Shown here piece after piece: positions 1 through 57,948 of a stretch of 57,948 nucleotides of DNA. The DNA comes from Chloroflexota bacterium. GTDB taxonomy: Bacteria; Chloroflexota; Anaerolineae; DTLA01. Location of the stretch: contig JACIWU010000010.1 of the NCBI GenBank assembly GCA_014360805.1, forward strand, positions 1-57,948, written 5' to 3'. Below the pieces are notes generated by a model. That model saw nothing but the letters and a program-made list of their open reading frames with translations. It was not told the origin of the DNA and ran no database searches. Position numbers and translations under genes: made by a program. Numbering within the stretch: the stretch's first letter is position 1; the number at the start of each line of letters is the position of its first letter.

Positions 1-66
1 CCCAGCCCCGAAGGGGGCTTCGCTCCTTCAGCGCGGGGGTTTAGCCCCGCGCGGCATGCCGCCCTG
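1..66. terminator. Hairpin-rich region after the flavodoxin-like gene
   Basis: Two inverted repeats lie just downstream of the minus-strand gene that ends at 67. A 5-bp stem pairs 5-9 with 14-18. A stronger 8-bp GC stem pairs 31-38 with 45-52 around the loop GTTTAG. There is no long T-tract, so this may be a weak terminator or a REP-like intergenic palindrome. The window edge hides what lies beyond. Confidence 0.4.
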
Positions 67-582
67 CTACTTCCCTGACAGGGCGGGCGCAATGCGGGCC
101 GCCCACTCCCTCACCGCATCCCAATCGCGGAAATCCCCTTCGGGGGACTTCATCGCGCGGATGATGAGGCGAAGCAAGAACGGCAAGCGGCTGCTGTCCA
201 TGACGCCTGGGAATAATCCCACATCCACGGGCTTCACGCTGGGCGTCTTGGCGCGGAGGTCGTCCAGGTAGGCCGCCACGGTGCAGCGGTTCTCCTCGGT
301 ATCGTTTGCCATGGTCAGGCACACGACAAAGTAGGCCACCGACATGCGGCTCAACTCCGCCTCGTGCTTCCGCACGAACGACACGACTTCGGGCATGAGC
401 CGCCCCGCGCGTATGGCGCTGCCGATGATGGCGCTGGTGTAGCCTGCCAGGCTGCGGACTTTGCCCACAGGCTGCACATCTACTTGGGCTCCCTGATCCC
501 GCAGCACCTCGGCAATCGTCTCGGCGACGGTTGCCGTGGACCCCATGCGGGTGGCATAGGCAACGAGAATTCGGTTTTGCAT
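67..582 (-). CDS. Flavodoxin-like (HemG/flavodoxin-domain) protein
   Basis: A protein of 171 residues. The N-terminus (ILVAYATRMGSTATVAETIA) is the FMN phosphate-binding loop of flavodoxin-type folds, and the later segment around YFVVCLTMAND fits a flavodoxin core. Proteins of this size with this ending resemble the flavodoxin-domain family that includes protoporphyrinogen oxidase HemG, but the substrate cannot be assigned. I chose the ATG at 582 because AGGAG sits 5 nt upstream; the ATG at 585 is only 2 nt from it. It is divergent from mutS2 and probably monocistronic. Cytoplasmic, FMN-binding by inference. Confidence 0.8.
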   Translation of the reverse strand: MQNRILVAYATRMGSTATVAETIAEVLRDQGAQVDVQPVGKVRSLAGYTSAIIGSAIRAGRLMPEVVSFVRKHEAELSRMSVAYFVVCLTMANDTEENRCTVAAYLDDLRAKTPSVKPVDVGLFPGVMDSSRLPFLLRLIIRAMKSPEGDFRDWDAVREWAARIAPALSGK

Positions 583-644
583 CATGGCTCCTTTCATGTT
601 GTTGCGGGCATCGCTTGGCGACATCATCGGCGGTTCATTCCGCT

Positions 645-673
645 TTGGCGAGGCCGCCGCCGTATGCTATACT
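645..673 (+). promoter_or_regulatory. Sigma-70-type promoter for mutS2
   Basis: A -35 TTGGCG at 645-650 and a -10 TATACT at 668-673 are separated by exactly 17 nt and lie about 60 nt upstream of the mutS2 start. The region also separates mutS2 from the divergent flavodoxin-like gene. Confidence 0.6.
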
Positions 674-734
674 CATTTCGTCGGGATGGCAAATGATTCC
701 CTGGCGGGCGGCCGCTTGGGGACAGGAGAAGCGG

Positions 735-3137
735 TTGGACGCGAAACATCTGCATACGCTGGAATTTGACCGCATTTTGGAGCGCGTGGCTGCGCACACG
801 TCGTTCTCCTTCGGGCGCGAGCGGGCGCTGGCGACCCAGCCCACGTCGGACCTGGACGAGGCCCGACGCCTGTTGCGGCTGACGGGCGAGGCGCGCCTGC
901 TGCTGGATACGAAGGGCGTGCTCTCCATCGGGGGTGCGCGGGACGTCCGCCCGCTGCTCAGCCGCGCCGAGCGCCGCGCCATGCTGGACGCGCAGGAACT
1001 GCTGGACATCCGCGAGACGCTCAACGCGGCGCGGACGCTTCGCCGTTCGCTGTCGCGGATGGGCGCGCAAGTCCCGCTCCTGGCGCAGAAGGCGTCGCAG
1101 ATAGAAGAGTGCGCGCACGTGGCAGCGGAAATCGGCCGCTGCATCAACGACCGCGGCGAGGTGGTGGATTCGGCCAGCCCCAAACTGGCCCGCATCCGCG
1201 CCGAAGTGCGCATCGCCCACGACCGCCTGCTGGACAAACTCAATCGCATCATCACGAGCGCCGACAATGCGCCGTTTCTCCAGGAGCCGCTCATCACCCA
1301 GCGCAACGGGCGATACGTGATTCCCCTCAAGGCCGAGTTCAAGGGCCGCATCCCTGGGCTGATTCACGACCAGTCTGGCTCGGGCGCGACACTCTTCATT
1401 GAGCCGCTGGCCACGGTGGAGTTGAACAACGCCTGGCGCGAACTCCAGTTGGAAGAGGAGCGCGAGGTGCGGCGCATCCTGATGGAACTGACCGACCTGG
1501 TGGCCGAGGAAAGCCCGCTGATTCTGCGCACGCTCCACATCCTGGCCGACCTGGACGTCATCTTCGCCAAGGCCAAGTACGCCGAGGAGATTCGCGCCAC
1601 GGAGCCGACGCTGGTGCCTTTCGCGCCCAAGCCCGCGCGCCCCGACGCGGAGGGCACCGAATTGCCGGCGCACCCTGGCTCGCGCATCCGCCTGCTGCGG
1701 GCGCGCCACCCGCTCCTGGCGCCCGAAACGGTGGTGCCGATTGACGTTGTCTTCACCGACCGCTTCTTCGTCCTTGTCGTTACAGGCCCCAACACGGGCG
1801 GCAAGACGGTGTCGCTGAAAACCGTGGGCCTGATGGCACTCATGGCGCAGTCGGGCCTGCACCTGCCCGCCGACGAGGGGAGCGAACTCACCGTGTTCCA
1901 CAGTGTGTTCGCCGACATCGGCGACGAGCAGTCCATAGAGCAGAGCCTGTCCACCTTCTCGTCGCACATGACGAACATCGTGGACATCCTGCGGCGGGCC
2001 GACTCGCAGTCGCTGGTGCTGCTGGACGAAATCGGCGCGGGCACGGATCCCGTGGAGGGTTCCGCTCTGGCGCGGGCCATCCTGTCGCACCTGGTGGAGC
2101 GGCGCGTCACCACCATGGCCACCACGCACTACTCGGAACTGAAGTACTACGCGCAGGTAACGCCAGGGGTGGAAAACGCCAGCGTGGAGTTTGACGTGGA
2201 GACGCTGTCGCCCACGTTTGAACTGACCATCGGCCTGCCTGGGCGCAGCAACGCCTTCGCCATCGCGTCGCGCCTGGGGCTGGACGAGGCAATTGTGCAA
2301 GAGGCCAGGTCGCTGGTGGCGCCCGAAACGCTGGAAGCCGACGTCCTGCTGGGCGAGATTCAGGTGGCGCACCGCGAGGCCCAAGCGGAACTCCAGGCGG
2401 CGCGGGCGGCCCGCGAGGAGTTGCAGCACCTGCAGCGAAGCCTGCAGAAGCAACTGGCCGAGTTGGAGGCGTCCAAGGCGGCGATTATCGCCCAGGCGCG
2501 GGAGGAGATGCGCGAGGAGTTGGAGGCGTTCCGCCGCGAACTGCAACGCGCCCGCCGCCAACTGGAGCGGGGCGCGGCCCTGCCCGACGCCGTCGTCCAG
2601 GCCGAGCAGATCGCCCAGGCGCTGGAGTCGCGGCTGCCCCCGCCACCACCTCCGCCCCCGCCCGAAATCGCGCCGGGGGAACTTCGCGTGGGCGCTTCGG
2701 TGTGGGTGAAATCCCTGAAGGCGGCGGGGGAAGTGGCCGCCATGGACGGCGACCGCGTAGAGGTGAGCCTGGGGCGCTTCCGCCTGTCGCTGGACGCCTC
2801 GGACCTGGAAGTGCGGGCCGCGCCTGTGCAGGAAGCCGCGGGGACTAGCGGGGGCGAGTACATCCCCCGACCGCAGGCGGGGCGGCCCGTGAAAGCCGAA
2901 CTGGATTTGCGCGGCCGCCGCGCCGAGGAGGTGTTGCCAGAGTTGGAACGCTATCTCAACGATGCGTTCCTCACTGGCTTGCCGTGGGTGCGCATCATCC
3001 ACGGTAGGGGCACCGGCGTGCTGCGCCAGATCGTGCGCGAGGCGCTGACAAGCCATCCCCTCGTGGCGGCGTACAAGTCGGGCGCGCCCGAGGAGGGCGG
3101 CGATGGCGTTACCATCGCGGAACTGGCCAAACGTTAG
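735..3137 (+). CDS. mutS2: Endonuclease MutS2 (ribosome-collision / recombination ATPase)
   Basis: An 800-residue protein, the usual MutS2 length. The N-terminal core and lever region is followed by the ABC-type ATPase: Walker A TGPNTGGKT near residue 350, the STFSSHM signature, and Walker B LVLLDEIGAGTDP near 426. Then come a long coiled coil, a run of nine prolines, and a C-terminal Smr nuclease domain from about 722 (LDLRGRRAEE and IIHGRGTG motifs). MutS2 proteins lack the mismatch-recognition domain; they act on stalled or collided ribosomes and restrain recombination. The start is the TTG at 735, with AGGAG 6 nt upstream. An upstream in-frame ATG at 531 would add 68 unrelated residues and overlap the divergent gene. 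Confidence 0.95.
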   Translation: MDAKHLHTLEFDRILERVAAHTSFSFGRERALATQPTSDLDEARRLLRLTGEARLLLDTKGVLSIGGARDVRPLLSRAERRAMLDAQELLDIRETLNAARTLRRSLSRMGAQVPLLAQKASQIEECAHVAAEIGRCINDRGEVVDSASPKLARIRAEVRIAHDRLLDKLNRIITSADNAPFLQEPLITQRNGRYVIPLKAEFKGRIPGLIHDQSGSGATLFIEPLATVELNNAWRELQLEEEREVRRILMELTDLVAEESPLILRTLHILADLDVIFAKAKYAEEIRATEPTLVPFAPKPARPDAEGTELPAHPGSRIRLLRARHPLLAPETVVPIDVVFTDRFFVLVVTGPNTGGKTVSLKTVGLMALMAQSGLHLPADEGSELTVFHSVFADIGDEQSIEQSLSTFSSHMTNIVDILRRADSQSLVLLDEIGAGTDPVEGSALARAILSHLVERRVTTMATTHYSELKYYAQVTPGVENASVEFDVETLSPTFELTIGLPGRSNAFAIASRLGLDEAIVQEARSLVAPETLEADVLLGEIQVAHREAQAELQAARAAREELQHLQRSLQKQLAELEASKAAIIAQAREEMREELEAFRRELQRARRQLERGAALPDAVVQAEQIAQALESRLPPPPPPPPPEIAPGELRVGASVWVKSLKAAGEVAAMDGDRVEVSLGRFRLSLDASDLEVRAAPVQEAAGTSGGEYIPRPQAGRPVKAELDLRGRRAEEVLPELERYLNDAFLTGLPWVRIIHGRGTGVLRQIVREALTSHPLVAAYKSGAPEEGGDGVTIAELAKR

Positions 3138-3171
3138 CCGTGTCGGACGCAGCAGAGCAAGGAGGTGCGCA

Positions 3172-3436
3172 ATGGACGGCTTCTGGGATGACCTGGAGCA
3201 GTTCGGCGAAGATCCGTTTCTGGACTTCCCGAACACGGCAGAGGAGATGCTGGGGCCTTACGGGTGGTGGGAGCAGCAGCCGCAACGCCCCGCCTACATC
3301 TGGATTCCGCCCGCTCCCCAACCGACGGGCACGCGGGGGCACCCTCGCCGAGATTTGGGAGGCCGTCAAGATGGTTGCGTTCATGATCGGTTTCCTGCTC
3401 TTTGTGCTTTGGATGATCGTGGCGATGTCGCTCTAG
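3172..3436 (+). pseudogene. Small tail-anchored membrane protein, frame broken at a G5 run
   Basis: The gene starts at the ATG at 3172 behind an AAGGAGG site and encodes an acidic, aromatic-rich segment (FWDDLEQFGEDPF, then YGWWEQQPQRPAYIW). At the GGGGG run 3335-3339 the frame must change by one base. The second frame then gives TLAEIWEAVKMVAFMIGFLLF and a hydrophobic anchor ending at 3436. With one G removed, this is a clean 87-residue protein with a single C-terminal membrane helix. Without the shift, the first frame runs on to 3474 in low-quality sequence. No family is recognised. It sits 34 nt after mutS2 and before the hydrolase, probably in one operon. The break may be a sequencing error, a mutation, or recoding. 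Confidence 0.6.
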
Positions 3437-3470
3437 CCGCCAGAAGAACGATGTGCGAGGAGGTCGGACG

Positions 3471-4130
3471 ATGAAGCAGGTCTATTTCAAGCACCCGAAC
3501 AAGCACGGCCCGCTGCTGGAGGGCGTGTTGCATCTGCCCGAGGCCGCGGGGCCGTCCTCCGGCGCGGTCATCTGCCACCCGCACCCGCAGTACGGCGGGA
3601 ACATGGATGTGCCGCTGGTTGTGGCGCTGGCGCGAGGGCTGGCGCGGGCGGGCTGGGCGGCGCTTCGCTTCAACTTCCGGGGAGTCGGCCAGAGCCAGGG
3701 GGCCTACGACGAGGGGCGGGGCGAAGTGGACGACGTGGAGGCGGCCGTGGCCTACCTGCGCGCGCAGGAGGGCTTGAGCGACGCGCCCGTTGCGCTGGTG
3801 GGGTACTCGTTCGGCGCGTGGGTTGCGCTGGAGGCGGCGCATCGCACAGCGCCCAGCGCCGTCGCGGCGGTGGCGCTGCCCTTGTGGCGCATGCCCGAGG
3901 GCTGGCTTGTAGACCTGGCCGCGCCCAAACTGTTCGTCGCAGGCGACCGCGACACCGTGTGCCCGGTGGGCGAACTCAAGGCGTGGGCAGGCGGGCTGCC
4001 CGGTATCAAAGAGATCGCGGTGCTGACCCGCGCCGACCACTACCTGGCCGGCAGGGAGGGCCAAGTTGCGGACGAAGTGGTGCGCTTTCTGAAAGCCCAC
4101 GCCGCGCCCGGACGGGGGGAGGCCCGATGA
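3471..4130 (+). CDS. Alpha/beta hydrolase (dienelactone hydrolase / CocE-like small hydrolase)
   Basis: A 219-residue cytoplasmic hydrolase. The oxyanion-hole segment VICHPHPQYGGNMD, the nucleophile elbow GYSFG near residue 110, the acidic residue in AGDRDTVCP and the histidine in RADHYLAG complete the usual triad order. The HPHPxxGG motif is typical of a family of small bacterial alpha/beta hydrolases whose substrates are mostly unknown. The ATG at 3471 is preferred over 3453 because GAGGAGG lies 7 nt before it. Its stop overlaps the next start (ATGA), so it is translationally coupled to the HAD phosphatase. Confidence 0.85.
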   Translation: MKQVYFKHPNKHGPLLEGVLHLPEAAGPSSGAVICHPHPQYGGNMDVPLVVALARGLARAGWAALRFNFRGVGQSQGAYDEGRGEVDDVEAAVAYLRAQEGLSDAPVALVGYSFGAWVALEAAHRTAPSAVAAVALPLWRMPEGWLVDLAAPKLFVAGDRDTVCPVGELKAWAGGLPGIKEIAVLTRADHYLAGREGQVADEVVRFLKAHAAPGRGEAR

Positions 4131-4852
4131 TCCGCGCCATTCTGTTTGACCTGGACGCCACGCTGCTGGACAACGACATGCGCACGTTCCTCCCGCCGTA
4201 TTTTCAGGCGCTGTGCTCCCGCCTGGGCGAGCGGATTCCGCCCGACAGGCTCACGCGGCAGATTATGGAGTCCACCCAGCGGATGATTCAGAACACCGAC
4301 CCTACCCGAACCAACGAGGACGTGTTCACGGCGGACTTCTTCCCCAAGATCGGCCACAGCCCCGAAGAGTTATGGCCCATCTTTTCGGATTTCTACGAGA
4401 TGGACTTCCCGGCCCTGCGCAAGTACACGCGGCCGCGGCCCGAGGCGCGCGAGGTGGTGCAGGAATGCTTTGACCGCGGGTACGACGTGGTGATCGCCAC
4501 AAGCCCGGTGTTCCCGCTGCGGGCGGTGCAGCATCGTCTGGAGTGGGCGGGCGTCGCCGATTTCCCCTATGCCCTCATCACCACCTACGAGAACATGCAC
4601 AGTTGCAAGCCGCAACCGCGCTACTACCTGGAGATCGCCGAGAAGATCGGCCGCGCGCCGTCGGAATGCATCATGGTGGGCAACGACCCGGAGGCCGACA
4701 TCGCGCCCGCCGCTCGGGCCGGCATGCGCACGTTCTACGTGGTGTACGAGGAGGCCGAACCTCATGCGGTGGCCGCCGACTACCGGGGAACGCTGACGGA
4801 TTTCCTGAGCCTGCTCCGCTCCTGGCCATTGCCGAAGGAGCCCGCGCCCTAG
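4127..4852 (+). CDS. HAD-superfamily hydrolase
   Basis: A 241-residue haloacid dehalogenase-type phosphatase. Motif I is FDLDATLLDN with nucleophile Asp8 and acid/base Asp10. Motif II is the T/S of VVIATSPVFP. Motif III is the lysine of SCKPQPRYY, and motif IV is MVGNDPEADIAPA. There is a helical C1-type cap between motifs I and II. It probably acts on a small phosphorylated metabolite, but specificity cannot be read. The start overlaps the hydrolase stop by 4 nt. The stop lies 6 nt from the end of the convergent permease gene. Confidence 0.88.
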   Translation: MIRAILFDLDATLLDNDMRTFLPPYFQALCSRLGERIPPDRLTRQIMESTQRMIQNTDPTRTNEDVFTADFFPKIGHSPEELWPIFSDFYEMDFPALRKYTRPRPEAREVVQECFDRGYDVVIATSPVFPLRAVQHRLEWAGVADFPYALITTYENMHSCKPQPRYYLEIAEKIGRAPSECIMVGNDPEADIAPAARAGMRTFYVVYEEAEPHAVAADYRGTLTDFLSLLRSWPLPKEPAP

Positions 4853-4858
4853 GCGGAC

Positions 4859-6410
4859 TCAGAACGCCCAGGCCAGGGTCATCGCGGCGCACACGCCCGT
4901 GATGAGGATGGCGATCACGAACGCGGTGCGGATGACCACGGCCTCCTCGCCGATGCGGTCAATGCTTGCGGCGGCGTTTTGCAGTTTCGCGGGCGAGATG
5001 ACGCTGGCCAGCCCGCCGCCGATGCCGCTGGCCGCCGCGATGAGCAGGCCCGCCGCGCCGATCTTCTGGGCCGTCGTCAGGTGTAGCGCCGTGAGCATGG
5101 CGATGGACGAGGTCTCCGACCCGCTAATGAATCCTCCCAGAAGCCCCAGGTAGGGCGCGACCAGCGGATACAGCCGCCCGAACATCCCCGCCGCGGCATC
5201 GGCCACCACGTACACCATGTTGCGCGCGGGGTCCACGAGGCGCCAGTCCAGCCCCTTGCCCGAATGGTTCATCACGAACGCGATGGCGAAGAAGACGGCA
5301 GCGGCCAGCACCGGCCGGGGCGCGCGTTTCAGCCATTTCCTGATGGACGTGCGGAGTTGGGGCCGTGTCGGTTTGAGGATGGGCAGCGCCAGCGCGGTGC
5401 TGACGAGAATCCAGAAGTACGCCTGCCAGAGCAGGCGTACCTTTTCCGGCGCGCCCGGGATGATCTCCACCGGCATGGCCCAGCGCTGGAACGTGAGGGC
5501 GAAGAGCGGCGAGAAAGGCGCGTTCACCAGCAGCGCGAAGACCGTGAGGATGAGCCAGGGCGACAGGGCCGCCGCCAGCGACATCCGCTGTAGCGCCGCG
5601 CGGTCGGCCTCCTTCAGGGTGGAAAGATCGCGGAGCGGGCGGCCGCTAACCTTGAGATAGCCCAGCATGACGGCCATAACGGCGACGCCGGCGGCCACGC
5701 CCGTCAAGGTGATCATGCCCAGCGCGTTCATGGCGATGGCGGTGAACCCCGCCGTGAGGCCGGCGAGCAGCGCAGGCAGCAGCCCCTGCCGCACCAGCGC
5801 CCACCGGCCCGCGATCCAGAGCATGCCCAGCGCGATGCAGGTGCTGATGATGGGCATGTAGCGGGCGAAGAGGTGGCCCACCTCGACCACGGGCCTGCCC
5901 ACGAAGTTGGCGAAGACCACCGCGGGGATACCCAGCAGCGCGTAGGTGCACAGGGCGTCGTACCCGATGGCGGGCAGCGCGATGGCCGCGAAGGACGAAT
6001 AGCCCAGCGCCAGCATGATGGGCGGCAAGACGGAGACCGGGACCGCCCCCAGCGCCGTGAGCAGCGTGCCGAAGCCGACGTTGATGATCATGATTTGCAC
6101 AGCCCTGTCGCCGGGCGACACCGTCTTGATCAAGGCCACGATGCGCGCCAGGGCGCCGGTCTCCTGCATGAGGGTTACCTGTAGGATGGAAGTGGCGACG
6201 ACCAGCGCGATGGGGAGCGAGGCCACCAGCCCGCCCAGGCTGGCGCGCAACGCGACGCCTAGCGGCGTGCCGAAGTACAGGCAAGCCGCCGCCAGCGCAA
6301 CGACCCAGCCGATGCCCCCCCGCCACATCCGCGGCGGTGCGCCGCAGCGTCAGGAGCAGCAGGATGACGAGAATCGGAGACAAGGCCAGGACAACGGAAA
6401 GGGCTTGCAT
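4859..6410 (-). pseudogene. lctP: L-lactate permease (LctP family), frameshifted near the N-terminus
   Basis: Residues read from 6328 down to 4859 form a multi-spanning LctP-type transporter. The family's internal repeats are visible (LPAIGYDALCTYALLGIPAV, GGFISGSETSS, ISPAKLQNAAASI). The N-terminal signal-like helix (MQALSVVLALSPILVILLLL) is in a different frame, starting at the ATG at 6410 behind AAGGAGG. The frames join if one base is removed from the C7 run 6315-6321 (G7 on the coding strand), restoring 516 residues; the family is usually about 500-570. LctP proteins import lactate or glycolate by proton symport. Whether the break is real or a homopolymer error cannot be settled here. Confidence 0.85.
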
Positions 6411-6450
6411 GTCTGCCTCCTTGGGCGAGAATGAGCGCACCGCGTCGCAT

Positions 6451-7266
6451 CTAGGGCTGCACGATGGGCGACGGGTTCGGGATAAACGGGTTCATGCGCA
6501 CGGCCAGCGAAAACAGGTAGGGATAGGCTCCCTTGAGATGCTCCATGTAGGCCAGCCATCGGACGCCCAGCAGCGCGTAGGCCCGCTCCATGTCGCCAGC
6601 CAGGTGCGCCAGGTCCGACGGCGGCAACGCCGACACATCTTCTCGGTAGGAGAGTTCGTCGGCCAAGTGGAACACGGCCCACAACAGCGCCGTGAAGGAT
6701 TCGTGCTCCGACAGCATGGGGTTCTCCAGCAGGCCGAGCAGGAAGCCCCGCTTGCCGATGAGGTACGCTTGAAGCCAGCGCAGGTCCACCTGGCCAATGG
6801 CGATGGCGTAGGGGTGCGACTCCAGCCGCGCGCGAAGCGCCGCGAAGTCCTCGTCGCCCCACGTCGTGTCCACCCTGCAGGCGTCGCGGAGGCCGCCCAG
6901 CCCGGGGTCGGCGCTGGCGAACGTCCGCAGGAGCCGCGTTCCCATCTCGCTGAAAAACGCGCCGATGACGACGTTCAGTTTCTCCAAGCGCGCGCGCCTT
7001 TCGCGCTCCTGCAAGAGGGCCTCGGCGAAGTTGGCGAGGACGCCCAGGAACGTGCCGACGCCCATGAGGATGACGGCGATGGCCAGCGCCTTGCCCGCGG
7101 GCGTGGCCGGATGGATATCGCCGTAGCCTACCGTGCCGACGGTAACGATGGTGAAGTACAATGCATCCAGCAGCGAGAGGCGTTCCGTCAGGGCGAATCC
7201 GACGGTTCCCAGCAGGAGGACGCCGACGAAGATCGCAAGGTAGATGCGGAGGCGGAATGGGATCAT
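6451..7266 (-). CDS. Two-transmembrane potassium channel with cytoplasmic domain
   Basis: A 271-residue protein. TM1 spans about residues 8-27, then a pore helix leads to the selectivity filter TVGYGD at residues 45-50, then TM2 (about 60-82). This is the minimal KcsA/Kch-type pore that tetramerises in the inner membrane. The remaining 180 residues are mostly helical with a basic start (LLQERERRARLEKLN). They show no RCK glycine-rich Rossmann motif, so the gating domain is not one I recognise. The ATG at 7266 has GAGG upstream. It is 12 nt from the MOSC gene and on the same strand. Confidence 0.85.
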   Translation of the reverse strand: MIPFRLRIYLAIFVGVLLLGTVGFALTERLSLLDALYFTIVTVGTVGYGDIHPATPAGKALAIAVILMGVGTFLGVLANFAEALLQERERRARLEKLNVVIGAFFSEMGTRLLRTFASADPGLGGLRDACRVDTTWGDEDFAALRARLESHPYAIAIGQVDLRWLQAYLIGKRGFLLGLLENPMLSEHESFTALLWAVFHLADELSYREDVSALPPSDLAHLAGDMERAYALLGVRWLAYMEHLKGAYPYLFSLAVRMNPFIPNPSPIVQP

Positions 7267-7278
7267 CGCAGACCTCGC

Positions 7279-7875
7279 TCATGTGGAATCGGGTTGGAAG
7301 CGCCGCCAGGAGTCATGTTCCCCTCCTGGGGGCTGCAACAGGCGCACGTCGTCGCCGATGCGGATGCGGCCGGGCTTCTCTACCCATGCGACCAGGCCAC
7401 GCCGCCCCCGCGCGGCCTTCACGAATCGCGGCGCAAGGCCGGAGATGTGGGGGTGCAGCGCCTGGATCACGCGGCCCGGCGCGAGGCATGGGAGGTTTTC
7501 GCCCTCCACGGCCAGGACTGCGCCGCCGGAGAAGAACAGGCGAACGCCCGGCGGCAGGCGGGTAAGACGCGGGATGCCTGCCAGGAGCAGGTTCGCGCCG
7601 AGCCACTCGGGCCGGACGGATTCCAGCGCCATGTCCCGCGCAATCTCGGCGAGTTCCTCCGCCGAGACGATGGAGACCTGGCGGGTGTTGCGAATCTCGG
7701 TGCCGCGAGGGTAATGGGGCGTGCGCCCGTCGGAGGGGCGGGTGAGGCCGGCGTGCCTGTCTCCGGCGAATCCCTCAAACGTAACCTGCGCCTCATCTGC
7801 GGGTGTGGTAATGAGGGATTCGGAATCCAATCCCAGATAGACGCCGGCTACGCGTCCCGACAAAAGCGTGTTCAT
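7279..7875 (-). CDS. MOSC-domain protein
   Basis: A 198-residue stand-alone MOSC domain (molybdenum cofactor sulfurase C-terminal type). Features include FEGFAGDRHAG, the tract RQVSIVSAEELAEIA, and the conserved cysteine in VEGENLPCLAPG. MOSC proteins bind sulfur or the molybdenum cofactor and support metallo-sulfur chemistry; the single-domain bacterial forms are poorly characterised. The ATG at 7875 fits the domain start. The open frame continues to 8217 upstream but there overlaps the histidine kinase gene in another frame, so that extension is rejected. Confidence 0.85.
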   Translation of the reverse strand: MNTLLSGRVAGVYLGLDSESLITTPADEAQVTFEGFAGDRHAGLTRPSDGRTPHYPRGTEIRNTRQVSIVSAEELAEIARDMALESVRPEWLGANLLLAGIPRLTRLPPGVRLFFSGGAVLAVEGENLPCLAPGRVIQALHPHISGLAPRFVKAARGRRGLVAWVEKPGRIRIGDDVRLLQPPGGEHDSWRRFQPDST

Positions 7876-7954
7876 GGCGAGCGGGCCTCTCCGCTGGTGT
7901 GGCAAGTGGCGCACGACCCCCAATCGGCGGCCGCGCCCCCATGTTACCACAGAC

Positions 7955-9346
7955 TCAGCGGGTCGGCAAGGTGAAACTGAAGACGCTGCCTTTGCCGGGG
8001 CCTTCGCTGGCCGCGTGGACGCGCCCGTCCTGGGCCTCCACCAGGGCGCGCACGATGGCAAGCCCCAGGCCAGCGCCGCCCCCCGCGCGGCTGCGGGAAC
8101 GGTCCGCGCGCCAGAAGCGGTCAAAGACATGGGGGAGGTCTTCGGGCGCGATGCCCTCGCCGGTGTCGGCAACGGAGATTTCCACGAACCCCTCTTTCGC
8201 GGCGGCCGATAGCGCAATCTGACCTCCTTCGGGGGTGTGGCGGAGCGCGTTGGAGATGAGGTTGTTCAGGATTTGGCTCACGCGGTCGGGGTCGGCCATG
8301 GCCTCGGGGAGCGCCTCGGGAATCTCGCAGGTCAGGCGGATGGACTTCCCCTCGGCGGCAGGCTCAAAGCGCGCCACGGCCGAGCGCAGTACGCTCGCCA
8401 CATCCGTGGGGACGATGTTGAAGCGCAGCGCCCCCGCTTCGGCCTGCGCCAGTTCCTGCAGGTCATCCACCAGGCGCGCCAGGATGCGCGTCTCGTCGTA
8501 GAGGCGGGCGATCTCGGCTTTGTCCAGCGGATACACGTCGTCCAGGATGGCGCGCAGGTTGCCCTGCAGGACGCTGAGCGGCGTGCGGAGTTCGTGCGCC
8601 ACGTCGGACACCAGGTTCTGGCGGAGTTTTTCGGCCTTCTCCAGCGCGGTGGTCATCTCGTTGAAGGCCTGCGCCACCTCGGCCACCTCGCTGGTTCCCT
8701 CTACGGAGACCCGTTTCCCGATGTCGCCCTGCGCGACGGCGCGGGCCGCGGCGGCCAGGCGCTGGAGGGGTGCGGTGAGGCTTCGGCTCAAGATGGCGCT
8801 GATGACCAACCCGAGCACCACCGCCAACGCGGCGACCGAGATGAGGATGCCCCGCGTGCGGGTGAGGAAGCGTTGTTCCGAAGACCCCAACTGCGGCGCG
8901 CCAGGGAGGGCGATGAGCACGTAGCCGAGCACCTCATCGCCGCCTGCCTCCGTGATGGGGATGGCTTCCCTGAGTTCATTCGCTCTCAGCCGCTTGCCGA
9001 CCCGCTGCCCCACGCCGTCAAAGACGATTCTGCCGTTGGCGTCGGCGAGGACGACGCTCAGCCGCACTTCGGGCATTCCCGGCCGCCGCATCATCCCCCA
9101 GCGGGAGCCGGTAACGACGACGCCTTTGTTTAGCAGTTCCTCCACGCCTTCCCATCCGCCGTGCGTCCGGTAGTAGGCGGCAAGGCTCTCCATGCCGTAG
9201 GCTGTAACCTCACTGCGGGTGATGTACTGGCGGAACTCGGCGGCCGTGGCGCGGTTCATCCAGATGGCGATAGCGCCCACGACGATGAGAATGACAACGG
9301 TGAATATCAGGGTGAGTCGCGCCCAAAGCGAGTTCAATGCCTTCAT
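7955..9346 (-). CDS. Sensor histidine kinase (HAMP, HisKA, HATPase)
   Basis: A 463-residue membrane kinase. TM1 is at about residues 8-28, followed by a periplasmic or extracellular sensor region, TM2 at about 160-183, and HAMP to about 235. The dimerisation domain has the phospho-acceptor histidine in SDVAHELRTPLS near residue 250. The ATP-binding domain carries NLISNALRHTPEGG (N box), DTGEGI (G1), FDRFWR (F box) and GLGLAIV (G2). Its start overlaps the response regulator stop (9343-9346, ATGA), so the pair is co-translated. The signal sensed is not evident. Confidence 0.95.
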   Translation of the reverse strand: MKALNSLWARLTLIFTVVILIVVGAIAIWMNRATAAEFRQYITRSEVTAYGMESLAAYYRTHGGWEGVEELLNKGVVVTGSRWGMMRRPGMPEVRLSVVLADANGRIVFDGVGQRVGKRLRANELREAIPITEAGGDEVLGYVLIALPGAPQLGSSEQRFLTRTRGILISVAALAVVLGLVISAILSRSLTAPLQRLAAAARAVAQGDIGKRVSVEGTSEVAEVAQAFNEMTTALEKAEKLRQNLVSDVAHELRTPLSVLQGNLRAILDDVYPLDKAEIARLYDETRILARLVDDLQELAQAEAGALRFNIVPTDVASVLRSAVARFEPAAEGKSIRLTCEIPEALPEAMADPDRVSQILNNLISNALRHTPEGGQIALSAAAKEGFVEISVADTGEGIAPEDLPHVFDRFWRADRSRSRAGGGAGLGLAIVRALVEAQDGRVHAASEGPGKGSVFSFTLPTR

Positions 9347-10047
9347 GCTTCCCCTCGGAGGCGATACCCGACGCCGTAAACCGTTTCAATGTACGTCGGG
9401 TGTTGCGGGTCGGGTTCTATCTTGCGACGCAGGTTCTTGATGTGGCTGTCCACCGTGCGCTCTGCGCCATCGTATTCGTAGCCCAGGGCGCTGTCAATCA
9501 ATTCGCTGCGGGTGAAGACGTGCGAAGGCCGCTCCATCAGCGCGCGGAGGAATTCAAACTCGGTGGCGGTGAGTTCCACGCGGCGGTCGCCCACCGACAC
9601 CTCGTAGCGATCCAGGTCCATGGTCAGGTCGCGGCAACGCAGGACGCGAGGCGCAGCAGGCCCCGTGGCGGCCCTGCGCAGGACGGCGCGGACATGGGCC
9701 ACGACGACCTGGGGGTTGAACGGTTTGGTCAGGTAGTCGTCGGCGCCCAAATTCAGCCCCACGATCTTGTCCGTGTCGTCCACGCGGGCCGTCAGCATGA
9801 CGATGGGGGTCTGGGCCACGGTTGGGTCGCCGCGCACGATGCGGGTGATCTCCCACCCGTCGCGGTCGGGCAGCATCAGGTCCAGCAGCACCAGGTCGGG
9901 GCGCTCGCGACGGATGGCGTGGAGAGCGGTCTCCCCGTCGTAGGCAACCATGACCTGAAACCCCGCCTGTTCCAGGTAGGTCCGCAGCAGACGGACAATT
10001 CCCTTGTCGTCATCCACTACGAGGATTCGCTGTGCGTGTGTGCTCAC
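9343..10047 (-). CDS. OmpR/PhoB-family response regulator
   Basis: A 234-residue regulator. The receiver domain has the acidic pair DDD at residues 12-14, phospho-acceptor Asp56 in LLDLMLPDRDG, and the conserved Lys in LTKPFN. The C-terminal winged-helix DNA-binding domain covers about residues 130-230 (LTATEFEFLRALMERPS and VDSHIKNLRRKIEP). The GTG at 10047 gives the normal family length; an in-frame ATG at 10203 would add about 50 low-complexity residues and is less likely. It is the first gene of a two-component pair with the kinase that follows it. Confidence 0.93.
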   Translation of the reverse strand: MSTHAQRILVVDDDKGIVRLLRTYLEQAGFQVMVAYDGETALHAIRRERPDLVLLDLMLPDRDGWEITRIVRGDPTVAQTPIVMLTARVDDTDKIVGLNLGADDYLTKPFNPQVVVAHVRAVLRRAATGPAAPRVLRCRDLTMDLDRYEVSVGDRRVELTATEFEFLRALMERPSHVFTRSELIDSALGYEYDGAERTVDSHIKNLRRKIEPDPQHPTYIETVYGVGYRLRGEA

Positions 10048-10213
10048 GGCCTCTTTGTCCTGCGATTCTGGCTTCTCTCGTGAACCAGCCTGGCCGCGCG
10101 GGCGCGACGCAAGGTCAGTCTCGGCGACCCCACGCGCTCGGCGGCGTACCTGCGACATTTCGCTGCACCCGCATATTATGGCGCGAAACTCGTGCCGATG
10201 CAAGGCGAAAAGA

Positions 10214-10241
10214 GAAGGGCGAACGCCATCGTTCGCCCTTC
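10214..10241 (-). terminator. Intrinsic terminator after the small secreted protein gene
   Basis: A perfect 12-bp stem pairs 10214-10225 with 10230-10241 around a 4-nt loop (10226-10229). On the minus strand the stem is followed by TCTTTTCG, a short T-rich tract. It lies 21 nt downstream of the stop at 10263 and separates that gene from the two-component pair. Confidence 0.8.
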
Positions 10242-10262
10242 CCCATTGCTGCGGGATGCTCG

Positions 10263-10814
10263 CTATAGGGTTGTTGAGAAACTGCTCGTGGATGGCGTGG
10301 GAGTGGCCGAAGGCGCTTGGTTCTTGGGCCAGCCGAACCCGCGGAAGCCGCCAAACCGTCCGCCTCGCATGTGGCCGAACCCGAAGCCGCGCCCCATGGG
10401 CATGTAGCCTTTCTCCAGGCCCTGGAGCAACCAGTCGGCCTGCTCCTGGGTGATCTTGCCATCTTTCACCATCTGCTCAATCTGAGCCTTCATGGCCTCG
10501 GTCGGGTTGAGCATCCACTGCGCCTGCTCTTCGGTGATCTTGCCGTCCTTCACCATCTGCTCAATGACCTCTTTGCGGGCGTCTTCCATGGCCGAGTCCA
10601 GGTCGCTTCGCTGAATGCCCAACTTGCTGGCCAGTGTGTCCAGGAACTGGCTGCCGTAGTCGCCCAGTTTGCCAAAGCCCCAGCCAAAGCATCCGAAGAA
10701 GTTCTTGGTCCCTGGGGTCGGGGTCGGCTCCTGGGCATAGGCCACGCCGAGCGCGGCCACACCGATCGCCACCACGAGCGCGGCGATTCCGACAATCTTC
10801 CAAACCTTCCTCAT
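10263..10814 (-). CDS. Small secreted protein with repeated acidic-helix motifs (DUF2680-like)
   Basis: A 183-residue exported protein. A signal peptide occupies residues 1-27, ending AYA before QEPTPTPG. After a short Gly/Phe-rich stretch comes a helical region in which IEQMVKDGKIT(E/Q)EQA(Q/D)W occurs twice, about 30 residues apart. A Gly/Arg/Phe-rich stretch and a Ser/Thr/Pro tail complete it. The paired DGKIT.EQAxWML units resemble DUF2680-type exported proteins of unknown function. The ATG at 10814 has GGAGG 6 nt before it. An upstream leader ORF ends inside this start codon. Confidence 0.7.
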   Translation of the reverse strand: MRKVWKIVGIAALVVAIGVAALGVAYAQEPTPTPGTKNFFGCFGWGFGKLGDYGSQFLDTLASKLGIQRSDLDSAMEDARKEVIEQMVKDGKITEEQAQWMLNPTEAMKAQIEQMVKDGKITQEQADWLLQGLEKGYMPMGRGFGFGHMRGGRFGGFRGFGWPKNQAPSATPTPSTSSFSTTL

Positions 10815-10885
10815 AGTCTACCTCCATCTACTGGGTTTTGATCCTTCTCGTAGCGCCTCGTGCGGTTGGTGTTCGCTTCGGGCAC
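10811..10885 (-). CDS. Possible 24-residue leader peptide
   Basis: A GTG at 10885 follows AAGGAGGTGA, a full match to the 3' end of 16S rRNA. The frame runs 24 codons (VPEANTNRTRRYEKDQNPVD, then GGRL) and stops with the TGA inside the start codon ATGA of the secreted protein gene. Spacing between GGAGG and GTG is only 3 nt, so efficient initiation is uncertain. If real, it would couple translation of the secreted protein to the leader. Confidence 0.3.
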   Translation of the reverse strand: MPEANTNRTRRYEKDQNPVDGGRL

Positions 10886-11189
10886 TCACCTCCTTGTAAT
10901 CCACTCTTATTCTAGCATGCGATTGTGGAAAACTTGTGGAGAAGCCGTGATTCTTTGTAAATTCTGCGCGTTACCGCATCACCTCCTTCCTCGGTTCAGG
11001 GGAGCGGAAGCCGTGCTGTTCGTCTGCTCTACGGGCATTGTAGCCGACCCGTGTGGAGAGATTGCGCAGAGGCTGTGGAGATTCTGCAAAATGTGGGGGC
11101 GCGACGCCATCATGGGCCTTCTTGCCCGTTCTCCTGCCTTATGATAGACTTACGCCCGAAACCGTAACCAGCCGAATTGCAGGCGCGCC
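10815..11189. promoter_or_regulatory. Divergent intergenic region between the secreted protein and pgeF
   Basis: This 375-nt gap holds the minus-strand leader ORF and an extended -10 (TGCTAGAAT, 10917 down to 10909) without a good -35. It also has a second AAGGAGGTGA site on the minus strand near 10975-10990 that leads only into a 2-codon frame. On the plus strand, TATGAT at 11140-11145 is a possible -10 for pgeF, but the nearest TTGCCC is only 12 nt upstream. No RNA gene was recognised. Confidence 0.4.
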
Positions 11190-11966
11190 ATGATACCCAT
11201 CCGCAAGAATGGACTGCTCTACTACCAATTTGAGACGCTGGCGGGACAGCGCGGGATTGACCATGCCATCTTCACGCGCCTGGGCGGCCACAGCGCGCCG
11301 CCCTTCGCGTCCCTGAACGTGGGCGCAACCGTGGGCGATGACCCCGCCGCCGTCCTGAAGAATCGCGGCCTCGTTTTCGCCGAGATGGGCGTCGCGCCCG
11401 ACGAGGTGGTTACCTGCTACCAGGTGCACAGCGCCGCCGTCGCCCCCGTGGGCCTTCGGCACGGCAGCCAGGTCATCCCAGCCACCGATGGCCTGATGAC
11501 TGCCGAGCCCGTGGCGCTGTTCCTGCGCTTCGCCGACTGCGTGCCCATCGTCCTGTACGACCCCGTGCGGCATGTGGCGGCGCTCGTCCACGCGGGCTGG
11601 CGCGGGACAGCGGCGCGAATCGCCGCCGCGGGGGTGGCGCGCATGGCGCAGGAGTACGGCTCGCGCCCCGATGACCTCCTCGCCTGCATCGGCCCATCCA
11701 TCGGCCCGTGCTGCTACCGCGTCGGCGACGATTTCGTGCAGGCCATGACCGCCCTGTGGCCCGAAGCCCGCGCCTACATCGCAACGCGCGACGGCGCGCT
11801 CCATGCGGATCTCTGGGAGATGAACCGTCGCCAACTCCTGGATGCGGGCGTCGCCAACGTGGAGGTTGCGCACATGTGCACGGCTTGCCGCCACGACGAG
11901 TTTTTCTCTCACCGCGCCGACGGCGGGCGCACGGGGCGTTTCGCCGCGCTGGTGCGCCTGCGGTAG
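11190..11966 (+). CDS. pgeF: Peptidoglycan editing factor / purine nucleoside phosphorylase (YfiH, DUF152)
   Basis: A 258-residue member of the YfiH/laccase-domain family. The metal and active-site residues are present in order: His in CYQVHSA (near 78), Cys in FADCVP (near 116), His in ALVHAGWRGT (near 133), and the C-terminal MCTACRHDEFFSHRAD. Family members act as purine nucleoside phosphorylases/adenosine deaminases and prevent misincorporation of amino acids into peptidoglycan precursors. It starts the conserved order pgeF-yggS-yggT-DUF167 seen near division genes in many bacteria, and is 17 nt from the next gene. Confidence 0.92.
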   Translation: MIPIRKNGLLYYQFETLAGQRGIDHAIFTRLGGHSAPPFASLNVGATVGDDPAAVLKNRGLVFAEMGVAPDEVVTCYQVHSAAVAPVGLRHGSQVIPATDGLMTAEPVALFLRFADCVPIVLYDPVRHVAALVHAGWRGTAARIAAAGVARMAQEYGSRPDDLLACIGPSIGPCCYRVGDDFVQAMTALWPEARAYIATRDGALHADLWEMNRRQLLDAGVANVEVAHMCTACRHDEFFSHRADGGRTGRFAALVRLR

Positions 11967-11983
11967 CCCTGGGAGTCCTGTCC

Positions 11984-12733
11984 ATGACGGAGACGCTGCG
12001 GAGTCTGGAACGCAACCTGCGGGTCGTCCACGAGCGCATCGCCGAGGCGGCCGCGCGTGCGGGTCGCCGCGCCGATGCCATCACCCTTGTCGCCGTTACC
12101 AAGACCGTGGCGGCGGAGACGGTCGCGGCTGCGTGGGAACTGGGCGTGCGGCATTTCGGCGAGAACCGCGTGGAAGAAGCCGAGGCCAAGATTCCCGCCG
12201 TCAACACCCTGCTCGGCGTGGCGGGCCAGCGCCCCACCTGGCACATGGTCGGCCACATCCAGAGCCGCAAGGCCAGGGACGTCGTCCGCCTGTTTGACTT
12301 CGTCCATTCCGTGGATAGCGCCAAACTGGTCGCGGAACTGGACAAGCGCGCTGCAGCCGCTGGCCGTGTCCTGCCGTGCCTGCTGGAAATCAACACATCG
12401 GGCGAGGCGAGCAAGTACGGCGTCGCGGGCGACAGGGGGCCATCCGATGCCGACCAGGCCGCGGCGGTGCTGGCCGTGGCCGAGGCGTTGGCGCGGGCGG
12501 CGCATCTGCAGGCGCGGGGCCTGATGACCCTGGGCCCGCTGGCCGCGCCCGAATCGCACGTGCGTCGCTGCTTCCAGACCCTGGGGCACTGGCGGGAGTT
12601 CCTGGCCGAGCGCGTGCCCCAGGCTCAGTGGGAACACCTGTCCATGGGCATGTCCGACGACTTTGCGATCGCCGTGGAAGAGGGGGCCACCATCGTCCGC
12701 ATCGGCAGGGCCATATTCCAGAGCAGTTCCTAG
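11984..12733 (+). CDS. yggS: YggS/PLPBP-family pyridoxal 5'-phosphate homeostasis protein
   Basis: A 249-residue alanine-racemase-fold protein. The PLP lysine is Lys40 in LVAVTKTV. HFGENRVEEAEAK, WHMVGHIQSRKA and LSMGMSDDFAIAVEEGAT are the family signatures. These cytoplasmic proteins buffer PLP and affect amino-acid and keto-acid pools; no enzymatic activity is expected. The ATG at 11984 is preceded by GGGAG. The open frame extends upstream only as antisense-like sequence overlapping pgeF. Confidence 0.95.
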   Translation: MTETLRSLERNLRVVHERIAEAAARAGRRADAITLVAVTKTVAAETVAAAWELGVRHFGENRVEEAEAKIPAVNTLLGVAGQRPTWHMVGHIQSRKARDVVRLFDFVHSVDSAKLVAELDKRAAAAGRVLPCLLEINTSGEASKYGVAGDRGPSDADQAAAVLAVAEALARAAHLQARGLMTLGPLAAPESHVRRCFQTLGHWREFLAERVPQAQWEHLSMGMSDDFAIAVEEGATIVRIGRAIFQSSS

Positions 12734-12755
12734 TCCAACCAAGGGAGAATGCACC

Positions 12756-13016
12756 ATGCCTATCGTGTACAACTTCATCCGACTTCTGTTCAATCTCTTG
12801 AGCCTCGCCATTCTGGCCCGCGTCATCCTGTCGTGGTTCAACGTCAACCCGTTCCATCCCGTCGTCTCGTTCCTGGACCAGATTACCGAGCCGATTCTCG
12901 GTCCGCTGCGCCGCGTTATCCCGCCCATCGGAATGATTGACATCACGCCCATTGTTGCCTTGGTCCTGTTGCAGGTGATAGAGACGATTCTGCTTTCCCT
13001 AGTCCAAAGTGTCTAG
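12756..13016 (+). CDS. yggT: YggT-family membrane protein
   Basis: An 86-residue protein with two hydrophobic helices (about 3-22 and 62-84). Between them is the hallmark YggT segment, with WFNVNPFHPVVSFLDQITEP followed by LGPLRRVIPP. YggT proteins sit in the cytoplasmic membrane and are linked to cell division, envelope function or osmotic response. The start at 12756 has AAGGGAG 8 nt upstream. It sits between yggS and the DUF167 gene as in many genomes. Confidence 0.92.
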   Translation: MPIVYNFIRLLFNLLSLAILARVILSWFNVNPFHPVVSFLDQITEPILGPLRRVIPPIGMIDITPIVALVLLQVIETILLSLVQSV

Positions 13017-13029
13017 AGGAGGTTGGGGA

Positions 13030-13350
13030 ATGAATATCGCGAACATGAGGCTAGGGCTAAATCCGTTGGACATCATTCAGCGCGAAGGGGACATTGTCTT
13101 CCATGTGCGGGTTACGCCGAACGCCAAGCGCGATGAGATTGTCGGCCTTGCCCAGGGCGCGCTGAAGGTGAAACTGGCCGCGCCGCCGGTGGAGGGCGCG
13201 GCGAACGAGGCGCTGATCAAGTTCCTCGCCGAGCGCCTGGGGGTCCGCGCCGCGCAGGTGGAGATCATCGCCGGCCACACGGCCAGGCTCAAGAGGGTTC
13301 GGGTCGCCGGCATCTCCGCCGACGAGGCCTTCCGGCGGCTGGGGGCCTGA
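13030..13350 (+). CDS. DUF167 (YggU-type) protein
   Basis: A 106-residue cytoplasmic protein with the DUF167 core: VRVTPNAKRDEIVG, LKVKLAAPPVEGAANEALI, and VEIIAGHTARLKRVRV. The biochemical role is unknown. Structural homologues fold as small alpha/beta domains. GAGGAGG precedes the ATG at 13030. It follows yggT by 13 nt and completes the conserved cluster. Confidence 0.93.
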   Translation: MNIANMRLGLNPLDIIQREGDIVFHVRVTPNAKRDEIVGLAQGALKVKLAAPPVEGAANEALIKFLAERLGVRAAQVEIIAGHTARLKRVRVAGISADEAFRRLGA

Positions 13351-13452
13351 CGCCTGCGCCGGGAACCCGGCGGGCCCGTGCGTCGTCTACCAGATGGACG
13401 CCCGCAAGCGCGAAGGCCGCCTGCGGGCAAGACACATCTGGAGGATAGCGAG

Positions 13453-14175
13453 ATGACGGCTCGAATCGTGTGGATATTGGTAGGGGTACTCCTGCTCATC
13501 AGCGCGTGCGCGCCGGCGGGGCCCGGCCCGACCGCGACGCCGAGCGGGCCGTCGGGCGGAGACGCCACGGCGACACTGCCCGTGCAAGGAGGAACCATGC
13601 CCAGTTTGGGGTTTTCCACGCCACTGCCGCGGAAGATGACCGAGCCGCTGGAGCAGGCCGTGCATGACCTGACGACACGGCTTGGCATCTCCGCCGAGGA
13701 GATTGAACTCGTGAGCATCACCACTGAGGAGATGCCTGCGGGCGATCCCTGCCCCGCCGGTCCTGCCAAGGGCACGGCCCTGCCCGGCGGCCTCGTGCTG
13801 GGCAAGGAGATCGTCCTGCGGGTTGGCGACGCGACCTATACGTACCGCGTCGTCGGCAAGCGAGTGGCCCTGTGCAAGTCCCCCGCGTCCGGCCAGGAGT
13901 CCACGCCGCCCGCCGTGTCGCTCCCCGAAGGCAGCGAGGCCGCGCTGGAGGCGGCGCTTGCGAACCTGGAAGCCCGACTTCAGATCGCCCGGAGCGAGAT
14001 CCAGGTGCAAACCGTGGAGAAGCGCATGTGGAGCGACGCCAGCCTGGGCTGCCCGCAGCCCGGGATGATGTACGCGCAGGTGATTACGCCGGGCTTCCTC
14101 ATCCGACTGAGCGCCGGGGGCAAGGTGTACACGTACCACACCAGCCTGACCCGGGCGGTGTTGTGCGAGCCGTAG
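13453..14175 (+). CDS. Lipoprotein with an internal duplication
   Basis: A 240-residue predicted lipoprotein: a signal helix with lipobox LISAC (acylated Cys19), then a Pro/Thr/Gly-rich linker. Two related modules follow. The first (about 60-140) runs AVHDLTTRLGISAEEIELVS to TYTYRVVGKRVALC. The second (about 155-240) runs ALANLEARLQIARSEIQVQT to VYTYHTSLTRAVLCEP. Each ends in a similar Tyr-rich strand and a Cys, and the second holds SLGCPQPGMMYAQVITPGF, a motif I associate with uncharacterised Chloroflexota-type exported proteins. Function unknown. GGAGG precedes the ATG at 13453. Confidence 0.8.
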   Translation: MTARIVWILVGVLLLISACAPAGPGPTATPSGPSGGDATATLPVQGGTMPSLGFSTPLPRKMTEPLEQAVHDLTTRLGISAEEIELVSITTEEMPAGDPCPAGPAKGTALPGGLVLGKEIVLRVGDATYTYRVVGKRVALCKSPASGQESTPPAVSLPEGSEAALEAALANLEARLQIARSEIQVQTVEKRMWSDASLGCPQPGMMYAQVITPGFLIRLSAGGKVYTYHTSLTRAVLCEP

Positions 14176-14206
14176 CCCTGCCATGAGCGGAAGTCGGGCC
14201 AAAGAA

Positions 14207-14236
14207 GAGAGCCAGCCGCAGGAGCGACTGGCTCTC
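14207..14236. terminator. Bidirectional terminator between convergent genes
   Basis: A 9-bp stem pairs 14207-14215 with 14228-14236 around a 12-nt loop. It is flanked by GTTGTTG on the plus side and TTCTTT on the minus strand. It lies 31 nt after the lipoprotein stop and 31 nt after the subtilase stop, so it can serve both. Confidence 0.7.
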
Positions 14237-14267
14237 GTTGTTGCTGCGAAGCCTTGCGCCTAGCGCA

Positions 14268-17200
14268 TCACGGGACAGGCATCTCCGAGTCCACCGTGTA
14301 CACGACTTCCAGCACCGGCGCATACTGCGCATGAGCAGGAATGGCCGGGTTGGCGGAGCGGAACACGTACTCGGTGGAGACGTTGCCCACGCCCTTGAGG
14401 ATCACGCCGGCGTTCGCCATGTCGCCGCTGACCCACGCCTGGACCAGGTCGGTAACATCAAACTGGACCCAGGTGGCAGCGCTGGGTACGGCTACAGGCG
14501 TCAGCAGAGCGGTAGCCACGGGCGCGGCCTCGCGGTCGCTCGCCGTGTCGCCAGCGCCTGGCATGCCCCACATGTCGGCGGCCGTTGCGTACAACCAGGT
14601 GGCTGCGGCTTCGTCCCAATCCCGCTTGAGCGCGTACAGCTCAGCCGTCAGATTGTGGTGGCCGGAGTCGTAGCCCAGGTAGGACATCTTCAGCGTCGCC
14701 GACACGATCTTCGCGTCCGCCGGAATGCCCGACACGTCAAACTTCAGCAGCGGCGCCCGGATGCCACCCTGGCGGATCTTCAACCGGGTGTCCGAACCGA
14801 AGTTCTTGTCGGCGTTCCAGCCGTCAATGTAGGTATCCGCGGACGTGCCGAGCGTCTCGGTGTGCTCGGGCGGCGAAGCGGCGAACACCGGCAACTGGAA
14901 GATGCCGGGGGCGCGCGCCGGACCGATCATCACGAGACCCCAGTAGGACATGCCGGGCGTGAAGGCTTTGTCCCAGGCCACGTCAAAGGTGAACGAGCCG
15001 TCCGGGTTGCGGACCACGTTCTCCACCGCCAGGTCGTTGCCCTGCACGGCGTTGATCGTGATCTCCACCGGATCGCCTTCCGTAACGCCCCAGCCGTGGA
15101 CCGCCACCAGGTAGTTGCCGTCGGCCGGGAACTTGACCATCACGTACTCGTTGCCGGTCGCCGTGGTGGACGAGCCGATGACTTCGTGAGCGAAGTCAAA
15201 CACGCCGTCCTCGTTCGCGTCGTAGAGCAGGAACAGGTCCACGTCGCTGGCCGCCGCGTGCGTGCTGGCCTCCAGCAACCCACCGTTGTTGATGGTTACC
15301 GGGTACTGGTACGTGGCCGTGGACGGATCATCCGGGTCGTCCTGCACTGCCGGCACCACGTAGTGCTGCACGCCGCCCAAGCCGTAGGCGGTGGCAGCCA
15401 GCGCGTCAATGGCCACATCCGAGGTCAGGGTAACGGGGATCGCGCCTGTCGCCTGGCGACCGTCAATGATCACCATGGCGGGGTTCAGTGTCGCGGTGCC
15501 CACCTGCCCCCTGAAGGGCTCGTTGATCGTCTGGCCCGAGAACAGCACGTTGTGGAGCATGATCAGGTGCAGGCCCGAGGACAGCGGTGCGGTAACCCAC
15601 TCTTCGGTCGTGCCCGTGGCCGTGTCAAACAGCCACTGGCCGGCGCCGATGTTCTTGTTCGGGCTGCCGCCCTTGAAGCCCAGCGTGTACGGCCCGAAGA
15701 TGTCCGGAGCCATGGCGGAGAAGTCGTCCTCTTCAGGCCCGTAGATCAGCGTGTCAATGTCCGTCGGGAAGGAGCCCCAGTTGGTCTTCGCCACGAAGAA
15801 GGTTCCGTCCGCGAACGTCTGATCCGGCACGTCGGTGAAGAAGAACCGCCAGTCGCCGGACTCGGCCCGCCAGGACCAATCCTGGAAGCCATTGACCACG
15901 CCGTTGTCATACGGGGTCGGCTGGCTCACGCCGCCGAACCGGAAGGCGGTGCCGTTCGCCGCCACCATCGCCGTTACCGGGATGGCCGACACGTGGCCGT
16001 TGTGGGTGCCGTCGCCCGGGTCGGACACCAGCACCACGCCCTCATAGGCGCCCAGCGGAGCGTCCGCAGGAACGTCCAGGGTCGCCGTGAAGGTCGCGGA
16101 GCCGCCCGCCGGAACCAGCAGTTCGCCCGCTGCCATGCCCGTGTCAATGGTCAGCCACGGCCAATCCATCCGCTTGAAGAAGGTGATTTCCACCTGCACC
16201 AGCGTCTGGAGGTTCACCTTCGCCTGGGTGCGGCGCTGGACGCCGACGAACAGCCCATCGTGGTACCGCTCGCCCGGCTTGCCAACGGTGATGCCGAAGG
16301 ACGGGCCGGTGTCGTACCCGTAGTTGTAGCGGTTGTACTCGCCGACCTGGTCCTCGCCGGCATTCACGATGCCGTTGCCGTTGAGGTCGGTCCACAGGAC
16401 GCCATCGCCGTTTAGGTCGGTCCAGTCATACGCCAGCACGCGGAAGCGCTGGTCGTAGGCCAACGGGCCGGTGAACACGTCGCTCGTGGTGAAGTCCTGC
16501 AGCGGGAACCACGCCTTGACGACCATCAGGTCGGCGTCGTGGTACGGCCCGCCCGGAGCCACCAGAGGCGTCGCGTCGTACAGGTAGTCGGCCAGGCGCT
16601 GGAAGTTGGGCGCGCTCTCCTCGCGCTGATCCACGTTGAACTGCGTCGTTACGGTGCCGACCTTCTGCAAGTAGGCATCCGTAATGGCCGCGGTGATGTC
16701 CGTCGTACCGTGGTTGTAGAGAGTGAAGGTCTTGCTTGTGGAGGTGCCGGGGTGCACGATGTTGGCGAAGCCTTCAATCTCCTCGCCGCGGTAGTCGCCC
16801 GCCTGCCAGAACGCCGGCGAGACGCGCAGGCCGTACAGGCCGCCCGCCACGTCGGTGGCGCGGTCGGCGTTCACCACGCCCGCGCCCTGCACGAATGGAT
16901 CATGATGGGCATCCGTCGCGCCCGACATGAACAGTTCGCGGGCCACCTCGTAGGTCGGGAACTCGCCGTTGGCTTGATAGTAGGCGTCATAGACCAGGGC
17001 CAGGTTGCCCGCCGCGATGGGGCACGAACGGCTTGTGCCGCCCCAGATTTCCCAGGCGGTCCAGCCATCGCCCCACTCGTTCAGCGCCAGGTCGCCTGCG
17101 CCCCACGCGCCGTTGGCCGCTACGGACACGCCCGTGCCGCCCGTCGCGCCAGGCCCGCGGTTGGACCAGGACTGAACGTCGCCGTACAGAATCTGATCGG

Positions 17201-18890
17201 TGGACTCAATCACATCAAAGTCCGTGCCAGATCCGTACTGAGTGGAGGCGCCGATGCCCATGCCCGTGAAGGCCGATGGCGGAGCGGCGGTGCCGTAGCC
17301 CATAGCGCCGTTGCCGGTGGAGGCCAGCCACGACAGTTTGGGCGCGGCCGCCTTGTTCAGGTACGCTTGGAACCGCGACTCAAAGTCCCAGCCGTCGTTG
17401 TCGGTGGCCGACCCGCCGTAGGACATGCTGACGATGTCGGCCTCGTCGCCCGTGCCCGGGACGCCGTCGGGGCCAAGCGCGACGAAGTAGTAGTTGTCCG
17501 TGGCGTAGCCGCCGCGGTAGAAGTTGCCCACGGCGATGAGTTTGGCGTTCTTGCCGCCGCCCTGGACCATGCCGCCAGCGCCTTCGGGCTTGTACGGGGG
17601 CGCGTTGCCGTCAACGACGCCCTGGCCCACCACAGCCGATGCGCACAGGACGCCGTGGTCGCCGCCCGCCAGCCGCGGGTCGTTCAGCATGAAGGCCACG
17701 ACCTTGCCAGGCCCCGGAGGCGCGAACTCGTCCACGTAGGGAGCCCACAGCCAGTCAAACCCCGGGGGATGATTCTCGCCGTCCGAGATCCAGTAGACCA
17801 TGCCGCCAGAGATGTCCGCGTAGCCATCGCTGCCCGGGGCATCGGCCGCCGAATCCCAGTTGTCCTTCCAGGCGATGGGGTCGTCCTTGGTAACCGGCTT
17901 CTCATCCGAGAAGTCGTAGTTGTCGTCCAGGTCCACGTAGACCGTATCGTAGACGCCGGCCTCATGCTCGTCGGCCACGAGGACTGCCACCTTCTCGCCA
18001 TACCACCAGTTCTGGAGCGCGGTGTCCGGGTACCAGCCGATGTGATAGACGCCGCTCTTGCTGGTGCCGGGGGTTACGTAGGTGTAGCCGGTGCGCGACC
18101 AGGTGGGGTTATCTTCGGTGATGGTGAAGGAGGTGTCGGCATACCAGGTGCCGAAGTAGCGGAGGCCCAACCCGCCATACGCGCCGTAGTAGTAGGCGTA
18201 GTACAGCATGGAGTACTCGTCAAAGGCGAGGGGCCAGCCGTAGTACGGGGACTCGGGGTCGTTGTTCACGGCCCAGGTGCCCTGCAGGTCAGGGTGCGCG
18301 AAGTCTATGCCGGAGTCAATCACGGCGACCTTCACGCCCTGGCCGGTGAAGCCTTTGGCCCAGGCCGTTGCAGACTTGTGGCCCTCGGCCACGTCCCACC
18401 AGCCCGTCGCGCCGACCTCATTGGGCTTCGGCTGCCAGGCGCCCGGATACCCCGCCGCCTTCACCGCCGCGACCCGCTCGCGGATCTTCTCGGCGGCCTG
18501 CGCCTGCTTCGTCGCCAGGTCGGGGTCCACCGGCTGCGGAGGCGCATACGGCATCGGGTCCAGCACCGCCGTCACACCCTGGACCGAGGCCAGTTTGAGC
18601 AGGTTCTTGGCCTTCACCTTGCCCACAACGGACGTGAGGCCCAGGATCGTGCGGACGGTCGCCTTCTCCATGTAGCCGCTGACGTCGGTGCCTGCGGCCA
18701 CGAAGACGTTGACATCCACGAGCGTCTCGCCGCCCGCCTTCGCCACCGGACGCAGCGTCGGGGCAATCTTCGCCAGCGAGGCTGACGCCGCGGTCTCGGG
18801 GCCGCTCGCCAGGGCCATCGGAGCGGCCAGCGCCAGGATCATGCTCAGCGCCATGACCACACCGAGGGCTTTCCAATACTTACCGTGCAT
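14268..18890 (-). CDS. Large secreted subtilisin-like (S8) serine protease with DNRLRE domain
   Basis: A 1540-residue exported protease. A signal peptide (about 1-28, ending ALA) and an inhibitor-like propeptide (about 40-110) precede the S8 domain. The catalytic residues are Asp in VAVIDSGIDFAHPD (near 192), His in GDHGVLCASAV (near 411) and Ser in GGTSRSCPIAAG (near 619). An insert of over 200 residues separates Asp and His. Beta-sandwich domains and an Asp/Asn-rich calcium-type loop (DLNGDGVLWTDLNGNG) follow. A C-terminal DNRLRE domain (about 1345-1530) begins at TADTYIDGW-like sequence. Typical of large extracellular proteases that degrade proteins for nutrition or process the cell surface. 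AAGGAG lies 9 nt before the ATG. Confidence 0.92.
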   Translation of the reverse strand: MHGKYWKALGVVMALSMILALAAPMALASGPETAASASLAKIAPTLRPVAKAGGETLVDVNVFVAAGTDVSGYMEKATVRTILGLTSVVGKVKAKNLLKLASVQGVTAVLDPMPYAPPQPVDPDLATKQAQAAEKIRERVAAVKAAGYPGAWQPKPNEVGATGWWDVAEGHKSATAWAKGFTGQGVKVAVIDSGIDFAHPDLQGTWAVNNDPESPYYGWPLAFDEYSMLYYAYYYGAYGGLGLRYFGTWYADTSFTITEDNPTWSRTGYTYVTPGTSKSGVYHIGWYPDTALQNWWYGEKVAVLVADEHEAGVYDTVYVDLDDNYDFSDEKPVTKDDPIAWKDNWDSAADAPGSDGYADISGGMVYWISDGENHPPGFDWLWAPYVDEFAPPGPGKVVAFMLNDPRLAGGDHGVLCASAVVGQGVVDGNAPPYKPEGAGGMVQGGGKNAKLIAVGNFYRGGYATDNYYFVALGPDGVPGTGDEADIVSMSYGGSATDNDGWDFESRFQAYLNKAAAPKLSWLASTGNGAMGYGTAAPPSAFTGMGIGASTQYGSGTDFDVIESTDQILYGDVQSWSNRGPGATGGTGVSVAANGAWGAGDLALNEWGDGWTAWEIWGGTSRSCPIAAGNLALVYDAYYQANGEFPTYEVARELFMSGATDAHHDPFVQGAGVVNADRATDVAGGLYGLRVSPAFWQAGDYRGEEIEGFANIVHPGTSTSKTFTLYNHGTTDITAAITDAYLQKVGTVTTQFNVDQREESAPNFQRLADYLYDATPLVAPGGPYHDADLMVVKAWFPLQDFTTSDVFTGPLAYDQRFRVLAYDWTDLNGDGVLWTDLNGNGIVNAGEDQVGEYNRYNYGYDTGPSFGITVGKPGERYHDGLFVGVQRRTQAKVNLQTLVQVEITFFKRMDWPWLTIDTGMAAGELLVPAGGSATFTATLDVPADAPLGAYEGVVLVSDPGDGTHNGHVSAIPVTAMVAANGTAFRFGGVSQPTPYDNGVVNGFQDWSWRAESGDWRFFFTDVPDQTFADGTFFVAKTNWGSFPTDIDTLIYGPEEDDFSAMAPDIFGPYTLGFKGGSPNKNIGAGQWLFDTATGTTEEWVTAPLSSGLHLIMLHNVLFSGQTINEPFRGQVGTATLNPAMVIIDGRQATGAIPVTLTSDVAIDALAATAYGLGGVQHYVVPAVQDDPDDPSTATYQYPVTINNGGLLEASTHAAASDVDLFLLYDANEDGVFDFAHEVIGSSTTATGNEYVMVKFPADGNYLVAVHGWGVTEGDPVEITINAVQGNDLAVENVVRNPDGSFTFDVAWDKAFTPGMSYWGLVMIGPARAPGIFQLPVFAASPPEHTETLGTSADTYIDGWNADKNFGSDTRLKIRQGGIRAPLLKFDVSGIPADAKIVSATLKMSYLGYDSGHHNLTAELYALKRDWDEAAATWLYATAADMWGMPGAGDTASDREAAPVATALLTPVAVPSAATWVQFDVTDLVQAWVSGDMANAGVILKGVGNVSTEYVFRSANPAIPAHAQYAPVLEVVYTVDSEMPVP

Positions 18891-19273
18891 GTTCGTTTCT
18901 CCTTTCTGCTGTTTGCACTACCAAAGGACCATTGACGCAACGGAAGAGCCGATACTGCTGAGAGGTCGGTCTTTCTTAGCGCGCACATCACCCCCTTTCC
19001 GGCATTCGTCTGCAACCCCGGTTCGGTGAGAACGACCATTGCGAGACAGGGTCAACGGCGACCGTCGTGCTCGGTTGCGTGCAGCCCAGGGGGAAACGTC
19101 CCCCCGCCACGAACATGCGATGATTTCTGTGTCGGTTGATGAACAACCGCCACTCCTTCCACGGAGACTTCATGGAGAGAGATTCTGCCCGCCTTGGGCG
19201 TAGGCGCTTCCATCGGGAACGCACCTACGCGCACCCAACCCACGATTCGGCTATACTCCTATTCGCATTATAC

Positions 19274-19302
19274 ATTTTACGCTACGATGTCGCAGATGTC
19301 AA
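19274..19302 (-). promoter_or_regulatory. Sigma-70-type promoter for the subtilase
   Basis: On the minus strand, a perfect -35 TTGACA (19302-19297) is followed after 17 nt by a -10 TAAAAT (19279-19274). A consensus TATAAT overlaps just downstream (19272-19267) but with a 24-nt spacer. The site lies in the only strongly AT-rich stretch of the region. Confidence 0.75.
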
Positions 19303-19383
19303 GGGGTTTTTGCGCCTTTTTTGCCTCACATCAATATGTCTGACAAAGCAACGAGGACACCCGCTGATAGTACCCCTTTCCTA

Positions 19384-19412
19384 TTGAACCTCTCAATGTT
19401 CTGCCGTACAAT
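19384..19412 (+). promoter_or_regulatory. Sigma-70-type promoter for the Flp pilin gene
   Basis: A -35 TTGAAC at 19384-19389 and a -10 TACAAT at 19407-19412 are separated by exactly 17 nt, about 48 nt upstream of the pilin start. Confidence 0.75.
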
Positions 19413-19459
19413 TGAGGCAGATTATCGGAACTGCCAATCTGTAGAAAGGAGGCAAAGGC

Positions 19460-19606
19460 ATGTTCTATCTGAACCGCGAGAAGGGGCAGGGATTGGTTGA
19501 GTATGCATTGATCCTCGTGCTGGTGGCCGTCGTCGTCATCGCTGTGCTGTTGCTGCTTGGCCCAGCGATCGGCAACGTGTTCAGCACCGTCATCTCCAAC
19601 CTGTAG
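19460..19606 (+). CDS. flp: Flp/Fap-type (type IVb) pilin
   Basis: A 48-residue prepilin. A short charged leader, MFYLNREKG, is followed by QGLVEYALILVLVAVVVIAV. The Gly9/Gln10 junction with Glu at +5 and Tyr at +6 is the exact processing signature of Flp pilins cleaved by TadV-type peptidases. The rest is one hydrophobic helix and a short polar end (GNVFSTVISNL). It is the major subunit of the Tad pilus encoded downstream. AAAGGAGG lies 6 nt before the ATG. It has its own promoter and a hairpin after it, so it can be made in excess over the assembly genes. Confidence 0.93.
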   Translation: MFYLNREKGQGLVEYALILVLVAVVVIAVLLLLGPAIGNVFSTVISNL

Positions 19607-19638
19607 TGCATCGTCCCGAAGACCAATCCGAACACCCG

Positions 19639-19669
19639 GGGCAGGCCCTGCGCCAAGTGGGGCCTGCCC
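19639..19669 (+). terminator. Hairpin after the pilin gene
   Basis: A 10-bp GC stem pairs 19639-19648 with 19660-19669 around an 11-nt loop, 32 nt after the pilin stop. There is no strong T-tract. It may stabilise the pilin mRNA or attenuate readthrough into the tadE operon. Confidence 0.6.
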
Positions 19670-19745
19670 ATCCCATTCCAACTTCATCATCCATCATCGT
19701 TAAGCCGTTTTCATACCATCATAACCCGACAGTACCTAAATCCTA

Positions 19746-19774
19746 TTGTGAAGGCCGGATTGGGAGCATAGAAT
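19746..19774 (+). promoter_or_regulatory. Promoter for the tadE-tadG operon
   Basis: A -35 TTGTGA at 19746-19751 and a -10 TAGAAT at 19769-19774 are separated by 17 nt, about 75 nt before the first tadE-like gene. Confidence 0.6.
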
Positions 19775-19847
19775 AGAGGCAAAGACGGTTGACGAGGCTT
19801 TGGTTCGCCAACCGCAGATGCTCTCAGGAAGGCAAAGGCAGGTGGCA

Positions 19848-20270
19848 ATGATGGGAAAACGGCTGTTCCTCAAACCGCGGCGGCGCGGACAGAGCCTGGT
19901 GGAACTGGCTCTGATCATGCCCATCATCCTGATCATCATGGCATCGGTTTTTGACATCGGGCGCGTCTTGGATGCGTCCATCGTCCTGACCAACGCGGCG
20001 CGCGTGGGGGCCAGGTTCGGCGCCAACCACCCCACCTGGTACGACTCCATCCGCGCCCGCGTGGTGGATTTCGCCAACGACTCTGGGATGAACTTCACGG
20101 GGGTGCAACTAACGGGGTCCAACGTGGCCGTGTCGTCCGGCGTCGCGCCCGGCACCCCCATCGTCGTTACCATCACCTACGACCTTCCGCTCACCTTCGG
20201 CCGCGCCATCGGTGTGAACTCCATCCGAATCGTGCGCAGGGCCGAGATGATGATTCTGGTGAATCCGTGA
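19848..20270 (+). CDS. TadE-like pseudopilin (first copy)
   Basis: A protein of about 140 residues. A basic leader ends in RRRG before QSLVELALIMPIILIIMASV, with Glu at +5 as in prepilin-peptidase substrates. A single membrane helix follows, then FDIGRVLDASIVLTNAARVG, the TadE hallmark. The remainder is a small beta-rich extracellular domain. TadE proteins are minor pseudopilins required for Tad pilus assembly. The ATGs at 19848 and 19851 are both possible; 19851 is better spaced from AGGTGG. It is followed 12 nt later by a second copy. Confidence 0.88.
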   Translation: MMGKRLFLKPRRRGQSLVELALIMPIILIIMASVFDIGRVLDASIVLTNAARVGARFGANHPTWYDSIRARVVDFANDSGMNFTGVQLTGSNVAVSSGVAPGTPIVVTITYDLPLTFGRAIGVNSIRIVRRAEMMILVNP

Positions 20271-20282
20271 GGTGGCGAGACT

Positions 20283-20738
20283 ATGCTGATGCGACAGACA
20301 CCCAGCGAACTGTGGCGAAGGGGCCGGCGCGGACAGGCTGCCGTGGAGTTCTCCATGGTGATCATGATCCTTGTGCTGATCATCATCGGCACCATAGACT
20401 TCTCGCGGCTGTTCTTCACCTGGGCCAGCATGGCCAACGCGGCCCGCGAAGGCGCGCGCTACGGCACCGTCTGGCCCAAACGCTGGACCGACGCCGACTA
20501 CCCGCCGCCCAACAACATTGAGTTCCGCACCCGCGCCATGCTGTCCACCCTGGGTGCCGACAACGTCCAGGTGGAAATCCACTGCTATGACCAGTGGGGC
20601 GGCTGGCATGAGCACGAGCGTTACCTCTGCGTAACCGGCAACCAGATTCAGGTCATCGTGCGGGCGCAGTTCCGCAGTTGGACTCGCATCATCCCGCCCA
20701 TCAACCTGGTCGCCAAGGCACGGATGGTCATAGACTGA
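20283..20738 (+). CDS. TadE-like pseudopilin (second copy)
   Basis: A 151-residue relative of the preceding protein. The leader ends RRGRRG before QAAVEFSMVIMILVLIIIGT (Glu at +5), then IDFSRLFFTWASMANAAREGARYG. Two cysteines in the distal part could form a disulfide. It probably forms a minor-pilin complex with its neighbours (compare TadE/TadF pairs). GAGGTGG lies 8 nt before the ATG. Confidence 0.88.
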   Translation: MLMRQTPSELWRRGRRGQAAVEFSMVIMILVLIIIGTIDFSRLFFTWASMANAAREGARYGTVWPKRWTDADYPPPNNIEFRTRAMLSTLGADNVQVEIHCYDQWGGWHEHERYLCVTGNQIQVIVRAQFRSWTRIIPPINLVAKARMVID

Positions 20739-20777
20739 GTCAGCCACTCCCCCCTAGACATCTTGGGAGGTGGAGAA

Positions 20778-22634
20778 GTGAAAGGAGCAACTTTGCAGAA
20801 GGAAAAAGGGCAGTCTCTGGTGATCGTCGCATTTGCGATGGTGGTGCTGCTGCTGTTCGCCATGTTCGCGGTGGACATCAGTTACGCCTACGTCCAGCGG
20901 CGGCAGATGCAGAACGCGGCGGACGCGGCGGCGCTGGCGGGCGCCCGCGAACTCACCATCGCCCAGGGGTCCGCGCCGGAGGAACGAATGTCCAGCGGCC
21001 AGTTGTACAACATCATTTTGGACTGGGCTCAGCGCAACCAGGCCCAGACGGTGGAGGCGCTGTACATTCGGCCTGACGAGACGACCTTCGCCATCAACGC
21101 GGGCGACGGGTCGCCGGTGCCCGACCCGGACAGGGCAGCGGGCGTCTATGTCAAGTCCTGTACCAATTTCCCCACGTTCTTCTCGCGGTTCATCGGCCTG
21201 GGCATGATGAACATGTGCGCCGAGGCCGAGGCCAGTTTCGGCGCGGCGTGGGCGGCACGCGGCCTGGCGCCGCTGGCCGTGTTGTACTCTGACTTCCAGG
21301 TTGGCGACGAGTACAGCCTGTTCGCCGGCAACTACAAGCACGCCACCGCGCGCTGGGGGTGGATGGGATGGGATTGTCAATTCCCGTCCAAGTGCTCGCC
21401 CGACGCCAACTCCCTGAAATACTGGATGGAGAACGGCTACCAGGGCTACGTGTCCCGCAACTCCAACTACATGGCCGACCCCGGCATGAAGGAATCGGTG
21501 CTCAAGCAGGCCGATGTGGGCCAGGTGCTGCTCTTGCCCGTGTTTGACAAGATCTACCAGTTCACCACCGACGAGAAGTGCAACAAGGACTCGCCGCGCT
21601 ACGACCCGGACTACTGCGCCAACGCCTGCAAGAGCGACTATCCCAACGTTGTCTGCGCATACACAGACAACAACACACTCAAGGGCCAGTACTACTACCA
21701 CATCATCACCTTCGCGGCCTTCAAGGTTACCAACATCGGCCAGCACCAACTGGACGGCGAGTTCGTGTCGTACATCGTGGACGGGACCTGGACGAACCCC
21801 AGCCCGTGGGACAAGGGCGTGGTCGTCATGCGCCTGACCGAGCGCGACAAGCCGACGGTAACGCCAGCCGGGTACACGCCCGCGCCCACGAACACGCCGG
21901 AGCCTACCAGCACGCCTGCCACCACACCCGATGTCATCTTTGACGACGGCGACACGGCCATCTGCGAGTACGAACCTCAGTGGCAGACGGTCTGCGGCAC
22001 GGTGCAACTCCCGCCCGGCCAGACCGCGCGGCTGCAGATCGCCTGGTACGTCGTGCATCCCGACGACGTGCCCTACCAGGAAACGCAGTACATTGACTAC
22101 GGCCTGGTGCAGAATGGCTCCCGCTTCTGCGTGCAGGTGTGGTGGCCGGGCATTCGGCCCGATGATGAGGTGGTGGAGAATCACATCGGCGGGATGCTGT
22201 TGGACGCGCAGACCGGCAACCCCATCATGAGCCGCGGCGCTAGCCTGGACTACTACTGGTACCCGTGGTTCTGCCCTGCGCCGACGCCAGGCCCCACCTC
22301 CACACCGACGCCCACATCCACCCCGTCGGGGCCGACGCCAACGCCGACGCCCACGGCCACCCCCTGCCTGACGCCCAACGCGCCCACGTCGCTGACGGGT
22401 AACCGGAGCGGCCAGAATGTATCCCTGGCGTGGAACGCGCCGTCCGGGCCGCCCGTTACCCAGTACAACATCTACTGGGCCACGTCCCAGAATGGCACCT
22501 ACGGGTTCCTGACCAGCACCACCGGCACGTCGTATTCGTACAAGACCACAGCGGGCCGCTGGTACTACGTCAAGGCCGTCAATGGGTGCGGCGACAGCCC
22601 CGAATCCAACAAGGTTTACGTGCCGCCCAAATGA
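20778..22634 (+). CDS. TadG-like pilus protein with C-terminal fibronectin type III domain
   Basis: A protein of about 618 residues. The N-terminus has a prepilin-like KG before QSLVIVAFAMVVLLLFAMFA, then DISYAYVQRRQMQNAADAAALAGAREL, the TadG/Flp-assembly hallmark. Unlike the TadE copies, position +5 is Ile. A large Cys-containing extracellular domain, a Thr/Pro linker near 360-395, a second beta domain, another Thr/Pro linker near 500-530, and an Fn3 domain (about 535-615: PTSLTGNRSGQNVSLAWNAP to VNGCGDSPESNKVYV) follow. It probably anchors or tips the pilus and mediates adhesion. The GTG at 20778 follows GGGAGG by 7 nt; the TTG at 20793 is an alternative. Confidence 0.85.
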   Translation: MKGATLQKEKGQSLVIVAFAMVVLLLFAMFAVDISYAYVQRRQMQNAADAAALAGARELTIAQGSAPEERMSSGQLYNIILDWAQRNQAQTVEALYIRPDETTFAINAGDGSPVPDPDRAAGVYVKSCTNFPTFFSRFIGLGMMNMCAEAEASFGAAWAARGLAPLAVLYSDFQVGDEYSLFAGNYKHATARWGWMGWDCQFPSKCSPDANSLKYWMENGYQGYVSRNSNYMADPGMKESVLKQADVGQVLLLPVFDKIYQFTTDEKCNKDSPRYDPDYCANACKSDYPNVVCAYTDNNTLKGQYYYHIITFAAFKVTNIGQHQLDGEFVSYIVDGTWTNPSPWDKGVVVMRLTERDKPTVTPAGYTPAPTNTPEPTSTPATTPDVIFDDGDTAICEYEPQWQTVCGTVQLPPGQTARLQIAWYVVHPDDVPYQETQYIDYGLVQNGSRFCVQVWWPGIRPDDEVVENHIGGMLLDAQTGNPIMSRGASLDYYWYPWFCPAPTPGPTSTPTPTSTPSGPTPTPTPTATPCLTPNAPTSLTGNRSGQNVSLAWNAPSGPPVTQYNIYWATSQNGTYGFLTSTTGTSYSYKTTAGRWYYVKAVNGCGDSPESNKVYVPPK

Positions 22635-22669
22635 CGCCGACTCAGGTGTCCTTAACACAAACAGACCAA

Positions 22670-22697
22670 CGCTGGCGGGCAAATCTGCCCGCCAGCG
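22670..22697 (+). terminator. 12-bp hairpin after the TadG-like gene
   Basis: A perfect 12-bp stem pairs 22670-22681 with 22686-22697 around loop AATC, 36 nt after the stop. It probably terminates the tadE-tadE-tadG transcript. Confidence 0.75.
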
Positions 22698-22742
22698 CGC
22701 GTAGTCTCGGTTCCAAATCGTTGCTCGCGCCACGGGGATAGG

Positions 22743-22770
22743 TGCGACGCACTTCCGAAAGTGCGTCGCA
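22743..22770. terminator. Second 12-bp hairpin before cpaB
   Basis: Another perfect 12-bp stem with a 4-nt loop (CCGA) pairs 22743-22754 with 22759-22770 and is followed by TCTTGG. It lies 46 nt after the first hairpin and before the cpaB promoter, giving a tandem insulator-like arrangement. Confidence 0.6.
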
Positions 22771-22817
22771 TCTTGGTCGCCAACACAAGACGGAGCCGAA
22801 TCCGCGCGTACAGGTGG

Positions 22818-22846
22818 TTGCGAATTTCCGAAAACAGGGGTACAAT
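22818..22846 (+). promoter_or_regulatory. Promoter for the cpaB-tadC operon
   Basis: A -35 TTGCGA at 22818-22823 and a -10 TACAAT at 22841-22846 are separated by 17 nt, about 52 nt before the cpaB start. Confidence 0.65.
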
Positions 22847-22898
22847 ATGCACAGACTACGAGCCGCCGTCCCTGACATGTTGACTGGAGGAGGGTCTC

Positions 22899-23798
22899 AT
22901 GCGACGCAGATCTAGGCTTCTACTCATCCTGGGAATCCTACTGGCCATCGTCGCCATGCTCATCACGTACACGATGCTCCAGAAGCCGCAACAGCCTGCC
23001 GAGCAGCCGCCTGTCGTTACGCGGAAGGTGGCGGTCGCCCTGCAGGACATTCCCTACGGCACGCTGATTGACCCGCTGGCCGTGGAGATGCGCGACTGGC
23101 CGGTGGACACGGCCCCCGCCGACGCCATCGGCAACACGGCGGACCTGGCCGGCAAGTACGCCAAGACCGCCATCTTTGCCGGCCAGATCATCCAGGCGAA
23201 GATGATCGCTTCGCCCAGCGAACTGGCCGCCGGCGAAGGTCCCGCGTCGGTCCTCGTTCCGCTCGGCATGGTGGCCTATCCCTTCCCCATTGACGAACTC
23301 AGCGGCGTGTCCTATGCGCTGAAATCGGGCGACCGGGTTGACGTGCTTATCACGTTCCGCTTCTTGCAGGTGGACCGAGAGACCCAGGTGGCATTCCCGC
23401 TGGACCGCAACCAACCGGGCGACATCCAGGGGGTGCAGATTCCGCGGCTGGTGTCGCAACTCACGCTGCAGAACGTAGAAGTCCTGCGCGTGGGCTCCTG
23501 GTACGTGCCGCCCGTGCAGACGACGCAGCAACAACAGCCGGGCCAGCAACAACAGACGCCGGCGACCCCGCCGCCGCCCGCCGTGGTTACCCTGCTTGTG
23601 CCCCAGCAGGATGCGTTGGTGCTCCAGTTCGCCAGGGAGGCCAAGGCCACCGTAGAACTGGCCCTGCGCAACCCCAACGACCAGGAAGAGGTAACCACCC
23701 AAGCCGTTACCCTGGACTACATGCTGGCCCGATTCAACATCACGGTGCCCATCCTGAGGGACGAGTCTCTTGAGACTCTGAAGCCCGCGACCCGATAG
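22899..23798 (+). CDS. cpaB: Flp pilus assembly protein CpaB/RcpC
   Basis: A 299-residue protein. An N-terminal membrane anchor (about 7-26) is followed by a SAF domain (about 40-110; VAVALQDIPYGTLIDPLAVE and GKYAKTAIFAGQIIQ). The C-terminal RcpC/CpaB domain has VSYALKSGDRVDVLITFRFL, a Gln/Pro-rich insert near 208-225, and VTLLVPQQDALVLQFARE. CpaB acts on the outer face of the membrane in Tad systems and in diderms helps stabilise the secretin; no secretin is seen here. GGAGGAGG precedes the ATG at 22899. Confidence 0.93.
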   Translation: MRRRSRLLLILGILLAIVAMLITYTMLQKPQQPAEQPPVVTRKVAVALQDIPYGTLIDPLAVEMRDWPVDTAPADAIGNTADLAGKYAKTAIFAGQIIQAKMIASPSELAAGEGPASVLVPLGMVAYPFPIDELSGVSYALKSGDRVDVLITFRFLQVDRETQVAFPLDRNQPGDIQGVQIPRLVSQLTLQNVEVLRVGSWYVPPVQTTQQQQPGQQQQTPATPPPPAVVTLLVPQQDALVLQFAREAKATVELALRNPNDQEEVTTQAVTLDYMLARFNITVPILRDESLETLKPATR

Positions 23799-23836
23799 AC
23801 CGATGGGAGAAACGATCGCGTGAAGGAATGCATCGG

Positions 23837-25126
23837 ATGACCGACGCAGGAAGCGCCCAACGCAAAATCCGCGTGCTCATCGTGGATGATATACCGGAGA
23901 CCCGCGAAAGCCTCCGCAAGTTGCTGTACTTTGAGAGCGATCTGGAGGTGGTGGGCACGGCCGCCAGCGGCGAGGATGCCGTTCGGCAGACCCGCGAGAC
24001 GCGGCCGGACATCGTCCTGATGGACATCAACATGCCGGGGATGGACGGCATCACGGCCACCGAGACCATCACCCAGAAGTTCCCCTACGCCCAGGTCATC
24101 ATGATGTCGGTGCAGGCCGACGCCGACTACCTTCGGCGCTCCATGCTGGCGGGCGCGCGGGAGTTCCTGACCAAGCCCTTCACCGCCGACGACCTGGTGA
24201 GCAGCATTCGGCGTGTGTACGAATTGGGCCTCAGTCGGCGCATCTCCCTGGAGCAGGCCGGGGTTCCCGTGGAAGGCGTAACCGGCGTCGCCGTGAAGCC
24301 CGCCAAACCCAGGGGCAAACTCATCACCGTCTTCAGCCCCAAGGGTGGCACAGGCCGCAGCACCATCGCCGTCAACTTGGCCATCGCGCTGCAGGGCCTG
24401 GCCGACTACAAGGTGGCTCTAGTGGACGCCAGTTTGCAGTTCGGCGACGTGGCCGTGCTGCTGAACCTGCAGGCCGCCCGCAGCATCGCCGACCTTATCC
24501 CGCAGATCAAGGACCTGGACAGCGACATGATCACGGGCGTGCTCACGCCCCACTCGTCGGGCGTCAAGGCGCTCCTGGCGCCAAGCCGCCCGGAACTCGC
24601 CGACCTCGTGGCGCCCGAACACCTCAAGACCATCGTCCAGGAACTGCTCACCCTGTTTGACTTCGTCATTGTGGACACGTGGGCGTCCCTGCACGACCTG
24701 ATGCTGGGCATCCTGGATATTTCGGACCGCATCCTGCTCATCACCACGCCCGACATCCCGTCCATCAAGAACGCCAAACTGTTCTTTGAGGTTACCGACG
24801 CGCTCCAATATCCCGAGGAGCGCGCCATGCTCATCATCAACATGGCCGACCGCCGCGGTGCCATCAACGTGCGCGACATTGAAGCCAGCATCAAGCACCC
24901 GGTGGCCGCCAAGATACCGCTGGACGAGCGGAGTGCCATCCAGGCGGCCAACGAAGGCGTGCCCGTGGTCTTCGGCAACCGCAAAAGCCCGCTGGCCCAG
25001 GCCATCACCGACCTGGCCCAGATGCTCGTGGCCGAACTCACGCCGAAGCCCGCCGAGCAGCCCGAAACGCCCGAACCGGCCCCGGTGCCCAAGACCCGAC
25101 GCGGCCTGTTCGGACGCACCATCTGA
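23837..25126 (+). CDS. cpaE: CpaE/TadZ-type ParA-like ATPase with N-terminal receiver domain
   Basis: A 429-residue protein. Residues 10-130 form an apparently functional response-regulator receiver: Asp17/Asp18, phospho-acceptor Asp63 in LMDINMPGMDG, Lys in LTKPFT. Residues about 155-400 form a MinD/ParA-type ATPase with deviant Walker A SPKGGTGRST near 167-176, and FVIVDTWASLHD as the switch region. TadZ/CpaE proteins place the Tad machine at the pole or other sites. The intact phospho-Asp suggests control by a histidine kinase. The ATG at 23837 is better spaced from AAGGA than the ATG at 23828. Confidence 0.92.
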   Translation: MTDAGSAQRKIRVLIVDDIPETRESLRKLLYFESDLEVVGTAASGEDAVRQTRETRPDIVLMDINMPGMDGITATETITQKFPYAQVIMMSVQADADYLRRSMLAGAREFLTKPFTADDLVSSIRRVYELGLSRRISLEQAGVPVEGVTGVAVKPAKPRGKLITVFSPKGGTGRSTIAVNLAIALQGLADYKVALVDASLQFGDVAVLLNLQAARSIADLIPQIKDLDSDMITGVLTPHSSGVKALLAPSRPELADLVAPEHLKTIVQELLTLFDFVIVDTWASLHDLMLGILDISDRILLITTPDIPSIKNAKLFFEVTDALQYPEERAMLIINMADRRGAINVRDIEASIKHPVAAKIPLDERSAIQAANEGVPVVFGNRKSPLAQAITDLAQMLVAELTPKPAEQPETPEPAPVPKTRRGLFGRTI

Positions 25127-25161
25127 CGCACGCCAACCCGTAACAGGAGGCAGGTGCTACC

Positions 25162-26529
25162 ATGTCGCTTCTGAAACGAATTGAGGGAACACAACCGGAA
25201 GAAAGAGCATCGCGGCTGGAAGAATTGCGAACCCGCCAGCCTGCAGCCATGACCCAGACCGAGGAGACGTACCGCGACCTCAAGGCGCGCATCCAGGAGC
25301 GCCTCGTCTCCGAGATAGACGAAAAACTGGACATCAACAAGCGCGAGGACGTGCGGCGCGCCATTGAGGAACTTTACAACTCCATCCTGGCCCAGGAAAA
25401 CATCATCCTCAGCCGCACCGAGCGCCACCGAATGTTTGAGCAGATCGTGGCCGACATCATCGGCTACGGCCCCATTGAGCCGTTCCTGGCCGACCCATCC
25501 ATCAACGAGATCATGGTGAACGGCCCCAACGCGGTGTACATTGAGCGGAGAGGACGCATTGAGAAGACTGCCGTCCGATTTGACGACGACGAGCACCTGC
25601 TGCGCATCATTGACCGCATCGTGGCGCCGCTGGGCCGCCGCGTGGATGAGGCCTCGCCCTATGTGGACGCGCGCCTGCCCGACGGCTCCCGCGTCAACGC
25701 CATCATCCCGCCGTTGGCGCTCAACGGCCCGGTGCTGACCATCCGAAAATTCGCCAAGATTCCAATCACCGCCGAGAACCTGGTGGAGTATGGCACGCTG
25801 ACCCAGGAGGCCCTGGACTTTCTCAAGGCGTGCGTGTTGGGGCGGCTCAACATCCTAATTTCGGGTGGCACCGGCTCTGGCAAGACCACGACCCTCAACG
25901 TTCTGTCGGCCTATATCCCGAACGACGAGCGCATCATCACCATTGAGAACGCCGCCGAATTGCAACTGCGCCAGGAACACGTGGTAACGCTGGAGTCGCG
26001 CCCGCCCAACATTGAGGGCAAAGGAGAGGTTACCATCCGCGACCTGGTCATCAACTCGCTGCGCATGCGTCCCGACCGCATCATCGTGGGCGAGGTGCGC
26101 GGCGCCGAGGCGCTGGATATGCTCCAGGCCATGAACACCGGCCACGATGGCTCCATGACCACCCTGCACGCCAACAGCCCGCGCGACGCCCTGTCGCGCT
26201 TGGAGACCATGGTGCTCATGGCTGGCATGGAACTGCCGCACCGCGCCATCCGCGAGCAGATCGCCTCGGCCATTGACCTCATCGTGCATCAGGAGCGTAT
26301 GCGCGACGGCGTCCGCCGCGTTGTCAGCATCGCCGAGGTCATCGGCATGGAGGGCGACACCATTGTCATGCAGGACATCTTCCGCTTCCAGCAGGTCGGC
26401 GTGGAAGATGGCAAGGTCATCGGGCGGCTGCGCCCGACGGGTATTCGTCCGAAGTTCATGGAGAAACTGGAGGCCGCCAACATTCGCGTTCCGTCGGATA
26501 CCTTTGGCATCGTAAAGAAGATTTCGTGA
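25162..26529 (+). CDS. tadA: Tad pilus assembly ATPase TadA/CpaF
   Basis: A 455-residue secretion ATPase of the GspE/VirB11 superfamily. The N-terminal helical domain (about 25-130) is followed by FLADPSINEIMVNGPNAVYI. Walker A GGTGSGKTT lies near residue 235. The Asp box and Walker B (PDRIIVGEVRGAEALDMLQA) and the His box around GHDGSMTTLHANS follow. It powers pilin assembly as a cytoplasmic hexamer docked to TadB/TadC. GGAGG lies upstream of the ATG. It follows cpaE by 35 nt in the same operon. Confidence 0.95.
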   Translation: MSLLKRIEGTQPEERASRLEELRTRQPAAMTQTEETYRDLKARIQERLVSEIDEKLDINKREDVRRAIEELYNSILAQENIILSRTERHRMFEQIVADIIGYGPIEPFLADPSINEIMVNGPNAVYIERRGRIEKTAVRFDDDEHLLRIIDRIVAPLGRRVDEASPYVDARLPDGSRVNAIIPPLALNGPVLTIRKFAKIPITAENLVEYGTLTQEALDFLKACVLGRLNILISGGTGSGKTTTLNVLSAYIPNDERIITIENAAELQLRQEHVVTLESRPPNIEGKGEVTIRDLVINSLRMRPDRIIVGEVRGAEALDMLQAMNTGHDGSMTTLHANSPRDALSRLETMVLMAGMELPHRAIREQIASAIDLIVHQERMRDGVRRVVSIAEVIGMEGDTIVMQDIFRFQQVGVEDGKVIGRLRPTGIRPKFMEKLEAANIRVPSDTFGIVKKIS

Positions 26530-26593
26530 GGCCGCGGGGTGTGGGCGTTCATGGGGCGCTCACGCGGCCCGCATCTGTGATGTGGAGTAGGCA

Positions 26594-27547
26594 ATGCCTG
26601 CATCCTTGATTGCGTCCATTCTGTTGGGTTTGGGAGTGCTGTTGATCTTCATCGGCCTGGCCGGCGCGCTTTCGGGGCGCGACCCGCGCGTGTCGTCGCG
26701 CCTGGACCAGTACGCCGCCCGCGAGGACGGGCTGGCGTCGCCCTCGGGCGGGCAGGGAGTTCAGGTTACCTCCACCCTGAATCAGATGATCGGCCGGCAG
26801 AAATTCGCGGCCAACCTGGCCACGCAACTGGCCCGCGCTGACCTGAAACTCACCGTCTCCGAGTTCGTGCTGCTCAACCTCGCGACAACCTTGCTCGGAT
26901 TCCTGTTCTTCCTGGTGCTCAAGCGCGACCTGTTCCTCGCGGTGCTTGGGGGCGTGGCCGGCTACTTCCTGCCCAGAATCTGGATGCGCCGCAGGCAGAG
27001 CAAGCGCATCAAGGACTTCAACAACCAACTGGGCGACACCATCACGCTCCTAGCCAACTCCCTGCGCTCCGGCTACAGCCTGCTGCAATCCATGGAGACC
27101 GTGGCGAAAGAACTGTCGCCGCCAGTGTCCACCGAGTTTGAGCGCGTCGTCCGCGAAATCGGCCTGGGCCTGTCCTACGAGCAGGCCATGAACAACATGC
27201 TGCGCCGCGTGCCCAGCCCCGACCTGGATCTGATGATCACCGCCATCAACGTGCAGCACGAGGTGGGCGGCAACCTCGCCGAAATCCTGGAGACCATCGG
27301 GTTCACCATCCGCGAGCGCATCCGCATCCAGGGCGAGATTCGCGTGCTAACCGCGCAGCAGACCGGCACGGGCATCATCGTGGGCCTGCTTCCTTTTGCC
27401 GTTGGGCTGATCCTGTACCTCATCAACGCCGACTATATCCTGTCGCTGTTCCGGGAACCCTGCGGCTGGGCCATGGTCGCCATGATTTTCATCCTCATCG
27501 GTTCGGGGTTCGCCATCATTCGGCGCATCATCCAGATTGAGGTGTAG
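26594..27547 (+). CDS. tadB: Tad pilus platform protein TadB
   Basis: A 317-residue inner-membrane protein of the type II secretion F family. There is one helix at the N-terminus (about 5-24), a pair near 95-135, a cytoplasmic T2SF domain (about 150-275; FNNQLGDTITLLANSLRSGY, LMITAINVQHEVGGNLAEIL), and further helices near 262-315. With TadC it forms the membrane platform that the TadA ATPase drives. GGAG precedes the ATG at 26594. It ends 19 nt before tadC. Confidence 0.92.
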   Translation: MPASLIASILLGLGVLLIFIGLAGALSGRDPRVSSRLDQYAAREDGLASPSGGQGVQVTSTLNQMIGRQKFAANLATQLARADLKLTVSEFVLLNLATTLLGFLFFLVLKRDLFLAVLGGVAGYFLPRIWMRRRQSKRIKDFNNQLGDTITLLANSLRSGYSLLQSMETVAKELSPPVSTEFERVVREIGLGLSYEQAMNNMLRRVPSPDLDLMITAINVQHEVGGNLAEILETIGFTIRERIRIQGEIRVLTAQQTGTGIIVGLLPFAVGLILYLINADYILSLFREPCGWAMVAMIFILIGSGFAIIRRIIQIEV

Positions 27548-27566
27548 TCCGAGGGAGGAACAAGCC

Positions 27567-28496
27567 ATGCTGGTTCCGATGTTCGTATCCTTGCTCGTGG
27601 GCCTGTCCATCTTGTTGATTTTCGCGGCGCTTGCGGGCACCAAGGAACCCACGCCTCTGGAGCAGCGCCTGGCCGAATACGGCGCACGCCCGCTGACGTT
27701 GGAGGAACTGGAACTGTCGCAGCCGTTCTCCGAGCGCGTCGTCAAGCCGCTCATTCATGCCAGCGCGCGGTTCGTAACCCGCTTCCTCCCCAAGCAATAC
27801 GTGGAGTCCACGAGGCTGAAACTGGAGGCCGCGGGCAACCCCAACAACTGGAGCGCCACCGACTTCCTCGGCGTGCGGGGTCTGGCGGGCGTCATGCTGG
27901 GCGCTCTGGCGTTCCTGTTTTTGAATGCTCTAAAGGCGCCGGTCTCTCAGCGTTTTCTCCTCACGATTGTCTTTGCGCTCCTGGGATTCCAACTGCCGGT
28001 CATCTGGCTTGGGGGCAAGATTCGCGCGCGAAAGAACGAGATCATCCGCGCCCTGCCCGACGCGCTGGACCTGCTGACCATCAGCGTGGAGGCGGGCCTG
28101 GGGTTTGACGCCGCCATGGCGAAGGTCAACGAGAAGTGGGACAACGAACTGAGCCGCGCGTTCGGGCGCGCCATCGCCGAAATGCGCATGGGCCAGAGCC
28201 GCCGCGAGGCGCTGCGTAACCTGGCCGCCCGCATGGACGTGCCCGAGGTTACCAACTTCGTCGCCGCCGTGATCCAGGCCGACCAACTCGGCGTGAGCAT
28301 CGCCAAAGTCCTGCGCATCCAGTCCGAGCAGATGCGTATCCGGAGGCGGCAGCGCGCCGAAGAGAAAGCCCAGCAGGCCCCGCTCAAGATGACCTTCCCG
28401 CTGGTCCTGCTCATCTTCCCGAGCATCTACATCCTGCTACTGGGGCCTGCCATTCTTATCCTCATCCACTCTAACATTTTCGGGACGCTGTTTTGA
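27567..28496 (+). CDS. tadC: Tad pilus platform protein TadC
   Basis: A 309-residue T2SF-domain membrane protein paralogous to TadB. An N-terminal helix (MLVPMFVSLLVGLSILLIFA), two central helices near 105-150, the T2SF domain (IRALPDALDLLTISVEAGLG, FVAAVIQADQLGVSIAKVLR), and a C-terminal helix (LLIFPSIYILLLGPAILIL) are visible. GGGAGGA lies 7 nt before the ATG at 27567. Its stop overlaps the next gene's TTG (TTGA), implying translational coupling. Confidence 0.92.
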   Translation: MLVPMFVSLLVGLSILLIFAALAGTKEPTPLEQRLAEYGARPLTLEELELSQPFSERVVKPLIHASARFVTRFLPKQYVESTRLKLEAAGNPNNWSATDFLGVRGLAGVMLGALAFLFLNALKAPVSQRFLLTIVFALLGFQLPVIWLGGKIRARKNEIIRALPDALDLLTISVEAGLGFDAAMAKVNEKWDNELSRAFGRAIAEMRMGQSRREALRNLAARMDVPEVTNFVAAVIQADQLGVSIAKVLRIQSEQMRIRRRQRAEEKAQQAPLKMTFPLVLLIFPSIYILLLGPAILILIHSNIFGTLF

Positions 28497-28846
28497 TCGT
28501 CATCAACCGCTCCAAACAAACGACGCTCGCCCGCCAGGCGAAGGCCGCGCGGACCTTCTGGCAACGCCTGCGCGGGCTGATGTTCGCGAAAGCCCTGGCT
28601 GAAGGCGAGGCCCTGGTTCTCGTCGGCGACAGCAGCATCCACACCTTCTTCATGCGCTTCCCGATAGACGTGCTGTACCTGGACCGCGAGGGGCGGGTGC
28701 TCCGCGCCCAGGACTCCATGCGCCCCTGGCGGGTCGGCCCCCTGGTGCGCGGCTGCCGCTACATCGTGGAACTCCCGCCCGCGACGATTCGCCGCACGCA
28801 GACCGAGGTGGGCGACCTCATCGCCTTGGGCGATGCGGAGGGCTGA
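28493..28846 (+). CDS. DUF192 protein
   Basis: A 117-residue DUF192 domain: ARTFWQRLRGLMFAKALAEG, SIHTFFMRFPIDVLYLDREG, and a final VELPPATIRR segment. The family is uncharacterised; many members carry export signals, but this one lacks a signal peptide. It starts at a TTG overlapping the tadC stop. In many Tad-bearing genomes DUF192 genes accompany pilus loci, so a link to the pilus is possible but unproven. Confidence 0.88.
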   Translation: MIVINRSKQTTLARQAKAARTFWQRLRGLMFAKALAEGEALVLVGDSSIHTFFMRFPIDVLYLDREGRVLRAQDSMRPWRVGPLVRGCRYIVELPPATIRRTQTEVGDLIALGDAEG

Positions 28847-28850
28847 CGCG

Positions 28851-29552
28851 ATGAGCCGCGCAATGGCATGGGCCAGGACGCTGGATGCCCTCTTGGACTG
28901 GGTTTTCCCGCCCAAATGCGGCGGATGCGGGCGCGCGGGGCAGTGGCTCTGCGACGAGTGCATGTCAAGGATAAGTTACATCCGCACAGGGCCGCGCCCG
29001 CTCCACGCCAGGCCCGCGCCGCAATGGGGCGAATCGGCCCTGCGCGGCATCTACTCGGTCGCCTGGTTTGAGGAGCCTCTCCGCTCGGCCATCCACAACT
29101 TCAAGTACAACGGGCAACGGGTATTGGCCAAGCCCCTGTCGGGCCTTCTCGTGCGCGAATGGGAGGGGCTTCGCCTCCCCGTGGATGCCGTTGTCGCCGT
29201 CCCGCTGCACCCCAGCCGGCAACGGGAACGGGGCTACAATCAGTCCTATCTGCTGGCCGCGGAGTTCAGCCGCGCCGCCGGAATCCCCACAATCCGAAAT
29301 GGCCTGCGGCGCGTGCGGCAAACCCTGCCCCAGGTGGAGCTGGACGCCGCCGAGCGTTGGCAGAACGTCCACGACGCCTTCCGCGGCGACCCCGCGGCGC
29401 TGTCGGGCAAGGCCATCCTGCTGGTGGACGACGTGTGCACCACCGGCGCGACGCTGGAAGCCTGCGGGCGGGCCGCGCTGGAAGCCGGGGCGCGGGCCGT
29501 CTGGGCCATGACAGTCGCCCGCCCCAGGTTGCCGCACGGCGACAGGGAGTAA
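28851..29552 (+). CDS. comF: ComF-family phosphoribosyltransferase-like protein
   Basis: A 233-residue protein. An N-terminal zinc-finger (PPKCGGCGRAGQWLCDECMS) is followed by a type I phosphoribosyltransferase domain with LVDDVCTTGATLEACG, the PRPP-binding loop, and HPSRQRERGYNQSYLLA. ComF/GntX proteins are implicated in DNA uptake and replication-fork processing. The ATG at 28851 has GGAGGG 8 nt upstream. Its location just after a Tad pilus and before xseA/xseB puts it among DNA-handling genes. Confidence 0.9.
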   Translation: MSRAMAWARTLDALLDWVFPPKCGGCGRAGQWLCDECMSRISYIRTGPRPLHARPAPQWGESALRGIYSVAWFEEPLRSAIHNFKYNGQRVLAKPLSGLLVREWEGLRLPVDAVVAVPLHPSRQRERGYNQSYLLAAEFSRAAGIPTIRNGLRRVRQTLPQVELDAAERWQNVHDAFRGDPAALSGKAILLVDDVCTTGATLEACGRAALEAGARAVWAMTVARPRLPHGDRE

Positions 29553-29556
29553 CGCC

Positions 29557-30807
29557 ATGTTCCAGATGTCTCTCTTCTCCCAACCTACCCGCCCGTTCAC
29601 CGTCAGCGAGATCACCGCGCGCATCAAGATGCTCGTGGAGGACGATCCGACGCTGGGGGATGTGTGGGTGGAGGGCGAGGTCTCCAACCTGTCCCGCCCC
29701 TCGTCGGGGCACGTGTACTTCAGCCTGAAAGACGCTGGCGCCCGCATCGCGTGCGTGATGTGGCGCACCGCCGCCACGCGGGTCACCTACTTCCCCCAGG
29801 ACGGCGACCGGGTTCTGGCCCACGGCCGAATCGGCGTGTACGAAGCCCAGGGGGTGTACCAACTGTATGTGGAGGAAATCCAGCCCGCGGGGTTGGGCGA
29901 GTACTACGTGCAACTGGCGCGGCTCAAGGAGCGCCTGCGCGCCGAAGGGCTGTTCGCCGAGGAGCGCAAACGCCCGCTGCCGCAGTTCCCGCGGCACATC
30001 GGCATTGCGACCTCGCCCGACGGGGCCGCGCTGCGCGATATCCTGCACGTCTTGCGCCGACGGTTCCCGTGCGTCGCGGCGACGCTGGCCCCTGCCCAGG
30101 TGCAGGGCGCGGAAGCCCCCGACCAGATCGTGGCGGCCCTGGAGGCGCTCAACCGCCACACCGATTGCGATGTGCTTATCGTGGCGCGCGGGGGCGGCTC
30201 CCTGGAAGAACTCGCCGCCTTCAACGACGAGCGCGTGGCCAGGGCGATCTTCCGCTCCCGCATCCCCGTCGTTACCGGCATCGGCCACGAGACCGACTTC
30301 ACCATCGCAGACCTGGTGGCCGACCGCCGCGCGCCGACGCCGACCGCCGCTGCCGAAATCGTTACGCCCGACCGCACCGAGTTGACCGCCGCGCTGGACA
30401 ACCTGCGGGTGCGAATGGGCAGCATCGGCGCGCGCCGAATCCAGGCGCTCGCCGAACGTCTCGCCTACGTGCGCAAGGCGCTGGTGCGCGCTTCGCCCCA
30501 GGCCCAGATCATGAGCCGCCGCCAACGCACCGACGAGTACGCCCACCGAATCACCCTGATGGCCCGACAAAGCCTGGCCCGCCAGCGCGCCGCGCTGACG
30601 GCGCTGGCGAGCCGCCTGGAGACCGCATCGCCCCAGGCCACGCTGGCCCGCGGATATGCCATCGTGTCGCTCGTGCCGTCGGGGAGCGTCGTATCCAGCA
30701 CGCAGCAGGTGCGCCCAGGCGATCGCATTCGCGTTCAGGTAAGCGATGGCCGATTCCACGGACGCGTTACCGATGGGCAAGATGCCAAGGAGAGCGAAAC
30801 GCCATGA
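29557..30807 (+). CDS. xseA: Exodeoxyribonuclease VII large subunit
   Basis: A 416-residue protein. The N-terminal OB-fold (WVEGEVSNLSRPSSGHVYFS) is followed by the catalytic domain, with GIATSPDGAALRDILHVLRR, LIVARGGGSLEELAAFNDER and VITGIGHETDFTIADLVAD-type sequence near 250. A coiled-coil region and a C-terminal barrel (LARGYAIVS) complete the family architecture. It degrades single-stranded DNA in complex with XseB. The stop overlaps the xseB start by 4 nt. Confidence 0.96.
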   Translation: MFQMSLFSQPTRPFTVSEITARIKMLVEDDPTLGDVWVEGEVSNLSRPSSGHVYFSLKDAGARIACVMWRTAATRVTYFPQDGDRVLAHGRIGVYEAQGVYQLYVEEIQPAGLGEYYVQLARLKERLRAEGLFAEERKRPLPQFPRHIGIATSPDGAALRDILHVLRRRFPCVAATLAPAQVQGAEAPDQIVAALEALNRHTDCDVLIVARGGGSLEELAAFNDERVARAIFRSRIPVVTGIGHETDFTIADLVADRRAPTPTAAAEIVTPDRTELTAALDNLRVRMGSIGARRIQALAERLAYVRKALVRASPQAQIMSRRQRTDEYAHRITLMARQSLARQRAALTALASRLETASPQATLARGYAIVSLVPSGSVVSSTQQVRPGDRIRVQVSDGRFHGRVTDGQDAKESETP

Positions 30808-31052
30808 ATGATATGCCGGACATAGAGGCCCTGTCCTTTGAGGAAGCCTTCCGCGAACTGGAAGATTTGGTGGAACGGATGGAAACGGGAAATCTGCCGC
30901 TGGAGGAGACCATCCGCCTGTTTGAGCGCGGCAGCCTTCTCGCCCGCCACTGCCAGAATCTGCTGGACAAGGCCGAACTGAAACTCCAACAGTTGACCGC
31001 GTCGCCCAACGGAGAGGCGACGATTGCCCCTTTTGACGAGGGCAGCCGCTAG
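30804..31052 (+). CDS. xseB: Exodeoxyribonuclease VII small subunit
   Basis: An 82-residue helical protein with SFEEAFRELEDLVERMETGN, LPLEETIRLFERG and LLDKAELKLQQL, the complete XseB hallmark. Several copies bind the coiled coil of XseA. The ATG at 30804 overlaps the xseA stop (ATGA). It converges with the next minus-strand gene, 11 nt apart. Confidence 0.96.
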   Translation: MNDMPDIEALSFEEAFRELEDLVERMETGNLPLEETIRLFERGSLLARHCQNLLDKAELKLQQLTASPNGEATIAPFDEGSR

Positions 31053-31063
31053 ACCGCGTCGGA

Positions 31064-32368
31064 CTAGGGGGTGGCCGGCGTCGCCACGGGGGTGGGCGTC
31101 GGCGTGCCCACCAGGCGCACCAGGTCGTCGTAGGAGCGCATCCGCGCCACCGTGAACAGAAAATCCCGCAGCGAGGCCGACGCCCGTCGCAGGGATTGGA
31201 GTTGCGGCCCGATAGGGCTTACCGAGCCTGGCCCGGTGGCATACGAGCCGTGGAAGGCGAAATAGGCCTGGTTCAACTTGCGGATGTAGTAGCCGTGCTC
31301 CTGGAGTTCCAGCCGCCGCTGCTCCATGTAGGCCTCGGCCTCGTCCACGCGCCCCTGCGCCAGCAACTCGTCCGTGCGGAGCCGCGTTTCCCGCATGAAG
31401 GTGTTGTAGTCAAACGCCGGCGGCTCCGTGGGCTTCGGCGCGGGGGTTGGCGCAGGCCGCGGCTCCCGCACGTATTCGGGATAGTAGCGCCGCGCCAGAT
31501 ACTGCCCGATCTCCTCGCCCACGATGTCGGCCACCGTCTCGTTCATCGTCGTCAATTCGCCCGAAGTCCCGTAGGCCCAGCCCAGCGGGTAGAAGGCCAG
31601 GAAGTCATGCACCCACTCATGCGGCATCGTGTCCAGCACGAACCCCAGGCCGTAGATTTCGGGGATTATCGCCGGATACGTGGACAGCCCGCCGATGTGG
31701 GTTACAAGCCCCGAATACCCCATGTCCCGAACGGCGTCCTCAATCTCTTCCATCTCGGCCACGGTCAGGTCGGGGATGAGCAGGTAGTCCGCGCGGCGCT
31801 CAATGCGCTCGCGGGGCGAGACAACCAGCAGCAGCGGTAAGTCCACGAACTCGCTGGTAACGGGCGGCCAGATGACATCCCACCACAGGATGCGCGTGTG
31901 CAGGTTGTTTTCGCGGAGCGCGCGCGTTACCTGCAGCGCCAGGATGTCCTCGGCCTTGTCTTCCAGCGCGTCGCGCTTCGCGTACAGCGCGTTCAACTCG
32001 GACTGAATCTCCGCCGCCCGCGCCGACATGTGCAGTTTCTGCGCCGCGAGGCGCTCGGCCTCGGCCCGCAGGCTCCCGATGCGCGCCGCAACGTCAAAGA
32101 ACTCGCGTACCGTGCCCGTGTCGCCCTCGTCCAGGCGCGAGCCGCGGATGAGTTGCAGGGCCTTGTCGGCCAGCGCCTGCGCCTCCCACGCCGCGATGCT
32201 GAACCGCTTGCCCGCCGTGAGGACTTCAAGGCGCTGTTCCAGCACCTTGGTGTGGGGGTAGGCGTCCGAGCGGAGGCCAATGAGCAACAGGAGCAGGAAC
32301 AGCGCGGTTGCCGCCGCGTGGGAAGATCTGGAGACGGCCCGCCTGATGCGCCGTAACCTACCGCCCAC
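31064..32368 (-). CDS. Membrane-anchored metalloprotease-like protein
   Basis: A 434-residue protein. An N-terminal anchor (about 23-40) is followed by a coiled-coil region (about 85-150) and a domain with HEWVHDFL (near 250) and NETVADIVGEEIG some 25 residues later. HExxH with a distal Glu is the gluzincin zinc-site arrangement. The C-terminus is coiled coil, then a Thr/Pro tail (TPTPTPVATPATP). No specific family is recognised; activity is inferred only from the motif. The GTG at 32368 has GGAGG 7 nt upstream, giving an 11-nt overlap with the glycosyltransferase gene. Confidence 0.75.
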   Translation of the reverse strand: MGGRLRRIRRAVSRSSHAAATALFLLLLLIGLRSDAYPHTKVLEQRLEVLTAGKRFSIAAWEAQALADKALQLIRGSRLDEGDTGTVREFFDVAARIGSLRAEAERLAAQKLHMSARAAEIQSELNALYAKRDALEDKAEDILALQVTRALRENNLHTRILWWDVIWPPVTSEFVDLPLLLVVSPRERIERRADYLLIPDLTVAEMEEIEDAVRDMGYSGLVTHIGGLSTYPAIIPEIYGLGFVLDTMPHEWVHDFLAFYPLGWAYGTSGELTTMNETVADIVGEEIGQYLARRYYPEYVREPRPAPTPAPKPTEPPAFDYNTFMRETRLRTDELLAQGRVDEAEAYMEQRRLELQEHGYYIRKLNQAYFAFHGSYATGPGSVSPIGPQLQSLRRASASLRDFLFTVARMRSYDDLVRLVGTPTPTPVATPATP

Positions 32369-33101
32369 GGGCAATCCTCCGCGCCATCTGCACCCGACGG
32401 AAGGCATAGTAGGCCATCAGGACGCTCAGGAGCAGGCCATGGCCGCCGTCCTTGTAGCCCTGGAGTTGGACAAACCTGCGCCAGAATTCGCGCAGGGGCT
32501 GGCCCACCAACCCACGGGCGCGCGGCACAACGCCCGACTCCAACAGAATCCGCGCCTCGTACTCGGTGTAGCGGCCCTGCTTTTGCAGGAACTGCCGCAC
32601 CGTGTCGTAGTTGTAGTGGGTGAGCGGGTTGCGCAGGTAGCCCTCCCCGCCGTCTAGCAGGCCCACCTCGTGCACCTCGCGCGCAGGGTCGTAGCGCGCG
32701 AACCCGCGCTTCAGCAGGCGCATCTGGTAGTCGGGCGACCAGCCCGTGTGGCGGATGTGCTTGCCCCAGATGATGTTCTTGCGGGGAACCCACCACCCCA
32801 CTTCGGGGCGGTGGACGACCTGGCGGATTTCGGCGCCGAGTTCGGGCGTGGCGCGCTCGTCGGCGTCCACGAAGAAAATCCAGTCGGCGGCCACCTGCTC
32901 CAGGGCGGCATTGCGCTGCGAGGCGTAGCCGCGGAAGGCGTGCTGGATCACGCGCGCGCCCGACGCGCGGGCGATGTCCACCGTCGCGTCGTCGCTGAAC
33001 GAGTCAAAGACCACGCGCTCGTCTGCCCAGGCCAGGGTAGCCAGGCAGTCGGCGATGTGCCGCGCCTCGTTTTTCGTCAATACGACCGCTGCGATCTTCA
33101 T
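32358..33101 (-). CDS. Family 2 glycosyltransferase (WaaE/KdtX-like)
   Basis: A 247-residue GT-A enzyme. The N-terminus KIAAVVLTKNEARHIADCLA, the DD pair in FDSFSDDATVDIA, and the metal-binding FFVDADERA are followed by HIRHTGWSPDYQMRLLKRG. This set matches the branch that includes lipopolysaccharide-core glucosyltransferases of the WaaE type. The product is probably a surface glycan. The C-terminus is basic and weakly hydrophobic. Confidence 0.9.
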   Translation of the reverse strand: MKIAAVVLTKNEARHIADCLATLAWADERVVFDSFSDDATVDIARASGARVIQHAFRGYASQRNAALEQVAADWIFFVDADERATPELGAEIRQVVHRPEVGWWVPRKNIIWGKHIRHTGWSPDYQMRLLKRGFARYDPAREVHEVGLLDGGEGYLRNPLTHYNYDTVRQFLQKQGRYTEYEARILLESGVVPRARGLVGQPLREFWRRFVQLQGYKDGGHGLLLSVLMAYYAFRRVQMARRIARGR

Positions 33102-33200
33102 GCCGTCTATCCGTTCTATGCGTCTCGGCGGTGAAAATTCGTTCGCGCAGATTCGCGTTATTCGCGGTTGAATCCCCTCGCCGGCGTACCGGGCAACGAA
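33102..33200. repeat. Intergenic element with GCGAAT periodicity
   Basis: Read on the minus strand, this spacer contains GCGAATAACGCGAATCTGCG and a following ACCGCCGAGACGCA-like stretch. Similar sequence recurs between genes in many environmental genomes as a non-coding dispersed repeat (from memory). No gene is supported here. Confidence 0.4.
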
Positions 33201-34124
33201 TCACAGCGCCGCGACGCGCGCGTAGGCCGAAAGCAGCGCCCGCGCCTCGGCTTCTGCAATCTGGCTCCGCGCCAACCGCCGCCGAATTCGGGCGCCGTCC
33301 ACCCGCATCAGCAGCCGCACCCAGCGCCGCACCCATCCGGCGTACCGCGCCCCGCGGTGCTTCTCGTACAGGCGGAAGCGGCTACGCCACAGCGCCACGA
33401 ACATCTCCTCGCGGAATCGGCGGGTCGTCCCGGCGCCGTGGTGCATCACTTCCGCCGTCGGCACGCACAGCACCTCCCACCCTGCCTTGCGCATCCGCCA
33501 GCACCAGTCAATCTCCTCGCAGTACATGAAGAAGCCCTCGTCCAGCGGCCCCACCTGGCGCACCGTCTCGGCGCGCACCATCAGCGCCGCCCCCAGCGGG
33601 TGATCCACCGGAAACGGCTCCGCGCCCTGGTACAGGCGGCGCGGGTAGCGCCCGTTCACCCGCGAGTCAAGCAGGCGGGGATGGAGCGGGAAGAAGTCCA
33701 GGAAAATCTGCGCGAAGCCGGGGAACCGAAAGGCCGAGTGCTGGAACGAGCCGTCCGGGTACACCAGCCGCGCACCCACCGCGCCCACATTGGGCCGCGC
33801 ATCCAGCACGCGCACCAGGGCGCCCAGGGCGTCGCCGCGCACCTCGGCGTCGGAGTTCAGCAGCATGACGTGCCGGGCGTCCGAGCGGGCGATGGCCTGA
33901 TTGTTGGCGGCGGCGAACCCGCGATTGTCGGCGTTGGCGATGAGGCGCGCCTGGGGGAACTCGGCCCGCACCATGTCGGCGCTGCCGTCCGCCGAGGCGT
34001 TGTCCACCACCCACACCTCGCCGCGCAGGCCCGACCGCGCCAGGCCATCCAAAGCCGAGCGCACGCACGCCCGCGTCAGGTCTCGCGTGTTGTAACTCAC
34101 GATGATGATGGAGAGATCTTGCAT
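33201..34124 (-). CDS. Family 2 glycosyltransferase (rhamnosyltransferase-like)
   Basis: A 307-residue GT-A enzyme. SIIIVSYNTRDLTRACV, VVDNASADGSADMV, NRGFAAANNQA, the LLNSDAEV metal site, and EEIDWCWRMRKAGWEV near residue 210 follow the order of WbbL/RfbN-type rhamnosyltransferases. The C-terminal helices are basic and may touch the membrane. It probably elongates a surface polysaccharide together with the other GT2 gene. The ATG at 34124 touches the heptanucleotide repeat array. Confidence 0.9.
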   Translation of the reverse strand: MQDLSIIIVSYNTRDLTRACVRSALDGLARSGLRGEVWVVDNASADGSADMVRAEFPQARLIANADNRGFAAANNQAIARSDARHVMLLNSDAEVRGDALGALVRVLDARPNVGAVGARLVYPDGSFQHSAFRFPGFAQIFLDFFPLHPRLLDSRVNGRYPRRLYQGAEPFPVDHPLGAALMVRAETVRQVGPLDEGFFMYCEEIDWCWRMRKAGWEVLCVPTAEVMHHGAGTTRRFREEMFVALWRSRFRLYEKHRGARYAGWVRRWVRLLMRVDGARIRRRLARSQIAEAEARALLSAYARVAAL

Positions 34125-34242
34125 AGCCAGTAGCCTTCAGCCATTAGCCACTAGCCTTTAGCCATTCGCCTTTAGCGCTGGGCCACTGGCCAATCGCCTT
34201 GCGCCTCGGGCTAAAGGCTAACGGCCAACGGCAAACGGCTAG
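34124..34242. repeat. Array of 17 degenerate heptanucleotide repeats
   Basis: The 119-nt spacer divides exactly into 17 seven-base units. The left half has plus-strand consensus TAGCCNN (TAGCCAG, TAGCCTT, CAGCCAT, TAGCCAC, and so on). The right half turns into the inverted form GGCTAA/CGGCNAN. The array begins at the start codon of the upstream-reading glycosyltransferase and ends over the stop codon of the lipoprotein gene. It resembles the short tandemly repeated repetitive sequences known from cyanobacteria. Confidence 0.85.
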
Positions 34243-35438
34243 TATGCAATGTCAATCGTCTGCGCGTCCACGTGATCCAGCAGAATCCGCACGTCCTCGT
34301 GGATCAGGCCGGCCCAGAAGTGGGGCGAGGTTCTGGGCGGCTTGTCGGTGATGCGGATGAAGCCGGTTACGGTGGCGCGCTGGCCAGGCATCAGGTACTT
34401 GCCCTCGCCGATGACCGTCAGTTGGTCGTCGGGCGCCAGCGCCCAGCGGTACGGATAGGGCCGCCCGCTGCTGTTGCCCTCAAAGTCAATGCCCACACGC
34501 CAGGCCCCCGGCGATTCGGCATAGCCCAACGTGTTGAAGTTCTGGCTGCTGGTGTACAGCGTCCCCGGCGCAGGGCCTGTCGTTCGCACCGGCACCGACC
34601 CGATATTCTCCACGGTCAGGGTGAAGGCGAGAACCTGCCCGATGGGCACCACCCTGGGATAGAACTCCACCGCCGCCTGCACGATGTCCACGCGGGGCAC
34701 GCCGCCGTCGGCGATCTCCAGCGTGCTCGTAACCACGGTGAAGTTGCCCACCTTGTCCCGCGCCTCGGCCCGCACCTCGTACAGGCCGTCGGGCGGCGGC
34801 GTCGCGCCCTCATCCACGCCCCCGGCGTAGTCGTAGATGTGCGTCCCGACCTCGCCGGGCTTCACCACGCCTTCCTGCTCGGCCAGCGGGAACCGATTGC
34901 CGTCCTTATCCACCAGGAACACGCGCACATCGGCGGGTTTGGTCAGGTAGTAGGACACCTTCACGCGGTCGTCGTACCCGTCCTGGTTCGGCGTGAACCG
35001 TTGCGGGTACACGCTGAAGTTCAGCAACTCGGGTGGGGTCGTGTCGGCGTCGCGCAGCGACAGCGTGCGGCTGACGCGGTGCGTGCGGCCCTCGCTATCC
35101 ACCGCCTCCACCACCAACTCGTAGTCGCCGTCGGGGAGCATTCGGCCGTCCACCACCCCGCCAAAATCCACGCCATACCGCCCCGCCGAGCGTCGCTGCG
35201 CCTTGCGGAAGTAGTGTCGCCCTCCCTGCGCGTCCACCAGGTAGATGGACAAGTCGGCGTTGCCCGTCAGCCGATAGGAGATGCGCGTTACATCGGTTAC
35301 GCCATCGGCGTTGGGCGTAATCTGGCTTGGGCTGACATCCACCTCCGACAGGAGCGGACGCGCCCCGCATCCGACCAGGAGCAGTGCCGCCAGCGCCAGA
35401 AAACCCACCAGGAACGGAACCCAGACTGACTTCCTCAA
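34239..35438 (-). CDS. Exported lipoprotein with FlgD-type Ig-like domains
   Basis: A 399-residue predicted lipoprotein: lipobox LLLVGCGA with Cys24. Two similar Ig-like modules follow, each opening with an Asn/Asp-rich signature (ITPNADGVTDVTRISYRLT and FTPNQDGYDDRVKVSYYLT) like the FlgD/CHU_C-type beta sandwiches. A third C-terminal beta domain from about 250 begins VDIVQAAVEFYPRVVPIGQV. A binding or envelope role is likely; no enzyme motif is seen. The TTG at 35438 follows GGAGGAGG and overlaps the MFS stop (TTGA), so the lipoprotein is coupled to the transporter. Confidence 0.8.
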   Translation of the reverse strand: MRKSVWVPFLVGFLALAALLLVGCGARPLLSEVDVSPSQITPNADGVTDVTRISYRLTGNADLSIYLVDAQGGRHYFRKAQRRSAGRYGVDFGGVVDGRMLPDGDYELVVEAVDSEGRTHRVSRTLSLRDADTTPPELLNFSVYPQRFTPNQDGYDDRVKVSYYLTKPADVRVFLVDKDGNRFPLAEQEGVVKPGEVGTHIYDYAGGVDEGATPPPDGLYEVRAEARDKVGNFTVVTSTLEIADGGVPRVDIVQAAVEFYPRVVPIGQVLAFTLTVENIGSVPVRTTGPAPGTLYTSSQNFNTLGYAESPGAWRVGIDFEGNSSGRPYPYRWALAPDDQLTVIGEGKYLMPGQRATVTGFIRITDKPPRTSPHFWAGLIHEDVRILLDHVDAQTIDIAY

Positions 35439-36739
35439 GACACCTCCTCCACCTTGCGCGAGGCCGCTGCCACCGCCTTGGCCCTCTCCGTGCGCACCAT
35501 ATAGACGCTCAGCCCGGCCATCGCCAGGACGATGAAAGCAATGGTAATCAGAACCTGCTGGATGCCCCAGATGTCGGCCAGCCCTCCCGTGGCGGGCATC
35601 GGCAGCGTGGATGCCGCATTGGCCAGCACGATCTGCGTGGAGATCACCCTGCCCCGCATGTAGGGAGCGGGGCGCTCCTGCAAGATTGTGCGCGCGGGAA
35701 TCATCGTCAGCGCGAACCCAAAGCCCGCGAGGGCAACGGCGACCGCCAGGCCCAGCAAATGCAGCCCCTTCAGCATCGTGAGCAGCGAGAAGCCCAGCAG
35801 CCCCGCCCCGAATAGCGTCAACCCCAGGGCCGACCACGCCTGCCGCGACATGCGCAGCCCGTGGCGGCTGGAGATGAACATCAGGCCGCCGACGAACCCC
35901 AGGCCCGCGGGCAGCGCCGCATACGCTACATCGGCCACGTGCTTGCCCAGGATGCGGTTGGCGAAACCGGGCGCCAATGTGGACACCGCTAGCACCGACG
36001 TGGCGGCTAGCACCATCTGGATCACCGCCAGCCACACGAAGCGGTCGCTGGCGATATAGGCCCAGCCCTGCCTCAAGTCGGCCAGGGCGGAGAAGAATCC
36101 GTTCTTGACCGTCGGCTTGGTCGGGTCAAACTCCGAACCGCTGCGCGGGAGGCCGGCGATGGCCGCCCACGACAGGACATACAAGACGGTGCTCACGACG
36201 CCCACGAGCCACGCCCCGCCGAGTTTTAGCAGAATTGGCGCGATGAGGATCACGCCCACGCCCTGCGAGACCACCGACGACAGGTTGAACAGCGAGTTGG
36301 CGCCCATCAACTGCTCCGCCGTTACGTAGCGCGGGATCGCTGACGCCTCCGCCGACACGACAAACTGCGCCAGCGCCGACAGCAGGAAGTTGCAGATGTA
36401 GATCACCCACAGCAGCGACGACGTATGCGGCGCGAAATACATGGCCAGCGCGAACCCAATCCCGATGGGAACCCGCAGGATGCACCCCAACTTGATGACC
36501 GCGATGCGGTCGTGGCGGTCCACATACGGCCCCGCGATCAGCCCGAAGAGGAACCCGGGCAGCGTGCTGGAGAAGATCATCAGGCCAACCTGCGTGCTGG
36601 AATGGGTGATCTCCTCCACCAGCGCCATGGAGGCGAAATACAGCGCAAAGTTCCCCACCAGCGCCGTGAATTGCGACAGGCAAAGCCCCCTCACGCAGGA
36701 GTTCGCCAATAGCCGTCTCGGTGCAGCGTACTCTTTCAA
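35435..36739 (-). CDS. Major facilitator superfamily transporter
   Basis: A protein of about 434 residues with 12 predicted helices. The MFS loop motif GLIAGPYVDRHDRIAVIK lies between helices 2 and 3, and the second half has PARTILQERPAPYMRGRVIS, as in the MFS_3/MFS_1 (macrolide-efflux-like) group. The substrate is unknown. The TTG at 36739 gives the normal family length; an in-frame ATG at 36853 would add 38 residues and overlap the neighbouring glycosyltransferase end, so the start is uncertain. The stop overlaps the lipoprotein start. Confidence 0.85.
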   Translation of the reverse strand: MKEYAAPRRLLANSCVRGLCLSQFTALVGNFALYFASMALVEEITHSSTQVGLMIFSSTLPGFLFGLIAGPYVDRHDRIAVIKLGCILRVPIGIGFALAMYFAPHTSSLLWVIYICNFLLSALAQFVVSAEASAIPRYVTAEQLMGANSLFNLSSVVSQGVGVILIAPILLKLGGAWLVGVVSTVLYVLSWAAIAGLPRSGSEFDPTKPTVKNGFFSALADLRQGWAYIASDRFVWLAVIQMVLAATSVLAVSTLAPGFANRILGKHVADVAYAALPAGLGFVGGLMFISSRHGLRMSRQAWSALGLTLFGAGLLGFSLLTMLKGLHLLGLAVAVALAGFGFALTMIPARTILQERPAPYMRGRVISTQIVLANAASTLPMPATGGLADIWGIQQVLITIAFIVLAMAGLSVYMVRTERAKAVAAASRKVEEVS

Positions 36740-36849
36740 TGCCCCCTCACAGAAGGTTGGTGTGCAGCGGATCGCAGCGCAGCCCCGCATCGTCGCGCAG
36801 ACAGTGCGCCTGTGGCCTCCCGGCGCTTCCCCTAGAGGCTCCCATTTTA

Positions 36850-39720
36850 TCACCGTATCGCAATCTTTGCCAACAAGACCCTATCGCCTGTAGCCTGCCC
36901 GTCGGCCCCCAACACGAGCAGTCGCGGGAAGGCCGGATCGCCGGCGTCGTACAGGCCTACTTCAATCCAATATTCGCCGGGCGGGGTGTCGGGTTTCACA
37001 TACAGCGTGTACTGGTCGGCGATATACTCGCCGGGCAGCCAGCCTGTGGTCGGTCGGTTGCCGCCCTGCGGGATGCTGTCCTGCTGCGCCCAGATTCGGT
37101 TCTCGGCGTCAATCAGGTGCACGAACACGGTGTAGGACTTGGGCACCTCCTCGCGCGCAAGCCAGTACAGCGTAACGCGAATCGGCTCGCCCGCGGCAAC
37201 GGTTGTCGGCTCCACGTCCGCGCCGTACAGTTCTGCGTAGATGTCAAACCGCGCCGAGACGATCATCTGCGCCTGCGGCGGGGTGAAGACCCGCGCCGGC
37301 CCGCTCACCTCCACCGCGCCGATGGGTACAGAGTCCCCGACGGCGGCGCCGCTCGCCCGTTCGCGCAGCGCCACCTTCAGCACGTAGGTGCCGGGCGCGA
37401 CCGCCGCCGGAACGGGTACCCTCGCCACCCACCGCACCGGGCGCCCCGGCCCCCACGCCGACGTGGGGTAGGCCGAGGTCCCCAGCGAGAACACCTTCTC
37501 CGCGACGACTGCCCCATCCGAGCCCGCCAATGCCACCGCCGCATCGTAGTCGGCCGCGACCGTCCCCGCCGCCTCCCAGAACGCGACGATGGACACCGTC
37601 TCCCCGGGCGACGCCTGTTGTCGGTCCATCTGCCATGCGACAAGGCCCAGGTTCCCGCCCAGTATCACAGGGTTGCGCCCGTTCGGAAGGTCGGCAACGT
37701 CGGCGGGTTGCAGCGCTCGGACCGGCACCGGGCCGATGCGCGCCGACTGCCCTTGCGGCGCTCCGGCCGCGTCCAACACGTCCAGCTGCTCGCCTGTGGC
37801 CTCGTCGTACACCACCACTTCCAGGAAATACTCCCCTGGCGGCGTCCCCGGCAGCGCCGGCGGCGGATTGCTCCCGAAGACAGGCTCCCCCGGCCGCCAG
37901 CGGCTCGTGGGGAAGTAGTAGCCGGCGGGCCGCCGATCCAGCGATCCCCAGAACTCGCCCGCGCCGTCCCGCAGCCGCAAGGACACCGAGTAGTCGCGGT
38001 CCAGCGGTTGCAGCGCCTGCCAGTACAGCAGCAAGTGCCCGGCAATGCCGACGGAGAACCCCAGCAACTCCACGCGATTGCCGAAATTCACCCGCTGCGG
38101 GTACTGCACCTGCGGCTCGCTGGAGAAATGCGCGCCCTGGTTCAACGCCCAATGCACGTACCGCACGCCCCAGAATTGCGGCCCCGAAGGCAGCCGCGAC
38201 CCCTCCTCATTCAGCATCATCGTCAGGATGCCGTTGGGGTCCGCGATGTGGTCCTGCCAGAAGACCACCCACACGCCGTCCTTGCCCGCCAGGATGCGGT
38301 TCAGGTCATCGGCCACGCGATACGTCAGCACGTTCTCCACGTCCAGGATCGGGTCGGGCGGAAGCGGGTGCCAGTTGTCGGGGCCGAAGTAGTACTGGAA
38401 CACGGGGAAGAAATGCCCCGCGCACAGGATGACCGTCTCGTTGGGGCCGATGCGCTCCTTGATATATCGCGCCACGTTGCGGAAATCGTCCCGTTGGAAG
38501 CGCGGGTCAAAGTAGTTGTTGTAGTTGCCATACGCGAACACGCCGAGCGCGAATACGAGCGCCACGGCGCCCACGCCGCGCGCGGCCCACCGCGCCCACG
38601 TCGTGCGGATTCGGCGCGCGTCCAGCATGAAGGCAAGCCCCGCGCCGAGGATCATGAAGAACCCAGGCGACGCGAACAGCAGGTGCCGCGTCTCAAACTT
38701 GGGCCGGTTCAGAAACAGCGCGATGAACAGTCCCACGGGCAACGCCGTGTACAGCGTCGGAAACAGCAGCGCGAACCAACGGGGCAGCGGCGATTCTCCC
38801 AGGGGGCCGGTGCGCCGAAGCGCGGCCACGAGGAGCGCCACCGCTGTCAACGCCGTTACCGCGACAAATGCCGGCAGGAGCGCCTCCGCCGTCTGGCTGA
38901 GCAGCGTCTCGCCGGTCCAGTAGGACAAGAAGGCCCGCCGCACCACTCCGCCGATGCCCAGCGTCCCCTGCCAGTAGCCGCGATACAGGCCGAGGTTCTT
39001 CGCCGCCAGCAGGATCCAGGGGACGTGCAGCAGCGCGAATGCCGCGGCCACCGCAAGCGCCTCTGCCAGCACCGCGGCGCGCCGAACCCAGGCAGCCCAG
39101 CCCAGCAGGAAGGCCACGGCGAGAAAAACCAGCAGGAGCGCGCCGGTCATGTGCGAAAGACTCACGCCCGCCGCAGCGAACAGCAGCCCCACCCAATACA
39201 GCCCCCGACGCCTGCTGCGCTCGGTGAGCACCTTGAGCAGGAACCACGCCGCCACCAGGCCGAGACACGTTAGCAGGGCATAGGTGCGCGTCTCCTGGGA
39301 GTACCAGATGTACAGCGGGGATGCCGCCACCAGCGCGGCGGCCAGAAAGCCCGACAGGCGACCGAATAGCGCCTTGCCCACAAGGTACATGAAGGGGATA
39401 GTGAGGGTTCCGGCCAGCGCCGAGAGCGACCGAACGGCGGCCTCGCTGGTGCCGAACGCGGCTTGCCAGAAGTGCAGCAGATAGTAGTACAGCGGCGGGG
39501 CGACATCGCGGGCGGTCCAGGCCGTGGCCTCGCGCAGGGACATGGAGGCCAGATACACGCTGAACCCCTCATCGTACCACAGGCTGTGGGAACCCAGGCG
39601 AAACGCACGAAGGGCCGCGCCTGCCAGTGTCAGCAGTGCGGCGGCCCACGTCCAGGCATGTACGCGGCGGAGCCGATTTCCGATGACTCTCGGAGCCTGC
39701 GCAAGCATAGCGTGTATCAT
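36850..39720 (-). CDS. GT39/ArnT-like membrane glycosyltransferase with C-terminal beta domains
   Basis: A protein of about 956 residues. The N-terminal half has about a dozen helices and the GT-C signature SHSLWYDEGFSVYL in the first extracytoplasmic loop (catalytic Asp/Glu), followed by DVAPPLYYYLLHFW. The C-terminal half (from about 500) is soluble and beta-rich, with repeated PPGEYxLxVxLYD-type strands. Such enzymes use polyprenyl-phosphate sugars as donors. The ATG at 39720 lies 38 nt after the preceding stop; 39708 is an alternative. It is the last gene of a five-gene membrane cluster. Confidence 0.85.
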   Translation of the reverse strand: MIHAMLAQAPRVIGNRLRRVHAWTWAAALLTLAGAALRAFRLGSHSLWYDEGFSVYLASMSLREATAWTARDVAPPLYYYLLHFWQAAFGTSEAAVRSLSALAGTLTIPFMYLVGKALFGRLSGFLAAALVAASPLYIWYSQETRTYALLTCLGLVAAWFLLKVLTERSRRRGLYWVGLLFAAAGVSLSHMTGALLLVFLAVAFLLGWAAWVRRAAVLAEALAVAAAFALLHVPWILLAAKNLGLYRGYWQGTLGIGGVVRRAFLSYWTGETLLSQTAEALLPAFVAVTALTAVALLVAALRRTGPLGESPLPRWFALLFPTLYTALPVGLFIALFLNRPKFETRHLLFASPGFFMILGAGLAFMLDARRIRTTWARWAARGVGAVALVFALGVFAYGNYNNYFDPRFQRDDFRNVARYIKERIGPNETVILCAGHFFPVFQYYFGPDNWHPLPPDPILDVENVLTYRVADDLNRILAGKDGVWVVFWQDHIADPNGILTMMLNEEGSRLPSGPQFWGVRYVHWALNQGAHFSSEPQVQYPQRVNFGNRVELLGFSVGIAGHLLLYWQALQPLDRDYSVSLRLRDGAGEFWGSLDRRPAGYYFPTSRWRPGEPVFGSNPPPALPGTPPGEYFLEVVVYDEATGEQLDVLDAAGAPQGQSARIGPVPVRALQPADVADLPNGRNPVILGGNLGLVAWQMDRQQASPGETVSIVAFWEAAGTVAADYDAAVALAGSDGAVVAEKVFSLGTSAYPTSAWGPGRPVRWVARVPVPAAVAPGTYVLKVALRERASGAAVGDSVPIGAVEVSGPARVFTPPQAQMIVSARFDIYAELYGADVEPTTVAAGEPIRVTLYWLAREEVPKSYTVFVHLIDAENRIWAQQDSIPQGGNRPTTGWLPGEYIADQYTLYVKPDTPPGEYWIEVGLYDAGDPAFPRLLVLGADGQATGDRVLLAKIAIR

Positions 39721-39757
39721 ATCACAAGCCCGCAACCCAACAAAATCGCCCGCGCGC

Positions 39758-41263
39758 TCACCGCAGCCGGTAGACGGCCATGTTATCGCCACCCGCCTGA
39801 ATCGTCCACGGCGAGCGCGTCTGATAGACCATGACCACGTCGGGCCGCGCCGTCATCTCCGGATACCACGACGGAAACGTTACCAGGTACGAGGCCCCCC
39901 GCGCCCGAATGTACTCGTACAGGCGGCCCTCGTCGCGGATGAACGGCACCACCTCCGGGCTGACCAGCCCCGCCAAGTCCACCAGGCGCCGCCGCGTGAA
40001 GTATCCCACCGCCCCGATGTCGTGCGCCGCGATGAGGGCATCGCTGGGCGTGTTGCGATCCAGCCACTGCGCCACATCCACCATCTCGGTGTCAATGATG
40101 CGGACGTCGGCCAGGTATGCCCGCGCGCCCACGAGCACAAACACCGCCAGCACCGCGCACGCCGCCAGCGCCAGCGCGCGCGACAGGATGCGTCCCGCCC
40201 GACCTTTCGCCCTCGCTGCCAGCAACGCCGTGCCTGGCGCGCCATAGACCAACAGCGCGGGAATCACCGGCATCTCGTACCGCCCGTGCTGGTACGTTAC
40301 CGGCAGGCGCGTCGCGTACAGCACCACGGTGGCCGCCCACCACAGCAGCGGCAGGAACCCCATCCAGTCGCGCCGCCTGCCGATGTCCCGCCACGCCAAG
40401 GCCATGCCGGGCACCAGCAGCACCATGCCCCCCACGAACTGCACCCCCGCCACCCGCATCAGCCGCACCAGCCACGGCACTGCCTCGGCGACCTCGCGAT
40501 ACTCGGCCTGCTTGGCGTAGAACGTGTTGGGCAGGATCGCCCCCGACGCCTTCCAGTTGAATAGAAGATAGGGGACGGCGAGTAGAAGGAAGCCGCCCAC
40601 CGCCAGCCCGTAGCGCATCAGGGCCGCGCCGCGCCTGCCGTGCGCCCAGTCGCCGCGCCGAACTGTCAGCAGGCACGCCCCGCCCAACCCCAGCGGAAGC
40701 AACCCCTCGGGCCGCGTGAGGAACGCCGCGCCGCCCAGCAGCCCCCAGCCCAGCCATGCCCGCGCGCGATCATCCCGTGCCAGGGCCATTGCGCCGCCCA
40801 GCACGGCCAGCGCCAGCGCCGCGAACAGCGCCGTCTCCATCCCCGACGCCCCGGCCCAAAGCAGATGCCACTCCAGGGCACACGCCAGCGCCGCAACCCA
40901 GCCCACGCCGAGGCCCGGGAACAGCCGCCGCGCAACCCAACCCGCGACCACAGCCACCGCCCCCAGCGACAGGCCGCCCACGACCGCCGTCCACACGCGG
41001 AAAGGCGCGCCCAACGCATACCCCAGCGCCAGCGCCAGCGTCCACAGCGGCGCGGTGGAGCCTGCGCTCACCTCGCCCGGAACGTAGGCCCAGGCCCCCG
41101 TCTCCACCAGGTTGCGCGCGTAGGTCTGGTGAATCCAGCCGTCGTCCAGGGGGAAGCCGGGGTAGCCTTGCGCCGCCGCGTAGCCCACGTAGGCCAGCGC
41201 CCCCGCCACCCCGACCACCGCCGCTGCAAGAATGCCCCTATCGCTCCCCTTCGGCCATTTCAT
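39758..41263 (-). CDS. GT-C-type membrane glycosyltransferase
   Basis: A 501-residue polytopic protein. FPLDDGWIHQTYARNLVETG in the first outer loop is the acidic pair expected of GT-C enzymes. This is followed by about ten helices and a C-terminal soluble segment (RNTPSDALIAAHDIGAVGYF, PEMTARPDVVMVYQ). The ATG at 41263 overlaps the previous gene by 26 nt, and AGAAGG lies upstream. It probably transfers a lipid-linked sugar to a surface acceptor; specificity is unknown. Confidence 0.85.
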   Translation of the reverse strand: MKWPKGSDRGILAAAVVGVAGALAYVGYAAAQGYPGFPLDDGWIHQTYARNLVETGAWAYVPGEVSAGSTAPLWTLALALGYALGAPFRVWTAVVGGLSLGAVAVVAGWVARRLFPGLGVGWVAALACALEWHLLWAGASGMETALFAALALAVLGGAMALARDDRARAWLGWGLLGGAAFLTRPEGLLPLGLGGACLLTVRRGDWAHGRRGAALMRYGLAVGGFLLLAVPYLLFNWKASGAILPNTFYAKQAEYREVAEAVPWLVRLMRVAGVQFVGGMVLLVPGMALAWRDIGRRRDWMGFLPLLWWAATVVLYATRLPVTYQHGRYEMPVIPALLVYGAPGTALLAARAKGRAGRILSRALALAACAVLAVFVLVGARAYLADVRIIDTEMVDVAQWLDRNTPSDALIAAHDIGAVGYFTRRRLVDLAGLVSPEVVPFIRDEGRLYEYIRARGASYLVTFPSWYPEMTARPDVVMVYQTRSPWTIQAGGDNMAVYRLR

Positions 41264-42842
41264 ACAGCACGACCTTCTCCCCCAGAGCATCGTAGAACAC
41301 CTGCCGCAAGATCCAGCCCGGCGGCGTCTGGCCCTTATCGTAGATTGTGTTCAGAAAGCGCGGATGATTGTACTCCAACACCAGCCAGCGGACGCCGTAC
41401 TTGGCCTGCACGAAGCGTAGAGCCTCCATGCCGTCCGACGGGATCGCGACGCACTCGCGCCCGGCGTAGTAGTAGAACGCCGGCGGATCGCCGACCATGA
41501 CGCGGTCAGCGGCCTCGGCGTGGGCGTCCAGCCATCGGGCCACCACGGGATACGCATCGTAGCGCAGGTTCCACGGCGCCACCGCCGGTGGCCTGCCTCC
41601 GATGGCCCGCGCGTACAGCACCCCGCTGACGGCCACCGCCATCGCCACCAGCGCCACTGCGAAGACGCGATAGGCTTGCGTCGCGTTCCATGACGCGCGC
41701 CGCGCGCCTGCCCATGCTATACCCGCGCGCAGGCCCGGGAAGACCGCCGCGAACAGGAACGGCACCAGCGCCCCCGCCGAGTGGAAGAAACTGCCCCGCA
41801 CCCCCGGAAAGGTGAAGGCGAAACTCATCGCCACGAGCAGCAGCGTCCCGAACGCCATCGCCGGCCACAGGGAGACGCGCCGCCGCGCCGCCCACAGCCC
41901 CCAGGCCGACGGCCCGACCAGCACCACGAGGAGCGCCCCCACCAGCGTGATGAGGTTGGACACCAGCGCGGTCGCCTTGGACGCAACGATGGAGGCGAAG
42001 CCCCACGACAGGTAATCGGCAAGGGTTGGAATGTGCCGCGCCGCGTACAGTTCGTCGTAGTCGCGGAGGAACAAGGCGCTCAGCCCACCTCCCGCCAGGG
42101 GCGAACCGGCGACTGCCCAGTTGCGCGCGAACCACGGCCCCATGACCGCCGCGTACCCCACGAGCATCCAGAGCGCCGCGCGCGCAGCCGCCCTGCGCCC
42201 CATGATGCCCCGCGCCCCCGCCCACAACAAACCCAACATGCCGACCAGAATCAGCAGCACCCCGTCGGGCCGCGCCAGGTGCCCCAGCCCCGCGCAAACG
42301 CCTGCCGCCAGCGCCCGCCACCTGCGCTCGTGCGCCCGCGACATCAGCCACAACGCGCCGCACCCCGCCACCGCGAACGGCGCGAAACTGTCCGGCGACG
42401 TCCAGTAGGCCGCGTAGAAGCCGGCGAGCAGCGTCAGGAGCGCCGACGCCGCCGCCTCGCGCGGGATTGCGCCCATCTGCCGCGCCAGGCCAAAGGTGAG
42501 CAGGGGCAGCGCTGCCGCGCACACGATGAACGGCAAACTGGCGGCGTCGTAGGAATCCCCGAACAGCCGAATGGCTCCTGCCGCCAGGATGCTCGGCAAC
42601 GGCGCCCAGTACAGGTGGCTGGGGTGCGGGATGTCCTCGGGCGCGTCCAGGTAGTTCCACACGAACGGCTCGGTGAACCCCTGCCCGCCGGCGATGCGCT
42701 CGCCCATCGTCAGGTGGTAGTAGGCGTCCATGTAGCCGGGGCTTCGCTTGGGCAGGTGCAGGAGCAACGCCAGCGCCAACCCCGCGACGACTAACGCCGC
42801 GAGGGCAACCCACTGCCTGCCGGGCCGCGCGACGGTGTTCAT
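41238..42842 (-). CDS. GT-C-type membrane glycosyltransferase
   Basis: A 534-residue polytopic protein. The first outer loop carries PGYMDAYYHLTMGERIAGGQ, followed by EPFVWNYLDAPEDIPHPSHL, a pattern seen in archaeal and bacterial STT3/GT-C-like proteins. About eleven helices and a short C-terminal soluble domain (YDAYPVVARWLDAHAEAADR, VRWLVLEYNHPRFLN) follow. GGAGGAGG precedes the ATG at 42842, which overlaps the stop of the preceding gene (ATGA). Confidence 0.82.
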   Translation of the reverse strand: MNTVARPGRQWVALAALVVAGLALALLLHLPKRSPGYMDAYYHLTMGERIAGGQGFTEPFVWNYLDAPEDIPHPSHLYWAPLPSILAAGAIRLFGDSYDAASLPFIVCAAALPLLTFGLARQMGAIPREAAASALLTLLAGFYAAYWTSPDSFAPFAVAGCGALWLMSRAHERRWRALAAGVCAGLGHLARPDGVLLILVGMLGLLWAGARGIMGRRAAARAALWMLVGYAAVMGPWFARNWAVAGSPLAGGGLSALFLRDYDELYAARHIPTLADYLSWGFASIVASKATALVSNLITLVGALLVVLVGPSAWGLWAARRRVSLWPAMAFGTLLLVAMSFAFTFPGVRGSFFHSAGALVPFLFAAVFPGLRAGIAWAGARRASWNATQAYRVFAVALVAMAVAVSGVLYARAIGGRPPAVAPWNLRYDAYPVVARWLDAHAEAADRVMVGDPPAFYYYAGRECVAIPSDGMEALRFVQAKYGVRWLVLEYNHPRFLNTIYDKGQTPPGWILRQVFYDALGEKVVLYEMAEGER

Positions 42843-45211
42843 TCCCGCGCACCTCCTCCGACTGCCTTTCGCCTGCGCCGCGCCAGAGGCCAAAGGAGCA
42901 CCCCCGCCGCCAATGCCGCCGCTCCGGCGGAGACACCGCAACCGACGCGCCACGTCGCCGGCGCAAACCGCAACTCCACGACGTGCTCCCCAGACCGGCT
43001 CATGGGCACGGCCATGAATGCGTAGTCCGCGCGCAGCACGGGAACCGGCGCGCTGTTGTCCCACGCGCGCCAGCCGCGATGGTACGTCTCGCTCACCACC
43101 AGGTAGGCAGGCCCATCCGTGCGCGCGCGAACCGACAGGCCGTTCTGCGACGCTGCCCATGAGAGCACCGTCCCCGCTTCCGCGCCTCCGGTTGTGAGCG
43201 CGGGCGGTGATTCCAGCCAAACGCAGTCGGGACGGAAGTCGCCCTCGCGCAGGATGCGATCCCACTCGTCGGGCGTGGAAACCCGCCGCGCGCACGACAC
43301 GACGCGCACGCGCGGGAACACCGCGTCGTTCTCGCCGATGACCATGCCTGGCGTGTCCCGCGCGACGCGCAGCCCCGCGATCGGCGTGCGCGAAATGACA
43401 TACCGCACGTTCATCAGCCCCAACAGGCGCTTCTGCGCGTCGCCCGCCGCCGACTCGGCGCGCCGCCGCAGTTCCACATGGTGCGCGTCCAGCAGCGGGT
43501 CGTAGTTGCTGGCCGTCTCAATCCCCTCAAGGGCGCACAGGTTGGGCAACAGGCTGGCCCGCAGTCCTCTGACGGTCGCCTCGTCCTGCGGCCCGAGGTC
43601 GGCGAAGCGCGTGAAGCCGGAGAACATCGTGTTGTACTCGTAGGACTCCGTGGTGAGAATTCGCGACGTGCCCGACGCCTGGCGTAGGAACGTCGGGATG
43701 TCGGCATCGCCCGCGAAGGCGCTCTGCGGCGCGCTTGGGATGAGCGGCCGCCCGAATGTGGCCAAATCCACCAGCACGATGACCACCGCCGCCCACCTCC
43801 ATGCGGCCACGCGGCGCGGATCGCCTCGCCTGGGGCACGCCGCTGCCCACGCGCCGATGGCCGCCGCCGTCGCCGCCAGCCTCAACAGCGCCGCCGGAAA
43901 CGTGCTCTCGCTGAAGGGGGGCACCTTCTGAAGGATAGCCAGCATCGCCGAGGCCGCCAACCCGCCGGCCAGCGTCAGCCGCCCCCAGAAGACCCATGCC
44001 CGCGAAGGGGACAGGCGCTCGGCCCCGAATCCGGCCAGCATCGCCGCCGCGAAGGTGTACAGGAACAGGAACCGCGCGGGCGCCTGGAACCAGGCAACGC
44101 CGGGAAACCATCGGTACGCCAGCAGGTACAGCGGACTGTGGCTTCCCAGCGCCATCGCCACCGCGACCACGGCAACCGCCAGCAGAAAGCCCGTCGGCGT
44201 CGGGCCGGCCGGAACCGAATCGGGGCGAGGCGGCTTGCGGGCGAACCGTCGGGCGAGGCTGCTCGCGCCCACCAGCGCGGCCAGCACAAGCGGCAGCACG
44301 CCGATGAAGCCGCAGTCCTCCCAGTAGTTGGCGTATCCCCAATAGTTGCCCTGCGCGGGATTGCCGAACAAGTCGGGCACGAGGAACGCCAGGAGATGCC
44401 ACGGCCAGAGCGAGTAGGTCATGGCGCGCTCGTAGTCGGGGCCTGACGGGCGCTGCGACTGCGCCAGGAGTTCCGCCGTGGGCAGCGCCTGCGCCGCGCC
44501 CAGGAGCAAGACCAACGCGACGGCTAGTCCCAGCCAACCCACTGCGGCCAGGCTTCCCCGCGCCCGTCGCGCATCGGGAAGTCCCCCCCAGCCCCGCCAT
44601 AGCGCATACGCGCCGAGGAACAGCAGCGCGTAGTACAGCATCTGCGCGTGGCCGGCGCACAGGAACACCGCCAGCGTCAGCGCCAGCCCGACCGCCCGCG
44701 TGAGCGATGGCCGCCGACATAGCCGCTCCGCCATCAGGACGCTGGCCGGCAACCAGGGGTAGGCGCTCGTCATGCTGCCGAACTGCGCCCGCGAGACCAC
44801 AAACCCCGCCAACCCGTAGGCCAGGCCCGCCACCAACGCGGCCGCCGGCCGCAAGCCCCACGCCCGCGCCAGCGCGTAGGCGAACACCCCCGCCAGCGCC
44901 AGATGCAACGCGAACAGCGTGCTCATCGCCTGGGCAGTCGGCAGCGCCAGGTACAACCAGTTCAGCGGGTACAGCGCCGCCGACTGGAGGTTTGCCAAGA
45001 GCGGCGCGCCGTTGCCCAGGGCGTGCGTCCACAGCGGCGCGTGGCCGCTGCGTATGGCGTCGGCCACCAACCGGTGCCACGGCAGGAACTGGAGCGACGC
45101 CGTGCCCCAGTAGAGCACGCGGCCCCCGAACAGCAAGTCCCAGGACACCAGCGCCGAGGCCAGCACAACGGCGCCGACACCAACCGCATCCCGCCAGGCC
45201 ACTCGCCTCAT
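42839..45211 (-). CDS. YfhO-family membrane protein
   Basis: A 790-residue protein. The N-terminal ~500 residues hold about 12 helices, with FLPWHRLVADAIRSGHAPLW, then LGNGAPLLANLQSAALYPLN, the YfhO family signature. The C-terminal third includes an extracytoplasmic beta domain (YLVVSETYHRGWRAWDNSAP) and a final helix near 765-785. YfhO proteins are GT-C-like and linked to glycosylation of lipoteichoic acid or other surface polymers in Gram-positives. The ATG at 45211 has GGAGGG 5 nt upstream and overlaps by 4 nt with the upstream gene. Confidence 0.88.
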   Translation of the reverse strand: MRRVAWRDAVGVGAVVLASALVSWDLLFGGRVLYWGTASLQFLPWHRLVADAIRSGHAPLWTHALGNGAPLLANLQSAALYPLNWLYLALPTAQAMSTLFALHLALAGVFAYALARAWGLRPAAALVAGLAYGLAGFVVSRAQFGSMTSAYPWLPASVLMAERLCRRPSLTRAVGLALTLAVFLCAGHAQMLYYALLFLGAYALWRGWGGLPDARRARGSLAAVGWLGLAVALVLLLGAAQALPTAELLAQSQRPSGPDYERAMTYSLWPWHLLAFLVPDLFGNPAQGNYWGYANYWEDCGFIGVLPLVLAALVGASSLARRFARKPPRPDSVPAGPTPTGFLLAVAVVAVAMALGSHSPLYLLAYRWFPGVAWFQAPARFLFLYTFAAAMLAGFGAERLSPSRAWVFWGRLTLAGGLAASAMLAILQKVPPFSESTFPAALLRLAATAAAIGAWAAACPRRGDPRRVAAWRWAAVVIVLVDLATFGRPLIPSAPQSAFAGDADIPTFLRQASGTSRILTTESYEYNTMFSGFTRFADLGPQDEATVRGLRASLLPNLCALEGIETASNYDPLLDAHHVELRRRAESAAGDAQKRLLGLMNVRYVISRTPIAGLRVARDTPGMVIGENDAVFPRVRVVSCARRVSTPDEWDRILREGDFRPDCVWLESPPALTTGGAEAGTVLSWAASQNGLSVRARTDGPAYLVVSETYHRGWRAWDNSAPVPVLRADYAFMAVPMSRSGEHVVELRFAPATWRVGCGVSAGAAALAAGVLLWPLARRRRKAVGGGARE

Positions 45212-47457
45212 CGCTTCCCTCCGAACGCCGTCGCGACGCCATAGGCGAGGAACGTCAGCGCCGAGACCGCCGCGCCCGCGTAGAACCAAATCGGCGCGTA
45301 GGCCAAACGGACGCGATGCGCCCCTGCCTCGTCAATCGGCACGGCGCGTAGGAGAAAATCCGCCCGCATCACTGGCGCGGGCCGCCCGTCCACCCAAGCG
45401 CGCCACCCAGGATACCAGATTTCGCTTACCACCAGCGCCCCCGGCCCCGAAGCCTGCACGTCCAACTCCAGACTGTTCGGAGAGCGGGCCACCACCCGCA
45501 CCCTGTCGTCGGCGGCGTCCCCGCCGGCGGTGGCGGCGAATCCCGACCATTCGGCGCCGATCACGGCCTGCCGCGCCAAATCCAACTGCGCGAGTCGGCC
45601 CAACGCCTCGGCGTCGCCGCACGCTTGCGTTTCGTGCACAAGCCACGCCCGCGGCATGGCCTGCGTATTCCGGTACACGTACGCGTCCGCCACCCGCCCA
45701 ACGAACTCCCAGCCGTCCACCTGCACCGGGAATGCCGCCGCCAGGTGCGTTACGTTCAGCAGGCCCAACAGGCGGGCGCTGGGCTGGCTGTCGGAAAAAG
45801 CCGTTTCCGTCGGCGCGTCGGGCGGGAACGGCGGAATGGTAACCCTGTACCCGGCATCCGCATAGCCCCCGGCCAGCGCCATGAAATCGCGGTAGCGGCG
45901 CAGTTGGGTCGGATCCACCCCGTCCGCCATCTCCAAACCGTAGCGCCATGCCGTCTGCTGCGGGACGCTGTAACTGGGCGAGTAGATGCGCCCACGGTCT
46001 GGCAGGCTCGCCAGGTACGCGGCGGCGTCCCGCCCCGGCGCGACCACCTCGTCCACCGTCGCCAGATGCCACCAGGCCCGCGCCGCGCCGGTTGCATCCG
46101 CAAATGCCGCGCACAGGACCAGGACGGCGGCGATTCGGGCGGCTCGGCCCCGCATGGCCAGCGCCAACGAGACCACGCCGACCGCGCCCGCGATCCCGAA
46201 ACGCAGGTGGGCACCGACCTCGCCAAGCCCCGCTGCCGCTGCGAACCCGCCCAGCGCGCCGAGAGCGGTCAGCGTCGCGCCCAGCGCCAGGCTTGCCGGC
46301 CGCCTCGCCTGCGGGTCGCGGCAAATGGCAGCGGTTGCGTCCAGGTCCATCCCCGCGAGCGCGCTCACGCACCCCAGCGCCAGAATCCAGAACCGCGCCG
46401 GAACCCGCAACAGGCCCAGGCCCGGCAGCACATGGAGCGCCAGGCCGTAGAGCGGCGTGTGCGCGCCCAGGGCCAGCGCCGCCGCAAGAACTGCGCATCC
46501 CGACAGCGTGCAGGCCATCCTGCGGCGCGGCCCCCAGATCGCCAAGACCGCCGGCGCGATCGCCGTGGCCCCCAGGTACGTGGCCCACTCGTGCGTGGCG
46601 GGTTCCAGCGGCAGCGCCGCCCCGAGCAGGGCAGCGGGCGGCAGCGACAGGGCCATGGCCTCCTGGGGCGACAACGCGGCACGCGTGGCCTGACCCAGCA
46701 ATTCCGCCAAGGGCAGGGCAAGAATAGCCGACCCGCCTGCGAAAGCCAGCGCCACGGCGATGATCGTCGCGCTCCATTGCCGCCATAACACCGATGGGCG
46801 CCGCGACAGGCTCGTTATCCCGCGCGCCAGCCCGATGGCCGCGGCAGTCAACACCGCGTAGTAGCCCATGCGCACGTCGGCGAGGAAAGCCGCCGCGAGC
46901 AGGAGGCCCAGCCGCCAGCCGTCGCGCCAGGAACGCGCGGCAAGCGCCGCCCACGCCGCCCAGGGCAGCCACGCCCACCCGTACACGATGCTCACATGTC
47001 CAGCGCCCAGATGGGCCGCCAGGCGCGCCCCGAAGGAGAAGACCACAGCCGACAGCAGCGCCCCTTCCGCCGACAGCCCTGCGCCTCTCCGCATCAGCGC
47101 GAACATGCCCAGCGCGCCGAATCCCACGTGTAGAAGCGCCAACACGGCGAAGGCCGTCTCCGTGGGCAAGGCAGCATGGAGCCAGTTCGGCGGGTAGTGG
47201 AAGCCCGCCAGTGGGTTGCCCGCTAGCGGCTGGCCGCTGAAATACGTTGCCATCCAGAACGGCCACTCGCCCCGCCCCCGAACCGACTCCCGAAGGAGCG
47301 ACTCCATCGGCCAGTGGCTGATGGCCAGGTCCGAGAACTCCCCTCGCGCCGGCATGATGAGGCGGTCGGCATGGATGGGCAGCGGCCACAGGCTGATGAG
47401 CGTCAGGGCGCCGATGAGGAGCGCAGCCCACACCCACTCGCGACGGGTCGTCCTCAT
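45208..47457 (-). CDS. YfhO-like membrane protein (second copy)
   Basis: A 749-residue paralogue of the following gene. The family tract is present (ISHWPMESLLRESVRGRGEW, FSGQPLAGNPLAGFHYPPNW), then about 12 helices, an extracytoplasmic domain ending ALVVSEIWYPGWRAWVDGRP, and a last helix before the C-terminus. GGGGAG precedes the ATG at 47457; the start overlaps the previous stop (ATGA). Two adjacent, diverged YfhO-like proteins suggest two transfer steps or a heteromeric enzyme (inference). Confidence 0.86.
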   Translation of the reverse strand: MRTTRREWVWAALLIGALTLISLWPLPIHADRLIMPARGEFSDLAISHWPMESLLRESVRGRGEWPFWMATYFSGQPLAGNPLAGFHYPPNWLHAALPTETAFAVLALLHVGFGALGMFALMRRGAGLSAEGALLSAVVFSFGARLAAHLGAGHVSIVYGWAWLPWAAWAALAARSWRDGWRLGLLLAAAFLADVRMGYYAVLTAAAIGLARGITSLSRRPSVLWRQWSATIIAVALAFAGGSAILALPLAELLGQATRAALSPQEAMALSLPPAALLGAALPLEPATHEWATYLGATAIAPAVLAIWGPRRRMACTLSGCAVLAAALALGAHTPLYGLALHVLPGLGLLRVPARFWILALGCVSALAGMDLDATAAICRDPQARRPASLALGATLTALGALGGFAAAAGLGEVGAHLRFGIAGAVGVVSLALAMRGRAARIAAVLVLCAAFADATGAARAWWHLATVDEVVAPGRDAAAYLASLPDRGRIYSPSYSVPQQTAWRYGLEMADGVDPTQLRRYRDFMALAGGYADAGYRVTIPPFPPDAPTETAFSDSQPSARLLGLLNVTHLAAAFPVQVDGWEFVGRVADAYVYRNTQAMPRAWLVHETQACGDAEALGRLAQLDLARQAVIGAEWSGFAATAGGDAADDRVRVVARSPNSLELDVQASGPGALVVSEIWYPGWRAWVDGRPAPVMRADFLLRAVPIDEAGAHRVRLAYAPIWFYAGAAVSALTFLAYGVATAFGGKR

Positions 47458-49007
47458 GGCCGCTCCCCTGAGGCCCACACCTCAACCGTCCCGCACCGCG
47501 CCAACAGGCGCAGCCCTATAGCCTGCGGCGAGAACGACGCCGCCATCGCCTTCTCCCTGGGCCCCCAGATCACGAACGCCACGCCGTGCTCGGCGAGAAA
47601 GCGGCGGCACGCACTCTCGTCGGCCTGCGCAAAGAATCGCTCCAGCGCGGCTTTCTTCTCCGCAGCGCGAATCGTCTCATAGGGATGGCCGTACACCACC
47701 GGGTTGCCGGCCCACCCGGGCACGATGGTGCTAAGCGTCGGCGACGCCGCCACGACTCCGCGCCCGCCGCTGGCATCCCGAAGCGCGGTCAGCGCGCACG
47801 CCTCGTCGCCGCTCACGAACACGCGCGCCTCGCCGCCGACCGCGCCCACGATGCCCAGGATCAGCAGCATCGCCGAGGACAGGCTCGCCGCCGCCTGCAC
47901 CACGGCGAACGCGAGATTCCCCAGGCGCGGCTTCGCCCGCGCGGTCAAGGCGCCGAACCCCGCCGCGGCCAGAATCCCGACCGGAACCTCCAGCCCGATG
48001 GAGAATCGCCGCTGAAGCGCAAATGGGACGTACATCCCCACAGCCGCGACGCCAACCCACACCAACACCAAATCCAGCGGCGAGGGCCGTTGCCGCAGGG
48101 CCGCCCAAACGCCCACCGCCGCCAGCGCCGCCATCAACCCGTAGCCGGCCAGCCAGTGCCACGCGGGCGGCGACGCGGTAACGTTTTGCGCCGACCACGC
48201 CGCCAGCGCCCCGTTCGCGCCGTACACCCAGGCGTCGTACCCCAGCACGGGCGCGCCTGCCACGCCGGCCACAACGGCGACGCCCAGCGGCCTTCGCCAG
48301 CCCTGCTGCCGAAGGCGTTGCAGCATCGCGTAGGCCCCCAGCACCGCCACGATGACCGGCAGGGCCAGCGGCTGCACCACCGCCATCGTCAGCCCGCACG
48401 CCGCCGCCCACGCCAGCCGCCCAGGCCGCCCGTCGGCCAGGCTCATGTCGGCCAGCGCCGCCATCAGCCCGATGGCCAGCGGAAAGTGCGGGTTGGACAG
48501 CGCGCTGTAGAACGCAAACGCCTCGGGAATCCACAGGTCGGGCAGGAGCGGGTCGGCGGTCGGGAACAGCCAGCCAAACCCCGCGCCCAGCGCCGTGAGC
48601 AGGAAGGCTCGCCGCCGCGCCGCGCCGCCGAAGAACCGCCCCAACAAGCGCCACACCAAGGCGCACATGAAGGCCGACGCGAGAAGCCGCGCCAGGTGGA
48701 AGGTCAGGGGGAGCGACAGACCCAGCGCCCGCGCCAGATGTCCGAGCAGCAGGTAGAACGTGAAGATGAACGCGCCGTCGTGGGGTTCCTCGGTGAACGG
48801 TAGATGGAACAGCCACGCGCCGTCCCAGCCCTGCCGCATCTTGGCCAGGTACGAGTGGCCGTCCCAGGGGTTGTACAGCACGCCGGTGAACACCAGCCCG
48901 TTCGGAGCGGCAAGCCATGCGACGGCATAGGGGACAAGAGTCAGCGCCAGCAGCGCGCAGACGCAAAGCGCGATCCAGAGACGCTCGTTCGGCTCGCGGG
49001 TGGGCAT
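47454..49007 (-). CDS. Polytopic membrane protein, GT-C-like
   Basis: A 517-residue protein with about 11 helices. An outer loop has YNPWDGHSYLAKMRQGWDGA, then HLPFTEEPHDGAFIFTFYLL, with acidic residues where GT-C enzymes bind donor. The short soluble C-terminus (AEKKAALERFFAQADESACR) resembles those of bacterial integral-membrane glycosyltransferases of unknown specificity. It is the first gene of the cluster: GGAGAG lies before the ATG at 49007 and a promoter at 49038-49065. The stop overlaps the next start. Confidence 0.8.
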   Translation of the reverse strand: MPTREPNERLWIALCVCALLALTLVPYAVAWLAAPNGLVFTGVLYNPWDGHSYLAKMRQGWDGAWLFHLPFTEEPHDGAFIFTFYLLLGHLARALGLSLPLTFHLARLLASAFMCALVWRLLGRFFGGAARRRAFLLTALGAGFGWLFPTADPLLPDLWIPEAFAFYSALSNPHFPLAIGLMAALADMSLADGRPGRLAWAAACGLTMAVVQPLALPVIVAVLGAYAMLQRLRQQGWRRPLGVAVVAGVAGAPVLGYDAWVYGANGALAAWSAQNVTASPPAWHWLAGYGLMAALAAVGVWAALRQRPSPLDLVLVWVGVAAVGMYVPFALQRRFSIGLEVPVGILAAAGFGALTARAKPRLGNLAFAVVQAAASLSSAMLLILGIVGAVGGEARVFVSGDEACALTALRDASGGRGVVAASPTLSTIVPGWAGNPVVYGHPYETIRAAEKKAALERFFAQADESACRRFLAEHGVAFVIWGPREKAMAASFSPQAIGLRLLARCGTVEVWASGERP

Positions 49008-49037
49008 AGAACTCTCCGGTTGCAATGTCGCGCGTGC

Positions 49038-49065
49038 ATTCTACCACGAACTGGCCTGGCGTCAA
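49038..49065 (-). promoter_or_regulatory. Promoter for the membrane glycosyltransferase cluster
   Basis: On the minus strand a -35 TTGACG (49065-49060) and a -10 TAGAAT (49043-49038) are separated by 16 nt, about 30 nt before the first gene of the cluster. Confidence 0.65.
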
Positions 49066-49099
49066 CGGGCCGGTGGGCGCAGCGCCGCCACACCCGCAA

Positions 49100-49128
49100 T
49101 TGCCTCGCCTTGCCCCTCATGGTATAAT
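49100..49128 (+). promoter_or_regulatory. Promoter for the zinc-ribbon/GlcD/GlcF genes
   Basis: A -35 TTGCCT at 49100-49105 and a consensus -10 TATAAT at 49123-49128 are separated by 17 nt, about 40 nt before the GTG at 49168. It is back-to-back with the cluster promoter, 34 nt apart. Confidence 0.75.
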
Positions 49129-49167
49129 GGGCCGCGCAAATGCGCCAACACGCACGCGAGGGGCCCA

Positions 49168-49875
49168 GTGGAAATCACGCCGACCCTGTACCGCCTCCAG
49201 CAGGCCGAACTGGAACGGGCCGATTGCGCCCAACGGCTCGCGCAGGTCATCGCCACCCTCGGAGACTCCTCCCAGGTGGCAGCCGCCGACGCCCAGGCCA
49301 AAGCCGCCCAGGCCGCTTTGACCCAGGCGCAGACGGCCGTCCGCGAACTGGAACTGGAAATCCAGAGCGTCAAGACCAAGCGGGCCAACACCGAGGAGCG
49401 CATGTTCAGCGGCAAGGTTACCAATCCCAAAGAACTGGCCGGCCTTCAGAGCGAAAGCGAAGCCCTCCAGCGCCGCATCGCGCGGTTGGAAGACGACCTA
49501 CTTGAGGCGCTCATCCGCTTGGAGGAGGCCCAGGCGCAGCACGCCGCCGCCAGCGCTCGCCTCGCCGAGGTTACGGCGCAGCGCGAGGTTCAGGTTGCGG
49601 ACCTCACGCGCCAACGCGAGGAACTTGAGCGGCGCATTGCCGCGCTGGATGGCACCATCGCGCAAATCCGCGCCGCCCTCAACCCCGAGAGCGTAAGCCT
49701 CTACGAGTACCTGGCGTGCCGCAAAGGCAACCGCCCGGTCGCGTTACTGACCCGCGCCAACGTGTGCAGCGCCTGTGGCGTTTCGGTGCCCATCGCCATC
49801 GCGCAGCAGGCCCGCGACCGCTCCCAAGTGGCCTTTTGCCCCTCGTGCGAGCGCATCCTGCACGTTGAGGGATAG
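49168..49875 (+). CDS. Coiled-coil zinc-ribbon protein (C4-type, DUF/CT398-like)
   Basis: A 235-residue protein. A long antiparallel coiled coil (about 1-175, rich in Ala/Glu/Gln/Arg) contains the conserved TKRANTEERMFSGKVTNPKE segment. It is followed by a C-terminal zinc ribbon with CSACG and CPSCERILH. This is the architecture of the bacterial C4-type zinc-ribbon family (Pfam zf-RING_7-like), whose role is unclear; a nucleic-acid or chaperone function is suggested for relatives. The GTG at 49168 is the only good start, with GAGGGG upstream. Confidence 0.88.
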   Translation: MEITPTLYRLQQAELERADCAQRLAQVIATLGDSSQVAAADAQAKAAQAALTQAQTAVRELELEIQSVKTKRANTEERMFSGKVTNPKELAGLQSESEALQRRIARLEDDLLEALIRLEEAQAQHAAASARLAEVTAQREVQVADLTRQREELERRIAALDGTIAQIRAALNPESVSLYEYLACRKGNRPVALLTRANVCSACGVSVPIAIAQQARDRSQVAFCPSCERILHVEG

Positions 49876-49909
49876 AACCCGAGCCATGCATTCACAAAGG
49901 AGTGATGCG

Positions 49910-51373
49910 ATGTCCACCGATACCTACATCCAACGCGCCTTTGAGGATTTGCAAGCCATCTTCGGGGAGCGAGTTACTGTCTCGCCCATGCACCGCATGG
50001 CCTACAGCCGCGACTGGAGCCCCCGCCACCGCTCGGCGCAAGACCTGCCCGACCTCGTCGTCATTCCGCACAACACCGATGAGGTCGTCCAGTTGGTGCA
50101 GGTGGCGCTGCGGTACAACCTGCCCGTCGTGCCCTTCGCCGGCGGCACCGGCATGGGTGGGGGCGTGGCGGCCTGGCGCGGCGGCATCATGGTGGAGACC
50201 AAAGGACTGAACCAAATCCTGGAACTGGACCTGCAAAACCTGTCCGTTACCGTCGGGGCGGGGATCACCGTCTGGACGCTCAACGAGCACCTGGCCCGCC
50301 ACAACCTGTGGTTCCCCCACCAGCCCGAAAGCAAGCGCGCCTGCACCATCGGCGCGTGCATCGGTTGCGACAACGACTCCACGTTCGGCATCCGCTACGG
50401 CAAGATTCTGGAGAACCTCACCAACCTGGTGCTGGTTACGGGGCGGGGCGAGGCCATCCGACTGGGACGCCGCAAGGCTTCGTTCACGTCCACGGGCTAC
50501 AAACTCATGGAACTTGTCGTCGGATCCGAGGGGACGTTGGGCGTAGTAACCGAGGCCACGTTGCGCGTCTTCCCGCTGCCCCAGACCCGCCAGGTGCGCG
50601 GGTACCTGCTCCGCAGCCTGAACGAAGGCGCGAAGGCCCTGGAGCGGCTCCTGGCGGCGGGCCTTGCTATTGACAGCGCCCACATGAACGACCGCGAGCG
50701 CCTGCACTTCTACACCCACTCGTACCGCGAGAAGTATCACCGCGAACCCCAGGTGCCCGACTGGGCGCAGGCCATCCTGTTCATCTCCTGGGCCGGCGAC
50801 CCCGACGTGGTGGACTTCAGCATGGACAAGACCACGCGCATCCTGCAGGAGGAGTACGGGGCCGAGATGGTGCGCGAGCAGGAGATGGTGGACGGGTGGT
50901 GGGACTCCAAGCATCGCCTGGAGTTCATCCCGTTCAAGCAGAAATGGCCCGACAGCCAGCGGGTCAAGAAGTTCGGCGCCGCCGACCTGGGCCTGCCCAT
51001 CGGCCGCCTGGACGAGGCCTACGCCCGCTTCCGCGAAATCGCCGCGAAGTGGCATCAGGACGTCCTGGGCATGACCGTGTACAATGAAGCGCCCAACAAA
51101 TCCACCGCCAGCATCAGTTTCGCCGTCTTCGTGGATGACTCCACCGAGGAGAACATCCGCAACTTCTACGAGTACGTGCGCGAGATGAGCCAGATGGCCG
51201 TGGAACTGGAGGGGACCATGAGTTCGTACATCGGCGACGGCGACCGCCTGGGCGGGTTCAGCATCCTGGAGCACGGCCCGAGTCTGGAATACATGCGGCA
51301 GGTCAAGGCCCTGTTTGACCCTGCGGGCATCATGAACCCTGGCAAGAAATTTGAGACGAGGTGGCTGCGATGA
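49910..51373 (+). CDS. glcD: GlcD-like FAD-linked oxidase subunit
   Basis: A 487-residue flavoprotein. The PCMH-type FAD-binding domain shows LVVIPHNTDEVVQLVQVALR, PFAGGTGMGGGVAAW near 76-90, LSVTVGAGITVWTLNEHL, and KLMELVVGSEGTLGVVTEAT. The C-terminal FAD-oxidase domain ends with FDPAGIMNPGKKFE. The group includes glycolate and D-lactate dehydrogenases and alkyl-DHAP synthase-like enzymes; the substrate is unknown. AAAGGAG lies 7 nt before the ATG at 49910. The stop overlaps the next start (ATGA), pairing it with the Fe-S subunit. Confidence 0.92.
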   Translation: MSTDTYIQRAFEDLQAIFGERVTVSPMHRMAYSRDWSPRHRSAQDLPDLVVIPHNTDEVVQLVQVALRYNLPVVPFAGGTGMGGGVAAWRGGIMVETKGLNQILELDLQNLSVTVGAGITVWTLNEHLARHNLWFPHQPESKRACTIGACIGCDNDSTFGIRYGKILENLTNLVLVTGRGEAIRLGRRKASFTSTGYKLMELVVGSEGTLGVVTEATLRVFPLPQTRQVRGYLLRSLNEGAKALERLLAAGLAIDSAHMNDRERLHFYTHSYREKYHREPQVPDWAQAILFISWAGDPDVVDFSMDKTTRILQEEYGAEMVREQEMVDGWWDSKHRLEFIPFKQKWPDSQRVKKFGAADLGLPIGRLDEAYARFREIAAKWHQDVLGMTVYNEAPNKSTASISFAVFVDDSTEENIRNFYEYVREMSQMAVELEGTMSSYIGDGDRLGGFSILEHGPSLEYMRQVKALFDPAGIMNPGKKFETRWLR

Positions 51374-52446
51374 CTGCGCAAGACGCCCTCATGCCGTACA
51401 TAGATGACATCTACACCTGCAACCGCACCCGCTGCGGCTTCTGCCGCGAGGAGTGCCCCGTGTACCGCGTGGAGGGATACGAAACCTACTCCTGTCGGGG
51501 CAAGATGCTGGTGGCGCGGGGCTTGCTGGAGGGCACGCTTGAGCCCGACGAGGAGATGGCGCGCATGGCCGACGAGTGCCTCCTGTGCGGCTACTGCGCC
51601 GCCCGCTGCGCCCTCCACAATGTGGAGATCATCACCGCGCTGCGCGAGACGCTGGCCGAGGCGGGCTTCCGCGCGCCCAAGCATCAGGCCAACGCCGCGC
51701 AGATTCTGGCCGAAGGCTACCTCTTCCCGCGCACGACGGCCATCCGACGCGAGGGCACAACGCCGCTGTACCTGGGGTGTTTGTATCAAAGCAAGCCCGC
51801 CGAGGTCAACACGGTTCTGTCGGTGCTGGACAAGGCCGGCTTTGACCCGCTCATCACCGACGAGGTCTGCTGCGGCTACGTGGTGGAAGCCACCGGCGAC
51901 TCGGAGGGGTTCGCCCGCGCGCAGGAACGATTCCGACAGGTCTATGCGCCCTACGCCGACCAGGAGATTCTCACCCTGTGTCCGACCTGCACCATCACCT
52001 TGCGCGACAAGTACGGGCTACGGGTGAAGCCGGCCATCGTCGCCGTGGCCGAGCGCCTGGGCGACCTGCGGCTGGAGCCCGTCGCCATGACGGCCACCTA
52101 CCACGACCCGTGCCATCTGGGGCGCATGTTGGGCGTCTTTGAGGAGCCCAGGCAGATCATCCGCGCCCTGGGCATCAACCTGGTGGAAATGGAGCACAAC
52201 CGCACGTTCAGCACATGCTGCGGGGGAGGGGGCGGCGTTACCGCCGTCAACCCGAAACTGTCGGCGGAGATCGCCAAGAACCGCATCCGCGACGCGCTGG
52301 CCGTCGGCGCCGAGACCGTCATCACGGTCTGCCCGACGTGCACGCCCACCCTGCTCCGAGGCGCGGGCCGCCTGGCCAACGAGGTGGACAAGTTCGTGGA
52401 CGTGCTGGACCTGTGGCAACTCCTGGACAAGGCGCTGGGCGCGTAG
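51370..52446 (+). CDS. glcF: GlcF-like Fe-S oxidoreductase (CCG-domain) subunit
   Basis: A 358-residue protein. Two 4Fe-4S clusters are predicted near the N-terminus (CNRTRCGFCREECPVY and CLLCGYCAARCALHN). Two CCG domains follow, with DEVCCGY, CPTCTITLRDKYG, YHDPCHLGRMLG, TCCGGGGGVTAVNP and VCPTCTPTLL. Such subunits pass electrons from the flavin subunit to the membrane quinone pool. GAGG lies 8 nt before the ATG at 51370. It forms a two-gene glycolate/D-lactate-type dehydrogenase with glcD. Confidence 0.93.
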   Translation: MTAQDALMPYIDDIYTCNRTRCGFCREECPVYRVEGYETYSCRGKMLVARGLLEGTLEPDEEMARMADECLLCGYCAARCALHNVEIITALRETLAEAGFRAPKHQANAAQILAEGYLFPRTTAIRREGTTPLYLGCLYQSKPAEVNTVLSVLDKAGFDPLITDEVCCGYVVEATGDSEGFARAQERFRQVYAPYADQEILTLCPTCTITLRDKYGLRVKPAIVAVAERLGDLRLEPVAMTATYHDPCHLGRMLGVFEEPRQIIRALGINLVEMEHNRTFSTCCGGGGGVTAVNPKLSAEIAKNRIRDALAVGAETVITVCPTCTPTLLRGAGRLANEVDKFVDVLDLWQLLDKALGA

Positions 52447-52561
52447 GGCGCGTGTTGCCGCACCTGCCGCGAACAGCGTGCGTTGTAGCAAGAGAACGGC
52501 TGGCTACAGGGCACTGCGTGCTGGCCGTTGGCAGCCTATCCCAATTTCGGACGGAGCAATC

Positions 52562-54745
52562 ATGACAAAACCGCACATCGCGCGCATCGCCACCGCATTG
52601 TTTGTATTCGCCGCGCTGGCCGCGGCACTCCTCGCTGCATCCGCCGCCCCAAGCACCGGTGAGTCCTGGTGGCACGACACCTTTGCGGATGACGCCAGCC
52701 TTGAGGCCATGACCGACACGCTCGTGGCCGACGGCAATCTCCTGCTCGCGCAGGAACCCGCGACCTGGACGCAGACCACCGCCGCCGACTTCGCAGCCGG
52801 CACCCTCAGCGGGACGCGGGTCGTTACGCAGGGGGACGCCGTGGAACTGGCGGCGGCCGGCTTCTCCGCGCCGACGCGGGTCTATTCGCCCACCCAGCAG
52901 GCCGCGCAGAAATCGCCGGCGCTGGCCCACGATGCCGATGGGGGCATTCACCTGGTGTGGCAAGATGTGTTGGCCTCTTCCCTGTGGGAAATCTTCTACA
53001 CCTATTCGTCCGACGGTGGAGTTACCTGGACGGCGCCCCGTGCCATCCCCCACCCGTCCACGGCGTACCGCTATCCTGCCCGCATCGCCGCGGCAAGCCC
53101 CACCGAGATTCACGCCGCGTGGCGCGAATCCAAAGAAGGCGACAACGGCGATAGCATCATATACGGCCGCACGACCAACGGCGGCGCCGACTGGACGCTC
53201 ACCAGTCTGGCCTCATTTTCGTCGGGTGGCAACAAAGCCCCCGACATCGCCCGCTCTGGGTCTGGCAGGATACACGTTGTCTGGGCGGTAGATTTCGGTG
53301 GCGTGTTCTACGCCAACAGCGCCAGTTGGAGCAGCGCATTTCGCATCAGCGATGCGACTGACGCGCAGTTCAGCGACGCCCCGCGCATCGTCGCCGGCCC
53401 AGGCAACACCGTGTACGCCATCTGGGCCGACGACCGCAGCGGCGAGTGGAAAATCTACGTGGACCGCAGCACCGACGGCGGCGCACACTGGAACATAGAC
53501 GTCCGCATCAATGGCGTGGCGGGCGCCCAGGACACGCCGTCCCTGGCCGTGGCGACCGACGGCACGCTCATCGCGGCGTGGCGGGACAACCGCGATCGCC
53601 CCACCAGCGGGTACGACATCCTCGTGTCCCGGAGCACGGACGGCGGCAACACGTGGGCCGAACCCGTCCGCATCCTCTCGCCGCAGACAACCGCAGACCA
53701 GCACAACCCGGTGCTTGCCGTGGGCGGGTCTTTCGTCCACCTCCTGTGCCGCGAGGATGATGGCGGACAACTGAATCTTGCCCACGCCTATTCTGCCGAT
53801 GGCGGGCTGACGTGGTCCTCCCTTGCCCCCGCCGACCCAGGCGGCGCCGGTTTTGAGCATGGCATCCCGGCCGCCATTGCGGAGGCATCAGGGCGCCTGC
53901 ACATGGCCTGGGAAGACCGCCGCGAAGTCGCCGGGCGAATCTACATGTCCCGCTACGACCCCAACTACGTGGATATGGGCATTTACATGTCGCCCGTTTG
54001 GGACACGGGCGGCATCACCCGGTGGGGCGCGCTGGAGTGGGCCGCCTCGGTACCGGCGAGCACGACCTTGTCGTTCCAGGCGCGAAGCGGCAACACCGCC
54101 ACCCCCGACGCATCGTGGAGCGACTGGTCGCCCGAGTTGTCGGTGTCGGGCATGGACGTGCCCGCGCCCGCCGCGCGATTCGTGCAGGTGCGCGCCAACC
54201 TGGCCACGACGAATCATCTCGTGTCGCCCCGCGTGGATGAGGTGCGCCTGTCGTATCAGCGCTACAAGCCCGCAGGCGCGGCCGTTTCCGTGCTCATCGC
54301 GCCCAACCCGCTCGGCCAGTGGGGCCGACTCGTGTACACCGCTACCATCCCGGCGGGCGCTGCCCTCCACGTGGACGTCCACGACGCATCGGACGCGCCC
54401 GTTCTGATGGATGTCCCCAGCGGGGCCAGCCTGGCGGCGCTGAGCGTGCAGGCTTACCCCGCTCTCAAACTGGTGGCGCGGCTGGAGTCGCAGGACGGCA
54501 GCGCCTCGCCCGCGTTGGATGGGTGGGCGGTCTCGTGGTGGCCCGAGGCGCCGACGCTCACGGCCACGCCCACGACGACGCCGACCGACACGCCCGCGGC
54601 GACCCCGACGGCAACGCCGACGAGCACGCCGACGCCTACGCCCACGGCGACCCCGACGGCGACGCCCAAGGCCACGCCGAAGATCACGCCCTTGCCTCAC
54701 GGGCGCATATTCCTGCCCCTGGTCATGCGCAACGTAGCGCGATAG
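52562..54745 (+). CDS. Exported sialidase-fold (BNR/Asp-box) protein with C-terminal tail signal
   Basis: A 727-residue exported protein. A signal helix (about 8-28) is followed by a beta-propeller with five or more Asp-box motifs (SSDGGVTW, TTNGGADW, STDGGAHW, STDGGNTW, SADGGLTW), then a beta domain. A Thr/Pro/Ala linker of about 50 residues leads to the C-terminus RIFLPLVMRNVAR. Sialidase catalytic residues are not clear, so a sugar-binding or hydrolase role is open. The terminal (F/Y)LPLV.R motif after a TP linker recurs in Chloroflexota exported proteins (from memory). The ATG at 52562 has GGAG 6 nt upstream; the longer frame upstream overlaps glcF. Confidence 0.85.
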   Translation: MTKPHIARIATALFVFAALAAALLAASAAPSTGESWWHDTFADDASLEAMTDTLVADGNLLLAQEPATWTQTTAADFAAGTLSGTRVVTQGDAVELAAAGFSAPTRVYSPTQQAAQKSPALAHDADGGIHLVWQDVLASSLWEIFYTYSSDGGVTWTAPRAIPHPSTAYRYPARIAAASPTEIHAAWRESKEGDNGDSIIYGRTTNGGADWTLTSLASFSSGGNKAPDIARSGSGRIHVVWAVDFGGVFYANSASWSSAFRISDATDAQFSDAPRIVAGPGNTVYAIWADDRSGEWKIYVDRSTDGGAHWNIDVRINGVAGAQDTPSLAVATDGTLIAAWRDNRDRPTSGYDILVSRSTDGGNTWAEPVRILSPQTTADQHNPVLAVGGSFVHLLCREDDGGQLNLAHAYSADGGLTWSSLAPADPGGAGFEHGIPAAIAEASGRLHMAWEDRREVAGRIYMSRYDPNYVDMGIYMSPVWDTGGITRWGALEWAASVPASTTLSFQARSGNTATPDASWSDWSPELSVSGMDVPAPAARFVQVRANLATTNHLVSPRVDEVRLSYQRYKPAGAAVSVLIAPNPLGQWGRLVYTATIPAGAALHVDVHDASDAPVLMDVPSGASLAALSVQAYPALKLVARLESQDGSASPALDGWAVSWWPEAPTLTATPTTTPTDTPAATPTATPTSTPTPTPTATPTATPKATPKITPLPHGRIFLPLVMRNVAR

Positions 54746-55146
54746 CGACGGAAACAAAGCGCCGCGGGTTCGCACAAATCCGCGGCGCGGGAGTTTCGCA
54801 CGAGGTGTTCTAGCGAACCTCGTCTTTCCAAAGTAGGTATCTGGTGATAAAGTATCTTTTATGAGACCCAAGGGACTGGGGGGTAGCACCCCATCAAACC
54901 GTGATGGGTGCTACCCCTCGGGTTTGGCCGGCAAGAACTGCCATAATAGGTGTTTCTTCGGGAAGCTGATAGCCGATACCAAGAAACTTTTCCCTAAGAT
55001 AAACCGGCCTGCCTGCAGCGCAATATTCTTGAGGAACCGGACATCCAGAGGTAATGTCCGTATACTCCTGTAAAAAGAAAGCGGCGTGAGGTACAATGGT
55101 GGTGATCAACACACCAAGCCCTGACGGGCAGAAAGGACCTCACGCC
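54746..55146. other. Intergenic region between the BNR gene and the IS transposase
   Basis: A 9-bp hairpin (54759-54767 with 54780-54788) can terminate the BNR gene. A second near-perfect inverted repeat, 54881-54896 with 54902-54916 (one bulged C), lies farther along. From about 55065 down to 54894 the minus strand has an open frame that reads into the IS left end (DITSGCPVPQEYCAAGRPVY and onwards); it may be the tail of a gene cut by the IS but matches no family I know. The left inverted repeat of the IS starts at 55066. Confidence 0.5.
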
Positions 55147-56469
55147 ATGAGAAGAATAGCACCAAGTGACCAGATCAAGCAAATGATTGCCAACCTTTTG
55201 CAGCGGGGACTGGAGAGTCAAGACGCACCGGCGGACACGCTGCTCCGTTTGGGAGCCCAGTTGCTTATCCAGGAAGTGCTGGAACAAGAGGTTACAGACT
55301 TTCTTGGACGAGAGCGTATGAGCGTCGTCCGCCGGGCCAGCCGAGGATGGGGTATCGCAACGGGTACGAGCCGGGCCGCATCCGGAGCACGGAGGGGGAG
55401 ATCTTGTTGCAAGTGCCACAAGTGCGCGACGCGACAGAACCCTACCGGTCCAAGGCCAAGGATGTACTTGGGGGAAGGACCGATGTCTTGGAGCGTCTGG
55501 CCGTGCAGATGTACACGCGAGGGCTTTCTACCCGAGACATAGAGGATGCGTTCCGGGATGCCACGGGGGAGTGCTTGCTGTCGCGCAGCGCGGTGAGCGA
55601 ATTGACCGAGGTCCTGTGGGAAGAGTACCAGGCCTTCTGCGAACGGGACTTGTCGGAGATTGAGGTGGAGTACCTGTTCCTGGATGCGGTGTATGAATCG
55701 TTGAGGCGACAGGGCGGGGTCAAGGAAGGGGTGCTGTGCGCCTGGGCTATCTGCAGCGATGGCAGCAAGGTCATGATCCACGTGGCCTTGGGGAACAAGG
55801 AGCGGTACGAAGATTGGCTGAACTTCCTGCGGGACTTGGTGAGGCGGGGGCTGCGAACGCCGGTGCTGATCACGTCTGACGGCGCCCCTGGGCTGATTCG
55901 TGCGGTGAAGGAGGTTTGGGGCAATGCGCTGCGGCAGCGATGCCTGGCGCACAAGATTCGCAATGTTCTGGACAAGGTGCCAGACAGCGCGCGAGACGAC
56001 GTGAAGCGCGCCGTTCAGAGCGCCTACTACGCGCCGAACCAGGAGATTGCCGAGGCGATAGCCACCGACGTGCTCAAGAAGTATCAAGACCTGTATCCCT
56101 CTGCCATGAAGTGTTTCATGGATGACTGGGAGGCCTGCATCGTGTACCTGCGCTGTCCCAGCGCCCATCACAAGTACATCCGAACGACAAACCTGTTGGA
56201 GCGCAGTTTCTTGGAGGAGCGGCGGAGAACAAAAGTGATTCCTCGCTTCTTCAGCGAGAAGAGTTGTCTCAAGTTGGTGTTTGCCACCCTGTGGCAAGCG
56301 AGCCAGCGATGGCGGCGGGTGAAGATGACCGAGTTTGAGCGCCAGCAGCTTCGCAGGCTGCGCAGCGAGTTGGGACTTCCGCCCATACCACCCAATGCAG
56401 GCAGGTCAACCGAGAGACGAGAGGAGTTTCGCATTGCCGCCTAAACTTCACGCCGCTACTTTTACAGGA
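55066..56469 (+). mobile_element. IS256-family insertion sequence
   Basis: The transposase gene is flanked by imperfect terminal inverted repeats: left TCCTGTAAAAAGAAAGCGGC (55066-55085, continuing GT) and right, read on the minus strand, TCCTGTAAAAGTAGCGGCGT (56469-56450), differing by a 2-nt gap and a base change. The element is about 1.4 kb, the normal IS256 size. No 8-9 bp target duplication is evident at these ends, consistent with a later deletion or rearrangement beside it. Confidence 0.88.
55147..56444 (+). pseudogene. IS256-family (Mutator-type) transposase, single-base frame break
   Basis: The N-terminal part (MRRIAPSDQIKQMIANLLQR to VTDFLGRER) is in one frame and the rest, from about 55317, in the -1 frame (YERRPPGQPRMGYRNGYEPG). 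One T appears to be missing in CGT-TAT at 55317. Joined, it gives 432 residues with the DDE residues of the family: Asp in FLDAVYESLR, Asp in ITSDGAPGL, Glu in ERSFLEERRR. IS256 elements normally use one uninterrupted ORF and there is no slippery heptamer, so this copy is probably inactive. Confidence 0.88.
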
Positions 56470-56865
56470 AATCCTGGACTTGACCAACAGTTCAATCACG
56501 TGTTCTATACGCTGCTGTACCAGCCGTGCATCATCCAGCGTATACGCGCCCATGAGAAGGTTTTCCTCCACGGTCATTCCGGCAAAGACGCGGCGTCCCT
56601 GGGGCACGTAGCAGATACCCAGTTGCAACCTTTCATGGGGCTTGAGGCCCCTGATCTCCTTGCCGAGAAATCGGATGCTGCCGTAGACATAGGGCAGATT
56701 CCCGCACAGTGCCTTCAGCAGCGTTGACTTCCCTGCCCCATTGGGCCCGATTAGGCAGACGATTTCACCAGGAAACACATGCAGGTCAATATTCCGTAGC
56801 ACCTTGAAGTCTTCGCGATATCCTCCGGACAGGCCTTCTACGACAAGAATCGGCTCATTCACCAA
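56470..56865 (-). pseudogene. livF: LivF-type ABC ATPase, truncated by the IS
   Basis: The first 132 residues of a branched-chain amino-acid transporter ATPase remain: ILVVEGLSGGYREDFKVLRN, Walker A GPNGAGKST, the Q-loop region (ICYVPQGRRVFAGMTVEENL), and ELLVKSRIS. Then the frame enters the right end of the IS. The family is about 235 residues, so the ABC signature, Walker B and H-loop are lost and ATP hydrolysis is impossible. The TTG at 56865 (or the GTG at 56862) follows GGAGG and overlaps the livG stop by 11 nt. The missing half is not found on the other side of the IS. Confidence 0.9.
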
Positions 56866-57948
56866 GGTACGCCTCCATTACACGCGGATTCGCCTGCACC
56901 TCGCTAGGGCTACCCTCAGCGATCTTCTGCCCCGAGTCCATCACGATGATGGGATTACAGTAGGTCATGATGACGCCCATATCGTGCTCCACGATTACGA
57001 AAGTCTTCCCTTGCTGATTCAGATGCAGGACGACGTCCATAATGCGCTCAACGAGGATTGGGTTCACGCCGGCCGCCGGCTCGTCCAGCAGAATCAGTTC
57101 GGGATCTCCCATGACCACCGAGGCAAACTCCAGCAACTTCTGCTGACCGTACGACAGTTCGCTTGCCAGGTTGTGGCGCAGGTCGTACAGGCCAACGATT
57201 CTCAAGAGTTCCTCCGCCCGTTCAATCTCATGGGGAAGCAAGCGCCGTCGCATCAGGCCGAAACCCCACTGCCCGCTGACAGAAGCAATCACATTCTCCA
57301 ATACGGTCAGGCTCCCGAAAACACGGGTCTCTTGGAACGAGCGGGCCATTCCCATGGCCTTGATCTTGCTCGGCCTCTGCCCAGCATAACGTTGCTCCTT
57401 GAACGTAATACTCCCCCCATCGGCCTTGTAGTAGCCCGTAAGCACATTGATGGCAGTGCTCTTCCCAGATCCATTAGGGCCGATGAGGCCTGTGATACTG
57501 CCTTTGCGGATATCAAAACTGCACCCGTCCAGCGCGACCACGCCGCCGAAGCGCTTGACAAGACCTTGCGCCGACAAGATCACCTCATCGCTGATTTGCC
57601 TGTGCTCCACATCTTGGCATTCGGGCCGGAGCAGGTTAGGAGCGGAGGCCGCTTCCGGCGTACCGGCTCCCGTCGCAGATGAGGTGTGATTCTTGCGATG
57701 TCGCCCGAACAACGATATTAGCCCACCCGGAAGATAGAGCACCGTCGCTATGAGAAGCACACCAAACAGCAAAACGTGCAACTCGGTAACTAGGATAATA
57801 TTCAGGAACTGACCGAGTGGGATAAGAACCAACGCCCCCAGCACCGGCCCGACCACCGTGCCCTTACCGCCAAAGATGGCAAACAGCAGGATGTTGATGC
57901 TAATGAGGATACTAAAGGTTCCCGCAGGGCTTACGTAGTTGATGGAAT
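56855..57948 (-). CDS. LivM-LivG fusion: branched-chain amino acid ABC transporter permease/ATPase (5' end outside window)
   Basis: An open frame enters from the window edge and begins within a permease C-terminus (SINYVSPAGTFSILISINIL, GGKGTVVGPVLGALVLIPLG and a last helix ending GLISLFGRHRKNH). It continues without a stop through a linker (about 40 residues) into a complete LivG ATPase: ILSAQGLVKRFGGVVALDGC, Walker A GPNGSGKST, signature LSYGQQKLLEFA, Walker B LILLDEPAAGVNP, H-loop VEHDMGVI. The fused form is known in LivM/LivG systems. The operon reads livM-livG then livF; with livF cut by the IS, the transporter probably lacks one ATPase subunit. Confidence 0.9.
   Translation of the reverse strand, partial: SINYVSPAGTFSILISINILLFAIFGGKGTVVGPVLGALVLIPLGQFLNIILVTELHVLLFGVLLIATVLYLPGGLISLFGRHRKNHTSSATGAGTPEAASAPNLLRPECQDVEHRQISDEVILSAQGLVKRFGGVVALDGCSFDIRKGSITGLIGPNGSGKSTAINVLTGYYKADGGSITFKEQRYAGQRPSKIKAMGMARSFQETRVFGSLTVLENVIASVSGQWGFGLMRRRLLPHEIERAEELLRIVGLYDLRHNLASELSYGQQKLLEFASVVMGDPELILLDEPAAGVNPILVERIMDVVLHLNQQGKTFVIVEHDMGVIMTYCNPIIVMDSGQKIAEGSPSEVQANPRVMEAYLGE

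Follow-up and report, generated by a model that had tools for sequence, protein, structure and literature searches.

The question raised by this locus is what a tandem row of large membrane-protein genes of the GT-C glycosyltransferase type does, and how far the order of its members is conserved. The window, meaning the whole stretch of DNA analysed, is one complete contig of 57,948 bases from a draft genome (3.24 Mb in 154 contigs) of the class Anaerolineae, Chloroflexota. From position 49007 down to 36850 it carries six minus-strand membrane-protein genes, named g1 to g6 (Table 1). The initial annotation had counted five genes; six are present, since four junctions already join g1 to g5, and the gene that it placed fifth, 37 nt further on, is g6. 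Its reading of the junctions was exact in frames and positions, with ATGA overlaps at 47454-47457, 45208-45211 and 42839-42842 and a 26-nt overlap of g4 and g5 at 41238-41263, and its description of the products as polytopic is borne out directly for g1-g5 and through the PMT_2 match for g6. Overlapping junctions are also frequent in relatives, indicating that the arrangement in the window is not due to chance.

The same annotation had all of these genes expressed from one promoter, which holds for g1-g5 and probably fails for g6. The sigma-70-like promoter before g1 (TTGACG-16-TAGAAT, 49065-49038) and the accompanying Shine-Dalgarno sequence are both retained in two genus mates, three species in total. 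Directly before g6, an extended -10 element (TGATATGAT in the window) occurs in all three species of the genus. The genus mate G001 has its g6 on a different contig, where it follows not g5 but a scpA-like gene, the product of which we take from its sequence to be segregation protein ScpA, with nearly the same -10 element in front. The retention of this element despite the different upstream gene argues that g6 is probably its own unit; with the ATG at 39720 lying within the -10 element, the more likely start of g6 is 39708. Taken together, g1-g5 probably constitute an operon, with g6 as a separate transcription unit starting at 39708.

Table 1. Positions and main properties of the genes and predicted promoters of the array in the 57,948-base window.
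Feature	Position	Strand	Description
g1	47454..49007	-	517 aa; GT-C fold; outside all Pfam families; holds the ancestral first place in the core
g2	45208..47457	-	749 aa; YfhO family; loop-1 Asp43 and His48
g3	42839..45211	-	790 aa; YfhO family; without loop-1 Asp; GT-C model
g4	41238..42842	-	534 aa; PMT_2 GT-C
g5	39758..41263	-	501 aa; unnamed GT-C-like family; partner of g4
g6	36850..39708	-	About 952 aa; PMT_2 GT-C; long C-terminal part; probably transcribed on its own
Promoter of g1-g5	49038..49065	-	TTGACG-16-TAGAAT, TG before the -10; consensus scan; kept in 3 species of the genus
Putative g6 promoter	39716..39745	-	Extended -10 TGATATGAT; kept in 3 species though the upstream gene differs in one
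CT398 / C4 zinc-ribbon gene	49000..49875	+	Divergent from g1; PF24481 and PF02591; flanks the core across the class

Several further genes of the window lie near the array. The minus strand behind g6 (31064-36853) encodes an MFS transporter, a protein in which Ig-like and sorting-type domains are weakly matched, and two GT2 proteins; both genus mates have a gene equal in size to the MFS transporter gene behind g6. The two GT2 genes (33201-34124 and 32358-33101), which lie downstream of the MFS gene, were weighed as candidate donor synthases and rejected, their best matches not being of the DPMS type. On the plus strand, a Tad/Flp pilus cluster (22899-28496) encodes CpaB, a MinD-like protein with a receiver domain, a TadA-type ATPase and two proteins interpreted as TadB and TadC; ComF comes next.

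Family and fold assignments agree with the earlier suggestion of tandem GT-C enzymes, although on evidence that differs from gene to gene: structure models for g1 and g3, curated Pfam families for g2, g4 and g6, and profile comparison only for g5. Both g2 (31.5 bits) and g3 (80.7 bits) exceed the curated gathering cut-off of 28.5 for PF09586 (YfhO), and PF13231 (PMT_2) is matched by g4 with 39.2 bits and by g6 with 55 bits. No Pfam or NCBIfam match was obtained for g1. For g5, no Pfam match exceeded the cut-off and the match to NF047440 was weak, but comparison of its profile with that of g1 (hhalign) gave a probability of 97%. The AlphaFold model of g1 (pLDDT 95.9) returned 25 PDB fold matches at E <=0.001, all of them GT-C enzymes or complexes containing one, including oligosaccharyltransferases (OST; STT3, AglB), ArnT, AftA, AftD and DPY19. 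The model of g3 (pLDDT 93.6) likewise matched only GT-C enzymes at this threshold, with AftD, OST and ArnT as the best and AftA also among them. Query TM-scores at E <=0.001 were about 0.3-0.6 and fold alignments of g1 and g3 with ArnT, AftA, AftD and OST gave about 9-16% identity, values that speak for a shared fold class and not for a close relationship. Searches of the PDB with sequence profiles of g1, g3 and g5 found no clear relative, the only hint being a weak match of g1 to 3vu0 (AglB C-terminal domain). Judged by eye, the C-terminal half of g6 resembles a beta-sandwich-type domain repeated three times.

The GT-C members of multi-component systems are YfhO and PMT_2 proteins, in which an extracellular loop usually bears a DxD or modified DxD motif (PMC8035078). 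The claim that the first outer loops are acidic throughout stands for g1, g2, g4 and g5 and, at the position that counts, falls for g3. Asp49 of g1 is conserved in 63 of 63 sequences, D43 and H48 of g2 are invariant (41/41), as are D39 of g4 (11/11), which also has an R191/D193/G194 motif, and D40 and D41 of g5 (13/13). All 51 g3 homologues have T, V, L or P at the corresponding column, within an otherwise invariant W-G-x-x-x-x-Q-F-x-P-W motif, whereas a YfhO paralogue from the same genome retains Asp in this column. Judged by its sequence, g3 may therefore be a non-catalytic partner. Dedicated non-catalytic partners of GT-C enzymes have been raised as speculation (PMC8035078), and the consistent absence of the catalytic Asp from one YfhO protein beside an intact one would bear on that idea.

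Gene order was followed by searching a g3 profile against about 85,000 species genomes, which yielded 133 relatives, with 80 loci kept. All but one of the 80 carry a title at the level of Chloroflexota or Anaerolineae; the single exception bears the label Bacteroidetes and probably reflects mis-binning of its contig. Order counts were taken from the 52 Anaerolineae loci with at least 6 kb of upstream sequence, and half of these (26/52) show g1-g2-g1'-g3, with a second g1 copy (g1') before g3. A further 17 hold g1 before g3, in the form g1-g2-g3 (nine, the genus mate G002 itself, L069, being among them), g1-g1'-g3 (five) or g1-g3 (three); as genes in relatives were called simply as ORFs, some absences of g2 or g1' may be missed frames or effects of thresholds. 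The remaining loci comprise one g6-g2-g1-g3 and eight with g3 alone; as loci were selected with g3 as the anchor, these eight, which have no g1 upstream, include other contexts. All six genes occur in order in G002, and G001 has g1-g5 across contig breaks.

The history of the core is recorded in the g1 proteins. In a tree of 91 of them, copies at position 1 and copies before g3 are largely split by a branch with 100% support, with two label changes against a mean of about 30 in shuffles, and the five exceptions are loci with only one g1 before g3. The position-matched g1 and g1' clades imply that the duplication predates the spread of the sampled class members and that the array is ancestral. 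Read from these sequences, the core g1-g2-(g1')-g3 goes back to an ancestor of much of Anaerolineae and has been passed on mostly by vertical descent, and the window's genus kept the first g1 copy and lost g1'. A second conserved pair is formed by g4-g5, which are neighbours in several more families of this class and lie a few kb downstream of g3 in two lineages, with a patchy distribution of g5 in the phylum (17/161 genomes at 1e-40). The full row g1-g5 was seen only within the window's genus. The initial annotation had named scattering of the genes in relatives as evidence against its reading, and the outcome is mixed: the core and the g4-g5 pair are each kept far beyond the genus, but their union is found only inside it, and g6 belongs to a very large paralogous family and stands apart from the row. 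The locus thus consists of an old core, a second module (g4-g5) joined to it in the window's genus, and a separately promoted neighbour (g6).

These results bear directly on an ordinary family expansion, in which the many GT-C paralogues of Chloroflexota would be clustered without one shared pathway. Matches of the g6 type number at least 20 in most of the 41 genomes searched and YfhO types about 10 in many, and the attachments of g4-g5 and g6 vary, all as such an expansion would have it; Chloroflexota genomes are rich in GT-C proteins, so the family content as such is ordinary. An expansion is nevertheless unlikely, with the order and the position-specific clades kept across the class, g1, g2 and g3 not being recent duplicates of one another, the junctions overlapping and the promoter conserved. 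The locus stands out in three respects: a gene order kept class-wide, four or five GT-C proteins in tandem, and a conserved YfhO member that lacks the Asp.

The surroundings of the core in relatives give an indication of its role, with neighbour family names resting on one Pfam-scanned representative per cluster. Of the 80 loci, 39 contain a homologue of the zinc-ribbon gene, as a rule immediately upstream of the core and in divergent orientation, with a HEAT-repeat protein behind it in 35. Downstream of g3, a cluster of Bac_transf phosphoglycosyl transferases appears in 22 loci and a Wzy_C (O-antigen-ligase-type) cluster in about 11. In 10 loci g3 is followed by a GT2 gene in the same orientation, accompanied in some by GT87; the GT2 representative matches the archaeal dolichol-phosphate mannose synthase (5mlz, 2.6e-33), and in G003 a DPMS-like GT2 gene lies directly behind g3. 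MoxR and DUF58 genes, which have no obvious glycan role, stand downstream of the core in about 15 loci and count against a glycan reading. On the whole, a putative surface-glycan role fits these neighbourhoods. The initial annotation was right that no sugar-nucleotide, ligase or flippase gene is among the six, and the operon in the window contains no donor, flippase or acceptor genes; in relatives, a phosphoglycosyl transferase, Wzy_C or DPMS-like gene does stand beside the same genes.

A link to Tad pili, a case of the co-occurrence with pilin genes that the initial annotation had proposed to look for, was rejected: despite the Tad genes of the window, Tad ATPase and membrane genes lie near the core in only one of the 80 relatives' loci. 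This count also weighs on a role in protein O-glycosylation, with single sugars added stepwise to secreted or pilus proteins in the manner of streptococcal Pgf, which comprises a GT-A enzyme and two large membrane proteins acting on surface proteins (PMC5856776). The C-termini of g2 and g3 do match PgfM1 and PgfM2, and O-glycosylation-like densities have been described on a filament of a Chloroflexota bacterium (PMC12488501), but the Pgf matches are weak, far below curated cut-offs, and in relatives the core is paired with polysaccharide genes, making this role improbable.

Donor and flippase functions are predicted elsewhere in the genome. In multi-component transmembrane glycosylation a GT-A enzyme, a flippase and a GT-C enzyme act together, and components with distant locus tags are tabulated among the described systems (PMC8035078). 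The window's genome encodes, outside the operon, two DPMS homologues, Wzx-type proteins on contigs C13 and C17, and one GtrA (contig C14) adjoining an O-antigen-ligase-type protein, so that both a candidate GT-A synthase and candidate GtrA/Wzx flippases are at hand. These components match the known logic of such systems, which is not proof that they serve g1-g5.

Two other arrangements of related genes were observed in this genome. On C17, at about 8768-13719 (L156:3769-8720), a DPMS-like GT2 gene is followed by a gene for a 1375-aa protein with about 22 hydrophobic segments, in which a YfhO GT-C part is fused to a Wzx/MurJ-type flippase part (by Pfam; the fusion was checked in this one protein). 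Counted by hand, 20 of 41 genomes have a DPMS-like gene beside a YfhO frame about 1350-1490 aa long. On C13 (L154-L155), a second GT-C cluster includes a DPMS homologue, g4-, g5- and g6-like genes, YfhO-type genes and a Wzx-type flippase gene.

Considering all of these features, a surface glycosylation system dependent on polyprenyl-phosphate-linked sugar, with g3 as a partner, is the best explanation of the array, with a probability of roughly 60%. On the inner face of the membrane, a DPMS-like GT2 enzyme encoded elsewhere would load a sugar, plausibly mannose, onto polyprenyl phosphate, and a GtrA- or Wzx-type flippase would turn the lipid-linked sugar outward. Outside the cell, g1, g2, g4 and g5 would pass the sugar on through their conserved loop-1 Asp to a surface glycan or glycoprotein as the putative acceptor. 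As a YfhO paralogue that has lost this residue, g3 would most likely be non-catalytic, serving in acceptor binding or as a heteromeric subunit. Mannose is favoured as the donor sugar by the DPMS and GT87 matches. A more specific form, put forward tentatively, is an ancestral Anaerolineae GT-C complex in which g1, g1' and g2 would be catalytic and g3 a YfhO pseudo-enzyme binding the acceptor, an outer-face line that would build an oligosaccharide sugar by sugar.

Lipid-linked mannose would equally be used if the array built or decorated a membrane glycolipid or lipoglycan, like the outer mannosyl- and arabinosyltransferases of mycobacteria. GT87 and DPMS-like genes behind g3 in some relatives and the presence of AftA and AftD among the fold matches point in this direction, but GT-C fold matches do not tell acceptors apart, and such a product is rated less likely still than Pgf-like glycosylation. 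The S-layer glycosylation machine suggested by the initial annotation is highly improbable, for although the GT-C fold also resembles oligosaccharyltransferases, this likeness is one of fold class only, none of the six proteins having an STT3 Pfam match, and the SLH domain (PF00395) was absent from 41 of 41 relatives' genomes, with 4 of 14 control genomes positive, which rejects an SLH-type linkage, the scope of this search being S-layers anchored through SLH.

The proposed polyprenyl-phosphate-dependent surface glycosylation system is of interest for the envelope of the phylum, which is atypical and poorly understood. Chloroflexota have no LPS pathway, and their outer layers are thought to be polysaccharide or protein (PMC13319060); the densities that resemble O-glycosylation are reported from a surface filament (PMC12488501). 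The conserved order of the core probably points to an old, undescribed surface-sugar pathway; no paper describing this system was found in the literature searched, which is not proof of absence. The core is also found in cultured genera such as Anaerolinea, Bellilinea and Thermanaerothrix, and provides a concrete, testable gene set.

Among known systems, ArnT, AftA, AftD and OST share the fold class of g1 and g3 and differ from them in sequence, as the low identity of the fold alignments indicates. The YfhO family accommodates g2 and g3, but g3 departs from it in its loop-1 residue, and both sit with g1, a separate family having no Pfam model. The Pgf system of Streptococcus mutans (PgfS-PgfM1-PgfE-PgfM2) is alike in combining a GT-A enzyme with two large polytopic proteins that have extracellular domains, and differs in the very weak similarity, limited to the C-termini, and in its epimerase, which the window array does not have. 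The multi-component transmembrane systems CsbB-GtcA-YfhO, GtlA-GtcA-GtlB and GtrA-GtrB-Gtr resemble the array in their YfhO/PMT_2-type GT-C protein with a loop-1 Asp, and in the DPMS-like GT-A and GtrA/Wzx components found in the window's genome, with a GT-A gene near the core in 10 relatives' loci. Systems of the CsbB-GtcA-YfhO type, however, pair one GT-A with one GT-C enzyme, whereas here the GT-A gene lies outside the operon in the window's genome and four or five GT-C proteins stand in tandem, one of them without the Asp.
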